This document shows, piece after piece, positions 1 through 64,000 of a stretch of 64,000 nucleotides of DNA. The notes under the pieces were generated by a model. The model was not told where the DNA came from, searched no databases, and was given only the letters and a program-made list of their open reading frames with translations. Source of the stretch: Mermis nigrescens (lineage: Eukaryota; Nematoda; Enoplea; Mermithida; Mermithidae); assembly GCA_036768485.1 (NCBI GenBank), contig JAVLUZ010000154.1:8358342-8422341 (forward strand), written 5' to 3'. The position numbers and the translations under genes were made by a program. Within the stretch, counting starts at the first letter, position 1. Each line of letters begins with the position of its first letter.

Positions 1-2254
1 CGTGTAAAGAACACTTATATATTCAAATTCGTAATCCTGACGTTACATGGAACATATTAAAAAATTTTGCTTCTGCAATGCTCTAAAACTAAAATTAATT
101 TTAAGTGTGTAAACAGTATTACATAACTAATGGGTGCAATGAAAACATACAGTCAGATTTGTTATCCTGACCTTACAGAACATATTATGAACAAAATTCA
201 GGTTTTGCAAGCTTAGCAAGCTCATTTTTCAAAACTATTTCATGCCGAATAGTCGTGGTTAGAATAAGTTTGTTGTACAAACGTTACACAATAACAATGA
301 ATGAATAGTGTAAACTTTACACAAACTACTAAGTGTAGACAAAACTAACAGCCAGATTCGTAATTCTGACGTTACATAAGAACATTTTGAAAAAATTAAG
401 CTTCTGCAATGCTCTAGGACTAGGACTGAATTTAATTTTCAGTGTAAACTGTACACAACTACTGGGTATAGAGAAAATTATTAGTCAGATTTGTAATCCT
501 GACTTTACATTTTGTAAAAATTTTATGTTTTACAATGTTCTCGAAGCAAAATGGAGTTTTAGAGTAAACGTTGCAATTGCTACAATAAATTACTAGTGTA
601 AACTTTACACAGGTAATAATTGCATATAAAACTAACGGTCATATTCATAATTCTGACGTTACGGAGAAATTTCTGAAGAAATTCACCTTTCGCAACGCTC
701 TGGATATGAAAGAAATTTTTAGTGTAAATTTTACACATCAACAAAAAACGAATAGTGTGAACTTTACGTAACTACTGAGTTTAGAGAAAACTAACAGTTA
801 GATTCAAAATTCTAATGTTACATAGAACATTTTGAAAGAAATATTACGCTTGCACAAAGCTCTAGAACTGAAGTCAATTTTCAGTGTAAACTTTACATAT
901 CTACTGAGTGTAAAAGAAATAATAGTCAGATTTGTAATGCTGACATCACAAGAACATTTTAAAAAAATTTAATGTTTTAAAATCTTCTGGGCGCAAAATG
1001 AATTTTTAGTGTAAACTTTGTGATTCTACAATAAATTAATTGCGTAAACTTTATATAAGCAAAGGTTGCAAAGAGAACTAACAGTAAGATTTATAATGCT
1101 GACGTTACAGCGAACATTTTGAAAATAAAATTCATGTTTCGTAACGCTCTGGAAGTAAAATGAATTTTTAGCGTAAACTTTACACCTTGAGAATCACTCA
1201 ATATTTAGCGTAATTAAACGCGCACCCATGCACGCGTGATCCTCGATGTTTAGTATATTCTTTGTAATTAGTATCATGACCCAACCCATATCGCGAGAAG
1301 TGATCAGATAAAAATCAAACAAAAACGTCTTTTTCACCCCTTTAAAAATAACTTAGCATTGAGTGTAAAGAAACGCAATCACATGCGATGTGTAAGCACC
1401 GAGATGTACCTTATTTCTAAAGTAGGTCGCTCTATTCAATTCATAAGCGGAGTAGTTGACAGGCTAAATAAAGGCAAAAATGTTTTTATACCCCAGAGTT
1501 CAAACTTTACACATTAAAAATAACTCTGTATTGAGTTTAAAGAAATGCGTCCAGATGCGATGTGTAAACCTTAGACGCTCTTTATTTCTATATTACTTCG
1601 CACTTTCTGATTTACATCCGGCGCGGTTGACAAACTGAAAGAAGGTGAAATCGTATTCTTTGCGTACACATCCAGAGTGTAAACTTTAAACCGCCAGAAC
1701 TTACTTCCGTAATGACATTACACGATGTTATACGAAGGTGATCAACTTCATCGTGTAGCCCTTGAACCTTAGCACTTTTCCATAAATAAGTTTTTTGAAG
1801 ACTCTTATACGACAAATTTGGCAGACATAAACAAGTCGAAAAGACGACCAAAAACCAAAATGTGTCTTTTCACCCCCAGATTTTCGCACTCTTTACACTC
1901 CCACTCAAAAAATTAATGCGAAATTTGAAAAACAAAAAAGCCTCTAAAGAATTTTGTTCTCTACAATGTTGTACCATTAAATTGTATGAGACATTTAAAT
2001 TGAGTAGTCTACAAGCTGGGCAAAAAAACGGTTACAGGTTTGTATATGTTATAACATTACGACAAAAATTCACACACTCGTTACAAATTCGGTATTGAGT
2101 GTAAGCAAAAAAAGGGCGTATAAACTTTTTTATTATCTATTGATTTGAAAAGCGCAACTCCCGGATGTGTCCTATCCCGTTGTAGCCGAAGGGGGTTAGA
2201 CATATATTGGGGGCACCCAAGTATATAATAGGCTACGCGCTATGCGCGACCTAT
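1..2254 (+). repeat. Family A long repeat, copy 1 (5' end outside window)
   Basis: The first 1.2 kb is an array of diverged units of roughly 110-180 bp. Each has a near-palindromic core AGTGTAAACTTTACACA followed by a CAGATTCGTAATTCTGACGT-like stretch. From 1.2 to 2.25 kb the units become longer and end with a near-palindromic terminus rich in TACGCGC/GCGCGTA next to ACCCAAGTATATAATAGG. The same order of blocks returns at 31.2-33.9 kb, and inverted at 5.66-7.7 kb, so this is one dispersed element. No coding potential is seen. The terminal hairpin could fit a non-autonomous rolling-circle or foldback element, but the class is not settled. Confidence 0.6.
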
Positions 2255-4305
2255 GTTTCACACGTGGACGTGGGGTGTCTGACTGGACCTCTTTCAAGAA
2301 GTCGGCGGACCGCCCCTCCCAAAAAAATCGATTGACCCACCGAAATTAAATTTTTGGCGATTTTGCTCAATCGGACCCCCATAATTTTGCTCATCGGACC
2401 CCATAAAGGCTTAAACTTTATGCAAATATCTCGAGTTGCAGTTACATGCATGTAAATACACTATAATCAAAATAATCGTTTACTCACCATATTTGAAAAA
2501 ATGCGACTGCTACACTAGAAGAGAATTTAATAAGTTTAAATTGACTGCCTTACGAGGATGTAACATGTTATTGCTTATTGTGCTGCGTTTTTTAGAAAAT
2601 ATAAAAATTTCACAATGCTGCATAATAGTGCTTTTATTTGCGTGCTTTCTGTCTAAATTTAATCCACTTGCATCAGACCACAAAAAATGTATAGAAATCG
2701 ATATTTTTAACTTGTTCAGTAAGTTATCAAATCAAATAATTAGACAACAGAAAAGCGATTAGAAATGCTCAAATAACTTTACAATCGTTTTAGAACTAAA
2801 TGCTATTGTTACCTGCTTATTATAAAAGTCTCAATTAATCTTTTAATTTCAATTCGCTGAGTAGGCATTCATAACGGACAAATACAGTAGCGGATCAAGG
2901 ATTTTTTAACAGCGGGGAAACGAATTCCAACTTTCCTCAATAGTGTCAAAATTGTCAGAAAAATCCGTACAGTACGCTAAAATAAGAGGTTTTTTGCCGT
3001 CTCTTGATAGACAGAATTATTTCTAAGGTTAAAAAAGACTCCAGAATTTTCAAAATTTTCGAATGATTTCTTAATACTCGGATTAGTGCCAAAATAGACT
3101 CAAAGCGCTGAACAAATCACTCGAGAATTCTTTGTAACAGCTACAAAATCTTTGTTCTGTACAAAAACTAATTTTCTGTCATAAGATTGATGAAAACGTG
3201 GTCGATCATCATTATGCCAAAATATTTTTTGACGATAGGGGAGCGGTCGTTCCGGCCCCTTAATCTGCCCTTGAACCTGACATAAATAAATAAAAATGCT
3301 GAAATAAACTCAAAACTATCCACAGTTTCTGGTCATTATCAAGCCCTATTGAAGGAAACTTTCAATTTTCATCCATTTCAGCCTTAATTTAGCCTTTTTC
3401 TCTAGAAAATTCCTTATTTTTTCCAGTGATGGGCTAGATTCAAAAACCCTACATAACTATGTGCACGTCTGATCTTGCTCCCTCACTATTCCCTTAGCTC
3501 AACCCCTAGAGCAGCCCTTGTTTCTCCAATAAATGCATTCTACTATTTGCTAATTTTATTTAAAAAATGCATAGTGTAATAAGAAATTAATTAAAAATAA
3601 GGTCTTCACCAATATAATCATAAAAATTTACTTCAAGCATTTTTCGAAAAAAAATAATTTATGAATTTTTTAAGGACATCCTTCTTCAAAAACTTTTATT
3701 CACATGGGAGAAACGTAAAAGGAGGTTTTTGACGCTCATATAGGGAATCTATTGTGCAATTCTTCAACGTTTGGAAATCCTGGTCTTGATCTTCCAAGAT
3801 TCCGGTGTGGCATACAGAAAAACTTAATGTTTTAATCGACAGTTTTTGCAAAAGTAAATTTTATGACTGTGAAAAAAGAAAAAAAGATTGAATAAATTTA
3901 TGAGAAAAAAGAGAAATATAGTAGCAGAAAGTTTTTACTCATCGTATTTACACACAAGCGATACAAATGAATGAAAGCATGTTTACGAGTAAATACCATA
4001 CGTGTTCTGGGGTTTGCCCCTCCAGAATGGCTACTATTGACTCACCCCCCCCTCCAAAAATGACTGTGATCCCCAGGATTTCCGGTTTTGCGTGAAAATT
4101 GTAAAAAGCGTGCTTTCATAAGCGATTTTAGCTTATTTTTGGCTAAAAAATCTCAAATTTTCTTAGCTTCGCGCCGTATAACATTTTTTGACCATCTTTT
4201 GTTCAATTTACTCGATTTTTTCAGAATTTATGTTTTTATAGTTTAGATAGTACAATCATTGTCCAGAAAATCAAAAAAACAGTGTTTTTGACATTTACCC
4301 ATCAG
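2255..4305. other. Intergenic or intronic stretch, no gene recognised
   Basis: AT-rich sequence with short open frames only. The longest (2436-2762 +, 108 codons) has no recognisable motif. A fragment related to the family C repeat lies near 3.2-3.45 kb. Upstream exons of the TTL-like gene would be expected here, but none could be identified. Confidence 0.4.
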
Positions 4306-4559
4306 GAGCCAAATGTAACGTAAAACCCACCGGGAATATCTCTTTCGAATTGTCTAGTTGCACAGCTGGTGAAGGTGGTTATGGCCAGGCTGATCCAGAA
4401 ATCTACATTAAACACAAGTGCCAGGGAAGCCAGAAAAGGAAGGTTCGATTTGTCATACCCCAATATTATGTGTACAAGCTTGGTTCAACGAAAAAGGTAT
4501 GCACGCTGGTGAATTTAATCGATTTAACAAAACCGTCGGACAACGAAGTGAATGCTTGA
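4306..4559 (+). CDS. Terminal exon of a transthyretin-like (TTL) family protein
   Basis: After an acceptor ending CATCAG at 4305, an open frame (phase 1 in) runs to TGA at 4557-4559. It shows the C-terminal half of a TTL domain: a 'G-N-I-S-F-E-L' strand, then 'DPEIYIKHKC', a basic 'KRKVRFVIP' strand with a Tyr-Tyr-Val turn, 'TKKV' and 'NLIDL'. The order matches the TTL pattern (F-E-L; D-P-x-L-x-I-x-H-x-C; Q-R-K-x-x-x-x-I-P; K-K; N-L). TTL proteins are small secreted, disulphide-bonded beta-sandwich proteins, abundant in nematodes. The signal-peptide exon and first strands were not found upstream, so this may be a partial gene or a retained fragment. The family call is from visible motif order only. 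Confidence 0.5.
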
Positions 4560-4859
4560 CGTGACATCCAATGCAAACTTCGAGATGTCAAAAACGCGTC
4601 CCAAGAACTTTAAAAGGAAAACGATTCGATTATAAATAGTTATACAATAATATTGCTTAGTTTCTCAGCCTGACATGCTACTATCTGTACATTCTTGTAG
4701 GTGTTAAGAATACCCGCGAAAAAATTTTCATATTCTTATTTTATTTTTTATTGTTTTATGCTTTTGTCGTCAATAAAATCTAGTTCACGCTTTAAACACA
4801 TTCATCTTCATCCAATCAAGGCCATACATAGTCGACGCAGCATAGCCGTCTTAGGGGTC

Positions 4860-5090
4860 AGCCGGTCTGGCGGGTCAAATATCGGGCTTTTTCGAATAAA
4901 AATGGTGTCAAAAACTGGAACAAGTGCAAAAACTGCTTTGAAAATAACTTCGGCCATATTTTCTGGTAAATTTCAAGCACTCTTTTGAAAAAATCTTTTA
5001 ATTTGCATCCGTTTTTAGACTTTATTTTGCCTTATTTTTTGCGAAACATTTCCCATTTTTCCATTTTGAGCGTCTTAGAACCCCAAAGTG
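4860..5090 (+). repeat. Family C repeat fragment
   Basis: Diverged match to the family C repeats at 8.28, 21.88, 29.0 and 37.09 kb (shared wording around 'aaaatggtgtcaaaaactgg' and the TTTTGCCT/TTTCCCATTTTT block). Nothing coding. Confidence 0.35.
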
Positions 5091-5663
5091 CTCGCCACGA
5101 GTAGTATGTTCATATAATTCATGAGCAGAGTGCACTAATTTTTTAAATTTGAAAAAATCTAAAGTAAAAAGTAAAAAAAGTAAAAACGTAGACGCAAAAT
5201 TTGCTTGTCCTCATAAAAGAAATTTTCAACAAAAATAGTATAAGCAAACGTTCGCACATTAAACGAGAAGCTTCTTATAAACTTAAGATTTTCTGATATC
5301 AAAATTCATAAAATTTCAAGATTGGAACCTGTTTCAGTTGTAACATTGGAAAATGACAATAATTACCTTTTACTGTCTATATAAGTAACTTCTTAGATAA
5401 CATACTTAAACATATTTGAAACAGGCCACAGCAGAAATTTGCATGCCTCATTTACATTTTCTTACTTCATAAGATTTATATTCTATAAATTCGTGTGCAG
5501 TGAAAATAAAAGCCCAATAAAGATTCTTTAACAAAAATAATTTGAATGTGTAACTTTTATACACCGTAGAATTTTGTGCAACAATGAAGTATTGTCTATT
5601 CATCTCTAGATGCAGATGACGATACAACATGAGGTAGCGCAGAAATTCTGGTCGTTAATCTTT

Positions 5664-7700
5664 AGGTAGCGCGTTAGCGCGTACCTATAATATACTTGGG
5701 TACCCCTAACATATGTCAACCCCGCATAACAGCAATAATGGGACACATCCATAGGTGGGCAGCACCGAAATTCTGGGGGGTGAACAAATTTTCAAAGGTC
5801 AGAAAAATGGTCTTAAAACTGGTCGTATGGCGAAAAAAACACCATTTTTTGACGTTTCTCATTTAGCACTATCCAATGGCATCAAAAAATCGCTAGAAAA
5901 GCAAAAAAATTTTCAAAATTTGAATTCTGGGGGGGGGGTATTTTGATTTCTGGGGGAGGTATTTCATCTTCTGAAGGTGCAAATCCCCTCCAAACCCCCC
6001 CCCCCACGCCCACGTGTGGACACATCTGGGAGGTGCGGTTTTTCGAAAAGATAGGTAATAAAATAATTTTCTTACCGTGTTTTTTGTTTTTTCCCTACCT
6101 TTTTCGTGGTGTGTAATATAGAGCGTGTAAAGTTTTACTGTAAAGTTATAACACATAGCTTTTTTAAAATTTGGTAGGACGCTCGACTTATCTGCCTTGG
6201 TTTTGCATTCTGTTTAGTCTGATTTTATTAATTTGTATGCAAGTGAGTAATCTCTAAAGTCCTTTTCTATTTATTTGAAAATTGACTGATTTCCAGTAAA
6301 AGATTATGAGGGTGAAAAAACTCCGGTTATTGAGTCGAAAGAAATCTTTTTCTGATAGAAATGTCCTACGACCCAAGGGCTACTTTCGCTTTACCAGCAA
6401 ATTTTTTCACACCCAAATACAGAGTTCGATCCAGGATTTAAAGTTTACAATCCAGTGGATGAAGTAAGAAAACAAGTTTTGTCGCAGATTTCTCCGCCAA
6501 CTTCTCCGGCTACAAGTCGGGACAAGTTTAATAAGAATAGAAGTGAAGTACGTCCCAAGGGCTACACGTTGCAGCAAAGCGCGTTTAAAAACACTTTATT
6601 GGGTCTGGAGGTGTAAAGTTCTAAATCAGCGGTGTTCCATTGTACGAAAAAATTTTTCTTCCATTTTTGATTGTTCAATATCACAAATAGGATGCGGAAC
6701 AGAACTTTGTCACATAAAAACGTACAACGACGCAAGGGCTACAAGCTGGCCTAAACCGAATTTCTTTAGACTTAATGGGGACTTTAGGTAGGTTACAATG
6801 TGGTGACTGGTCTAAAATACGTTTTGATCCCCTTTTGATTCGCCAATTTCTTCGTTTAGAAGTCGGGATAAGTTGAATGGAATAAAAATAAAGTACTCTC
6901 TAAAGGATATACGACGCAGCAAATTGTGCTTATTTTAATCAATATTGACCTATTTCGGTAGGTGTAGAGTCCAAACTCGGGGGTGTAAAGCATGTTACTG
7001 TATTGTTTTCTGCCAAATTCTTCGGTATTAGGTTTAGACATAAGCTCAAGTCTTGAAATGTATCAAGAGGCAAACGTCGTAAGTCAGTTGGGCGCCTTTC
7101 TTCACAATCCACAGTAGTGTAAAGTGGTTCACATCTAATATTTATTTGTCTTCAGACCATTAAGGATAGTTAATTTTTTCATAAATATTGATCACAATAT
7201 CAGAGTGAAATCAGATTCACGAATCCATATTGAATCTTCTTCACACTCGGTTGCTGCGTTAAGTTTACACTAAAAATTAAAAATTTTGTTCTAGAAGGCT
7301 GCGGGAGTTTATTTTTTAAAATGTTCGATGTAACGTAAGAATTACGAATCGGACTGTTAGTTTTCTCTGCACCCAGTACTCGTAGTTCTGTGCTATTCAT
7401 TTATTCGTTGATGTCAAGTTTCTCACCACAAATTTATTTCACTTCCAGAGCTTTTCGAAACGTATTTTTTTCAAAATATCTTACGTAAGGTCAGGATTAC
7501 GAATCTGACTGTATGTTTTCTGTACATCCAGTAGTCGTGTAAAGCTTACACTGAAAATTTACTTTAGTTCCAAAGCGTTGCAAAACTTCAATTCTCCTAT
7601 GTTAATATTCTATGCAATGCTAGGATTACGAATCTGTGTGTAAGTGCTTCTTACACCCAGTAGTTGCATAAAGTTCACGCTTAAACTTTGGATATGTTTC
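5664..7700 (-). repeat. Family A long repeat, inverted copy 2
   Basis: Begins with the GGTAGCGCGTTAGCGCGTAC terminal near-palindrome, followed by the CTTGGGTACCC block. It runs as the reverse complement of copies 1 and 3, ending in TTACACT-type units at 7.2-7.7 kb. It is interrupted by a hAT-like MITE at 5750-6018. Confidence 0.6.
5750..6018 (+). mobile_element. hAT-like MITE 'CATAGGTGGGC', copy 1
   Basis: 269 bp starting CATAGGTGGGCAGC and ending GCCCACGTGTG (imperfect TIR). It is flanked by a perfect 8-bp target duplication GACACATC (5742-5749 and 6019-6026). It sits inside family A copy 2, which gives the insertion order. Internal marks shared by the family are a 'CACCGAAATTCTGGGG' block, 'GACGTTTCTCAT' and 'GAATTCTGGGGG'. 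Confidence 0.85.
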
Positions 7701-7835
7701 AATAAGGTAAGGTTGTCTTGTTTAGAAAAAATAGCTCCAAAAGATACTTGTTTCCCGCCTTCCTGGATTGCTGCAAAGTATTGTGGCATTTTACCGCATG
7801 TGTTTACTGACTGATTCACTCAAATCTTTCTATTT

Positions 7836-8806
7836 AAAAGTGCAAAGAAAAATGCTCCGTTAGAACAAAAAGAATGAACATACTTGTAATTACTCATCAC
7901 TAAGGACAGGACATAAAAGGTGGGACTAGGTAAAATTACCTTTGTATGCCTGTGAAAGTTGTAAGAATCTGCTGAAAATTGGACTTCCGGTGAAAAACGC
8001 AAAAATCGAAGTATATTCTGCGGCCTCTGAAAAAACGCAGCTTCACAAAACGTTGTTCCTGACTCAGAAGGTTTGACGTTTGTCAAAAACCGATTTAGTT
8101 TTTTTAAATAAAAATCAGATTTCTTATATGTGATTAATATTAAGTTAATCGGTTAATGCACACTACGTTGTTAATAGCAGCCCAATAGCCAACAGCAATG
8201 CAAGTAATGCTCGCTTGAAAATGCATATTTTGTTATTTTTTAGTTAGTAATCTGTTATTATAAGGAATAACTTATTCGAATTATTTTTACAACAGAGGCG
8301 CAACCAGACATGAACTTGAGGTGGTTGGGGGACTGGACCCTAGGAATGGAAAAATGGGAAATTTTTCCGGGAAAATGAGGCAAAATGAAGGCCAAAAATA
8401 GATGAAAATTGAAAATTTTATCCAAAAGAGCTTTAAATTGACAAATTGACCAGAAACTGTGTAATAATGTTGTTGTACCGCTGTTCTAGCTTTTATACCA
8501 GTTTTTGTGGTCATTTTGGCCATAAAAAGCTCATTTTTTGACCCAAGACCGGCAAACCCTCCTCTTCCTCAGATCGGCCATGTTGTGCATCTATGGGCGC
8601 AACTCACTTCTGCAGGCCAGCAGAATATACTTCGATTTTTTGCGTTTTTTACTAGAAGTCCAATTTTTAGCACATTCTTATAACTTTTACGGGCATACAT
8701 AGGTAACTTTTCCATAGTCCTCGCCTTTTATGTTCTTAGTGATGCGTGACTCAAACGAAATTCGTCCTTTTTGTTCCATCGGAGCATTTTTCTTTGCTAT
8801 TCCCTA
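7836..8806. mobile_element. Foldback element D, copy 1
   Basis: Inverted arms of about 190 bp (7840-8027 and 8611-8800) share the GAAAAATGCTCCG terminus and the inner block CAGAATATACTTCGATTTTT. The interior contains a family C repeat (8283-8605) that the second copy at 30.3-31.1 kb lacks. No coding potential. Confidence 0.65.
8283..8605 (+). repeat. Family C repeat
   Basis: About 300 bp, from a GGGACTGGACCCTAGGAATG-type start to CAGATCGGCCATGTTGTGCA. Similar copies lie at 21884-22140, 28998-29235 (inverted) and 37090-37301. Non-coding. Confidence 0.6.
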
Positions 8807-9152
8807 AATATTTAAGTTAGAAATTAGCAATAGACCTACTGCAGAGGCAAAAAACACAATTCATTGACATACTACAGAGCTCTATTTATAGACATGAAAA
8901 AAACAAAACGAAACATTCGGAAGTTAACGTTCTGAAACATTTCAAATTTTTCTGGAAAATTTTGCGCCAAAAGTCATGTTCAATAGAACTAAAAAATGTT
9001 AAGTGGCAAAACCGCTATTTCGTGCGCATGAATGCGATCAATATTTATTATTGTCTTTTTTGAAAAATGCTCGAAACTGCGTAGAAATACTGAAGAAAAT
9101 AGAAAAAACCTTCCATTTGTTCTTCGATTTCGGCTTAATCCGATCCTGGGGA

Positions 9153-10313
9153 CACGCCGCCAGTTCTGACCATAGGTGGGCAGCACCGAAATTCTGGGGG
9201 GGGGGTGAAAAAATTTCCAAAGGTCAAAAAATGGTCTGAAAAGTGGTCGTATGGTGGAAAAACACTATTTTTCGACGTTTCTCATCGAGCACTATCCAAT
9301 GGCATCAAAAAATCGCTAAAGAAGCAGAGAAAATTTTCAAAAATCGAACTCTGGGGGCATTTTGATTTCTGGGGGGGTATTTCAACTTCTGGGGATGCAT
9401 ACCCCCAAACCCCCTCCCTCATCCCACGCCCACGTGTGATTCTGACCAGAGCGACTCGAGCAAACAAATTATCGACCCGAGCGCTCATTTAAGTAAACAA
9501 AAGTGCGCAATCAATTATGCTGGGCTGACCTCGTCGGTCAACCAATTATGCGTCTGATACATACAGAAATGCGCCCGATTAGGGAGAATTTTTTTAACAC
9601 AATTTTTTACAGAGCGGAAATCAAATTTTAAAGTGTAATTTTTCGAACTCAGCGAGAAAAATTACGAAAGAATATACATTGTATTACATCATTTCATTCA
9701 CTCTGAAAATAGTTGACTGATTTCAAACATGAGAGCACTAATAAATGCAGTTTTATAAGTAGAGCTCTATTTCTTGTCATGGGCATATATTTTCAAATGT
9801 TTTGGAATGTTGTTTTATAAATATCAAAGATAAAAATAAACATTCCTTTGTTTTCATTATCGATGGAGCGATTGTTCAACGATTTTTGCGATGCGTGTGC
9901 TTTTATGTATAATGTTCGTTGACAAATCGTGGTAGTTATTCATGTTGACGCTGTTGGCTTAGCATTATTTTGAAATATTCAACTTTTATGGACAAAATGA
10001 ATGTCAAGTGCTCTCATAATTGAAGAAAAGTCAAATTTTTCCAGAGTGAATGAAATGCTCTAATATCATCTATTTTCTTGCTTCATTTTCACGATGAGCT
10101 CGAAAAACTAAACTTTAAAATATGATTTTCGCTCTGTAAAAAATTGTGTTCAAAAAGTACTTCCGCTAGTCAGCCGCATTACTGTAAGTACCAGACGCAT
10201 AATTGGTTGACCGACGAGGTCAGCCCAGCATAATTAATTGCACACTTTTGTTTGTCAACGCTCGGGTCGCTAATTTCTTTGCTCGAGTCGCTCCGGTCAG
10301 AACTGGCGGCGTG
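9153..10313. mobile_element. Foldback element with GCCGCCAGTTCTGAC termini
   Basis: Inverted arms (about 9153-9745 and 9985-10313) meet around a unique centre near 9.75-9.98 kb. Diagnostic inverted blocks are CCAATTATGCGTCTG / CAGACGCATAATTGG and GGGCTGACCTCGTCGGTCAA / TTGACCGACGAGGTCAGCCC-like text. The left arm is split by the MITE at 9171-9438. No transposase open frame. Confidence 0.7.
9171..9438 (+). mobile_element. hAT-like MITE, copy 2
   Basis: Starts CATAGGTGGGCAGC and ends GCCCACGTGTG. The 8-bp duplications GTTCTGAC (9163-9170) and ATTCTGAC (9439-9446) match at 7 of 8. Inserted into the left arm of the 9.15-10.31 kb foldback element. Confidence 0.8.
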
Positions 10314-10879
10314 GAGCCTCGATTTCTTCTACTTCTGCTTGAAAACGGCAAGAAACTCTATATTTGCCGCAAGATGTTATAAAAATCACCTTAGACTGTC
10401 AAGCTCAGACTTACATACATTTACACATACGAAGCCTTAATCTTAATTAAACGTCGATTATGAAAACATAAGTAACTTACTATCTCTCTCTCTATCTTAG
10501 TCTGATAAAAATCCCACTTGTTAGATGCAATTGCATTAAACTAATACTGCAATCCGCCAATTCGCTTATTCAGATTTATCGTTTCTTTGCCTAAAAATGT
10601 TCTATAAAGATGCTTGTTTTTAGCCGAAAATCAAACTTGACAGTTAAGTCGATTTCTCGTAAACTTACCGATTATTTGGATATAACTATAGTCTGTTTTT
10701 TAACCTAGTGCATGAAAACGGCGAAATTTTCACATCTCAAGACTTTGTTCGTAGCGAAATTCGGGAAGAGACACGTAAAAAATAACCAATTATCGATAGC
10801 ATAAATTTTGCGCATCTCATCAATAACGGGCCTACTGCGATCAAAATTTCGAACGAAAAGCTTTGTTGTTTCAGAAATA

Positions 10880-11510
10880 AAATTAGAAATATACTCGCAT
10901 ATGGTATTGGTAAGGTACGTGTACACCTGTCGTATAACCGTGTGTACATCAAGTTAACACAATGTACTTTGGATTTTATAGATTAGGTGCCTAATATATG
11001 ACCATAAACTATGTATCCACTATGATTTTTTCTATTTATCGAAAAGACCCACTTTTTGTTAATTGTCAGAGAACACTAACATCAATAAGCTACACAAGCT
11101 GAAACTGACGGCGAAAAGAATTCCTTATCTGATTAGGTAATGGAAGCGTCTGAGCATCAAGAATGAGACCTTGATCTCTAGCAAAACTTTCGATACAATT
11201 TCATTCTCTGTCGAATTACAAAATTCTCGAATATTTGGATCACGAGCCATGACGCTCACTAGACAACAAAACAGTGGAAGACAATGATTGATAAAACAAA
11301 TAAATTGGTGAATCAATGCCAGTACCTCTTTACGTTCTTTTTCCTCTCCCAGACGATTGTAGTAACCATAGTTTATGGTCGTAAAATAGGTACCTACCTA
11401 ACGTAACCTATGAACCTAACCTACGAACTCGAAAAGGCGTTGCGCTAACTTGATGCACACACGGTTAACGCATGTGTACACGTACCTTACCAATACCTCG
11501 CATATATACA
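10880..11510. mobile_element. Foldback element with about 100-bp arms
   Basis: Arms at 10892-11000 and 11385-11505 are inverted: the left reads TATTGGTAAGGTACGTGTAC and the right has GTACACGTACCTTACCAATA. A second inverted pair around ACCATAAACTATG / CATAGTTTATGGT lies just inside. It ends about 20 bp before the hAT foldback. Confidence 0.6.
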
Positions 11511-11874
11511 GGCACTGCATATTTTTTGATACTTACTAGTGTTGTAAAAGGTAAGGATTTTTTACATGATAAAAGATGAAGATAAAGTTGAAATTTAAAA
11601 ATCTAGAAGACAAAGATAAAGATGAAGATAAATTTAGAAAGATAAAGATAAAGATAATTTACAAGATAAAGGAACCAAAAAGATAAAGATAGAGATAAAG
11701 ATAGAGTGTAAATATGGTCGCCTGGACCTAGGAGAATGATGTACTACGTGAAGTGCAATAAACGAGAGTGGATGATGCAAAGCAGCCAACTGAATGCCCT
11801 AACTTTTACACCTGAGGTCAAAGAGGTGATAGGCATTAGGCGTCTTGTATTAATTCATGGTTCAGTAAAGAACT

Positions 11875-12450
11875 TCGAAGAAGTTCTATAGAAGTTCTAT
11901 AGAAGTTCGATAAAGAACTTCGAAGAAGTTCTATAGAAGTTCTATAGACGTTCGATAAAGAACTTCAAATAAGTTCTATAGAAGTTCTATGGAAGACTGT
12001 CAAACTTCAAAGAAGTTATATAGAAGTTCGATAAAGAACTTCGTAGAAGTTCTATAGAAGGTCTACAGAAGTTGGATAAAGAACTTCAAAGAAGTTCTAT
12101 GGAAGACTGTCGAACTTCGAAGAAGTTCTATAGAAGTTCGATAAAGAACTTCGAAGAAGTTCGATAAATAACTTCGAAGAAGTTCTATAGAACTTCGATA
12201 AATAACTTTGATCGAAGTATCTGTCGAACTTCGATAAGACGCTAATTGAAGTTCGATAAATTTTTAATAGAACTTCGATAGAATGCACATCGAAGTTCGT
12301 CTAACTTCGAGACAAAGTGCTGCAAATCTTTAATAGAACTTCGATGTTCTGCAAATCGAAGTTCGGCCTAAGTTCGACAAGCCTCTTTTGAACTTCGATA
12401 GTGAGCAAATCGAAGTTCGACAGATCTTTTATAGAACTTCAAGTCGGAGT
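11875..12450. repeat. GAAGTTCTATAGAAGTTC array, left arm
   Basis: Dense tandem array of short palindromic words (GAAGTTCTATA, GTTCGATAAAGAACTTC) with period about 20-40 bp. It sits in the left arm of the hAT foldback and is mirrored by the array at 16.34-16.9 kb. Each unit is itself self-complementary. Confidence 0.85.
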
Positions 12451-13734
12451 TCAAAGAGACCAAAAAATGAGGTCATAGAACTTTGAGTGAGCAAATAGCA
12501 AGGGTCATTTAAATTTTAATAGGTACCTAAGTACCTATACATATGTAGCTCCTAATACATGCTTCCTTGTTGGATAATAACCTTGAATTGTATTGATTTT
12601 CGGTATCCCATTTCCGAGTCATGTGAAACAGACTATAATTAATGCATGCGCCTACATAATTTATGCTCATCTTTATTGGCGATAGCATGACCTTGCACTC
12701 ATCTGTTTAGCTACCCAAAGATGTTTTTCTATACGCACCTTCAAAACGTTCTCGCTAGAAAAAGATCTACGACTTGACTTGATTGACATTTGGAAATCCA
12801 GAAAGATGTTTAATTACAAGAAATGGAATAAGGCAAAGCTTTTTTGCAAGCATAAATCGATAAAATCAAAGCTCACGCTTATGTTTAATCGAGGATTTTT
12901 AATCTAAAATTTAATTTTGTCATTTTCAACCAAAGTTTACAGCTATAAACAAAGCAGCACAATTGCGATTTAAATTCTAAAATTAGATGAGCGATATTTT
13001 TCCAATTTATAACGCTGGTTCGAAAGAAGCAGCTCTTTTCTAATATTTAGTCTTAGCTTAATTTTATGATCCCTCAAAAAATGTTTTAAGTTCGAAAACA
13101 TCAATTTTAAAGTTTTACGGCCATTTTAATTTTAAAAAATTGTTTTTACGCGGCATATTATATTTAAAAAATGTAATAACTTTGAAATTAGTATTGAAAT
13201 TTTAATTTTAAATGCCTTTTAAAATATTAACAATTTTTTAAATGAAGATGAAAACAACTGTGTAGGTATAGTCGGTTTGATGCAAGTTCGGTCGTTTTAA
13301 AACTATTTCCGGCACTGGCAGATTGCGATCATAGCATTTATCTGATCTGATGTATAATTATCGTGAACCTCGGCTTAGTGTCGATTAAAATTCTTAGAAT
13401 TTATGCACGAAGTTATTAATGAAACAGATTGGGTACCTACATAGTTTACGAAGCTGACATGCGCTATGCAGTAAGAAATATGCATAGTTATAGATAATTA
13501 ATGAGCACAGCTTTTTTGCACATTAAGTAATATGTAATTCGGCTCTTTACTGTGTGTATGCGACGCTAAAAGCAGCATGTAGGGAGCGCACATTATGCTA
13601 TATATCATTCCCAGTGCTTAAACTCGTTCGTGCCTAATAATGGGGTTGAGGTTGGCTGCTTTGACAGAAATCTATCCTACTGTAGTTCCACGTATTTGAG
13701 GACGAGGTCAACATCACAAACCTACATACATGTA

Positions 13735-13790
13735 CGAGTATATGTACGCACTCCATGCAGGAGTGCGTATGTACGCACTCCGTGCAGGCA
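13735..13790. repeat. Short palindrome in the foldback loop
   Basis: TACGCACTCCATGCAGGAGTGCGTA forms a hairpin and is followed by a second near copy of the half-site. It lies in the unique centre of the 5.98-kb foldback. Confidence 0.6.
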
Positions 13791-14687
13791 GGCCGCTAAT
13801 AAGGCATAAATTGTTTCATCCTGAGTGGAGAAAAAATCTGTTTTTCTTCCTCATAACGTAGTATGGTGGCAGGGCCTAAAGGTAAAGTCTACAAAACGGA
13901 GTTCCGGAATGAAATTGGGAAACTTTATTCAGGTAGCCAATTCTAATTAATTGACTGAATTAGAAAAAGGATGGGTATACATTATGCGAGATAATCAAAA
14001 ACAAGATGGAAAAATCAAATTTTTATTTCATTGTTTCGTGAACTTGGCGAAATTAAATTGAAATAAAAGAAAGTCAGCACTCAAGAAAGTGTAGGCTGAA
14101 AATTTTTCGATATACGTAGGTGCCTGATTTTCGGTTTTTTGACAAATGTCCTCAATTTAAAAACAACTTTAGAATAAATATGTCTTTACAGAATAATTAT
14201 GTTGAGTTTTTTACAATCAAATACAATTAACAAACCATTTTCACTGTTTTAACATGTGGTTTGAACCTTTAATGGTTTGCTTTATGATTTTCGGAGTTTT
14301 ATCAATCAGTAAAAATTGTTCAATGAAACACATTACGTCGACATGGATGCATTAAATGAATGAGGACATCGGCTAATTGGCCTGACTACGAATACAAATG
14401 CCCGTTCGTTAGATTGGGTTCCTAGAAAATATCGATTCTTGCCTTTCATATGAAAATTTTTACCTGCGCGTAGGTCGGACAGACTGTGTGTTCTGTCCGT
14501 TTGACCATCAGTATAGCATCTTGCGTTAAATAAGCATTGCCTACACATGCCACGATGACATGTCCAATGACCCCTGCCCTATCGTGATGTCCTTTCTACT
14601 CGCCATTGTTTGAGTCAACTCATAAATCAACTCAAGCGCACATTCATGATTTGCTATACAGTGTAATACTAGCGAACGAGATGTCGC

Positions 14688-15378
14688 CATACCTGGGCAT
14701 GGCGGGTTTCGGGGTATGCGTATGCACCCTCAGAAGGTATGCGTATGCACCCCCCAGAAACCAAATCTGGGGGGTGCACGGTATGTGGCCACCTCCAGAA
14801 TTCAATTTTTGAAAATTTTTTTCGTTTTTTTCCGCAATCTTTTTGTGGCCAATGGATAGTGCTCGATGAGAAACGTGTTTTTTTCGTCATAACACCATAC
14901 CTGGGCGTGGGGCGGTGGGTAGGGAAGGGGGTATGCATTCCCCCAGAAACCAAAGTACCCCCAGAATTCAATTTTTGATTTTTTTGTTTTTTTTTCGCTA
15001 TTTTGTGATGCCAATGGATAGTACTTGATGAGAAACGTTGAAAAATGGTGTTTTTTCGCAATACCATGCACCCCCAGATTTTTTGACCTTTGAAAAAATC
15101 TTGCATTCCCCACCAGAACTTTGGTGCCGCCCATACCTGGGAGTGGAGGGGGATTTAGGAGGTATGCACCCCCGATAAACCAAAACACCTCTCCCGAATT
15201 CGATTTTTGAAATTTTTTTGTCTCTTTCACAAGTTTTTGATGTTAATGGATAGTTCTCGATAAGAAACGTTGAAAATTGTTTTTTCCGCCATATCATTAT
15301 TTTCAAGGCCATTTTTTGACCTTTGAAAAAATCTTGCACCCCACCCCCCTCCCAGAACTTTGGTGGCGCCCACCTATG
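14688..15378 (-). mobile_element. Composite hAT-like MITE (three units)
   Basis: Three inverted MITE units start at 14688, 14895 and 15132 (each CATACCTGGG) and share a single right end GCCCACCTATG at 15378. Outer flanks GATGTCGC (14680-14687) and GTGGTCGC (15379-15386) match at 6 of 8, consistent with one insertion event for the composite. The long minus-strand open frames here (up to 145 codons) are translated repeat, not genes. Confidence 0.75.
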
Positions 15379-16339
15379 GTGGTCGCCACACATAACGAAA
15401 AATAAAATTAATATGGACATTCAAGTCTAAACATTTTCAATCAGATGCAAGAGCTTCAAAACGCGATTGTGATCTAGAATTTATAATTCCAACCACATAT
15501 TTAGAAATGGATTTTAATCTGATATCAGAAGTCCAGACTTAACACTAATGAACTAAATACTTAAGTTAGCTTTTAAAAACAATATTTTTTCAAATTTTAC
15601 GCGCCTAAAATTAAAATTTCAATATGAAGTTTAGAGTTATTACATTTTTCATAATATACGTACAAAAACAATTTTTTGAAATTAAAATTTTTGTAAAATT
15701 TCAAAATTTTTTGAACTTAAAACATTTTTTGAGGGATCATAAAATTAAGCTAAGACTAGATATTAGAAAAGAGCTCCTTCATTCGAACCAGCGTTATAAA
15801 TTGGAAAAATATCGCTCATCTAATTTTAGAATTTAAATCGCAATTGTACTGCTTTGTTTATACCTGTAAAGTTTGGTTGAAAATGACAAAATTAAATTTC
15901 AGATTAAAAATCCTCGATTAAACATAAGCGTGAGCTTTGATTTTAACGATTTATGCTTGCAAAAAAGCTTTGCCTTATTCCATTTCTTGCAATCAAACAT
16001 CTTTCTGGATTTCCAAATGTAAATAAAGTCAAGTCGTAGATCTTTTTCTAGCGAGGACGTTTTGAAGGTGCGTATAGAAAAACGTCTATGGGTCGCTAAA
16101 GAGATGAGTGCAAGGTCATGCTATCGCCAATAAAGATGAGCATAAATTATGTAGGCGCATGCATTAATTATAGTCTGTTTCACATGACTCGGAAATGGGA
16201 TATCGAAAATCAATACAATTCAAGGTTATTATTCAACAAGGAAGCATGTATTAGGAGCTATGTATAGGTACTTAGGTACCTATTAAAATTTAAATGACCC
16301 TTGCTATTTGCTCACTCAAAGTTCTATGACCTCATTTTT

Positions 16340-16900
16340 TGGTCTCTTAGAACTTCGACTTGAAGTTCTATAAAAGATCTGTCGAACTTCGATTTGCTCA
16401 CTATCGAAGTTCTATAACAGGTTTGTCGAACTTAGGCCGAACTTCGATTTGCACAACATCGAAGTTCTATTGAAGATTTGCAGCACTTCGTCTCGAAGTT
16501 AGAAGAACGCGTATGTGCATTCTATCGAAGTTCTATTAAAAATTTATCTTACTCCGATTAGCGTGTTATCGAAGTTCGACAGTCTTTTATAGAACTTCGA
16601 TCAAAGTTATTTATCAAACTTCTATATAACTTCTTCTAAGTTCTTTATCGAACTTCTATAGAACTTCTTCGACGTTACTTTATCGAACTTCTATAGAACT
16701 TCTTCGAAGTTCTTTATCGAACGTCTATAGAACTTCTTCGAAGTTCGACAGTCTTCCATAGAACTTCTGTAGAACTTCTTTGAAGTTCTTTATCGAACTT
16801 CTATAGAACTTCTTCGAAGTTCTTTATCGAACTTCTATAGAACTTCTATAGAACTTCTTTATCGAACTTCTATAGAACTTCTTTGAAGTTCTTTACTGAA
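16340..16900. repeat. GAAGTTCTATAGAAGTTC array, right arm
   Basis: Mirror of the array at 11.88-12.45 kb, in the right arm of the hAT foldback. Confidence 0.85.
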
Positions 16901-17523
16901 CCATGAATTAATACAAGACGCCTTAAGCACACATAAATGTAGGTTTGGTGGTTTACCCGCGGTGTATGACTGACCCAAGTACTTTTACTGCTGGCTGACA
17001 GCAAGTCATTTCTTTCTTTTCACAAGCATCAAAACCCTGCTCTGTGCGTTTGTACAAAGTATAGTCGCAACAGTTACTGATTATTTCAAACAATTCTCTA
17101 TTTTTCCTAGGCTAAGACTTAGATTAATGTGGGTGCTAGTACTCCCAAGCTTAGATCTGTATCACTCCCTCCTACTTAAGTCGATATACATACAGGCATT
17201 AGCTTGGGACGCACGCCGTAGGGCTTTAAACAATCGTTTTCTTTTTTTCTTGTATCTCAGGAAAACTTGAATGCGTCCGAATGTATTTTACGTCAAACCT
17301 GCAATTTAGATTACGTGCTAACTTATGTACATATTTTATCTTTTTAGCAAGATAGATTCCTATCCAAAAAAGATAAAGATAAAGATGGCCCGTGATTTTT
17401 CCGAAACAAAAATAAAGATAAAATGAAGAAATCGTCAAGATCAAGATAAAGATATCTTTATCTTTATCTTTATCTTGCTAGAAAGATAAAGATAAAGATA
17501 TCTTTAACAACACTAGTACTTAC

Positions 17524-18477
17524 AAAGGCATGATTGAAAGCATGCAATTCACGCACGAGCGTAAAAATTCGGAGTTTTCGACCTAGCTTTAGCAACCAAC
17601 ATAATGTTTTGCAGGCCCCAGAATTCCATTTTTTCATAACTGATGCTAAATTACAGAAATTGTATAGATCATGTCATCAATTTTATAGTAGAAATATTAT
17701 TTAAATCAAAATTCCTGTCTATTTATTATCGTCTTTTCCTTGTTTTTATGCCGATATAAACAGCACAAAAACATTGGAAAATTGCGCTTTTGACTTCACT
17801 ATCAATCTTTTAGTTTTTTGTCAAAGAGAATTTTTTCGATGTTCAAAAACCCCATAATTTTGGTCATGCCACGAATGTGTGATTCAAATGGATAGCCCAA
17901 CAAAATTCCATGACTGCACAATGTCTGTCTAAATCAGACATTTATGTTCATTTTGAAATTAATGCAACTAAACCGGTCGCGTCAAAGTGGCCGCACCGAA
18001 CCGGCCGCGTCCAAACGTCCCATTCCGGTTTTGAAGCTCAAAAATGTAAAAGATGATTCATAGTTACTGTAGGATCCAATCATGTTCTTTTACATTACTT
18101 TTGCATGGCCCTTGAACATTTTCGAGCAACTTCGAATGAAGCAGTTGCAGTTATATGATGAATCATATTCCATTTTTTAAACCTGGTGTATAAAATCGCG
18201 TGATAAGCAAATGTTTTATTACTGTAATACCCGATTTATCCATATTGCGCGTCGAAGTACGGAACGGAGTGACCGAGTCGTCTGTAGAGCAGTGGAAAAA
18301 TGGAAATAAAGTAATAAGCTCTCTTGATTACCGATAGTTTTCATGCTTAAGAAAGCAGAATAAAGTCTGTTTATTTACTTTTCGATTTTCTCTCTAATTT
18401 GATTCCCCACGAATCAGGCTACAAAAATTGTTTAAGATGTTGGCGCAGTAATGTAGGTCATCAATGACAATCAATGG
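17524..18477. other. Unannotated AT-rich stretch
   Basis: No open frame with recognisable content and no clear repeat boundary seen. Confidence 0.3.
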
Positions 18478-19330
18478 CGGATCTATAGTGTGTTTCATTC
18501 AACTTTGAGGTTTTTGAAAAATTTTAAAGTGAGTACAAAAGTGTTTTAAACTAAAACAATTAATATGATATTCTACAGTATGTCGAGTCACTTAGAGACG
18601 CATGCCAGTGTTAAACCGCATCACTGCATCAAAAGTTTAAACCACTTTGTAGCCTGATTCTTGTGGGGAAATTTCAAAGAAAACTGCAAAGTTAAATGAA
18701 ACAGACTATAGGATTTCCTAAATGGGGGAAGGGGGCGGTTTAATAACTTTTCCGAAAACAGTCAAAAATAGGTCCGAAAATTTGCCCTCAACGCGCGAAG
18801 CAGCCTTTTTTCGGTGTTTTACATTGTATACTTTTACATAAAATCACTTTCAACGCAATATTTTTCTTTAAATTTTAAAATTTTAGACAATTTTTGTGCT
18901 AAAAAATCATTAAATATCTTTGACTTTATGAAAAATCTGGCGCGAAGCCCACGGAAAATTTGTGAAATTAAGGCGGATAGACGTCTAAAAGCATGATTTA
19001 CTCATTGATTTCCTGTATTTATAGCATTTGATGCGAAAGATCAAAATTTTTTTGTGAAAATAGAAGAAAACTGCAAAAATAGCTGTTTCTGCTGTTAAAA
19101 TTGTTTTGAAACCTACATGAACAGAAAATGGCTTACAGGTCGCCATGAAAGTAAATAAATGTCATTAATAGGTATCATCGGCGCGTGGCGCCGGAAAAAT
19201 TTGTGAAATTATGGTCACTGATGGCCAAAAATCATTGCAAATTGCATATCTATTTTTTATCTCGCCAAATATTTCTGGCCAATGAGGGGTTGGCCACCAA
19301 TCCCCGCCCTTCTCGTAAATCCGCCCCTGA
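18478..19330 (+). repeat. Family B repeat, copy 1, with nested MITE
   Basis: Starts GGCGGATC and ends TAAATCCGCCC. It carries GGCGCGAAGC/CGGAAAATTT and TGTATTTATAGCATTTGATG blocks shared with copies at 36211-36775 (+), 57500-58070 (-) and a fragment near 60130-60245. A separate MITE (18490-18712) interrupts it near the 5' end. Confidence 0.6.
18490..18712. mobile_element. MITE with TATAGTGTGTTTCATT termini
   Basis: About 220 bp bounded by TATAGTGTGTTTCATTCAAC and the inverse GTTAAATGAAACAGACTATA, nested in family B copy 1. A TA duplication would fit a Tc1/mariner-type origin, but transposase is absent. Confidence 0.6.
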
Positions 19331-19400
19331 TGGCAATTGTCTCTTGACTCGATACACGTAACAAATCGCAATGCACGGTATCCTTAATTTTTTTGCCCTA

Positions 19401-19953
19401 TAGTCTCTTTCATTTGTTCGAGAGCTTTTTAGTCAACTTTTTTAAGGGCTACAGTAAGCAAAACAAGACGATATTACTGTAATTCGGCAGATCAGCTCAG
19501 TGAGAACGAGTGGCTGGAATTCTTCCATTTTTAATGCACCAATCTGCCCATATTTAATTTAAGCATTTAAGCAGTGCTGGGACATACTAAAGTAAGCGCG
19601 CTAAATAAAAAGCTATCGGCGGCTGGAGTCGAACCTGGTGTCTTCGACGATAAGCACACGTTTTACCACTGAGCTATGCGAGAGTTCGCGGCGTTTCCTA
19701 ACATTTAAGTCTATTGTGTTTAAAGTGTCAACTTAGGATAAGCTGAATGCGCGATTTTATCTGTAAGTTGATTGATCGGCTGGAAGACGAGAATAAATTA
19801 TGACGCCAAAATGTTATTGAAAATCCTATCTTTGCTAACGCAGCTGCGGTGAGATCTAGCGACCTAGTAGTAAATAAGAAAGAAGGAGATTCCTGTAGTC
19901 TCCGAAATCATTTACTGAAAAAGCTCTCGGATAAATGAAACAGACTGTAGTTT
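19401..19953. mobile_element. MITE with about 33-bp inverted termini
   Basis: The left end TATAGTCTCTTTCATTTGTT continues with CGAGAGCTTTTT. The right end has the inverse (AAAAAGCTCTCGG then ATAAATGAAACAGACTGTAG). It is the same terminal family as the MITE at 18490-18712. It carries a tRNA-like sequence on the minus strand. Confidence 0.65.
19612..19690 (-). tRNA. tRNA-like sequence (probable pseudogene or SINE head)
   Basis: On the minus strand a TAGCTCAGTGGTAAAACG A-box and a GGTTCGACTCC B-box are correctly ordered, followed within about 15 nt by TTTTT, a possible Pol III stop. A proper cloverleaf does not form: the D stem lacks its 3' partner and the T stem has mismatches. No anticodon is assigned. 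It lies inside a MITE, so it travels as repeat DNA. Confidence 0.35.
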
Positions 19954-20131
19954 AAACCGGTTTTGTAGTCGATAAACATTAACCCAAAAATCGTAATTCA
20001 TTCGCAAACGTTTCATTAAATGAAGAAACTTTAATTTTTTCTGATTAAACAGCGCAGTCGTTTTTGTTTACACCACAATCACCAATCGGCCTAGTGAAGC
20101 AGAGAAGAACGGTCGATTTTAGCTCCCCAGC

Positions 20132-20227
20132 ATGGTAATCGTTGAAAAATCAAAGTCAAAGTCGATTGAATCACGGACCGTCAGCAGTTCCACGTCACAT
20201 ATCAAAAGTTTGACAAAGACACCGCGA
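20132..20227 (+). CDS. Patched-like gene, exon 1 (codons 1-32)
   Basis: ATG at 20132 opens a Ser/Lys-rich frame (starting MVIVEKSKSKS) that ends at a good donor, GTAAGT (20228), in phase 0. A cytosolic, poorly conserved N-terminus is normal for Patched. The phase-0 donor fits the phase-0 acceptor of exon 2, and no other candidate was seen. This is the least certain exon. A CCCCAG just before the ATG means an upstream 5' UTR exon is also possible. Confidence 0.5.
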
Positions 20228-20514
20228 GTAAGTTAAAGTTTTTAGAACTAGATTTCTTTGATCTGATATGCAATAAGAAAGGCAGTAAGTCTTGGCCGTT
20301 TCCTTTCTTATAGAAAATGTCAAACATTGGCGCAGTTATTCTACGATCAACACGCTGATATAAGAATTATTGTTAAACGAAAAAATACTATTCAAAATGT
20401 TTAAAAATCTATTTAGAAAAGGTAAAGTAATTCGTTTTGATTGAAATTGCTACAATGAAAAGTTTTTTATCACGTAGGTCGTCCTGTCCCTAAACAATCA
20501 AGTGCTTAAGGCCA

Positions 20515-20660
20515 CACATGGGCAACACCTAAATTATGGGTAAATCACCAAAAATGTTATTAAAAATAGATTTTGGGGTGTACAATAATCTGCAGGGGTT
20601 TTTCAACTTCTGAAGAGGGGCAAATACAACCTCCTAATCCCTCAGGCCCATATGCGCTTG
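20515..20660 (+). repeat. Old relative of the CATAGGTGGGC MITE
   Basis: CACACATGGGCAACACCTAA start and GGCCCATATG end recall the MITE termini, but the copy is diverged and shows no clear target duplication. Similar debris occurs near 21.37 and 29.57-29.8 kb. Confidence 0.35.
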
Positions 20661-21732
20661 AGACTCGATTCATTCTTTTTCAAAGTTAATTATATTGTAG
20701 ACTTTAGATAACGTGTTTTTCTAAAACCAGATTTTGCTGAGAATTATTGTCTTCTGCTTAAATCTTCAATTTTATTTAATCTGCCTTTAATCTTTAATCT
20801 TCTCTATCTTCTTTTACTACTCAAAACAGGTTTGGCTGCTTATAATCATTTGCTTAGAGCGAGCTAGTCGGTTATTTCGACCATTAAATGAATACATGAG
20901 TTCAAAGGTTCATTTTTGCCGTCTTTGCTCATTGTTTCAAATAACATAATTTCAAGTTTACACACTACGTTTACTAAGGGGTTCATAAAACATTCGGTCT
21001 GGATAGAATTTTACGTATTTTCAGAATCTCTTGCTTATTGCCTGGCGAACGAATTGCTATCAACTTGAATAATTTTATTGTAAGTAGACAGTTTCAAACA
21101 GACCGTTTTGCTCTGAGTATCCTCACTATGGCCTTTAAATAGTTGCACTTTTTGGAATTATGTGCTTTTAGGTTTCCGAGCGAACTTTTTGCAATTATCG
21201 TCTTTCATTCGATGCCGATCAAGTAATCAAGATTAGCTCTTCGCTCCATTTATTGTTTTCCAAAAGAAAGCTCAAAACTTTATCAGTTCTCAGAATTTAT
21301 GCAAAAATTATTGCATTGTCTACGAGACTATTGCGCGTCATCGATGCTAGCTTTAACTTAGGCATTTATACTCGTGCATGGGCAGTGCCTAAATTCTGGA
21401 GATGTCTGTAGGTTAAGAAATTCTTAAAAATCAGCGAATAGCCGAAAAATTGATGTAGTGGCAAAGGACAATTCTTTTAATAATTCTTTTACGTTCCTCA
21501 TCGAGCTTTGTTTATGGCATTAAAGAATTGCGACAAAAAGAAAAATTAAAAACTAAAATTCATTCAGTTTAGTCTTCCACATTTTAAGGAATTAGCTAGG
21601 ACTGAAGGGATCTTGACCAGATCCCTTACCCCTCCTTCTATCTTCTAACTTTATCAACGTATATTTATGTAATAACGAAGGTCAAATAATTATCAATTGA
21701 AGTGATGTTTCACGATGCAATCTACTTCCTAG

Positions 21733-21837
21733 ACACCATTAGAAGAAGTAGCAAACGCCGGAAACTCATCGGCCAGTGATTTTTTGATTCGCCCGAGCTG
21801 GTGCGACTGTCATTTAGCGTTACAGTATGTGAAACAT
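21733..21837 (+). CDS. Patched-like gene, exon 2 (codons 33-67)
   Basis: Acceptor TTCCTAG at 21732, donor GTAAGT at 21838, both phase 0. It encodes the hallmark N-terminal Patched motif: 'DFLIRPSWCDCHLALQYVKH', equivalent to the D-L-x-x-R-T-S-W-x-D-A-x-L-A-L of insect and vertebrate Patched. This cytosolic segment precedes the first membrane span. It was too short to stand out as an open frame and was found from the motif. Confidence 0.85.
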
Positions 21838-21883
21838 GTAAGTTACTGCTTTCAGGAGTACTAACCAGAAATGCACGTAGTGG

Positions 21884-22140
21884 TTTAGGGGTCTTTACCC
21901 AAGAATGGAAAAATGGGAAATTTTGTTGGAAAATGATGCAAAATAATGTTAAAAAATGGATGGAAATTGTAAAATTTCTTCAGAAGTGTTTTAATGTGTT
22001 CTGTAACTGTGTATTAGCTAAGTTGTAACGCTATAGCGCTTATACCAGTTTTTGAGGTCATTTTGGCCCAGAAACACTCAATTTCGTGCCCCCGCCCAGA
22101 CCAGTTAACTCCCCCAGATCGGCCTTATTGTGCATCTATG
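21884..22140 (+). repeat. Family C repeat in intron 2
   Basis: Matches the 8283-8605 copy, ending CAGATCGGCCTTATTGTGCA. Non-coding. Confidence 0.6.
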
Positions 22141-22686
22141 GTACTAACCGCTTGCATAGTTTTCTTCATTAGAAAAAAGAATCAAAGCTAATGTAGCATG
22201 GTAATTGCAGAAACCATCAAGTATCGATCAAAATTCAAAACCCGGTATTTTTTGTCTATAAAACTTAAGTCTTCCGATTCTATTCACGATTTTCGAGCAG
22301 GCTTGCCATTCGGACAGTTAATTTTTTACATAATTCTTTTGCTCTTTCTTCTTCGTTTATTATTTATATCCGACTGTGCTATCTAAAATGCAAAGCTATT
22401 AAGTGCGTATCTGCTGTTTCCTACCACGTTCGACGACGAATCCTAAAAATTTCGCCTGTACCTGTTTTCAGATCGAACTAAAGTATAAAAAATTTTGGCT
22501 AGCGTTTCAATTCTTTTTATTTTTCAAAACCATTTCACACCTATTCCAGTTCATCCTTTCAGCTCATAATTTTTCTAATGCGAGAATATTTATATTTCAT
22601 CTGTGTTACACATACATGTAGCAGGGAGATTAGGGATCCTCCCACCCGACGTCAGCCGTCCCCCTCACTCCTCCAAAGCTAGCACT

Positions 22687-22872
22687 TTTGGATCTAGTAT
22701 ACAATTTACCCACCACCGATTTTTAGCCGATTCAAATAAGCTACAGTGACCAAACTTTACACAAAAATTATCAAACACGTTCTGACTCGCATCAATAAAA
22801 ATAGTGTTGGTCACTGTAGCTTATTTGAATCGGCTAAAAAATGGTGGCGGGTAAATTGTATACTAGATCCCA
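22687..22872. mobile_element. Hairpin MITE, about 62-bp near-perfect stem
   Basis: GATCTAGTATACAATTTACC with its continuation through GCTACAGTGACCAA (22690-22755) is repeated inverted at 22805-22871 with very few changes, around a loop of about 50 bp. A recently inserted or conserved foldback MITE in intron 2. Confidence 0.8.
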
Positions 22873-23964
22873 ATTTTTGACCCTCCCCCCGATTTTGAGC
22901 AATATCGGTATTTACATTCACCCCTCCTAAAAATCGCCGGCGACCTCCCACCCTAAATTTTGAGCCGTTATGCTCACACATATATTTGCTTATTTGCTTG
23001 CAATGCTCTTGCGCCGATGAATATGTCAATACTATCGTACAATGTTGGGGATATATAAATGGAAGAGCAATGAAAAAAGACTTTGTAACACTTTTTTGTT
23101 ACATAAAAGCGTTTTTCAACAAATTTCAAAATGGATGTTTTTGTGATTTATAACAATTTCACCGCTCTTTCCGCAAAAACCTAGCTCAATTTGGATGAAC
23201 TTTTAGGAACCTTCTAAATTTACGATCGGTCGTCAACGTTTATTTTTCGTCAATGTACTTAAGAAAATGCTGGAACACGGAAGAGGCATTTCGCACTCCC
23301 TCCCCCACATACGGGTATGGGCTTGAGAATCTGGACCCCTAAGTCCGAAAGGCCATCACAATCGACGCACCTCTAGAATTAAATTAGAAAAATTCTTTTC
23401 TAGCGATTTTTTTGTTGTTCACCTCTATGAGCATAAAAATTTGTTCTTTGACGACCGATCAAAGATACCCAGCCAGTGAAAAAGTAAGCAACCGTGAACA
23501 TCAAGAAAATTCAGAGGGGGAAGGGCTAGAGCTCCAGAATTTTCAAGGCCCGCCCCGCAAAAGTGTCGTCATAGTTGGAATTTTGAGCCCGCTTCGCAAA
23601 AATTCATATGCTTAAGCATAGGATCCTCACGAAACTTGAGGCCCACCCCGCAGAAATGATGACACTTTTTTAGTTTTGGAGGCTCGAATCCGCCCCGCGT
23701 AGGGCTCTGGGGGTCAGGATGGTGGTAAAACTCCATTTCCACCCAACCTCCCACGCCTATATGTGGATATAAGCCCATAGTTGATTCATTAAATAGACAA
23801 GATCCCAATTCTGAGGAATTAGGATAGGGTAAAATAATATGGGGTATTTAGGATTCTGTGAGTCTAGATTCTCCCCCCTAACCCCTTCCATAGCCCTAGG
23901 CCCACGTTTAATCATAAATGTAAATGGCATGCACCCACTAGCAGCCGTGATCCTTTAAATTCAG

Positions 23965-24157
23965 AAATATGCCGCCAAAAATACCTATTCGCTAAAAGTT
24001 CGCGCTTGCCTACAAGACATTTTTTTCTCACTCGGTTGTTTCATACAAAGACACTACGTTTACGTCCTGGTGCTGGGTCTGACGACTTTAAGCGTGCTTT
24101 CTCTCGGTTTGATTAACATTGAATTGGAGATTCACACTGAGGCACTGTGGATTGAAG
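23965..24157 (+). CDS. Patched-like gene, exon 3 (first membrane span)
   Basis: Acceptor AATTCAG (23964), donor GTAAAA (24158); phase 0 in, phase 1 out. It encodes the basic linker, 'LGCFIQRHYVYVLVLGL' and the first transmembrane helix, then 'IHTEALWIEG', the Patched L-W-x-E block that opens extracellular domain 1. 'IQRHY' followed by an aliphatic span is the reading seen in nematode PTC proteins. The + strand frame is open throughout. Confidence 0.92.
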
Positions 24158-24249
24158 GTAAAAACGGAAACAATTCACTGAAATAATCCTGATACAAAAT
24201 TACAAAATTTAATTAAGGTTTAAGTTTCCATTTTTTAACGCGTCAGGAG

Positions 24250-24529
24250 CATAGGTGGGCAGCACCGAAATTCTGGGGGGCGGGTTAAAAAATTTCTGGG
24301 GAAGGGGGTTATAAAATTTTCAAAGGTCAAAAAATGGTCTTAATAGTGGTCGTACGGCGAAAAAACACCATTTTTCGACGTTTCTCATCGAGCACTATCC
24401 AATGGCATCAAAAATTCGCTAGAAAAGCAAAAAATTTTCAAAAATTGAATTCTGGGAGGGTATTTTGATTTTTGAGGTTTTCCGAATTCTAAAGGGTGCA
24501 TACCCCCGAACCCCCCACGCCCACGTGTG
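24250..24529 (+). mobile_element. hAT-like MITE, copy 3 (intron 3)
   Basis: Starts CATAGGTGGGCAGC and ends GCCCACGTGTG. Flanks GTCAGGAG (24242-24249) and GTCAGATG (24530-24537) match at 6 of 8. Confidence 0.75.
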
Positions 24530-26298
24530 GTCAGATGTGATTAAAACCCAAGAAATCCAAAATTCCGTACAATTGCTGCTCAATAATGCTGCTGACTTAT
24601 CTTCTAACTTGTCCTTTTTCCATTAAAGGAACAAAGCAATTAATGTCTCAGGAGAATAAATTTTTAAACATAAAAAATAAGATTTTATTAGATCATCTGA
24701 AACAATTAAAATATGTAGTTACGCAGTAGTCACGTATGCAGCTCGTGAGCATACGTGGCGTATGGGGGGTGACATCTTAAGAATCGAATTCTTGCATTTT
24801 TTCAATATTTTTGTCAGTTTTACTCCACCCGGATCCATAGAATTCGCCTGCTGCTCATGTTTGCTCATGAAAAGTCAGAATGGCTTGAAGATGTGTAATC
24901 CCTGCCATCTTAATCGAAGAGTTTTAAACCGCACTGAATACCTGATGGCTGCTTATTTGTCAGAGTTGGCATCATGTGTGCAAATTATACCAGTCCTAGC
25001 TCTGTATTTAATAAAGTTCAGATAACAACAATAATTTGGAGAACGGTTTACTAGAGAAGTATAGTGTAGTCAGGGCCGTATTCAAGGGGGGGTGTAGCGG
25101 AGATAGCCGCTCCTCCTCTTGGCCGGCGAAAAATTCTGAATATGGAAAAATTGAATATCTTCGTCGCAAAATCTCCAATTTTTCGACTCTTCGCGCTTCG
25201 CGCTGGATGCAAAGTATTTTCCATCATAATTGCTCAAGCGCGACCAAAAAAGACACTTTTTGTACAGCTTTTTAAGCAAAACGATTTTAAAAAAGTTCGA
25301 GATTTATGATCTGTATGATTACAGCATGTCGAGAAACGTCGAAAATTTCGGCTTTTGCGAGCTATCCCGGCGAATTTTTGGAGATATAGACTAGTTTATG
25401 TTAAGCCCCCTTTCTCCCCTTGGCCAAATCCTGAACACGGGCCTCACTGTAGTATATATTTAAACTAGCTATTAAAACGTTGCAGATTGTATTCCAATGT
25501 TCGTTTTCTCGCTATGGTTAAATTAAGAAGGATTTCTTCTAAATCCAGGGCTTTTTTCCTAACCCTATATAGTCCGACTTTTAGCGCCAAAACTTTTTGA
25601 AGATTTTTGCCACTGGTAGATAATTGTCTACTAAACTCCGTGTGCAAAATGCAGATTGAAAATATTCTTAAAAAAGAACTAATTTTTAAGAATGAAAACG
25701 CCTGTCAACAAAAATCAATGTCTTCGTCGATCAATTTGACTTCGTTTTTTGTTTCTCCAAACGCTTAAAATTTCAGCTATCTATAGCAGTAGTTTCTAAA
25801 TTAGCACCGAACATCTCTATTCGGGCAGAAATTTTTAAAATCTTTTTGCTCCAAAACTCGATGGTTTTAGGAGAAAAGTTTTGAATTTAGCAGAAGTCTT
25901 TCCCTTAGTACATAATAGTAATAAACAAACGAACAAAAATTGGACTAAACTGTCATACAGTTTCGGCTAAGACAGGGGAGGCTGAACGACCCAAAATAAA
26001 TTGTTCTGTCTCAAAAAATTAATTGGGATATGTAGCTCGCGAAAACCACATTTTTTCGACCTTTTTCGACAAGATAAAATTTGAGCTTTTAGATTGAAAT
26101 CTGTTTCCATTCTCAAAAGGTTATAAAATGTGTAGTTTTTTGATCGCGTTTGAGCTAAATTACGGAATATACTTTACATCATGGCGCGGAGCGCCGAAAA
26201 TTTGAAGATTTTACGTCCATGACATTTAATTTTTCTATCTTTCAGCGCATTATCTTACTTTCCAAGAAAATTTTTCGGTAAAGGGGAGGGGGCGGTGC
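24530..26298. other. Intron 3 sequence, no gene recognised
   Basis: Short open frames (for example 24762-25025 +) lack recognisable motifs. Non-coding intron with possible old repeat fragments. Confidence 0.4.
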
Positions 26299-26549
26299 CA
26301 TAGGTTGGCAGCACCAAAATTCTGGGGGTATGAAAAAATTTTCAAAGGTCAAAAAATGGTCTTAAAAATGGTTGTATGTCGAAAAAACACCATTTTTTCG
26401 ACGTTTCTCATCGAGCACTATCCAATAGCATCAAAAAATCGCTAGAAAAGCAGAAAAATTTTCAAAAATTGAATTCTGGAGGGGGTATTTTGATTTCTGG
26501 GGGTATTCCAACTTCTGGGAAGGCATACCCCCCCCCCCGCTCACGTGTG
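26299..26549 (+). mobile_element. hAT-like MITE, copy 4 (intron 3)
   Basis: CATAGGTTGGCAGC start and CACGTGTG end with the family's interior. Target duplications are not evident, so one end may be eroded. Confidence 0.65.
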
Positions 26550-26655
26550 GCGCCCAAGCCCGCCTCTTCCCCTAAATAGGGCCTACGCTACAATTTACCT
26601 CTTTATGCGCGGCACCATTTTCTTTAATTTGGACACACTATCTTTAAAATTTCAG

Positions 26656-26899
26656 GACATGGTCCATTGCGTGACGAGCTTAACTTTGCTCGGAAGGCCT
26701 TCACCGAATTGTCGCAGTTTCCGGACGACACGTACAAATGGTATCCCGATTTCGATGTGTCTTGGTATACCACATCAGCAATTCTAATGCAAACGGCTAG
26801 AGACCATGCCTACGATAACGTGCTCACTGCTGAAGATTTAAGAGCGCATTCTAAAGTCTTGATGATGGTGTTGAACGTATCAGTCGAATTTTTAGGGAA
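26656..26899 (+). CDS. Patched-like gene, exon 4 (extracellular domain 1)
   Basis: Acceptor ATTTCAG (26655), donor GTAAGA (26900); phase 1 in, phase 2 out. After completing the G of 'EGG' the frame reads 'HGPLRDELNFARKAF', the counterpart of the Patched G-G-R-x-x-x-E-L-x-(Y/F) motif. Later come 'SAILMQTARDHAYDNVLTAE' (family: x-x-(I/L)-(I/L)-Q-T-P-x-x-x-x-x-N-V-L) and a helix ending in 'VSVEF'. This is part of the sterol- and Hedgehog-facing ectodomain. Confidence 0.93.
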
Positions 26900-27818
26900 G
26901 TAAGAGATTATAATTTTCTGTTATTTTTTGTTTGGTTTAATTTTTTAGCTTTATTCAAATAAATTATTCAGCTAATGCGATCAGTAGTGAATCAGCTTCA
27001 TAAGCTGTGGTATTACGATTTTTCCTCGGGCAATCAAAATTAGTCGCGTTTGTTATTCGCTTCCTGAATCTAATTAAAAATGGTTCTAGAGTGCACACTA
27101 CCGGAAAAAAATTAAAGAGTTTCGAAAATTCTGTATTCGAAAAAGTAAAATACATTATCTTAATTTTATTAAATATTGTTTGCTCGCGAAATTACAAATG
27201 TTTCGTAATTTCGAGGTTCATAAAAAATTCAGAAAATTAAGGCGCTGGATAGCTAAAGATAATTTACACCTGGCTGTTGGACAAAGTTATTACTCGTAAG
27301 TTATTCAGCGCGAAACGCTAAAAAATGCTCTAATTTTTGCAAAAAAACTGGTGCCAAAAGCGTCAAAATCGAGTAATCAGTTTCGCTGCATTGCGTTTAT
27401 AAGTGGGTACCTGGGTACCCAGAATTCAAAATAACAAACACAATTCAGCACTCTACAAAATTGACGTTTTTAGAAATTTTTTGGTTTTTTAGCGGTTTGT
27501 GATGTTACTAGATAGTTCTTGATCATAAATGTCGGAAATGTAGTTTTTGCCCCTGACATAATTTAAAGACATCTTATAATTTACAATGTTATAAGGTATT
27601 TCAAGTTACAACATTCTGCTTAGAAAGTAGGGGTTCGCCAGTATAATTTTGCCTCATTTTTTAGCACATTTTAGCCATAAATAATTATTGTTTTCCAGAC
27701 TCCCATAAATTAGGTACTCACCTGCTTAATATGTTTTTCAATTTATTTTTATCTCAACCTTGCTATTTTATTTAATATAATGCCTTTCTAACAATTTTAA
27801 TTTCTTGAAATGTTTCAG

Positions 27819-27894
27819 TCGCTGGACTCTATCCGATTTTTGCCACAAACCGGATTTCTCAAAACTTTCCAACAAAGCCAGCGCCTTTATGGAA
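27819..27894 (+). CDS. Patched-like gene, exon 5
   Basis: Acceptor TTTCAG (27818), donor GTAAGT (27895); phase 2 in, phase 0 out. Encodes 'NRWTLSDFCHKPDFSKL', matching the W-x-L-x-x-x-C-x-K-P segment of extracellular domain 1, with the conserved disulphide cysteine. Confidence 0.9.
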
Positions 27895-28327
27895 GTAAGT
27901 GGTTTAATTACATTTCAACATGACATTTTTAATACATTTATTGTTGCGTTTCGATTTATTGCCACTGTACTTTACTTTAGCTTTGCTGTGAAATATTTGC
28001 ATCGCTTAAGTTTCACAGAGAGGAAGAATTCAATCCTTTAAATTCTGACTAGATAATACTACCTACACGAATTAGACAAAAATTTAATAACCAAAATTAT
28101 GTGATATTGATATGCTTAAAAACAAAATTTAAAAAAATTAAATAGAAAACAAAAAACGTAGCACATTGCAATAGATGGAGAATAAATGCTGATTTAGCTG
28201 TCTAAATGAATCCTTTGCAAGAACTATCTTTCCTCAAATTAATGTTCACCTGAGCATTGGAAAATATTGCAAAGTTAAATTAAAATTCAAATCTTGAAGG
28301 ATTTAAATCGTTAATGTAAATTTATAG

Positions 28328-28425
28328 GTATTAGCAAAACTGATACCTTGCACTATAATCACGCCGCTTGATTGCTTTTGGGAAGGATCGCTTGCTTTGG
28401 GACCACGCCCACCAATTGAGATCAT
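28328..28425 (+). CDS. Patched-like gene, exon 6 (PLDCFWEG motif)
   Basis: Acceptor TTATAG (28327), donor GTGAGA (28426); phase 0 in, phase 2 out. Contains 'IPCTIITPLDCFWEG', one of the most conserved Patched strings, then 'ALGPRPPIE', which resembles the nematode version of the loop. Confidence 0.95.
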
Positions 28426-28997
28426 GTGAGACGAAATCGGAGACACTTATTTTATTTATGTCAATATTCATTTTTTTATTTATTTTAAATGAATAAATAT
28501 TTATAATTTGTTTCGTTACTGAGTATAAATTATTTGCTATTATTTATTTTATTTATGTTATGTTATGTTTTTATTGATTAACTTATGTTGTTTCTTAAAA
28601 GTTCAGATCGAATGAAATAAAATAAGATTTGAAAAATGAGCAAAATTAGAACTAGACAACTCACTTGGCTTTATTAAAACGAAAGAGCAGTAGAAAATGA
28701 AGCTCAATTAAGCTACACAATAGCCTGAAAACCGAAGTTCCTATCAATCAGATTAATTACATACACTGATTGGAAATTACAATCACCCATGGACAGGGGG
28801 TTCGGGTCCAGCAATAGGTGGACAGTCACAGGAGTTGGTGAAAACCCTGAGAATCTGAAATACACTCGTGCGGATTAAGGTAGAAGCGAATTTTTGCCGT
28901 GTTTTTCTGCATCTTGGCCAGTTTCGGCCTATTCAGACCCCTTCCCTAAACTTTGGTTGCTGCCCATGTGTGTTATGTACTGGTCATTAACCAAACA

Positions 28998-29235
28998 TAA
29001 ATTGACAGCATGGCCGATCTGGGGGTCAACGATCTGGGGGAGGATCGAGAATTGAGCTTTTTCGAGTTGAAATAGTCTTCAAAAAGTGATATAAATGCTA
29101 AAATAGCATTGAAGAACCTTACAAAGTGGTAAAAATGCTTAAAAAGCATTGTAGGAAATTTCCAGTTTTATTCATTTCTGTCCTTTATTCTGCCTCGGTT
29201 TTGCCAGAAAATTATCCATTTTTCTATTCTGGGCG
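28998..29235 (-). repeat. Family C repeat, inverted, in intron 6
   Basis: GCATGGCCGATCTGGGGG start and TTTTCTATTCTGGGCGTC end; reverse orientation relative to the 8283 copy. Confidence 0.5.
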
Positions 29236-30289
29236 TCTAGATTCCCACCACGGCTTTCCTTTAGCTTTGTAAATGCCTCTCTTCACGTCAAGAATTGATT
29301 TTTGATGCATTTTATCTAATAAAATGCCCGCTGCATAGAGATGATCGATCCATAAATTGACAACTCTATGGAAAATAAATAATTTCGCAGCAAACTGACA
29401 TGCCAAATGAAAATTTGGTCGACTGAGTTTTTCCACATTAGACACAATGTTTTTCTAGGAGCGCCTTCCATTTTTTCTAGATTGCCCGACATTAGCCGCT
29501 TTTTCAAAAGTTTAAGGGTACATAATTGTACTTTTAATCACCCCTCTTTATGGCTTTACGTGGTTACAGACCATACGCGGGCAGCGAGAAATTCTAGGTT
29601 GTTTGATTGGCTTAAATAGCCAAAACTCGCTAAAAATGTTACTAAAAATATAATTCTGCGGCGGGTCCACAGTAATCTGCGTTCATAGAATAGGAAGGAC
29701 CTCAGCATTGAATTTTTTAAATTTTCTTAGTACTTGTCTCGTCTGCATTTATTTTTTCGGACCCCTACTGAATTTAGGCGCTTCCTATGCATGGGTATCA
29801 ATCGAAATCAGTATCGTTAGATCGATGCGAATTTCGAAGAAAACCTAGAAGACGAATGTTGTTTTTCAGCATAAAATTTCAATATAATCTGACTTAAGCC
29901 AGACTTAAACTCGTACATAATTAATGTGGACGATGCTTACGCATTAAGGTAGGTCTGAGTCAGGCTCAAATTGACCTTATTTGGATAGCTTAAACAGGAC
30001 AACCCTGGCGGCCACTTATCTTTCAACGGCCTTGCATGAGCATGAACCATAGATGTAACGGCTCGGAATTTTGTTGAGGTGTCCTCGGTCCCTTCTCAAG
30101 GGGGGGGCGGGGGTAGATGATCTCCAATTTTTTAAAAAATCTGAAAAAGAGCAACAAAAAAATGGAAAACAGCGTAAATTTTTCCAGAAAATGTGGAGTC
30201 AAAAATCTTTTGACATTAGGGGATGGGGACGACCGACTTTTGGTAGGGTGTTGGGCCTATGTATAAATATTTGTATTACTTCTAAGTAT

Positions 30290-31066
30290 TCAATTACTAG
30301 CAAAGAAAAATGCTCCGATGGAACAAAAATCATGAATATACTTGGAATTGTGGATTATTAAGGATGTTAAAGGAGGGGACTAGGAAGAATGTACCTTTAG
30401 TCGCAAAATCTGCCTAAAATCATACTTTCTCTAAGCAACGCGAAAAATCGAGTATATTCTGCGGCCAAAAGATTAAAATAAATATTTAACCATAAAATGA
30501 TTGAAAAAGCAACATATGAGCTTCGCAGTAGCTATGGGAAATGATGTTGAGTAAACCAACAGTCTTTCTAAGCCAAATGAATAAATGGTTCAAAACAGTA
30601 GGAAACGCGTAAGTTGACTTGAAAAATACTAATTGTAGGTACACTAGCATGCCCTTAACGATTGTGTGCACCAATCAATCGGCCCCTGCTTTGCTTGCTT
30701 TAATGCTCAAAACAAAATAACACAACTTTGAATACAATACCACTTAGTTTTCTTTCAATCAGCATACGAAGCTAGTCAGCGTTGCTACTTGCCAGCAATT
30801 TAAAAAAACATTACAGATTTCGTTCATACATTCTTATCTGAAACTTTGAACATTATTATAAGAAAGACACTTTTTTAGAGGCCGCAGAATATACTTTGAT
30901 TTTTTGCGTTGCTAGAAGAAAGTATGATTTTTAGCAGATTTTGCGACTTTAGGTAGATTTTTCCTAGTCCTCTCCTTTTACATCCTGAATTATCCACAAT
31001 TCCAAATATATTCATCATTTTTGTTCCATCGGAGCATTTTTCTTTTCTAGTACCCTACTTTTAATT
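30290..31066. mobile_element. Foldback element D, copy 2 (intron 6)
   Basis: Arms 30296-30470 and 30880-31060 are inverted (GAAAAATGCTCCGATGG at both ends, and GCGGCC with AGAATATACT inside). Same family as 7836-8806, without the family C insertion. Confidence 0.65.
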
Positions 31067-31199
31067 AGCATGATTTGAGTACATCATTCAGTAAACACAA
31101 ACTGTAACATACCACAATAATGTCAGCAGTCCAACAACGCGGAAAACAATATTATTCTTAGCATCAGCATTATCCTTTTTAAACAAGACAACCTTACAT

Positions 31200-33882
31200 T
31201 ATTTAAACAGATCAAAGTTTTTCAGCTTAAACTTTACACAAATATCAAGTGTAAGGAACACTAACGCTTAGATTTGGAAGTAAAATAAATTTGTAGTGTT
31301 GACTACATATTAACAACAAATGGATAGTGCAAACTTCACACAACTACTAGGTGATAGAAAACCAACATTCATTTTCCCAATTCTTATTTTACGTAGAACA
31401 TTTTGAAAAAAATAAAGCTTTCGCACAGGCTCTAGAATTAAAGTTGATATGCAGTGTAAACTCTACACAACCACAAAGTGTAAAGGAAATTTCAGTCGGA
31501 TTCGTAATTCTGATATTACTGTGATATTTCGATCAACAATTATTAAAAAATTAAGTCTCCACAATGGACCGAGGACAAATAAATATCAGATGTAAACCAC
31601 TTCACACCACTGTTGAGTGCGAACAAACTGGCGTATCACATTTGGTTTCTGGTTAATTTTCAGACTTTAGATTATTTCCAGACTCATAACCCAGGACTTG
31701 GCAGAAAAACAAGACAGAAACACATTTAACTCCCCCATTGTTTGACTTTACACCTACCGAAAAGCTCAATATTGAAGTAAATAAACGCAATTCGCTGTGA
31801 CGCGTACCCCTTAGAAAGTACTTCGTTTTTATCCTATTCAACCTCGCCCGAGTTCTGAATAGAGAAAGTGGCGAAAAAATGGACAGACCTGTATTTCCCA
31901 CTATCCACCACATTGTACACTTTAAAAATACGAACTTAACGCGCCATTGAGTGTAAATAAATTGGGTTCGAGCCAGTTTGTAGCCCTTTGATTGTAGTAC
32001 GTTTGTATGTACCAAAGTTATGTTCCGCAAAATATTTGATATGATTTACCAATCAAAATACGAAAAAAACCTGTTTTTTCGCCCATTTTACACTTCAGAT
32101 TACGAACTTAATCCCCCATAAACAAGTCAATATTACTTTTTTTTGAACGCGGCTTGCTTCGATGTGTAGCCTTCAAAAATTACTTTATTTCTATTTTATT
32201 CAATTCATCCAAAATCATATCAGAAAATGTTGGCAGAGAAATCTCGGACAAAATCTGTTTTTTACTCATCCACTAAAGTGTAAACTTTAAATCCCTTGTA
32301 CTAATTGCGTATGATTGTAGAAAAGTTTTCTGGTAAATACAAGATAGTCCTTGATCTGTAGTACATTTCTGTCAGAAAAAATTTCTTAAATCTCATAACC
32401 GGAGTTGTTGGCAGACATAAACAAGTCAAAAATTCGACTAAAATGTGTCTTTTCACCTTCAGATTTTCGCACTCTTTACACTCCCATTCGAGAACTAAGG
32501 CGAAATTCAAAAAAACAATAGAGTGTCATCTGTAGAACATAAATAGATGAATAAGTCAAATGAAGTGCATGGTTTGGCCAAAAAAATCAAAATAATAAAA
32601 AAGTCAGCATTCAAATGATTCGAACCCATATTAGTCTTTTCTGAATCCGCATGCGAGAACGGATGCGTAAGCCTCTGCACCAACTCGACACGTCGGCGGA
32701 TTTTAGTACTTAGTCGATTATTGAAAAATATTTATCATTCTACTGAAGTTTAAGAATAGTGCATTTATGATAATAGAAATTATTATTTAAAAAAGACGAG
32801 TCAAAAACCTCTGAAATGAGAAAAATCTGATCAAACAAAATGCAATACGGAGTTATCTATCGGCATTAGGAAATAGATGTCTGGCTGTAGAAAAGTTTAA
32901 AGGTCAGATTCGTTATTCTGACCTTACGGAGAACATTTTTTTAAAGATTCATCATTCACGACGCTCTGAGCGGAAAAAATTTTTTCAGTGTAAAGTTTAC
33001 ACCTGCACTAATAACGCAATATTGATTGTAAAGAAACAAAATATATTTTGACGTGTAGCGCTTAGGACGAGGCACATTTCAAAGGTAGTTACCACGTTCT
33101 GTTCACTAAGTGGAGAATATGGCAGGAAAAAAACATTTTTTTGTCCTAGACTCTTTACAATAAATTGCCTCTAAATTTGAAAATATTACTTTGAAAAAAT
33201 AAAAAACAGCTCCCTAGATTTTATAACCGTCTACCTTTTGAAACCAATCAGATTGCATAGAATGTAAAACTGAGTTAGATATGCTCGTGCACATAAAAAC
33301 AGTAAAAAACCGTATAATTTACACTTCTGTGCAACAACTAATGAGTGTAAAGAAATTTTAAGACCAGATTCGTAACCTACAATTAGGGAGAACATTTTTT
33401 AAAAAAATTGGCCCTCCGCCGATCATTTGAATTTTCGGTGTAAACTTTACACACTAACGACTAGCTCGGTGTTGAGTGTAAACAAAAAAAGGTATCTAAG
33501 TTTTTTATTATCTACCTTTAAAAAAACCGCACCTCTCAGATGTGTGCCGTTATAGCTGTGAGGGGGGACATATGTTGGGGGCATACGTGGGCAGCAAGAA
33601 AATTCTGGGGGTGCAAGATTTTTTGAAGGTCAAAAAATGGCCTTAAAAATGGTGGTATGGCGAAAAAACACCATTTTTCGACGTTTTTCATCAAGCCATT
33701 GGCATCAAAAAATTGCGAAAAACGCGAAAAAATTTTCAAAAATTGAATTTTGTGGGTATTTCGATTTCTGGGGGTGTATTTTGGTTTCTGGAGGGTGCAT
33801 ACCCCCCAAAGCCCCCACGCCCAGGTTTGGTTGGGGCTACCCAAGTATATTATAGGTACGCGCTAACGCGCTACCTATGATA
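31200..33882 (+). repeat. Family A long repeat, copy 3 (intron 6)
   Basis: Repeats the block order of copy 1. Short TAAACTTTACAC units come first, then the ATGTGTCTTTTCACC / CGCACTCTTTACACTCCCA block (32.44-32.5 kb), then ACCCAAGTATATTATAGGTA and the GCGCTAACGCGC terminal near-palindrome. A MITE (33582-33839) is inserted near the 3' end. A weak tRNA-like string lies inside at about 32.62-32.71 kb on the minus strand (GGGTTCGAATC B-box only convincing). Confidence 0.65.
33582..33839 (+). mobile_element. hAT-like MITE, copy 5 (inside family A copy 3)
   Basis: CATACGTGGGCAGC start, GCCCAGGTTTG end. Target duplications GTTGGGGG (33574-33581) and GTTGGGGC (33840-33847). The interrupted sequence is contiguous in family A copy 1, confirming the insertion. 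Confidence 0.85.
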
Positions 33883-34274
33883 TTTCTTGTCGGTATTATT
33901 CTGACGCATTGTATAAGCATTTCCAGAACTTTTAAACGATCATATGAGTTTTATAAAAGATTTTATTAATCTAAACGCGGTTGGCTTATGGACTTCGCTG
34001 CATCAGACAATTGGGGTAGTTAAACACTGATCAATTAAACGTGGAGATCATTGTATATTTTTTGGTAGAGTCAAGATAGTCTAAATAAATAAGTATTATG
34101 GAGATAAATAAAGAAATATGCTGTTTTTAAAGCTAGATAGCGTATTCAGCTATAAATAAAGAAATTATGCTAGATAGCGTATTCAGGATAGCGTATTCAG
34201 CTTCTTTGTCGTGCTTTCTACAACAATCGCATAAGTACTGAGATAACACTTCCGAATTCTGATGACATTTTCAG

Positions 34275-34383
34275 GAATTCGAACTTAGACTGGAAGACAT
34301 TTAATCCTATAGGATTAGCGAACAGCCCATTGATTAAAAAAATGACTAAAGATCCGCAACCGATTATAAGCTTATTCAGGCGG
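34275..34383 (+). CDS. Patched-like gene, exon 7
   Basis: Acceptor TTTTCAG (34274), donor GTGAGA (34384); phase 2 in, phase 0 out. Encodes 'NLDWKTFNPIGL', the Patched W-x-x-(F/L)-(N/D)-P motif, followed by a linker ending 'IISLFRR'. It lies 5.8 kb from exon 6, with family A and foldback repeats between. Confidence 0.9.
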
Positions 34384-34554
34384 GTGAGATTTTTTCATAA
34401 GCCGAAGTGGACCTTTAATAAGCATTATCACTAGTTTTGATAGCGTTGTATTCGAAACTGCAGATGTTTTTGTTCTACAGTGCCGTTTTCGTCTTCTTTA
34501 GTAGATTTAAGCGCTACAATTGTTTATACGCAAACCTACGCAGCCATCCGTGGG

Positions 34555-34801
34555 CAGCGCAAAAATTTCTGGGGGGGGTGTGAGATTTTTCAAAGGTCAA
34601 AAAATGGCCTTAAAAATGGTGGTATAGTGAAAAAAGCACCATTTTTCAACGCTTCTCATCGAGCACTATCCATTGGCATAAAACAATTGCGAAAAAAACA
34701 AAAAATTTGAAAAATTGAATTCTGGGGGTATTTTGATTTCTGGGAGGGTATTTTGGTTTCTGGAGGGTGTGCATACCCCCAAACCCCCACGCCCAGGTGT
34801 G
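34555..34801 (+). mobile_element. hAT-like MITE, copy 6 (intron 7)
   Basis: CATCCGTGGGCAGC start, GCCCAGGTGTG end. Duplications TACGCAGC (34547-34554) and TACGCGGC (34802-34809), 7 of 8. It lies just upstream of exon 8, within a 624-bp intron. Confidence 0.85.
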
Positions 34802-35007
34802 TACGCGGCTATAAATAATCAAATTTGCTGTTTTTAATGCTAGACATCGCTTACAAAGTTGCATCGAAAAAATTCGATGCAGAATTTCCTACAAAAAAAC
34901 TGATATATTTCAAAATGCCTCTTTTGCTTTCTAAACTATCGTGGAACTGTAAGAATGATCTACTCTTCGATTCTATTATCTATCTTATTTATTTTCCTAT
35001 TTTTAAG

Positions 35008-35148
35008 CTCGGATTAGGTAATGGTTACACGCAAAAACCAGTTCTAGATCCGTTGAATCCCGATGGACCAGGATTTTGTGACAATGTAATCAGGACTTTT
35101 ACGGTTGAACATACAGAAGTCTTTGAATTTTCTAACGATTCATTGGAG
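35008..35148 (+). CDS. Patched-like gene, exon 8
   Basis: Acceptor TTTTTAAG (35007), donor GTAAGC (35149); phase 0 in and out. Encodes 'LGLGNGYTQKPVLDPLNPDG', equivalent to the Patched G-x-G-Y-x-x-(R/K)-P-C-L-(D/N)-P segment, with Val where most family members have Cys. Its partner CPxTAPN region is replaced by an unrelated 'GFCDNVIRTF' stretch. Confidence 0.9.
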
Positions 35149-35276
35149 GTAAGCGGTTTCTAGAAAATTTTATCCTATCTTCAATACCGTTTTGCTTACT
35201 TCTTTGACATTCAAGTTATCGGCTCCCCACTGGTTCACAAAACAAGATAATAAATGTATCAATTCAATGATGTCAC

Positions 35277-35529
35277 CACACGAGTACGTGGAGGTTGGAG
35301 GTATGCAACCCCAGAAGGCCGAATACCCCCTCCCAGAAATCAAAACCTCCCAGAATTCAGTATTTGAATTTTTTTTGCTTTTTCCGCAATTTTTCTGATA
35401 TTAATGGAAATTGCTCGATGAGGAACGTTGTAAAATGGTGTTGTTTTCGGCCTTACCACTATTTTTAAGACAATTTTTTGACCTTTGAAAAATTTTGCAC
35501 CCCCAGAATTTTCTTGCTGCCCACGTATG
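35277..35529 (-). mobile_element. hAT-like MITE, copy 7 (intron 8)
   Basis: Inverted copy with a perfect 8-bp target duplication GATGTCAC (35269-35276 and 35530-35537). Its left end (CACACGAGTACGTGG) carries a small insertion relative to the family. Confidence 0.88.
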
Positions 35530-35958
35530 GATGTCACTATCGTCATTATTTATTTTATAGTAATTCGCACGACGTTTGTAGCATTTTTTTTATAAAAAAC
35601 GAGGCCTATCAAGATCTGAGAAGAAATTTTATTAATTTTCGAGAGAATTACTGGACTAGCTTTAATAGTTCATATTGGCATTTATATTGGCAACCTTAAG
35701 AAAAATGAATTTTTTTGCCAGGCGTAGATATTGTTTAAACACGTGTTTGATATATTTATGGAACTAAGTCAAAAAGAGGTCATTAGCTGACTACATAAAA
35801 TAGGATTCTGGTTTTAATTACATAAACATTAGTCGTTGTAAATTAAGATTTTAATTATATAAACATTATTAATTTAATTATACAACCTTTACTTGCGTGC
35901 TCAAAGTGCTTTATCTAAGCTAGAGTGGCTATGAATCGCGCATCAGGATTTTTTGCAG

Positions 35959-36155
35959 AATTGCACTACCTCGGGTAAACATGAGATAGCGGAAATGTTG
36001 GCCGAAAAATCTGACGTCGCTTACAAGTATTTGCCAAAAGTAAACGTTAGCGACAGATTGAAACGCGGCTGCTTAGGATATGCTGCTTATTATATGAAAT
36101 GGCCGCTGGAAATGATTGTCGGCGGAGTGAAATACGACAAGGGTCACATTTCCGG
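35959..36155 (+). CDS. Patched-like gene, exon 9 (GGC...W...LIVGG region)
   Basis: Acceptor TTTTTTGCAG (35958), donor GTAGCT (36156); phase 0 in, phase 2 out. Contains 'RGCLGYAAYYMKWPLEMIVGG', shown here in outline: R-G-C-L-G-Y, K-W-P and M-I-V-G-G line up with Patched G-G-C-x-G-x, H-W-P-E-E and L-I-V-G-G. It ends 'KGHISG'. The alanine that follows is built from exon 10. Confidence 0.93.
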
Positions 36156-36210
36156 GTAGCTATAATTATGGGTGCAACAGATATTTTGGCTAGTTTGGAA
36201 TAGCCTGCAG

Positions 36211-36775
36211 TGGCGGATCTAGCTTTTCCAAAAAAAGTCAAAAATAGGTCCAAAACTTTGCCCTTAACGCGCGAAATAGCGTCTTTTCGGCGTTTTACAT
36301 TGTATACTTGTACATAAAATCACTTTTGACGCAATACTTTTTCTTAAAATTTTAAAATTTTTGACAATTTTGTGGGGAAAAATCATCAAATTTTTCATTG
36401 ACTTAAACAAAACTGGCGCGAAGCGCCGGAAAATTTCTGAAATTAAGGCGGATAGATGTCTAGGAGCATAATTTACTGCTTGATTTCCTGTATTTATAGC
36501 ATTTGATGCGAAACATCGAAATTTTTAACTGAAAATAGAGGAAAACTATGCAAAAATAGCTGTTTCTGTTGTTAAAATTGTTTTGAAACCTATGTACATG
36601 AACAGAAAATGGCTCCTAGGTCGTCAAGAAAGTAAATAAATGTCATTAATGAGTATCATCAGGCGCATAGCAGCGCCGAAATAATTTGAGAAATTATGGT
36701 CAATGACGGCCAAAAATCATTGCAAATTGCATATCCATTCTTTATCTCGCCAAATATTTTTGGCCAAGCGCCCTT
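36211..36775 (+). repeat. Family B repeat, copy 2 (intron 9)
   Basis: GGCGGATCTAGC start; GGCGCGAAGCGCCGGAAAAT and TGTATTTATAGCATTTGATG blocks as in copy 1, without the nested MITE. Confidence 0.65.
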
Positions 36776-37089
36776 GAGTCAGAGGAAGGTCAACCGGGAT
36801 GCATTTTTCACTAAAATAGACTTAAAACAACATATAATCTTTAAATTGTTAAAATCTTCCATTTTGTTTTTGCAGAGTCCACATCCCATAACTTATTCAA
36901 GACGTGCGTGGTAACTTAATGGCCGGCCTAGAAATTTAACTTGGTCTTTTAGCCAGCTGATGGGCTTCGATGGGCCGAAATAAGCTCGTATAGTGATTAA
37001 AACATAAAAGTGCCGTAAGAATAAATTCGTTTTTGAGCATTTTTTCAAAAGTTTCATTTGTGCGTCGCGTAGGGCTTATGTGTCTGGCT

Positions 37090-37301
37090 AGACCGATTTT
37101 TGCTAAAAAATGAGGCAAAATGAAGGATAAAAATGAATAAGAGCGCTTCAACTTGACCAGAAACTGTGTAATAACCTAGTGTTAACGATATTTTAGCATA
37201 CCAGTTTTTGAGGTCATTTAGATCCAACAAAACTCAATTCTTGACCCCTCAGGCCGGCTCAGCCTCATCCCCCAGATCGGCTATGCTGCTCATCTATGGT
37301 C
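37090..37301 (+). repeat. Family C repeat (intron 9)
   Basis: AATGAGGCAAAATGAAGG ... CAGATCGGCTATGCTGCTCA; same orientation as the 8283 copy. Confidence 0.55.
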
Positions 37302-37812
37302 TGGACCTTCAAGGCATAAGTCCATTAAAGCCTTTGACATGCAGCATCGAATATTTTTAGAATTTCACATAAAAAATTGAATGAAAGCTATGCTGACATA
37401 GTTCTTTACGGTTCGCTAATCGCGTCGAAAGTCATCGAAACGTTCTTCGCTGAAAAATCTATTCCGGATTCAAAAATATAGGTTTCATTTAGCAAGGAGG
37501 CGTAAATTAAATTGAATTAAATTGAAATCAAATTAAATTGATACTTCCTTGTAATTAACTTTAATGAGGTGTCACGTGATTGAGATATTGTTTTGTCGTA
37601 ATTTGGAATCAAAGTGATTGATTATGCAATTTCTTTTCGGCTTTATTTAGTTCGCAAAATAATTTGTTTTATTCGAAAATTCCGTTTTTCCTCCGAGAAT
37701 TTCAATATTCTTAATTTATAAAAGTTATCTAACGATCTTTTTTTAAATTGTATGACCTACGCTTGTTTCTTCTTGCTTGCATCGGCTGATTAGAAAACTG
37801 TCATTTAAACAG

Positions 37813-38016
37813 AGCGGCGGCGATACAATCAATTATGGTCTTAGCCAATCCGGCCCACGTATACAAAAGAGCTATAAAGACAAAACAGTGGAACAACGCA
37901 ACGATAGCCATGTGGAATAAAACGGCAGCCGAGAACCTAATGGCTGCATGGGAGCGAAATTATACGACGTTTATAGCGAAACTGCATCATTCTAAGAAAA
38001 AATTGAGCTATTACAA
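37813..38016 (+). CDS. Patched-like gene, exon 10
   Basis: Acceptor TTAAACAG (37812), donor GTAAAA (38017); phase 2 in and out. Encodes 'AAAIQSIMVLANPAHVYKRA' (family: A-x-A-L-Q-x-x-x-x-L-M-x-x-x-x-x-Y), then 'QWNNATIAMWNKTAAENLMA' and 'AWERNYTTF' (family: W-x-x-x-K-A-A-x-x-L-x-A-W-Q-R-x-(F/Y)). This ends extracellular domain 1 before the second membrane span. Intron 10 holds the Maverick. Confidence 0.93.
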
Positions 38017-39463
38017 GTAAAAGTTTAGTCAATAGGGACCGCACCGCAATTCTGAGTGGATATGGGCTAGGGAGAGGGTCAAAATTTTTCACAGGCAAAA
38101 AAGCAGAAAATCGTGATAAAAACGAAAACACTATTTTTCTATGTTTCTCATCGAACTATTGCGATCAAAGAATAACGATGAATCGAATAAATTTTCAAAA
38201 ACTGCATTGTGTAGTCAGTGGGGAGTTTGGAGTTTGTGTACCACTCCCAAAGATCTTTTTTTGCATTCACGCGTGTTTACAAAGGACAGTACTAAATCTT
38301 ATTAATTTAATCCAAGAGAAGCAAAATTCTAAAAATTTAAACAAATAGAAAAATAAAACAGACAAAATAGGAAAGTGGATAAATAATCAAAAAATGTAAA
38401 ATAAATAAAAGAAGTAGGAGATAGAAGGGGAAAAGAATTAAAAAATTGAAGGGAATGGAAATAAGTAGAAGTGAAAGTTAATAGAATGCAAATAATAGAA
38501 AAAAATAGAAATGAATAAGCGAATCGAAAACGCACATAGATGATTTTTTATACGGTGCGTTTATTCCGACAAGTCGTATTTTCTAGACAGCATATTGCAA
38601 TTGTTTGAACTATGAGGGGGGACCCTAAAACGCATTAGAGATAAAAAGGTAAAAGTTGGTGCCTTAAAAAGAATTCCGTTTCTGGGACTGTTTGATATAA
38701 ATATTGCTTCAACTCAGCCTCGAAAGCGCGCTTTGCTCTGAAAATATTAAGCAGTTTTACCTAAAGATTCGGACGTGAGTTTTAAAAACCAACTTATTTC
38801 CGTATATTTTTCTTGAAAATAATATTCGTTTCAAACATTGATTTACACCTTTTGTTTAAAAAGTTTACCCAAATATTTGTAGCCTAATTAGTACAGCATC
38901 ATCGCAAAGATCCTTGAGGCCTAAAAATTTTAAAGTCTTTAGAAGGCCTTATTTCTATCTAAAATCGATTGACCAGTAAAAACCACTCGATAATTAATTT
39001 GAATCCTGCGATTTGAGTAAACTTTGATGTAATATTATAAATATTATTAAAGGAATGAAGATGTGGTGTCGCTTTTGTAAAGTCTTCGAAATATATGTAA
39101 TTTTTATAAGGGCAATGTTCTCGAAAAGAGCGATCAATTTTCGGAAGTTCCTAAAATTTTACTATAGACATGGACATAGATTTGGCGGTTTTTCTAATTT
39201 TACAGGTTTAACATTGCATTTTCTTACAGATTGCACATCGCATTTTTGTATTTTGAGCTTATCTAAATATTTTTTGTTTTATTTGATATTTTTATATTTT
39301 ATATCTTCTAATCGTAAAAAATGTCTTTCTACGTTGCATTAAAGGTATGATTGTATTTCAATGCTAAAAAATCAGATATTTAAGTTAGAATTTGAGGTGT
39401 TACGGCTTTGACATCGAAAAAGAATTTTTAGCGTTGATGGAATTATTGGTTCAAATAAGAATA
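38017..39463. other. Intron 10, part before the Maverick
   Basis: AT-rich. A purine-rich AAATAGAAAAATAAAACAGA tract lies near 38.3-38.5 kb. No gene or clear repeat boundary seen. Confidence 0.4.
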
Positions 39464-39469
39464 TATTAC
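39464..39469 (+). other. Maverick target-site duplication, left
   Basis: TATTAC directly abuts the left terminus. The same hexamer follows the right terminus at 49756-49761. Six-base duplications are standard for Mavericks. Confidence 0.9.
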
Positions 39470-40228
39470 AGTAGTATACCGTGTCTCCCTGGCATCAATG
39501 TTATAACATAGCCTATGCTTAAGCATAGGCGGGCGGGCTCAAACTTGCTACCTGGGGTAGGGCCAGGTAGCAATGCTGTAGCATAGGCAGTGATGAAGAA
39601 TAGACAGGCGTGTCCCTAAGCCTGAGGGGAGGGGGCCTCGACCTGCCTAAATGAGTTTCCCGGGAAACTCGAAAATTATTGATTTCTTAGGGCAAAGGTA
39701 CTCTTAAGCCTAGGGGATGGTGCCCCCAAGCCTGGGGAGCGTTCCCATAAGCCTAAGCGATTCTGTGGAGGTGGTCTAAAGGTCGCCAAGGCCTACCCGT
39801 AGGGAGGGGAGGTGGCACAAGAAGAGCAGTCCTGGGAAATGAGGGGTTTACCGGGAAACTTTGATTATTGATTGATTTTATCGATTTTTTAGTAAGTCAA
39901 GAACCAGCGGTCGGATCGGGCTCAAATTTGCAGAGTATGTTGAGTATATGTTAGGTATCCTATGTACAAACTTTTAGCGCGCAACCTACAGTATACCAGC
40001 ATCAGTTTACACTTTTGCATTTAGGAACCAATAGCCGGATTTTGTTCAATATTTTCAGGATATGATGTATATAGGCGAGGCATGCTATGCGCAGAATTTT
40101 AGCACGCAGCCTACAGTATACCAATTTACTTTACACTTGGCAGTATTTAGTTTTTAAGCACTATGTAGCAGAGTATGTGCTCATCAATTGATCGTTCGTG
40201 AAAGTATGCAAAATATTGCTTTGCTCGG
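39470..40228 (+). repeat. Maverick left terminal inverted repeat
   Basis: Inverted match to 48998-49755 with few differences. It contains the internal palindrome CCTATGCTTAAGCATAGG and, at its inner end, the last roughly 27 codons of the gene at 40147-40461. The TIR boundary therefore runs through a coding region. Confidence 0.92.
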
Positions 40229-40461
40229 TCATTGAAATTTTGCCACAGATTAGCTAGAGTGTGTATGTCTCGGAGAGTGCAACATTGTTTGATGAGGCGA
40301 GAAAAGTTGTTGAAAGCCTCTGCATAGTATTGCATTAAACTTTGTTTGTACTCGGCCTTGAGCAGGGGCCAAAAGTAGTTGCCTAAAGCAAAGGTAGATA
40401 CATTGTCTAGGCGAAGCAGGTGCATTAAGAAATGATTGTAAATTTTTTGTCCTTGATCCAT
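40147..40461 (-). CDS. Small Maverick protein, paralogue of 47375-47720
   Basis: 104 residues, no recognised family. It aligns along its whole length with the conceptual product near 47.4-47.7 kb. Shared anchors are Y-x-H-F near the N-terminus, a W-x-x-(F/L)-(M/L) block, and a C-terminal (I/L)-x-x-L-x-x-L-W-x-x-F-(N/D) motif followed by an aromatic-rich end. Its 3' end lies in the left TIR, so a piece of it is duplicated in the right TIR (48998-49078). Predicted all-helical, no signal peptide or membrane span. A degenerate TATTTAG lies about 25 bp upstream. It may be a structural or accessory protein; the function is unknown. Confidence 0.7.
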   Translation of the reverse strand: MDQGQKIYNHFLMHLLRLDNVSTFALGNYFWPLLKAEYKQSLMQYYAEAFNNFSRLIKQCCTLRDIHTLANLWQNFNDRAKQYFAYFHERSIDEHILCYIVLKN

Positions 40462-40496
40462 GTTTACAATATTTGGTAAAAGGTGATATTTAGGGC

Positions 40497-41273
40497 CTAC
40501 TGACGTCTGAAATGCAATTTAACGATAGTTTTGCCAAATTCAAAAGGCACGGGTTTATCTTGGTCGCTTTTAATGTCCATTTCAACAGTATTGAATGCTT
40601 TCTTGAGTACAGGTATATAATGGGGGCTAATGTACGAGTGATTTACAATATCCATGTATTTTCCTTCAATATTTACAACTTGCAGAAGTGGCGCAAAAGT
40701 ATTCCCAACTATTTGAGGCTCAACTATATCGCAATACACGTAAAAATTATGCATACCACCTAGCATATCAGGAGAATGATGGGCAGCTATAGTTAATTCT
40801 TGTGCGACAGTATAATTTATACTACTGAGTTGGCTTTCTATGAATCCCAGCATGTACATTAAATGTGTCGTTAATTTTAAGCTTCGAACGTGTTCAGTGT
40901 TAAGTTTCAGATGGCAGCATTTTTTATTATCATCATACTGCAAGCTTATATGTTCCGTGTAGTCAAATTTTTCGTTCTGACTCACCATTTTTAATCCCTC
41001 GCTGATTGTTTTAACGAGATCGTGTATACTTTGGTATCTGGCTCGGGGAATGAGCATCTTTATTCGTACATTATTTTTAAAATCGTAAAATTGTATCATA
41101 TTCTGATCCTCGGCAACATTGTGCCACGTATTTGCATAGATTATTTCAGCCAGACCAACTTCCCAGTCGCCATTTAGCACGATTCGCCTAGGCAGGCTGG
41201 TTATGAATGTGGCCGCGGTATTTGATTCTTGCGAATTGCTCGGAAGAGTGATGTAAAATTGTTTGGTATCCAT
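40497..41273 (-). CDS. Maverick penton/minor-capsid-type protein (PX-like)
   Basis: 258 residues. It opens 'FYITLPSNSQ' and reaches 'LNGDWEVGLAEI' by about residue 42. This arrangement is common to a protein encoded next to the capsid gene in metazoan Mavericks: short-strand N-terminus, a Pro-(Arg/Gln)-x-(I/V) turn and G-x-W-E-V-G-L-x-E-I. The rest alternates beta-like segments with no membrane span, consistent with a jelly-roll vertex protein. It is co-oriented with protease and capsid genes, 2 bp downstream of the protease stop. ATTATAAA-type sequence precedes the start. Identification as the penton is by position and motif; a structural prediction would settle it. Confidence 0.65.
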   Translation of the reverse strand: MDTKQFYITLPSNSQESNTAATFITSLPRRIVLNGDWEVGLAEIIYANTWHNVAEDQNMIQFYDFKNNVRIKMLIPRARYQSIHDLVKTISEGLKMVSQNEKFDYTEHISLQYDDNKKCCHLKLNTEHVRSLKLTTHLMYMLGFIESQLSSINYTVAQELTIAAHHSPDMLGGMHNFYVYCDIVEPQIVGNTFAPLLQVVNIEGKYMDIVNHSYISPHYIPVLKKAFNTVEMDIKSDQDKPVPFEFGKTIVKLHFRRQ

Positions 41274-41275
41274 GT

Positions 41276-41701
41276 TTATAATTCTAGTTTATTAAAGTAT
41301 TTATTAATTTTCTCGCTGAGCATAGATAAGACAGTATTTTTGAAAGGAATACCTCGACTTCTGCAAACTAGGAAATATACACACATGTGACCACAGCTTA
41401 TTGAAAAGAGCCCCTGTACCTGCGCATTATTGTACGCATATGTGAGTGCATTATTTGAAATATAATGCAATAAGTGGTTAAATGGTTTTCGCCCATAGCT
41501 GTCAAAATAGTCGCAGTGTTTATTGCTTTGAAAGTATATGGCGACCCAGTGCGAGCCAGGTGCATTGCTAGTATCTAAATTAATCACTAGAGCCGCAGGG
41601 TAGGTTCTAATAGGTGGCAGGCGGTCTAATGGAAAAACACCTAAAAATATATCCTTTTTAATATTACGCTGAAGAATTTTGAATATTTCAATGGTATTCA
41701 T
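41276..41701 (-). CDS. Adenain-type cysteine protease (PRO)
   Basis: 141 residues. Catalytic pattern of the C5/adenain family: His51 in 'GSHWVAIYF', Asp67 in 'YFDSYG', Gln96 and Cys103 in 'VQGLFSISCGHMCVYF'. The Gln-to-Cys spacing of seven matches adenain. The second conserved Cys follows at 107. It would mature capsid precursors during particle assembly. It is shorter than adenoviral proteases (about 200 residues), as is usual for Maverick enzymes. It lies between the capsid gene (3 bp upstream) and the penton-like gene, in one minus-strand cluster. Confidence 0.92.
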   Translation of the reverse strand: MNTIEIFKILQRNIKKDIFLGVFPLDRLPPIRTYPAALVINLDTSNAPGSHWVAIYFQSNKHCDYFDSYGRKPFNHLLHYISNNALTYAYNNAQVQGLFSISCGHMCVYFLVCRSRGIPFKNTVLSMLSEKINKYFNKLEL

Positions 41702-41704
41702 TTT

Positions 41705-42997
41705 CTATGCATTATAGTCATGAAACGTGTTTCGATTTTTGTCAATCATTATTAAGTTATCAAATTCGGCGTATATAATGATTTCCACGCCAGAATCAGG
41801 CAAATTGTCAGCAAACCTTACAGTTATGCTCGTTGTTCCTTCATGCACTAGATCCCAATGCCCTCCATCATCTGCGTCAGGCGTTAGGTCAAACACAAAG
41901 AAGCAGTGGCTTGTTTTAAACTCGTCTCTGCTAATGAAATTACCTTCACGTCCTATATCTAGTGCATCATACATCTGATTATAAGCTTGCAAGTACCTAT
42001 CGTGTTTGAATGCAATGTTGAGTGGATAAGCGGGGTAGGTTGTGCCGCCACACGTTACTTTTACATCGTATATGCTGTATGGTTTGAAATTAAATGGCGA
42101 TTTGGCCAAATTGCCTCGATATGCATTGCCATCGACACAAGCAAACACCATACGCCTAGGTAGCTGACCATTAAACAGGGTATAATTGGGCGTTTCTCTA
42201 GCAGGATTTGAAATGTGTAAGTTAGTCATAGCCACGCGCCTAATAGGATACTTTGCTGTATATGAGAGCATTGTTTGTTCAAGTGCTAAATTGACAGTGT
42301 CTAAAACCTCAACTTTTCGAATAAAAAATTTCATTTGTGAGACTTTTAATTCTAAAATAGCGTCTTCAAAGCACTGTAGTAAAAATGCGTCGCTATTTCT
42401 ATGTAATTCTAAGCGAAAATCGGTGAAATTAATCAGAAATCTGTCTTGCAAGAACAAGTCAATGTGCAATGGAGCCGCGACTTCTACAAAATTTTCATCT
42501 TTAAACATTTTAGCACGTATTTTGAATGCTTCATTGTCTTTTGTGTCCACATTGCCTCCTCCTTCGTGAAAGTAAAGTGCAGATTGCAGTTGAGAATGCT
42601 TTGCATCATAACCATAATTTAATTCAGTTTCAAAGTACGATCTGAATGCATACTTATCAGAGCTATCAAAAATTAAGCGGCCTCCTAGGAAACATTTCAC
42701 CTGCTTGAAGAAAGTCTTACCAATTAGATTGATAGGCGCATAGTCGGGTACTGATGCTCCAGCTGCGACTGTTGGTTTTTTGATCCTTAATAGCATATAA
42801 ATGTAGTTTTTGTTCAGCTGAAGATAATGGGGATCGGGTGGAATTCTAAATTCATAAGGCCCCTCGTTAGTGATAGGGTGCGTAGGTTGAATTTCATGCC
42901 AGAAGCCTTGCTTCACAACTACTTGGGTAGGAGGGACCGTAAAAAGGTCTAGTTCGGTTTTAGTACTTGGGATAGATTTTACGTCTATGAGAGCCAT
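41705..42997 (-). CDS. Major capsid protein, double jelly roll (PY-like)
   Basis: 430 residues from the ATG at 42997. The N-terminus 'TKTELDLFTVPPTQ' followed by 'G-x-W-x-E-I-x-P' and an acidic Pro-rich strand is the signature of the metazoan Maverick capsid family, often annotated as F54H12.2-like. The frame extends 11 codons upstream, to 43030. I prefer the internal ATG because CTATAAATA (43034-43042) lies about 40 bp before it, the same spacing seen for the other genes, and the family begins near this Met. The gene overlaps the preceding one by 38 bp. It is intact, with no stops or frameshifts. Confidence 0.92.
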   Translation of the reverse strand: MALIDVKSIPSTKTELDLFTVPPTQVVVKQGFWHEIQPTHPITNEGPYEFRIPPDPHYLQLNKNYIYMLLRIKKPTVAAGASVPDYAPINLIGKTFFKQVKCFLGGRLIFDSSDKYAFRSYFETELNYGYDAKHSQLQSALYFHEGGGNVDTKDNEAFKIRAKMFKDENFVEVAAPLHIDLFLQDRFLINFTDFRLELHRNSDAFLLQCFEDAILELKVSQMKFFIRKVEVLDTVNLALEQTMLSYTAKYPIRRVAMTNLHISNPARETPNYTLFNGQLPRRMVFACVDGNAYRGNLAKSPFNFKPYSIYDVKVTCGGTTYPAYPLNIAFKHDRYLQAYNQMYDALDIGREGNFISRDEFKTSHCFFVFDLTPDADDGGHWDLVHEGTTSITVRFADNLPDSGVEIIIYAEFDNLIMIDKNRNTFHDYNA

Positions 42998-43403
42998 TTT
43001 TGTCGTTTTTAGAAAAAGCATCAATTGCATTAGTATTTATAGACTTTGAGCGGTAACCAAGACCCTCTCCTTGCTGCTGCAGGGCTTGAGAGGCTTCATC
43101 AAAAAGTTGAGCAGCTTCTCGCTTTGAATGTTCCTTAGTAGACTCAAAAAGCGGTTTTCCTTGAGCCAAATCGGACGCTATGTTTGCACCTGCTGCCAAA
43201 GCATGCTTTCCAACACGCTTACCTATTGATTGCAAAACAGGGACGGCCATTCTAAAAAGTGAGCGGAAAAAGCTGCCAAGGCCAACACCCCGCTGGTATG
43301 GGATGCCTTTAAACCCATCCAACCCATAGCCGGTTTGGGCAGCCTGCCCAGTGTAGTATTCCAACCAAATGGTGTAATTGTCAGGAGTGAATTGTACATG
43401 CAT
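42960..43403 (-). CDS. Small virion-type protein with GLGSFF amphipathic segment
   Basis: 147 residues from the ATG at 43403 (an in-frame ATG at 43421 is less likely given the TATA motif at 43442-43450). The N-terminus 'MHVQFTPDNYTIWLEYY' is followed by a Gly/Tyr-rich stretch, then 'RGVGLGSFFRSLFRMAVPVL' leading into a Lys/Ala-rich helix with 'ASDLAQGKPLFES'. Metazoan Mavericks usually encode such a protein beside the capsid gene. An amphipathic, basic, Gly-Leu-Gly-marked protein could be a pVI- or pX-like core/lytic factor matured by the protease, but this is inference. Confidence 0.7.
   Translation of the reverse strand: MHVQFTPDNYTIWLEYYTGQAAQTGYGLDGFKGIPYQRGVGLGSFFRSLFRMAVPVLQSIGKRVGKHALAAGANIASDLAQGKPLFESTKEHSKREAAQLFDEASQALQQQGEGLGYRSKSINTNAIDAFSKNDKNGSHRRKIYPKY
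43034..43042 (-). promoter_or_regulatory. CTATAAATA motif of the capsid gene
   Basis: Minus-strand CTATAAATA preceded by AAAGT and followed by CT. It is about 40 bp upstream of the capsid ATG and lies inside the coding region of the preceding gene, where it encodes part of K-S-I-N-T. Confidence 0.7.
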
Positions 43404-43441
43404 TTTTAAAATTTTATTCACATAAAAAATAAAACAATAAG

Positions 43442-43450
43442 TATTTATAG
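43442..43450 (-). promoter_or_regulatory. CTATAAATA motif of the 43.4-kb gene
   Basis: Same extended word (AAAGTCTATAAATACT) as at 43034-43042, about 43 bp upstream of the ATG at 43403. Its CTATAA doubles as the last codon and stop of the shifted C-terminal frame of the upstream gene. Confidence 0.7.
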
Positions 43451-43578
43451 ACTTTCATCCCAGTCAAATTCGTCGCCTGCAGCAAAAATCTCCTTACCTT
43501 GTCTATTAGCAATACTTTCTAGGGGTACATTTGTGCGATTAAACACTTTCAGCAATTCTTTTGTGCCAGGATGCCTGC

Positions 43579-44010
43579 TTATTTTTTGCGCTCACGTGCC
43601 AGATCATTAACTAAATCTGTGATGTTTGAACCATTGATTTTTTGACCATCTATTACAAGCTCACCATTAGGCTCGATTTCCACAAATGGGTTTGTGCGAA
43701 TGTAGTGTAGAAGGAGTTTTGCCTTTGGAATCTGATTTTTCGGTATACCAGTGAGTATTTCTTCGTCATTAATTGTGTCACTTGCATGTCCTACAATAGT
43801 AGCTTTATATGGTTGCTGCTTCTGTTCGAGCAATCGCTTAAATTTGCCTAGTATTTGATTATATTTTACAAGTTTTACATCAGATGGTACATTTTTGCTG
43901 CTTAAAATTTGTTGCATCTCATTATTTAAGTTATCAAGCAAAACGTCGACTGGTTTAGAACGTTCACTGATTTCAGCGGGTATTAAAATCATTTTTTCAG
44001 TGTGCTTCAT
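43579..44010 (-). CDS. Conserved Maverick protein, frameshifted near its C-terminus
   Basis: 143 residues in the open part. A helical N-terminal half carries 'KLVKYNQILGKFKRLL', and the second half 'IPKAKLLLHYIRTNP', 'GELVIDGQ' and 'GSNITDLVNDLARERKK'. The K-A-K-x-L-L-x-x-(I/L) ... G-S-N-I-x-D-L-V-N-D order is a familiar conserved Maverick protein. The frame stops right after a run of six A. Another frame then continues for about 45 codons (to a stop at 43445-43447) with Pro-Gly and Leu-Leu-x-x-(F/L)-N-x-x-N-V-P features that fit the family's C-terminus. A one-base slip, true mutation or sequencing error in the A-run explains this. Function unknown, probably virion-associated. Confidence 0.7.
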   Translation of the reverse strand: MKHTEKMILIPAEISERSKPVDVLLDNLNNEMQQILSSKNVPSDVKLVKYNQILGKFKRLLEQKQQPYKATIVGHASDTINDEEILTGIPKNQIPKAKLLLHYIRTNPFVEIEPNGELVIDGQKINGSNITDLVNDLARERKK

Positions 44011-44357
44011 TGCCTGCGTGTTATTGCATCAGCTAGTAAAGTACCTGCAATTGTAAGAATAGGAGTGAGTAAAAGTGGAAGAAAACCACCGTCTTGTATT
44101 AAAATACCTCTTTTTTGTTTTGTGTTTGCCTGTTTATTGTTTGCCAAGTACCTTATTTGATGCTGGTATCTTCGAAGTTTGTTGATATCCTTTTCAGAAA
44201 AGGGAATATTACCGTTAAGAAAGTTGTTTGCACAGTCACAGAGACAAAGAATCTGATCTTTACTGGCAGTATTTATAATAGCGTCTCTTTGAGGTTTCCT
44301 TGCTTGACTTAGAAGGTGTAAACAAATAATATTGCGTCTTAATCGTTCTTTACCCAT
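44007..44357 (-). CDS. Small Maverick protein with C-terminal membrane-like segment
   Basis: 116 residues: a helical N-terminal part with 'LLSQARKPQRDAIINTA' and a Cys-rich 'ILCLCDCANNFLNG', a basic middle, and a C-terminal hydrophobic segment 'GGFLPLLLTPILTIAGTLLA'. Very common in invertebrate Mavericks, function not established. A Gly-Gly just before the hydrophobic stretch could be a protease site. It overlaps the next gene by 4 bp and the ATPase by 19 bp. CTATAAATA lies about 39 bp upstream. A decayed relative lies at 60359-60590. Confidence 0.75.
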   Translation of the reverse strand: MGKERLRRNIICLHLLSQARKPQRDAIINTASKDQILCLCDCANNFLNGNIPFSEKDINKLRRYQHQIRYLANNKQANTKQKRGILIQDGGFLPLLLTPILTIAGTLLADAITRRQ

Positions 44358-45010
44358 TTTGTTTTATTTGATTTCATCACCTTTTTTGTAGTATTTATAG
44401 ATTTTTGCATATAAACAGCTGGATGACTGCTGAAGATATCCGTTTTTAGCCTAAGTACAGCTCTAGCGTTCTGAGTAAGATCAATCAACAGATAGCCATG
44501 CAGCTGTGCAGTAGCATCAGAGTAGGCTTCTATGAAATATTTCGGATTGGCAGGATAAAGCTGACGAGATAAAACTTGCGCCTGTAATTGATCGGCAGGA
44601 TTTTTAAATAAAACTATACAGTCAGAGTTTATACGTGAAGTTCTGAGTCCCTCAAAGAACACGCTTTGAACAATGTGAATAATGCTAATGTTCCAATGAT
44701 GACAACTACGTGTAAAGAGCTGTACAATCTGAGTATTACCTTTGCTCTCTTGCACCAGATCGTCGAGAATCAAAAGTTGCGGCACAGGACTAAACTGTTT
44801 CAAGTATGAAAAATCAGGAAGCCCCTCTATAAACGAAACACTTTCAATTTTCCTGTGAAGTGCTTGATTTTCTGCAAAGCACCACCAAATCTTTTTAATT
44901 TTGGTATCAATCAAGTGTGCTCCATTTTCGATTAATTGCCCAACAAATGTAGTTTTACCGGACTTTGTTGGTCCAGAAATAAGACAGGTGAAAGGGTGTT
45001 TGAAAATCAT
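44339..45010 (-). CDS. Genome-packaging ATPase (FtsK/HerA, A32-like)
   Basis: 223 residues. Walker A 'GPTKSGKTT' at residues 13-21 and Walker B 'LLILDD' at 79-84. A conserved 'HHWNISIIHIVQS' sensor region follows and then 'RTSRINSDCIVLFKNPAD'. This is the viral genome-packaging ATPase that accompanies capsid genes in Mavericks and related viruses. The frame is intact. It faces the TBP-like gene across a 43-bp divergent promoter region. Its 3' end overlaps the next gene and contains that gene's TATA-like motif. Confidence 0.93.
   Translation of the reverse strand: MIFKHPFTCLISGPTKSGKTTFVGQLIENGAHLIDTKIKKIWWCFAENQALHRKIESVSFIEGLPDFSYLKQFSPVPQLLILDDLVQESKGNTQIVQLFTRSCHHWNISIIHIVQSVFFEGLRTSRINSDCIVLFKNPADQLQAQVLSRQLYPANPKYFIEAYSDATAQLHGYLLIDLTQNARAVLRLKTDIFSSHPAVYMQKSINTTKKVMKSNKTKWVKND
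44392..44400 (-). promoter_or_regulatory. CTATAAATA motif of the 44.0-44.4 kb gene
   Basis: About 39 bp upstream of the ATG at 44357, inside ATPase coding sequence, again encoding K-S-I-N-T. Confidence 0.65.
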
Positions 45011-45053
45011 TTTTGTTTATAAATAACAATTTATATATAGGTATTTATAGAAA
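45011..45053. promoter_or_regulatory. 43-bp divergent promoter, ATPase / TBP-like gene
   Basis: Contains minus-strand CTATAAATA at 45042-45050 (about 36 bp from the ATPase ATG) and plus-strand TTATAAATA at 45017-45025 (about 33 bp from the TBP-like ATG). Each motif abuts the other gene's start codon. A TATATATA lies between them. Confidence 0.7.
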
Positions 45054-45572
45054 ATGGTTACAATACAGAACATTGTGCTAACTACAGCACTACCAAACAT
45101 GCTAAATCTAGATGATATCTACCTTAAATTGCCAAATACTACGCAATACAATCGCCTAAAATTTCCAGGCATCATATTTCGATTACTCCCAGCTACGTTG
45201 CTGATTTTCAAGTCGGGCAAAATTGTATGTGTTGGAGCTAAAACTGTTCAAGAACGAGAAAATACGATAAAGGCATTCATCCATATACTAAAAATGGAGA
45301 ATTTAATGTTGAAAATAAAGCCTGTGCTGTTTGTTGGCTCGGCTAACTTGGGATTTCGCATTGATCTTTGCAAGTTTTATGAGCTGGTGAAAAGAAAATG
45401 CATGTACGAAGTAGAATTATTTATTGGCCTAGTATTCAAATTTAGGAATGTGACTTTTTCACTCTTTACAAGCGGAAAAATGATTCTCACAGGTGCAAAA
45501 CACAAGCACGAGTTGCATATAGCGTATAAAATAGTTTCAACAATGCTTGAGAAATGCAGATTAGATACATAA
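45054..45572 (+). CDS. TATA-binding-protein homologue encoded by the Maverick
   Basis: 172 residues, the size of a TBP core. Two direct repeats of the TBP fold are visible. Repeat 1 has 'IQNIV', 'RLKFPGIIFRL' and 'LIFKSGKIVCVGAK'. Repeat 2 has 'ELFIGLVFKF' and 'SLFTSGKMILTGAK'. The four phenylalanines that kink TATA DNA in eukaryotic TBP have counterparts at F37, F52, F123 and F138, and the S-G-K-x-x-x-x-G-A-K signature is kept in both halves. The repeat-1 QN pair is kept; its repeat-2 equivalent is not obvious. The frame is intact. It is transcribed opposite to the ATPase. It probably binds promoters of the element; capture from a host or viral TBP is inferred. Confidence 0.92.
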   Translation: MVTIQNIVLTTALPNMLNLDDIYLKLPNTTQYNRLKFPGIIFRLLPATLLIFKSGKIVCVGAKTVQERENTIKAFIHILKMENLMLKIKPVLFVGSANLGFRIDLCKFYELVKRKCMYEVELFIGLVFKFRNVTFSLFTSGKMILTGAKHKHELHIAYKIVSTMLEKCRLDT

Positions 45573-45575
45573 TAT

Positions 45576-45990
45576 TCTAAAGTTTACAAGAACTTTTCCA
45601 GACTTTACAAAAATATTCCAAACTTTACAAAAAATATTCCAAACTTTACAAAAAATATTCCAAACTTTACAAAAGATATTTCCAACTTTACAAAAAATAT
45701 TCCAAACTTTACAAAAGTACTATGCTTAAGCATGCAAAATTTATTCCAAACTTTACAAAAAATATTCCAAACTTTACAAAAAATTTTCCAAACTTTACAA
45801 AAAAATTTCCAAACTTTACAAAAAATTTTCCAAACTTTACAAAAAATATTCCGAACTTTACAAAAAATTTTCCAACCTTTACAAAAAATTTTCCAAACTT
45901 TACAAAAAATTTTCCAAACTTTACAAAAAATATTCCAAACTCTGCGAAAAAATTTTCCAAACTTTTACAAAAAATATTACAAACTTTATA
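45576..45990 (+). repeat. Minisatellite, about 20-21 bp unit TTTACAAAAAATATTCCAAAC
   Basis: About twenty near-identical units of 20-21 bp fill the gap between the TBP-like gene and integrase. One unit near 45716 is broken by TATGCTTAAGCATGC, which recalls the TIR palindrome. The units keep several frames open by chance, so the apparent 80-100-codon frames on both strands are not taken as genes. Confidence 0.85.
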
Positions 45991-46274
45991 AAAATTTGCA
46001 CCTTTTTAGATTAGAACGTTTGTCATGGATGAGGTGATGTGTTCATCGATGTTTTTTTATGTAAAGATTCGCTTAATAAAATTTGGTCTCTGGGCTTAGA
46101 AATTCCCATAAATTGAACAGTACGCTCAATTCGCCTCTAATGGCGTGTTCATCAATTTCTAGCAATGTTCGCCTATATTGTTTGCTCATTTTTGACCAAA
46201 AATACGCGCCAAGTGATTGAAAAAATACTGTCCAAGCTCCATTTTTTTAAATTCGCAAGAGACGAAATCATTAT
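45991..46274. other. Maverick non-coding stretch
   Basis: Between the minisatellite and the integrase stop. No open frame or repeat recognised. Confidence 0.4.
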
Positions 46275-47337
46275 TTATACTTTTAGCACATTAGAGACCC
46301 ATGAATCGAATTTGGGCGGGTAGCCCCTCCAGCGTACCAGATAATCAGTTTTTGCGCCTCTTTTTCTTGTTTTTATAATTTTTTCAATAATGAACAAATC
46401 GTCAGTGGAAACATTAATTTTTTGCAGTTCGGGCTCGTAAAAAATACCATCTAGTTTTTCGCCTATTTGATCTTCTAAAACATAGACAGGCGGGGTTCTA
46501 GCGTATCTTTCTTTAACTACAAAATACTCCTCGGTCCAATTGGGCCAGAACCCTTTTTCGAATGCACGCTTCACTTTACTTATTCTGACTTTGTCGCCAA
46601 TTTCGAATTTGAATTCAGTTTGATTATCGCCCGTAAGGCGGAATGCTCTGTTTAATATTTCACGCTCGTTCTTAGCCGTCACATCCGCCGGAGACGTACC
46701 TATTGTTCTATGAAACGAATTGTTGTAATTTTTCATAATTTTTGGCAAAATGTCAATATACTTGTACGTGTTGCTTTTAGTAAAATACTTCCACATGCGT
46801 TCTTTGAGTGTTCTATTGAAACGCTCTACTACAGATGCTTTCATTTCGCTTTTAGTAGTGAAAAAATCGACAGATTCTGATTTCAAAAATTTCTGAAACT
46901 CGTTGTTTACAAATTCTTCTCCTGCGTCCGTTTGTAGCTTATAGGGTTTGCGGTTAGACTACGCGAAAATGTGTTTAAAAGCCTCGACAATGTCTTTTGA
47001 ATTTTTGCTTTTTAGTGGAACGGACCATGCGTACTTTGAGAAAATGTCTATGCAGTTGAGTAGGTACTTAAAATTTTCGTTATGGTCGGCTAGGGATTGC
47101 AAATCGACCAAATCCGCCTGCCATTGCTCGTCTATGCTGCTCACTAGGACTTTGTTTCGAGAATAACGCTTGAATGCGGGTTTGTGTAAAGTGTAGGTAG
47201 GTTGTTTTTCCAGCCATGCTTTTACCTGTTCCAATTTGGCGGTCGGGGCGAATCCTTTTGACACGAGTGTAAAGTTGGTTGACGTCAGTAAACCCGCTTT
47301 GCGGGTCGTAGTACAATTTTTTCAGTATTTTATCCAT
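46275..47337 (-). pseudogene. Maverick integrase with chromodomain, inactivated
   Basis: A retroviral-type integrase read from 47337 downward. The start 'MDKILKKLYYDPQSGF' is typical. A frame change near 47.25-47.26 kb is needed to reach 'EQVKAWLEKQPTYTLHKP' and the first catalytic Asp in 'QWQADLVD'. An in-frame TAG at 46959-46961 separates this from the second catalytic Asp ('LQTDAGEEF') and the Glu ('ASVVERFNRTL'). A C-terminal chromodomain ('YLVRWRGYPPKFDSWV') follows. All three DDE residues survive. Both lesions are needed to break it and neither is in the catalytic motifs, so the loss looks recent. It would have inserted Maverick ends with 6-bp duplications. Confidence 0.92.
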
Positions 47338-47374
47338 TTCCGTTTTTCTTCTGAATTTTATTTATTTATTAACA

Positions 47375-47720
47375 TTACAACACACGATTTACATGATAAG
47401 CGATACAGTTTTCGTACAAATTCTCCCACATATTTTTTCCATTTATGTCGAACGACGACCATAGACTACATAGAGCATCGATATCTTTACTCAAAATCGT
47501 TTGCTTTATATTTTGCGCAAAGACCCAGAACGCGTTGCGTTTATCACTTTCGCGTTGCTCTTTTTTAAACTCTTCGCTCATGAATCCCCAGAAACACGAG
47601 CCTATATTTTGAACATTTCTGACGCTCAAGTAGCGGTTGTTTGCTTTTTCAACGAGCCTTTGAACAAAATGATGATACGCTAGTTCGCCAAGAGAAGAAA
47701 TGGCTAGTTGCTTTAAGATA
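47375..47720 (-). CDS. Small Maverick protein, paralogue of 40147-40461, start unclear
   Basis: The frame is open from about 47720 to the stop at 47375. Homology with the 40.1-40.5 kb gene extends upstream of the longest conventional start. 'YHHF', 'GSCFWGFM' and 'IDALCSLWSSFD' align with 'YNHF', 'GNYFWPLL' and 'IHTLANLWQNFN'. The first ATG in frame is well inside the homologous region, so the original ATG seems lost or a non-ATG codon is used. CTATAAATA at 47745-47753 sits at the right distance for a start near 47.71 kb. Function unknown; two divergent copies in one element suggest a useful role. Confidence 0.6.
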
Positions 47721-47744
47721 TAAAATATACCTGGCGCGCGCCCT

Positions 47745-47753
47745 TATTTATAG
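47745..47753 (-). promoter_or_regulatory. CTATAAATA motif upstream of the 47.4-47.7 kb gene
   Basis: Reads GTCTATAAATAAG on the minus strand. It supports a transcript starting near 47.72 kb. Confidence 0.6.
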
Positions 47754-47757
47754 ACAT

Positions 47758-48087
47758 TTAGTAGGTAGCTTTGGCCTTTCCCGCCTCGGCCTGCTGCTCG
47801 GTGTAGCGCTTCAGCACTCGCTGCCCTGCTTCTTGCATGGCCCTATTAAATTCGCAGCACCTAGGGCACATTTGTATATTCAAGTACCACCTGCCTGCAT
47901 TTGTTTCGAAAAAATCCCTTTCAGAACTATTTTTCTGGCAAAAGTAGCATAGGTGAATCATCAGGGGGAACATGGGGCGCTCCAGATTTCTACCACATAG
48001 CTCTATAGGCGGTCGAATCGACCTCCCATGCGGCTTATTTTCTCCTTCAGTAAACGGCAATTTTTTGATTTCTCTTAATTCTTTCAT
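47758..48087 (-). CDS. Small zinc-ribbon-type Maverick protein
   Basis: 109 residues with two Cys pairs, 'LCYFC' and 'CPRCC', spaced about 26 residues apart as in a zinc ribbon. A basic N-terminal part precedes them and a Gln/Ala-rich helical tail follows. No catalytic motif. It faces the polymerase fragment across a divergent promoter. It could be a DNA-binding or transcription accessory factor; the function is unknown. The 3' end is only 5 bp from the neighbouring TATA-like motif. Confidence 0.65.
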   Translation of the reverse strand: MKELREIKKLPFTEGENKPHGRSIRPPIELCGRNLERPMFPLMIHLCYFCQKNSSERDFFETNAGRWYLNIQMCPRCCEFNRAMQEAGQRVLKRYTEQQAEAGKAKATY

Positions 48088-48136
48088 TTTTTTAAGTACT
48101 AGAAAATCCCAAGTTAAAGCAGTAAAACACTGCTAG

Positions 48137-48161
48137 TATTTATGGGTTTTGTCTATAAATA
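48137..48161. promoter_or_regulatory. Divergent promoter, zinc-ribbon gene / polymerase fragment
   Basis: Minus-strand CCATAAATA (48137-48145, one mismatch) and plus-strand GTCTATAAATAAG with the core at 48153-48161. The plus-strand motif is about 42 bp before the ATG at 48199. Confidence 0.65.
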
Positions 48162-48198
48162 AGAATACATTTTGACTTCAGTTGAGTTCTATTTTATC

Positions 48199-48996
48199 AT
48201 GGATTTAAATCGATATTATGAAGTAGGTGAACTTCCACCTATTTCTGTTCGTAGGTTCAAATCTACTGCAAAAACGTTTCTGTTGAAGTTTCGAAACATT
48301 TATGAGTGCCCTAATATAATTGAGGTTTTTGAGCCAATTTTTAAAGATGTTATCAAAAAAATGTTACGTGACTACCCTGCAGACTGTATGGTAGGCATTG
48401 AAATTAGGCACCCAAGTTTATATGAGCGTGTAATAGTCCCATTCACTCAGCGTCAATATTTGAATGCTGACAAGGTTTTGAGTATTATGGAAAATGTTGC
48501 GCAATCTAAAAAGGAGTTTTGCTTTGATGAATATATGACATTCAGGGTAGTTGTTGTTGATAAAAAACCCCAGAGGGGTTCAGGTTTGAGTACAATTCCT
48601 TCAGATGTTAGGACATTTTGCAAAAATGGAGGAGCATACACTAAAATTGCATCAAATGATAATTTATCACTACCCCGAGCTGTTGTAACAGGAATCGCAA
48701 AGCTTGACAATAATTATAAATGGGAGACTATTAGAAAAGGAGAAGAAAACCGTTGCACTCTGCAAAAGCAGCTAGCTTTAGACTTAACGCGTAAGGCTAA
48801 CCTCAGCACCAAAGAAGAAATATATGGTATAGATGCTGTAGAAAAAATTCAAAAGGTACTAGCGCCTGACTACCAAATCATAGTATACTCAGGCAATGTT
48901 ATATTTTTCGAAGGACCTAAAGCTGACAAGGTAATTCATTTGCACGCTGCTTATGATCACTTTGATTTAATTACAAAAATGCCCAAGCTGCAGTAA
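48199..48996 (+). CDS. DNA polymerase B, N-terminal fragment only
   Basis: 265 residues from the ATG at 48199 (an upstream TTG is less likely given TATA spacing). It matches the region that precedes exonuclease and polymerase domains in Maverick PolB: 'NIIEVFEPIFKDVI', 'GIEIRHPSL', 'FDEYMTFRVVVV', then 'NDNLSLPRAVVTGIAKL', 'IQKVLAPDYQIIVYS' and 'HFDLITKMP'. The family continues past this last motif into a Cys-rich zinc segment and the catalytic domains. Here the frame stops at 48996, 1 bp before the right TIR. No exonuclease or polymerase motif is present, so replication functions are lost. The D-N-x-(C)-L-P-R-A and H-(Y/F)-D-x-I strings look OTU-like, with Ser replacing the usual Cys. Confidence 0.88.
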   Translation: MDLNRYYEVGELPPISVRRFKSTAKTFLLKFRNIYECPNIIEVFEPIFKDVIKKMLRDYPADCMVGIEIRHPSLYERVIVPFTQRQYLNADKVLSIMENVAQSKKEFCFDEYMTFRVVVVDKKPQRGSGLSTIPSDVRTFCKNGGAYTKIASNDNLSLPRAVVTGIAKLDNNYKWETIRKGEENRCTLQKQLALDLTRKANLSTKEEIYGIDAVEKIQKVLAPDYQIIVYSGNVIFFEGPKADKVIHLHAAYDHFDLITKMPKLQ

Positions 48997-48997
48997 G

Positions 48998-49755
48998 CCG
49001 AGCAAAGCAATATTTTGCATACTTTCACGAACGATCAATTGATGAGCACATACTCTGCTACATTGTGCTTAAAAACTAAATACTGCCAAGTGTAAAGTAA
49101 ATTGGTATACTGTAGGCTGCGTGCTAAAATTCTGCGCATAGCATGCCTCGCCTATGTACATCATATCCGGAAAATATTAACAAAATCCGGCTATTGTTTC
49201 CTATATGCAAAAGTGTAAACTGATGCTGGTATACTGTAGGTTGCGTGCTAAAAGTTTGTACATAGGATACCTAACATATACTCAACATACTCTGCAAATT
49301 TGAGCCCGATCCGACCGCTGGTTCTTGACCTACTAAAAAATCGATAAAATCAATCAATAATCAAAGTCTCCCGGGAAACCTCTCATTTCATAGGACTGCT
49401 CTTCGTGTGCCACCTCCCCTCCCTATGGGTAGGCCTTGGCGACCTTTAGACCACCCTCCACAGAATCGCTTAGGCTTATGGGAACGCTCCCCAGGCTTGG
49501 GGCACCACCCCCTAGGCTTAAGAGTACCTTTGCCCTAAAAAATCATTAATTTTCGAGTTTCCCGGGAAACTCATTTAGGCAGGTCAAGGCCCCCTCCCCT
49601 CAGGCTTAGGGACACGCCTGTCTATTCTTCATCACTGCCTATGCTACAGCATTGCTACCTGGCCCCACCCCAGGTAGCAAGTTTGGGCCCGCCCGCCTAT
49701 GCTTAAGCATAGGCTATGTTATAAAATTGATGCCAGGGAGACACGGTATACTACT
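48998..49755 (-). repeat. Maverick right terminal inverted repeat
   Basis: Inverted copy of 39470-40228. Its inner end holds the C-terminal codons of the 40.1-kb gene, a sign that the left end was copied onto the right, replacing the polymerase 3' part. Confidence 0.92.
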
Positions 49756-49761
49756 TATTAC
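49756..49761 (+). other. Maverick target-site duplication, right
   Basis: TATTAC, identical to 39464-39469. Confidence 0.9.
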
Positions 49762-49808
49762 ATTATACGGTTTTTTATTTTGAATCGCCTATTCACACTG
49801 TTTGCCAG

Positions 49809-49905
49809 GCATTTGCACCCATTTACTGAAGTTACAATGAGCGACTTGATCCTCGAATATAGTCAAGTGAATTTCAGAATCATTTTTGTTGGATATGTCC
49901 TAATG
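49809..49905 (+). CDS. Patched-like gene, exon 11, copy 1
   Basis: Acceptor TTTGCCAG (49808), donor GTGAGT (49906); phase 2 in, phase 0 out. Encodes 'TMSDLILEYSQVNFRIIFVG' and the start of membrane span 2, matching Patched S-x-x-x-x-(D/N)-(I/M)-L-x-x-(F/Y)-S and the following hydrophobic block with G-Y-x-L-M. A second copy is at 54691-54787. Confidence 0.92.
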
Positions 49906-50571
49906 GTGAGTAGTCTCCGTGTGCACCAAATGAAATTTCGAGTTCATTTTTTAAAAGTTGACTTCTACTAATTAATTGAATAACTCAATTATTGTTTAAT
50001 TAATTAATTGACTAATTAAGTATATAATTGCCATTATTAATTGGTATTAATCAATGCATTTAGATTGAAAGGAGGTGGTTTGCATGAAAAACAAAATATG
50101 ATTGACTGACTTGCCTTCTAGAAAAATCGTGTACATCAGCCTAAATAAACTATTTGAAACCAAAAAAAAGCGAAAAAATTCTTGTAGAACAGGCCATAGT
50201 ATTTTTTATGAAATTTCCGGTCCGCTTTTCAGTTCATCAACAAAAAATTCAAAATTCGGTAACTTGCTTCAATAATTTAATCATGCGAGCTCATATTGAG
50301 AGGTTTTTTCTCCAAACAAGCATCATTCTCTAGATTCCTTGGCTACATAATACAGAAAAGAATTAGGTGAGAGTTAATAAATAAAGATTACGTCCAATTT
50401 TCTCATTTGACTGGTTTTAGTGGTCAAAATTTTCTTGCGATGAGGCTACGCGAGTTGAAAAAATGTAAAATGGTAATCAACGAAATTGGAAGCTAATCTT
50501 CGATGGTTTTTTATGTAAAATGCAATGTTATTGAATACTCTTAAATTTTCTGAAATTTCCTCGATCTTCAG

Positions 50572-50658
50572 TTCATTTACGCTGCCGTATCACTGCAGAA
50601 TTTCGCAGATTGTGGCGAGTCGTCTTGCATTGGAGTGGGATTAGCTGGATGCTTTCTG
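50572..50658 (+). CDS. Patched-like gene, exon 12, copy 1
   Basis: Acceptor ATCTTCAG (50571), donor GTAAAG (50659); phase 0 in and out. Encodes 'FIYAAVSLQNF' and 'GVGLAGCFL': the end of span 2 and start of span 3 of the sterol-sensing domain (family: Y-A-x-x-x-x-x-R-W ... V-G-L-A-G-V-L-L). Second copy at 55454-55540. Confidence 0.92.
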
Positions 50659-50817
50659 GTAAAGGCATTCATCGGCTAAATCATTCTGTATTTGGATAAT
50701 TCAAATTAATTTTTCACCTATTCATATGCTCATCTTAGGCAAAAAAGCTTTCAAAACGACTTACAAATCTTAGTTACGAGACTTACAGTTTGAAGTAAAG
50801 CTAAGGTGACCAATAAT

Positions 50818-51450
50818 ATAAGATTTTGCTAAGCCATATTGGCTGACGTGAAATCTATATTCCACTAACAAACAAATTAGACTTTACATATGCATTGTTC
50901 ATTCTCTTTAGCTAAATACAGCTCGTTGTAAGCGTAAAAGGCGGAGCTTGCTCACGCCCAAACAGCGTTAGTTAGGTACATAACTCAGTGTTCATGAAAG
51001 CGAGTAAACTTCAATAAAAGCGCCAGAAGAAGTGATAAGAAGAATTTGATTTATCGCTTGCGAACGTGTTACAAGATAAGCGCATAAAGGGGATCTAAAA
51101 CGAAATACTGAGACTAAGTAATATACAGTGCGCAAAAGAAAGAACCAGATCCCGGTCGATGAGTGAGAGTTGAGCATGATCAACTTGTCTTAAGTCCCTC
51201 TAGCCTTCGTTAGGTTGTATTTCCAAAGAACCGCGATTGTTGCGACGACCTCGCGTCTGGTTGAATTTGCTGCCGCGTCCTTGAGACTTTCTTGTAAAGA
51301 ATGTGATAAAATTTTGGGTAACGGGAGGGTGGGCATATGTAAAGTCTAATTTGTTTGTTAGTGGAATATAGATTTCACGTCAGCCAATATGGCTTAGCAA
51401 AATCTTATATTCCACTACACAAACAAATTAGACTTTACATATGCATGTTC
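50818..51450. repeat. DIRS terminal region with inverted and split repeats
   Basis: The block ATAAGATTTTGCTAAGCCAT continuing through ACAAACAAATTAGACTTTAC (50818-50893) recurs inverted at 51333-51409. Its distal part recurs again in direct orientation at about 51408-51445. Such permuted short repeats are what DIRS/PAT elements use in place of LTRs. Confidence 0.75.
51190..51310 (-). pseudogene. Possible Arg/Gly-rich Gag tail fragment
   Basis: In one minus-strand frame the text is 'KSQGRGSKFNQTRGRRNNRG', similar to the basic RG-rich C-termini of DIRS Gag proteins. It lies on the wrong side of the recombinase for an intact element, so it may be part of another copy or chance. Confidence 0.3.
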
Positions 51451-51479
51451 AAAGCGTTTGCATACTTTTTGTGAGAGGA

Positions 51480-52563
51480 CTGACATTAGCATCTTTGGAA
51501 TTATCTTCAATATTTCGATTGTAAAATTTGAAAAAAGTAGATGTGTGAGACCAGTTAGCACTTTTCCAAATATCTGAAATACTCAGCCCGCTTTTTGCGG
51601 CTTTTGAAGAAGAAGAAGCTGATCGAACGGAGTGGGCCTTAAATTCATCGCAATCAATTCCTGCTAGTTTAAGTGTTTCTTGAACCCATCTTGAAAACGA
51701 TGTCGTTTTATTCCGTTATATGGTTTGATGAAAGGTAGAAAAGTTTGTTTTGGTGGATCAAATAATTTTAGTCATATATAAATACAAAAGTATATGATGA
51801 TACGGGCAGACGCTTTTTTCTGAGAAACGAAAGACTTGCATGCAGCACAAGCGGAGGACCAAAATGACGAGTTTTAGTCATTTCGGGTGCCGTAAACGAA
51901 ATATAATTATCGAAAAGTCGCATAAAATTTACATCCAATTTTGAAAACCCGGAATACCTTTGGGGGCTACATAAGGCCAACAACATAACGGTTTTAAACG
52001 ATAGTAATTTTCGGTTTGTTACGTGACTAAAATCAGCTTCATCGAGATATAATTCTTTCAGATATTTATTATTATGTCAAAGTCCCACGTGTCAGCATAG
52101 CGAGGTAGAGGAGGGTCAGCACGAAAAATACCTTCCATGACGCGTGGTAAAATATGATAACTATTGAAAGTTTCGTTAAATTCGCGAAGGAATGCACACC
52201 CAGCGCTTCGCGTTCCTGAAATGATTCGATATTTATACCCTAAATTATAGAGGTCGGCAAGGAAGTTACCCTAATCTACTGTAGATGCGCGAAGCGGATT
52301 AATTTTCCGCTCAGTACACCAGCTATGCCATTTTTTGATGGCCGTATTGAGTGCTTTTTGGTACCTGGTGCCCAAGATTGTAAATCAAGGTCGAAAGCTG
52401 ACCTTGATAATCCTCGGGCCGACCATGCTTGCCCGATACTTTCCAGGCTGATAATCTTAGGCTGCCATTGCTTATGAGCGGATGGGGTTGGCTGGTGTAA
52501 TGTTTCGAAAATTAGAGGGTCAAGTTTCCAGTTAGAGCTGTCAAAAAAGGGCACGAGAAGCAT
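51480..52563 (-). pseudogene. DIRS tyrosine recombinase, frameshifted
   Basis: Begins 'RGLSRSAFDLDLQSWAPGTK', the usual start of DIRS/Ngaro recombinases. 'PPLPRYADTWDF' and 'MLLALCSPQR' (first catalytic Arg region) follow. The C-terminal catalytic box 'AHSVRSASSSSAAKSGLSIS' is next, then 'SANWSHTSTFFKFYNR' with the H-x-x-R and nucleophile Tyr. At least three frame changes or stops separate these pieces. Confidence 0.85.
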
Positions 52564-52580
52564 TGTCTGCTAGAAAATTT

Positions 52581-53100
52581 TCAAAACGCTAAATGGTGCG
52601 CTTGCAAATTTATTTCTTTATCGAGACACCATTTCCAGATTTGTACTGAAAGGTCACAGAGATAAGCACTTTTCGTCCCACCCATTTTATACAGATATGC
52701 AACCGAAAAGGAATTATCCAACATGAGTGAAACGGATGTTCGAAAACAATTTTTCGCAAAAATTTTTAGTGCGAAAAAGGTTGCAAGCATTTCTTTACAA
52801 TTTATATGCAACGTAGTTTCGTCTGCTTTCCAAACGACAGAATACCGATTCTCTATTAGAGTATGCGCCCCAGCCCGTATTAGATGCGTCGGAAAAAGTA
52901 GTAAGCGTGCTGTCTGATGGGACAATGTCTCGCCCATTCCAATGAATAAGTTGTTTTGCCCCAAGCACTTAATTCAGTTTTGGCTCCCTCTGAAAGCACG
53001 CAAGCCGCATTATAAGACCCGCTTCGATGTAGGCTTTCAATCAAACACTTTTGGAGATGGCGACTGAACAAATGAGCCTGAATAATAGCTTGACTCCACT
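52581..53100 (-). pseudogene. DIRS RNase H region
   Basis: Contains 'HINCKEMLATFFALKIFA' and 'VSLMLDNSFSVAYLYKMGG', the E and D(N) motifs of retroelement RNase H. Read in a different frame from the upstream reverse transcriptase. Confidence 0.75.
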
Positions 53101-54006
53101 GATGTAAAAAGTCCCAAAAGCATAGCGAGATCTCGTGAAAAGACGAAATTCGCTTTTAGGAATAAATTACACATGTTAATAATTTTCTGAACTTTCTGAT
53201 CGGGTATGCAGAACTGCATGCCAACGGAGTCTATAGAAAAACCGAGAAACGTGATATTTTTCGTCGGCTGTGTGACCGATTTTTCTTTGTTAACCACAAA
53301 GCCGAGATGAGTCAGCATAAAGCAAATTAGACTAACATCTGACAAAGGCCATCTCGTGTTTGATTGAATAGCAATATATCGTCCAAATAAATAATAAGAC
53401 GTAGACCTAGCTGTCTTACTGTAGAAATAAATGGCTTTAACAATTTCGTAAAAACGCGAGGGGCGGAAGATAGGCCGAATGGCAAACACGTAAAACAATA
53501 AAATTTCCCTTCCCATTCAAAACAGGTATTTTCTATGTTCCTTAGCAATAGGGACCGAAAAATAAGCATCTTTAGGATCGATTTTAGCCATAAAATCGTT
53601 TTTTCTTAAAATATCTTTTATCACAGTAATCGTTTCCATTTTTAAAATGTTCGTATGTAACAAACTGGTTTAATGGCTTCAGATTTATGACCGATCTAAG
53701 ATCCCCGGTTTTCTTCGGGACGAAAAAAATTGTTGATATCCAGGTTCCCTTTTCAAGACTGGGAATAGACACGATGGCCTTCTTTTCGAGCAAGATGTTA
53801 ATTTCTTTTTGAATCGCAATTATTTCCGACCCCGAAAAATTAATAGGCTTCGGGCAAAAAGGCTGGTGAGGCAAAAAATCATCAAACTCGATCTTATAGC
53901 CTGAAACGCTATTCAAGATCCATTTATGGAAGTTAATTTGGCCCAATTTTCTTTGAATAGGGCAATGCGGCCTCCATCTGACCAGGGTCAACAAGGACAA
54001 ACACAA
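53100..54006 (-). pseudogene. DIRS reverse transcriptase, frameshifted
   Basis: Fingers 'GTWISTIFFVPKKTGDLRSV' with 'LKPLNQFV', then a shift. 'DAYFSVPIAKEHRKYLF', 'LPFGLSSAPRVFTKLL' and 'LRLIIYLDDILLF' (catalytic YxDD) follow, then 'ITFLGFSID'. Motif order is canonical; the frame changes at least three times. Confidence 0.88.
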
Positions 54007-54630
54007 ATACTATAAATTCATCTGCGTACCTGAAGGTGTCATGATCAGTCGACGGTTTTCGTCTGAAAATATCGCGTGACAACGAAGTGGCTCGGTAAGA
54101 ATGTGGCTTCGACAGATTTTCGACAGCCTGAGCCAATGACTTGTCCTTTCGACGTCTGTCTTTCAACCTGCCGCACAAAATCTCGCCGAAAAGCGGCGGA
54201 GGCGTCAACTTCGAATTAATATCGGAAGATCGAAAAAAACCGTTTCGTCATACGGCACGTGAATCGAATAAATTTCGGGTAAAATATTGTTCTTCAGACC
54301 CAGTAAACGTAGAATTTCGAAACGACGTTCAGCGACTAAATCCTGAATAACAAAGGACAGATGCCGCAAACCGTGACGAACAGCTTTCTCGGTGTAATCT
54401 AACGTACTAGCATTCTTCTCGATTTCGTTAAGAGATGTCAAAGGATACATGGCCTCTAAGATAGCTTGATTTAAAAGCTTAAGACGATCGTCTTTACGGG
54501 CTGGCCATTTATTTTGGCTCTCAAGGAGGAGACGAATTTCGTCATCAATGGCCGGTGCGATATCTAGCACCCGAACAGTCCGGAATAGGAATTTTGCTAT
54601 AACGATCATTCCGAGTTTTACGATCTTCAA
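53950..54630 (-). pseudogene. DIRS Gag-like, 5' truncated and frameshifted
   Basis: Helical text with 'AVRHGLRHLSFVIQDLVAER' and 'ILRLLGLKNNILP', recalling DIRS Gag C-terminal regions. A shifted frame carries 'PPLFGEILCGRLKDRR'. The 5' part is missing because the duplicated Patched segment starts at 54632. Confidence 0.65.
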
Positions 54631-54690
54631 AACTACTTATTACATTATACGGTTTTTTATTTTGAATCGCCTATTCACACTGTTTGCCAG

Positions 54691-54787
54691 GCATTTGCAC
54701 CCATTTACTGAAGTTACAATGAGCGACTTGATCCTCGAATATAGTCAAGTGAATTTCAGAATCATTTTTGTTGGATATGTCCTAATG
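54691..54787 (+). CDS. Patched-like gene, exon 11, copy 2
   Basis: Identical to the 49809-49905 exon including splice sites. Copy 2 is the one nearer to exon 13. Joining exon 12 copy 1 (phase 0 out) to this exon (phase 2 in) would shift the frame, so only one pair can be used in a coding mRNA. Confidence 0.9.
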
Positions 54788-55453
54788 GTGAGTAGTCTCC
54801 GTGTGCACCAAATGAAATTTCGAGTTCATTTTTTAAAAGTTGACTTCTACTAATTAATTGAATAACTCAATTATTGTTTAATTAATTAATTGACTAATTA
54901 AGTATATAATTGCCATTATTAATTGGTATTAATCAATGCATTTAGATTGAAAGGAGGTGGTTTGCATGAAAAACAAAATATGATTGACTGACTTGCCTTC
55001 TAGAAAAATCGTGTACATCAGCCTAAATAAACTATTTGAAACCAAAAAAAAGCGAAAAAATTCTTGTAGAACAGGCCATAGTATTTTTTATGAAATTTCC
55101 GGTCCGCTTTTCAGTTCATCAACAAAAAATTCAAAATTCGGTAACTTGCTTCAATAATTTAATCATGCGAGCTCATATTGAGAGGTTTTTTCTCCAAACA
55201 AGCATCATTCTCTAGATTCCTTGGCTACATAATACAGAAAAGAATTAGGTGAGAGTTAATAAATAAAGATTACGTCCAATTTTCTCATTTGACTGGTTTT
55301 AGTGGTCAAAATTTTCTTGCGATGAGGCTACGCGAGTTGAAAAAATGTAAAATGGTAATCAACGAAATTGGAAGCTAATCTTCGATGGTTTTTTATGTAA
55401 AATGCAATGTTATTGAATACTCTTAAATTTTCTGAAATTTCCTCGATCTTCAG

Positions 55454-55540
55454 TTCATTTACGCTGCCGTATCACTGCAGAATTTCGCAGATTGTGGCGA
55501 GTCGTCTTGCATTGGAGTGGGATTAGCTGGATGCTTTCTG
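55454..55540 (+). CDS. Patched-like gene, exon 12, copy 2
   Basis: Identical to the 50572-50658 exon. Its phase-0 donor fits exon 13. Confidence 0.9.
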
Positions 55541-56212
55541 GTAAAGGCATTCATCGGCTAAATCATTCTGTATTTGGATAATTCAAATTAATTTTTCACC
55601 TATTCATATGCTCATCTTAGGCAAAAAAGCTTTCAAAACGACTTACAAATCTTAGTTACGAGACTTACAGTTTGAAGTAAAGCTAAGGTGACCAATAATT
55701 TAATAGCCAATAAAGACATAAGTAAAATAAGCTCGCATGATAGAAATAAAGATTTTAAGACTTTCTTATCGTTGAATCAGTGTTTATATATCCTGCGGCT
55801 GTTTTAAATTTTCCAGTTTCTAATAATGTTAAGAAAATGTGAAAATAGATAATTCGAAGTATTTCGTCTTATGAAAAAATAACATGAGGCGATGTATCTA
55901 TTGAGGACTATCTATTGCCTGTTTACCCCACCGGTTTCCTCTTATCCATAAATTTCGCAAGACATCTCGTATGTTGCATATTTTGAACCGGGTCGAATTT
56001 TTTAGACAAGACAGATTCAACTCAAAATGTCGCTCGAATTGAATGATTTCAGAATTTTTTTCCAGCTTTTTCCCTCCTCAAAGTTTACTTTATACCAACA
56101 GATCTAAAAAAGTATTTAAGATTATTCAAATACGCAGGCTTATTGTCTTATAAAATACTAGATCAGAATTTTATTACGGATTTTATCTTGCAACCTGATT
56201 TTCCCACTTGAG

Positions 56213-56509
56213 GTGCTATTTTCGTGCACGGCTGGTTTCGGCGTTTGTAACTTTTTGGGCATCCACTTCAACGTTGGATCGACTCAGGTGGCTCCGTTTA
56301 TAACGCTTGGGCTGGGCCTCAGTGATATATTCGTGCTGGTGCACGTCTACGACGAATTGATGGGCCAAAAGGGTGTTTTGGGACTGGAGTTGGGTTTATT
56401 GTTAAAACAAACCGGATCGGCCACCCTTATCACCAGCCTAAGTAGCATAGCGGCTTTTTCCGTTGGTCTTCTGATTCCGATTCCGGGCCTGAAGACCCTT
56501 TGCAAGCAG
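56213..56509 (+). CDS. Patched-like gene, exon 13 (sterol-sensing domain core)
   Basis: Acceptor CCACTTGAG (56212), donor GTAGCC (56510); phase 0 in and out, 99 codons. Encodes spans 3-5: 'FLGIHFNVGSTQVAPFITLG' (family: L-L-G-I-x-F-N-A-x-(S/T)-T-Q-V-x-P-F-L), 'LGLSDIFVLVHVYDE', 'LLKQTGSATLITSLSSIAAF' and 'LIPIPGLKTLC'. The family's G-x-x-x-D(D/H) membrane acid site reads G-L-S-D, so the first Asp is Ser and only the second is acidic. Confidence 0.96.
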
Positions 56510-56696
56510 GTAGCCCAAATTTTTTTTTGCGATTTTATGCAATGATTTCCTCATATTCAAATATTGACTTGGGACATCCGATCCCCAAAATAAAATTTTT
56601 TACATTTTTTTGTGTTTCAGGGAATTTGACTCGGCTTGAGCTCAAAATCAGGATGTTATTAGTGCACGTTTATAACTTTAGCTGTTTCGTATTGAT

Positions 56697-56813
56697 GAAA
56701 ATGTCTAAAATGATTGATGATGTTCGGAACAGTGCTGTTTTCCGAACATCAATCATTTTAGACATTTTGATTTAGTAATATTGATTTAGCAATATTGATT
56801 TAGTAATATTGAC
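56697..56813. repeat. Intron hairpin plus ATTGATTTAGTAATATTG tandem
   Basis: AAAATGTCTAAAATGATTGA and its inverse TCAATCATTTTAGACATTTT form a stem of about 33 bp (56699-56770), followed by three 16-17 bp GATTTAGTAATATT units. It lies about 190 bp after exon 13. Confidence 0.75.
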
Positions 56814-56887
56814 CGGATATCTGTCACAGAGGATGAAGCAAAGTGATTTTTCTAAAGGATATTGCAGGGCTCTAAATTGGTTGTTAC

Positions 56888-57108
56888 CATAGGTGGGCAG
56901 CACCGAAATTCTTGGGGGGGTGAAAAAATTTTTAAAGGTCAAAACTCAATGGTTGGACATAGCCAATTTTTGCTAAGCTAGACATGGCCAATTTTTTGCC
57001 AAAAAAATTTTAAAAATTGAATTCTTGGGGTGAGAAAATTTTGATTTTGGAGGGGTATTCCAACTTCTGGGCGGGTGCGTACCCACAAACTCCCCACGCC
57101 CACATGTG
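56888..57108 (+). mobile_element. hAT-like MITE, copy 8 (intron 13)
   Basis: CATAGGTGGGCAGC start, GCCCACATGTG end. Duplications GTTGTTAC (56880-56887) and GTAGTTAC (57109-57116), 7 of 8. The centre is shortened and diverged. Confidence 0.8.
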
Positions 57109-57499
57109 GTAGTTACGCGCCAAAAACATCATTTTTCGACGCTTCTGACGATATCCTACCTTTTCAGTACTTAAAAAATAAATGAAAAGAGGGGAAATAT
57201 AGAAGAATAAATGAAAATATAGTCGAAAAAATGAGCTTATGGTGCGAAGCGCCGAAAATTTTGAGCTAATGACAGATAGCTAAAAACGTTTTTGTGCAAT
57301 TTCTTTTCAGAAATCTCGAATTTCTGGGGGAGTGAAACAGTTTCTACGGGGAAGTGAAAAGCTTCCTGAGGGGCTAAAATCCCTAACCCCAAAATCATGT
57401 ATGCTTATCCGTGTTCCTCCTTATCTTGATACTTTATTCATAGCCGAATTTTTCGATTTTAAAAGCATCATTACTTTCTCCTGACGATTAAAATGATCA

Positions 57500-58070
57500 A
57501 GGGCGGATTTAAGGGGGCACTTTGGGGGCGCCCGCTCCCCATAGGCTTAAAACAGCTGGCGAGATAAAGAATTGATATGCAATTTGCAATGATTTTCGGC
57601 CGTCAGTGATCATAATTTCTTAAATCTTTCTAATCTCTATTAATGACCTTTATTTACTTTGTTAGCGACCTGGATGCCAATTTATGCTAATAGAGTAGGT
57701 TTAGAAATAATTGAAAGTGCATAAGCAGCTGTCTCAGCATAGGTTTCTTCTATTTTCAAGTATAACTTTTAAAAAATTTTCCACGTTACGCATCAAGATA
57801 CAGGAAATCGATCGAATAGTCAAGCTTCTAAACGTCGTTCCGCCTAATTTTCACTAATTTTCCCGCGCTTCGCGCCGGATTTTCGCGAACTCAAAGAAAT
57901 TTAATGATTTTTTCGCACAAAATTGTCTAAAATTAAAAAGTTTCTTCGACAATATGTTGCGTCAGAAGCGATTTTTAATAAAAGTAGACAATGTAAAACG
58001 GCGAAAAAACGCTATTTCGCACGCAAAGGGCAAATTTTGGGACCTATTCTTGAATGTTTGTGCAGGAGTT
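57500..58070 (-). repeat. Family B repeat, inverted copy 3 (intron 13)
   Basis: GGGCGGATTTAAGGGGGC start, CGCGCTTCGCGCCGGA inside; reverse complement of the copies at 18.5 and 36.2 kb. Confidence 0.6.
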
Positions 58071-58397
58071 GGGGTACCGTCCTCGCCTTAAGAAAATCCT
58101 AGATAAATCATTTTGGTATTTTCACTTATCACTTTCGGCATCCCATTTCATTTTTGTCAGCTCATATCATGTATACGCAATTGTTTGTTTTTTTGCGTGC
58201 TTCGACAAATCTCAAGTTTGATCAAAGTAAACTTTGGTGTCGTATACTCGTTTTGTCATGCTAAAGATCGTGGGTTTCTGGATTCATTAATTGCATACAT
58301 TTTTACGCCGTTAAACGTAGCTAAAGCGTTGGGTTATTTCGGATCGATTCAAAATAACATTCTTGTCATGAAATGCATATTCAACATTTGTATCCAG

Positions 58398-58539
58398 GTT
58401 TCGATTATTCTATTTTTCAATATCGTATCCATTGTGACGATTTATCCGGCTATGTTGGCCATCGATGTGACCAGACGGAGAAGAAAACTAATGGATGTGG
58501 TTTGTTGCATTCGAATAAGTCCTTTACAATCTCCCTATG
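58398..58539 (+). CDS. Patched-like gene, exon 14 (span 6)
   Basis: Acceptor TATCCAG (58397), donor GTAAGT (58540); phase 0 in, phase 1 out. Encodes 'FFNIVSIVTIYPAMLAIDV' then 'TRRRRKLMDVVCC', matching Patched F-N-x-x-x-x-x-x-x-(F/Y)-P-A-(I/M)-x-(S/A)-(I/M)-D-(L/V) and R-R-x-x-(R/K)-x-D-(I/V)-x-C-C. It closes the sterol-sensing domain and starts the central cytosolic loop. Confidence 0.94.
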
Positions 58540-59068
58540 GTAAGTTCTCAATAGAATTATGAATGCCACCGAAAAAGATAATATTGAAATAAATAAAAGT
58601 AGAACATTGCTTTCCAGCGCACACGGAAGGCATCTAAATCCTGGTGGTCGGGATGATGTAGAATAAAATTCCAAATTTTTTGCCTAAAATTCAATTCTAT
58701 GGGTTCTGCTGAAGGGTCTGTCGGATTTTCGGGGGAAATGGTCCAACCCTCCCTCCCCCTGAAGTCTTTATCTACGTATTCTTTTCAGTCTCATACAGTT
58801 TGTTACAATTTATTTATTCGAGATTTCCATATTATTAATTAACGAATATGAACTTATCAAAGATTTCTCAATATTAATGGTATTTTAGTTCTAGCATATG
58901 TGACTAAAGATGGTATAAAAGTTATTATTAGTTTATGTGATACGAGTATGAGTAAATTCTCAATGAATTCTAAATTCTCAATAAATTCTCAATTCTCAAT
59001 AAATTCTGAAATTCCAAATGGGCGCACCTATGATTTTTTTGAGTTGAAAGTTCATTGCTTCATTTCAG

Positions 59069-59166
59069 CCAGTCAGACAGTGCCTAGAAGTTTAAAATTT
59101 TTGTTTTCGTTGAAAGAATTTGTGGACAGAATATATGCAAAGTTTCTGCAACGGACTGGAGCCAAG
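59069..59166 (+). CDS. Patched-like gene, exon 15 (last one found)
   Basis: Acceptor TTCATTTCAG (59068), donor GTACCT (59167); phase 1 in, phase 0 out. Encodes 'LKEFVDRIYAKFLQRTGAK', the Patched (L/F)-x-x-F-x-x-x-x-Y-A-P-F-L-x-(R/K)-x-x-x-K segment just before span 7, with Lys in place of the Pro. The central loop is very short. No exon for span 7 or extracellular domain 2 was found to 64000. The gene either continues past the window or is truncated. Confidence 0.85.
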
Positions 59167-59279
59167 GTACCTTCGATTGATTTGTCTCAGTTATATAACC
59201 TCATTTTTATGTGGTTCTTAAGTAAAATAATTGTGATATTTAAACGCAGCTCAATTACGTACTGGCATAGGATGGTCAC

Positions 59280-59516
59280 CATATGTGGGAAGCCAGAAAA
59301 TTCTGGGGGGACAAGATTTTTCAAAGGTCAAAAAATGGCCTTAGAAATGGTCGTATGGCGAAGAAAACACAATTTTTCGATGTTTCTCATCGAGCACTAT
59401 CCATTGGCATCAAAAAATTGCGAAAAAAACAAAAAAATTTCAAAAATTGAATTCTGGGGGTATTTTGGAATCTCGGGGGGGGGGCATACCCCCTTGAACC
59501 TCCGCACCCAGGTGTG
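59280..59516 (+). mobile_element. hAT-like MITE, copy 9
   Basis: CATATGTGGGAAGC start, GGTGTG end. Duplications ATGGTCAC (59272-59279) and CTGGTCAC (59517-59524), 7 of 8. Confidence 0.8.
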
Positions 59517-59524
59517 CTGGTCAC

Positions 59525-60358
59525 TGTCTAGCATAGACTAATAGACTAGTTTTGGTTGTCTCAAGGCACGACCCTTTTCTGGGTTCCAGAATTCCATTTT
59601 CCTGAAAATATCAGAATTATACTGTAATATGTATTCAGAATTAAATGACGTATTGCTGCCTCATTAGCAGGTCTTATAATTTTGACTATCAATTTTCAAA
59701 TGCATTGATAGATGGATGGGTTGGTCAGAGGGTCTATGGCAAGTGGATGGAAAAATATTTACGTCAAAAAATGGCTAAATAAATGCCGAAAATAAATGCA
59801 ACTGCAAAGTTTGTGCAAAAGTGTTTGAAATTGATCACAAATTTTGAGAATTCTACGGCATTTTTAATATATGTACTTATTCATAAAGATGTTTTAAGTC
59901 AATTAAGCTCACTGGCTGGCCCAATGCGTCAATATTGATTTTGAAGAAGCGTTTATTTGTAAAATTAGCCTTATTAAGCGCAGTGCCTCGCTAAGCATTA
60001 ATTCTCTATTAGGTCTTTTTTGTGGGAATTCAACTTTAAATTAGCAGCTTATATATAAAATACGGATTTATAAATTTTCTTTTTTTCAACTCTGAACTCT
60101 GTGAGGTGTACATAAAATGAAAGTGACTGGGGGCAGGGCGGATTTAAGGGAGAGGGAAGAAGGGCGTCCCCCCATTGACCAAAAATAGTTGGCGAGATGA
60201 AGAATGGAGATGTAGTTTGCGACGATTTTTGGCCGTCGGTGTTGCACAATTTGGAATGTGAGATTTTTCTGCAGATTGTGAGGTGCACAAAATCCTCACA
60301 TTCTGCACAAAAACCATCACATCGCCACATTCCAACGAAAACCTCAATTAAACATATC
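59525..60358. repeat. Repeat debris (families B and C)
   Basis: Family C-like text at about 59.7-59.9 kb. A family B fragment at 60130-60245 (GGGCGGATTTAAGGGAGAGG ... GATTTTTGGCCGTCGGTG). A short inverted repeat, TGTGAGGATTTTG-like, lies near 60.27-60.33 kb. Confidence 0.45.
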
Positions 60359-60590
60359 CTATGCGCGTTTTATAAAAATCACCTTGTTGTTATTTGCATC
60401 AGCTAACAAGTGACCAGATTTTTCGAGCTCACTTATTTTTCTTGGAACATTGCCATCAAATATGTTTAGAATACATTCACATATACATGAAATCGAATCA
60501 TTATCGGCAGTATTTAATATAGCTTTACGTTGGCAGACTTTGGCCTTGGCCAATATGCTAAGATAACTAATATTGTTTTGTTAATGTTTA
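60359..60590 (-). pseudogene. Decayed Maverick small protein (relative of 44007-44357)
   Basis: A minus-strand frame reads 'KAKVCQRKAILNTADNDSIS' then 'CICECILNIFDGNVP', clearly parallel to 'QARKPQRDAIINTASKDQIL' then 'CLCDCANNFLNGNIP' of the intact gene. The C-terminal membrane-like segment is lost. It is too diverged to be a copy of the local element, so it derives from another, older Maverick. Confidence 0.75.
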
Positions 60591-60804
60591 GGTGCCATTT
60601 TTCATAAGTTGATGTTATCAGTCATGGAATTCTTCTATACCTTCAAAATATGTCATTTGTGCTTCATACGCAATTGTAGAATTAGTCTCTCAACTCTGTA
60701 TTGCGCAGGTGATAAGACTACAAGATGGCGAAAATGAATTAAATTCAATCTACAATACTACCTTCCTTCTTCTTGAACATTTTTGCTCCCTAGAGGGTCA
60801 AGCT

Positions 60805-61026
<222 letters not shown>

Positions 61027-61370
61027 CGGCGACATTGCCGACGAAAATCAAGATCATTTGAGATATACATAGCTGACTAAAATCCGGAAAATCGGAACAC
61101 TTCTGAAATTTGTACTTTTGAATTAGGCTTAACGTTTTTCAAATAAAGAGAAACGCATGCTAGGCTTTGAATTGAATGAAGTGACGATAGTGACCATTAT
61201 TGTGAAGTATGTGAGTTTCTACGTCAAGAACGTGACGTAAATGTAAATCATATGTGCAATAAAGTTTATATAAGAACTGCCATATCTTGACAGAATGAAT
61301 AAAATCTGTGAAATCTGCGACAAACAATTACTTATTAATCTATAATATCAATTTCGAGTTGTCTGTTTAA

Positions 61371-61396
61371 GTGTGTGTGTGTGTGTGTGTGTGTGT
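61371..61396 (+). repeat. (GT)13 microsatellite
   Basis: Thirteen GT dinucleotides. Confidence 0.95.
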
Positions 61397-61399
61397 CCG

Positions 61400-63550
61400 A
61401 GAAAAGTTTTTACTGTATAATCGAGTAATCCTAATATTTTGACTAAATGGGTAATCCGGGCCCCTGATTACGAATTTTTGATCAAAATGGCTTCATCGGG
61501 CTTATGAAACCCTTAAACGACGGATTACTATAAAATTTTTAAGCGTCTCTAAAGACCGTGGAGCATATATTTTATGCCACCCAAAACCAACTTTTAAAGC
61601 GTCATTGACTGGTGTAAACTACTTTAGGTCACAGTGTAAACTGACGAAAAACCGTGACAAAAACGCTTTTTAAGGTTGCATTTTTCTTTACACCTCAAAT
61701 CGCAGCGGATAAATTTTATTTAAATTTTAATATTTTTACTTAATATCCCGACTGAACTTACTGTAGATTTTCAAGAAAAATTCAGGGATAGGTCTTATAA
61801 ATACAGTAGCCCAAACATCCCCTATTTATGACGTAAAATTTTGGATTTTCGTCTTTCTGCCGAAGCACAGCTTGGATGGAACTTCCCAAATTTTGCCCTC
61901 GGGGTTTCTCGGACCTCTGATTTCGAATGGACTACTTAGAATGCACGATCTGGCGCCGTAAAACACGTAGGGGACGAATTGACAGGCAATTACGAAAGGT
62001 ATCGAAAACTATGATTCCCCATTGAGGACGAGCTCACAGCAAAGCACGATATCAAATTATAAATTGTCTTTTGAATCATTTAAACCAACATGCACACGAT
62101 TTCATGTAAACAAGCCGAAAGCAGCGAACGCATGGCTTCTGAAATTGCTAAATACGATTTTAAGTATCTCGACTCGACTTCCAGCAGCTAATTTTAAATG
62201 GAACTCTTAGCATTTGTTTGCAAATTAGTCAAAATTTAATTTTCTGCGAAGTTTACAATGCCCTCTAATTGCCATACGAGCATAAAAAAGAGGCAAGAAA
62301 CATTAATAAGTAAGCAAAATGAGATCATTCACTGTAAAATGACTAAAGAAATTAGTTTAGATGAAATTGTAACATTCTGTTTTGGTGAATATGATGATTT
62401 ATGACTAATTTAATTTGAAGAGTAAATGCATCCTTAGACAAGTTTATAATTTTTGAATAGTGCTCCTTAGCGATATTTTGACACTTAATGTATGACTGGG
62501 ACGTGCTAAATAATGAATATTACAGAGTGAGTCAGAGAAAGCAGTAAAATTTGAAAGGAGTGAATAAGAATAATAATATAACATTAAGAAAATAACAAAA
62601 AAGGCATGAGAATTTCATTTTACGAATTGGGAGCGAAGCGAACCATTTGCAAAAAATATTGCACCAGCAAATGAGAGAGCGAAGTGTTACATGTGCTAGT
62701 TGTACTTTAAAACGACAAAAATATTTTGTCCATGAAAATCAGAAATGAAGGATGATGAATCAGAGTCTGAATAAATGACCGTTTATGAAGGTGATAAAGG
62801 CAGTAACGATGCAGATTCTTCATAAGTGTCTGAAGACAGCTCAAGTGAAACTGAAATTGAAAATGACTAATCCATTCTGGCGCTTTTTAGTAAAAGTCGT
62901 GCTTTCAGATTTTACGAATTTTCCGATTAGTATACAAGACCTTAAAGCACTACCATTTTACAGCAGTTTTGTTATTAAAATCCATACCTTTAATGATTTT
63001 TATGAATCACTCTAAGATGCTCTAAATAAAAGCGATTTAAAGACAAAACTCGAACGTGCTAATGGCTACTGCCGGTATAATTCGAAGCTTGGCAACAAGG
63101 AAAGCTGATGAGGCATCATGGGCCAGTCAAAAATACATGTTTAAAAAATAATTAGTAAAAATGCCGATCTAGTCAAGGATGAACAGAAGAATAGAAAGGC
63201 AAAAATGAAGTTGTCAGGTCTGTTGAAGAGTCTAGCAGTGCGCTGCTAGACTATCCAGATGGATAAGAATGCCTAAAATATTATCAGTACACTACTGTGA
63301 AGAATATGTACTGTTTAATTAATTAATTAATCAATTAATTGATGCATTTTTTGTTTTATATCGTATTAAATGCATACTTTCTTACTTTGAGTGATGCATA
63401 AGCATAGGTGATGCATACGTAAGTGAGTTGGACACTTAAACGCTCGTTGTAATCTCAGCTGTTTTAGCTCCCTTCTTTTTGCACCTAAACCCGTAGGTTT
63501 GATGTTTTATCTCTAGTGAAGTAAAGCGATTCTTGATGCAAAAATAGGAT
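61400..63550. other. Intergenic or intronic stretch, possible decayed gene
   Basis: No gene could be assigned. Around 62.74-62.87 kb one + strand frame is acidic (runs of D/E/S) but broken by stops. A different frame (62785-63015, 76 codons) is open without recognisable motifs. This could be the remains of a transposase-like gene with an acidic N-terminus, but nothing diagnostic is visible. An AATTAATTAATTAATCAATT run lies at 63.32 kb. Confidence 0.3.
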
Positions 63551-63554
63551 ACGC

Positions 63555-63905
63555 CAACGTCCGTTGCTTCATGCCGAGGCTATATGCTTCATTTTATTGC
63601 TCATGTTTGACGATCCGCGCCTATGCTTCAATGTGTAGCATGCTTTATCACTGTACAGCTCAAGTTTCGGCGTTTCGCGCCTATGCTTTAACACGTAGTA
63701 GGTTTCATCATTGTATAGCACAGAGTTCGGCGCTTCGCGCCAATGCTTCATCATTGTATGGCTCAAAGTTTGGCTCTTAATGTTTTTTCAGTACGAACAA
63801 AATTACCCAAAAATAGAACAGGTCGGCGCTTCGCGCTTATACTTTATCGTGTATTATGCTTTAACGTATAGTGCGGTCCGATTTTGGCGCGCTTTACGCC
63901 TTAAG
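63555..63905 (+). repeat. Minisatellite, about 60-65 bp unit with GGCGCTTCGCGCC
   Basis: Four to five diverged units. Each has TTCGGCG(C/T)TTCGCGCC, then TATGCTT, then TTTCATCATTGTATAGC-like text. The GGCG-TTCGCGCC core is self-complementary. Confidence 0.7.
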
Positions 63906-64000
63906 GACAGAATCTCTTCGCTTAAGCGTTTGCTATGCTTAAGCACGGAGACACTGGGGATGGGAGTACTACTTTTACTTCAATACTTTATTTCTTTGAA

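Follow-up and report, generated by a model that had tools for sequence, protein, structure and literature searches.

A TATA-binding protein as a putatively selected component of a Polinton/Maverick-derived element in the nematode Mermis nigrescens

The genome of the nematode Mermis nigrescens contains a Polinton/Maverick-derived element of 10,286 bp that, judging from its sequence, encodes its own TATA-binding protein (TBP) as a selected component. The element lies in a window of 64,000 bp (contig JAVLUZ010000154.1, positions 8,358,342 to 8,422,341 of the forward strand), to which all coordinates below refer. Its TBP may help to run the element's own promoters in the host nucleus, and we think it probable, with some reserve, that the protein binds the element's own TATA boxes and recruits host TFIIB and RNA polymerase II, in which case it may also escape the control exerted on host TBP.

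The TBP gene (45054-45572, + strand) is an intact open reading frame of 172 codons, as a preliminary description of the sequence had claimed, and corresponds to a complete TBP core, the frame leaving no space for an N-terminal extension. Its product matches the Pfam family TBP (PF00352) with 128.1 bits, against a curated cut-off of 22.9, in two stretches that represent the two TBP-type repeats. An AlphaFold2 model obtained with a 16-row alignment has a mean pLDDT of 89.6 (79.8-89.6 across the five models) and shows the saddle fold of the TBP family that the preliminary description had led us to expect, and structural alignment matched it to yeast, human, plant and archaeal TBPs along the whole chain. 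A chance open reading frame at this position is ruled out by the Pfam score and the structure model. In the structural alignments with solved structures, identity to eukaryotic TBPs amounts to 30-33%, and that to the TBP of Sulfolobus (1mp9) to 38-41%, compared to 30-33% for the other archaeal chains listed. When searched alone against 5.8 billion proteins, the window protein (P0001) returned 24 candidates, none of them at an E-value of 0.001. A query combining it with the TBP of a second Polinton contig, L001 (see below), produced 500 candidates, 16 of which reached an E-value of 0.01, including the L001 protein itself.

The element (39470-49755) is bounded by long terminal inverted repeats (TIRs; left arm 39470-40228, right arm 48998-49755; 96.5% identity over a 770-bp alignment), which carry AGTAGTATACC...GGTATACTACT at their ends and have the target-site duplication TATTAC on either side (39464-39469 and 49756-49761). 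Long TIRs, AG...CT ends and a 6-bp target duplication are defining features of Polintons/Mavericks, and all of them are found here. A search of the genome_contigs collection with an alignment of the major capsid protein (MCP) that contained no TBP information yielded, from 36 candidate stretches, a single locus, L001 (JAJRVU010000309.1), an 11.6-kb contig with Polinton gene content that is binned with a planctomycete, most likely as the result of a binning error.

The window element has the following gene content. A divergent spacer of 43 bp (45011-45053) separates the TBP gene from that of an A32-type packaging ATPase (44339-45010, - strand), which is homologous to the L001 ATPase and whose Pox_A32 score (E 1.4e-4, 21.8 bits) lies just under the cut-off of 22.8. 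Further along the same strand follow two small conserved genes that have counterparts in the same place in L001, p116 (44007-44357; 35% identity) and p143 (43579-44010; 29% identity), and then a pVI-like gene without a Pfam match (42960-43403), the double jelly roll MCP (41705-42997; PF21738, E 8.5e-4, below the curated cut-off), an adenovirus-type C5 protease (41276-41701; PF00770, E 2.3e-4, at the cut-off) and a penton-like minor capsid protein (40497-41273; 29% identical to the L001 gene). With these Pfam scores at or below the cut-offs, it is the homology to L001, together with 1058 MCP homologues at an E-value of 0.001 (best 78%), that supports the assignment of the capsid module with its C5 protease and A32 ATPase, as known from Polintons/Mavericks. 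On the other side, an array of 20 tandem copies of a 21-bp unit (45571-45994) starts at the TBP stop codon. Beyond it lie an integrase gene (46275-47361, - strand) whose parts occupy more than one frame, with the rve core (E 1e-4, below the cut-off) and the chromodomain (E 1.8e-8) on separate pieces, and a small zinc-ribbon-like gene with two CxxC pairs (47758-48087, - strand), which is 31% identical to the L001 frame 1813-2097 (+ strand) over a 77-column alignment (E 1e-7) and could conceivably encode a zinc-ribbon-type transcription partner. The last gene, of 265 codons and OTU-like (48199-48996, + strand), ends at the TIR and has no Pfam match. The designations pVI-like, penton-like and OTU-like are tentative. 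A PHROGs search returned no match. Near both ends of the element, two further genes (40147-40518 and 47375-47743, - strand) resemble distant paralogues of each other (25% identity, E 8e-11). The TBP gene thus sits beside the packaging ATPase in a Maverick-type element, as the preliminary description had it. The Maverick identity itself stands as far as the TIRs, the capsid module and the type of integrase are concerned, whereas a full-length protein-primed DNA polymerase (PolB) is absent and the integrase of the window copy is interrupted.

Several features surround the element in the window. A 1072-bp segment is present twice (49750-50821 and 54632-55703) with 99.9% identity; its second copy includes the last 6 TIR bases and the target duplication, so that the segment duplication seems to have occurred later than the insertion. 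About 6.4 kb from the element lies an exon of the Patched-type sterol-sensing domain (56162-56542, + strand; Pfam E 4e-18), with Patched-1 as its match in the PDB (E 2e-20), which points to an animal as the probable host. Outside the element, a repeat of some 200-280 bp is dispersed in many copies (5749-6019, 9170-9438, 26298-26550, 34544-34801, 59279-59483 and others).

The TBP gene is not a singular acquisition. A search of the nematode's own genome (523,963,438 bases in 860 contigs) gave at least 150 scored TBP matches among 2120 first-look candidates, with 74-100% identity, and 134 of the 150 matches listed are free of internal stops. Forty of these 150 copies were examined, namely the 20 best-scoring ones, including the window copy (L002-L021), and 20 of lower rank (L022-L041). 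By identity, they fall into four lineages, A (20 copies), B (10), C (3) and D (7). In 39 of them, the ATPase gene lies head to head with that of TBP at a distance of 40-57 bp, as extrapolated from the match, and in the remaining one, L040, the arrangement is disturbed. Between the four lineages, the mean dN/dS of TBP is 0.13-0.20 (at dS 0.33-1.06), which shows that purifying selection acted on the protein during the element's spread. Within lineages, the values are 1.48 for A (dS 0.003), 0.42 for B, 0.33 for C and 0.13 for D. Relative to L003, the window copy has six replacement and two silent changes and, on this count, may be decaying. The ratio in lineage A would agree with a recently captured host TBP that drifts as a passenger, yet the ratios between lineages contradict such a history, as do the distance from eukaryotic TBPs and the presence of the gene at the same place in L001, so that we regard it as very improbable indeed. 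The preliminary description had itself envisaged, as the case against its proposal, a single copy nearly identical to the host TBP. What we see are at least 150 matches, a second Polinton contig and only 30-33% identity to the solved eukaryotic TBPs, a set that does not include the host's own; the number of copies, the low identity and the between-lineage dN/dS all counter a recent capture from the host. In lineage C (L032-L034), a TBP close to that of lineage A (87-90% identical to the window copy) is combined with a D-like spacer, as seen in comparison to L003, L022 and L035, a mixture that hints at recombination between the lineages of the element.

The residues at the functional faces of TBP have been retained to different degrees. 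All 40 copies possess the four DNA-kinking phenylalanines noted in the preliminary description. From an alignment, we assume that the published C-lobe glutamates correspond to E119 and E121 of the element TBP, and the published N-lobe basic position to R231 of human TBP. E121 occurs in all 40 copies and E119 in 37, with a lysine in its place in the other three (L016-L018), whereas the equivalent of R231 is a glutamate in 39 of 40. The first of the two symmetric minor-groove asparagines is invariant in the 40 copies, while the second is replaced by leucine (33 copies) or methionine (7 copies), and one threonine has been exchanged for valine. The possession of both asparagines is not diagnostic for membership in the TBP family. 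The changed asparagine and threonine, for which we presume roles in the minor groove, may shift the DNA preference of the protein. In summary, the element TBP shares with its cellular counterparts (PF00352) the two repeats, the saddle fold, the four phenylalanines, the SGK...GAK motifs and the TFIIB-binding glutamates, but differs from them in the altered asparagine and threonine, the acidic residue at the N-lobe basic position, the lack of an N-terminal extension and its carriage by a mobile element.

Candidate target sites for such a protein are present in the element itself. With gene starts set at the first ATG of each frame (for MCP at the third, following its homologues), a sense-strand TATAAATA box lies 36-46 nt upstream of six genes, comprising the virion genes for MCP (43034-43041, - strand), the pVI-like protein (43442-43449, - strand) and the ATPase (45042-45049, - strand), as well as p116 (44392-44399, - strand, within the 3' portion of the ATPase frame), the OTU-like gene (48154-48161, + strand) and the TBP gene itself (45018-45025, + strand). 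Boxes stand before 6 of 13 element starts, a number that averaged 0.25 and never exceeded 2 when the sequence was dinucleotide-shuffled 1000 times; the looser pattern TATAWAWR recovers the same six (shuffle mean 1.07, maximum 5), and no box occurs within 60 nt of the other seven starts. Overall, the element contains nine TATAAATA sites, against a mean of 1.2 and a maximum of 5 in 300 shuffles; in the remaining 53.7 kb of the window there are 16, which likewise exceeds the expectation of roughly 7. The box facing TBP is found in all 40 copies, always 36-38 nt before the ATG, that facing the ATPase in 38 of 40 and the p116 box in 33 of the 34 copies in which the p116 start can be placed. With one representative per lineage, 16 of 16 box columns in the divergent spacer are identical, compared to 14 of the 34 other columns (Fisher p 3e-5). 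In L001, by contrast, TATAWAWR precedes only 3 of 13 starts, and the spacer between its TBP and ATPase genes contains no box.

These observations suggest how the protein might work. Produced from the divergent TBP/ATPase promoter, it would fold into the DNA-kinking saddle and bind the TATAAATA boxes that stand 36-46 nt before many element genes; its C-terminal stirrup would then recruit host TFIIB and hence host RNA polymerase II. Since the N-lobe surface that host regulators would contact has changed, it could possibly escape the control to which host TBP is subject. DNA binding, TFIIB binding, promoter use and regulator escape are all proposed here from sequence and predicted structure. In published work (PMC7221094), two C-lobe glutamates of TBP are described to hold TFIIB and to be often lost in viral TBPs, nearly all viruses that carry a TBP-like sequence are reported to have a TFIIB-like protein as well, and a basic N-lobe patch is assigned to the binding of TFIIA, TAF1, Mot1 and Brf. 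A Pfam scan of the element's reading frames, covering all but the first part of the integrase (47080-47361), detected no member of the TFIIB family. The preliminary description had the element setting up transcription of its late or virion genes partly independently of host TBP; the boxes before virion genes lend support to part of this, while an effect specific to late genes and an independence from host TBP would be conjectural. A different role is conceivable, because the boxes are canonical TATAAATA sequences, which host TBP should suffice to read. The element TBP could then act mainly on the host, where it might, for instance, titrate TFIIB or occupy host promoters, and the retention of the TFIIB glutamates alongside changes in the other faces would agree with such an activity. 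However, its gene shares a promoter region with that of the ATPase in 39 of 40 copies, which fits, without proving it, a function within the programme of the element itself, and we consider an action chiefly on the host unlikely.

The same Pfam scan revealed no polymerase family, and the longest stop-to-stop frame in the element, at 443 aa, is that of MCP. The 265-aa gene, which on the strength of a motif we tentatively take to be the OTU-like N-terminal part of PolB, has no clear relative in the PDB (best E 0.26). Among 20 further copies sampled, TIR sequence follows this gene in all 11 with a visible end, at a distance of 5-162 bases in nine and of about 380-590 bases, too little for a polymerase, in two copies of lineage B; seven others have no match to the gene in the stretch, and two contain only its start. 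Three other copies agree (3 of 3), with no polymerase in the pieces scanned. The gene is broken in several copies and open at 265 aa in only 4 of the 20. Lacking a full PolB, the element is classed as Polinton-derived, and its family probably replicates with help. It might even depend on another Maverick or a DNA virus in a virophage-like manner, with its TBP serving promoters there. The missing polymerase and the consistent position of the TIR speak for such a dependence, which we nevertheless judge to be rather improbable and which would be compatible with the use of the element's own promoters that we favour.

The origin of the gene can be approached through L001. The TBP of this contig (Pfam E 1.9e-45), which shares 32% identity with P0001, or 34% in an alignment of 161 columns, is again encoded by a gene that lies head to head with that of the ATPase, after which homologues of p116 and p143 come next, and the preliminary description's suggestion to look for the gene next to the packaging ATPase of other Mavericks was thus borne out. 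Five metagenome proteins (P0123-P0127, on contigs of 983-3147 bases) group with it (support 100/99). Two trees were calculated, both without P0133, a near-copy of P0132, and the second also without the long-branched P0135 and P0137. The window TBP groups with TBPs of the eukaryotic type and is separated from the archaeal TBPs (89/80 in the first tree, 96/96 in the second). Unconstrained, both trees separate the window family from the L001 group, each with 100/99 in the second, and the best tree uniting them is 7.8 log units lower. Taken by themselves, the free trees would indicate two captures of TBP, one in the window family and another in L001-like Polintons. A single clade is not rejected, though (p-AU 0.108 and 0.222), the branches are long, and the two groups share the position, the orientation and the same two following genes, a gene block that speaks for common descent. 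Two captures are possible, but we doubt them. Scans of viral_contigs with P0001, MCP, the ATPase, the MCP and TBP alignments and the L001 TBP and MCP retrieved no relative. The viral TBPs predicted in BFVD are at most 22% identical to the element TBP among the 50 matches listed, which led us to reject the known types of giant virus as donors of the gene; a distant common origin with giant-virus TBPs is compatible with these values.

In its MCP, C5 protease, A32 ATPase and rve integrase with chromodomain, as well as its AG...CT TIRs and 6-bp target duplication, the element resembles Polintons/Mavericks and adintoviruses, but it differs from them in its size of 10.3 kb, the lack of a full PolB and the addition of TBP. 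We found no report of a TBP in a Polinton, Maverick or adintovirus in the open-access literature, and in the passages compared (PMC10675990, PMC11071308, PMC11071296, PMC12220804, PMC10120064, PMC10328495, PMC11464507, PMC12085832, PMC10132985) the only carriers of TBP are giant viruses and mirus-like elements. Virus-borne TBPs are already known from large DNA viruses. CpV-BQ1 reportedly carries a TBP together with two TFIIB proteins and is presumed to act on the host polymerase (PMC12085832), and TBP is reported for 59% of mirusvirus genomes (PMC10132985). These viruses have genomes of hundreds of kb and often their own TFIIB or polymerase, whereas the present element comprises 10 kb, with no TFIIB detected. 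A further parallel is offered by herpesvirus TBP mimics such as ORF24 of KSHV, reportedly likewise a viral promoter factor working with host RNA polymerase II; however, it is described as a mimic with a noncanonical mode of DNA binding, while the element combines a genuine member of PF00352 with TATA boxes of canonical sequence.

In the present case, TBP appears to be the sole such factor that an element of 10 kb brings along, with the TFIIB-binding face kept and the face for host regulators changed. As a broader and distinctly more tentative proposal, TBP may be an old part of a Polinton branch, encoded head to head with the ATPase, through which a small element without a full PolB runs its own TATA promoters via host TFIIB and escapes TBP control, a one-gene promoter switch standing between small host-transcribed DNA viruses and self-equipped giant viruses. 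If the protein works, it would provide a DNA parasite with a minimal route to influence promoter choice and would bear on the stepwise assembly of giant-virus transcription from Polinton-like ancestors.
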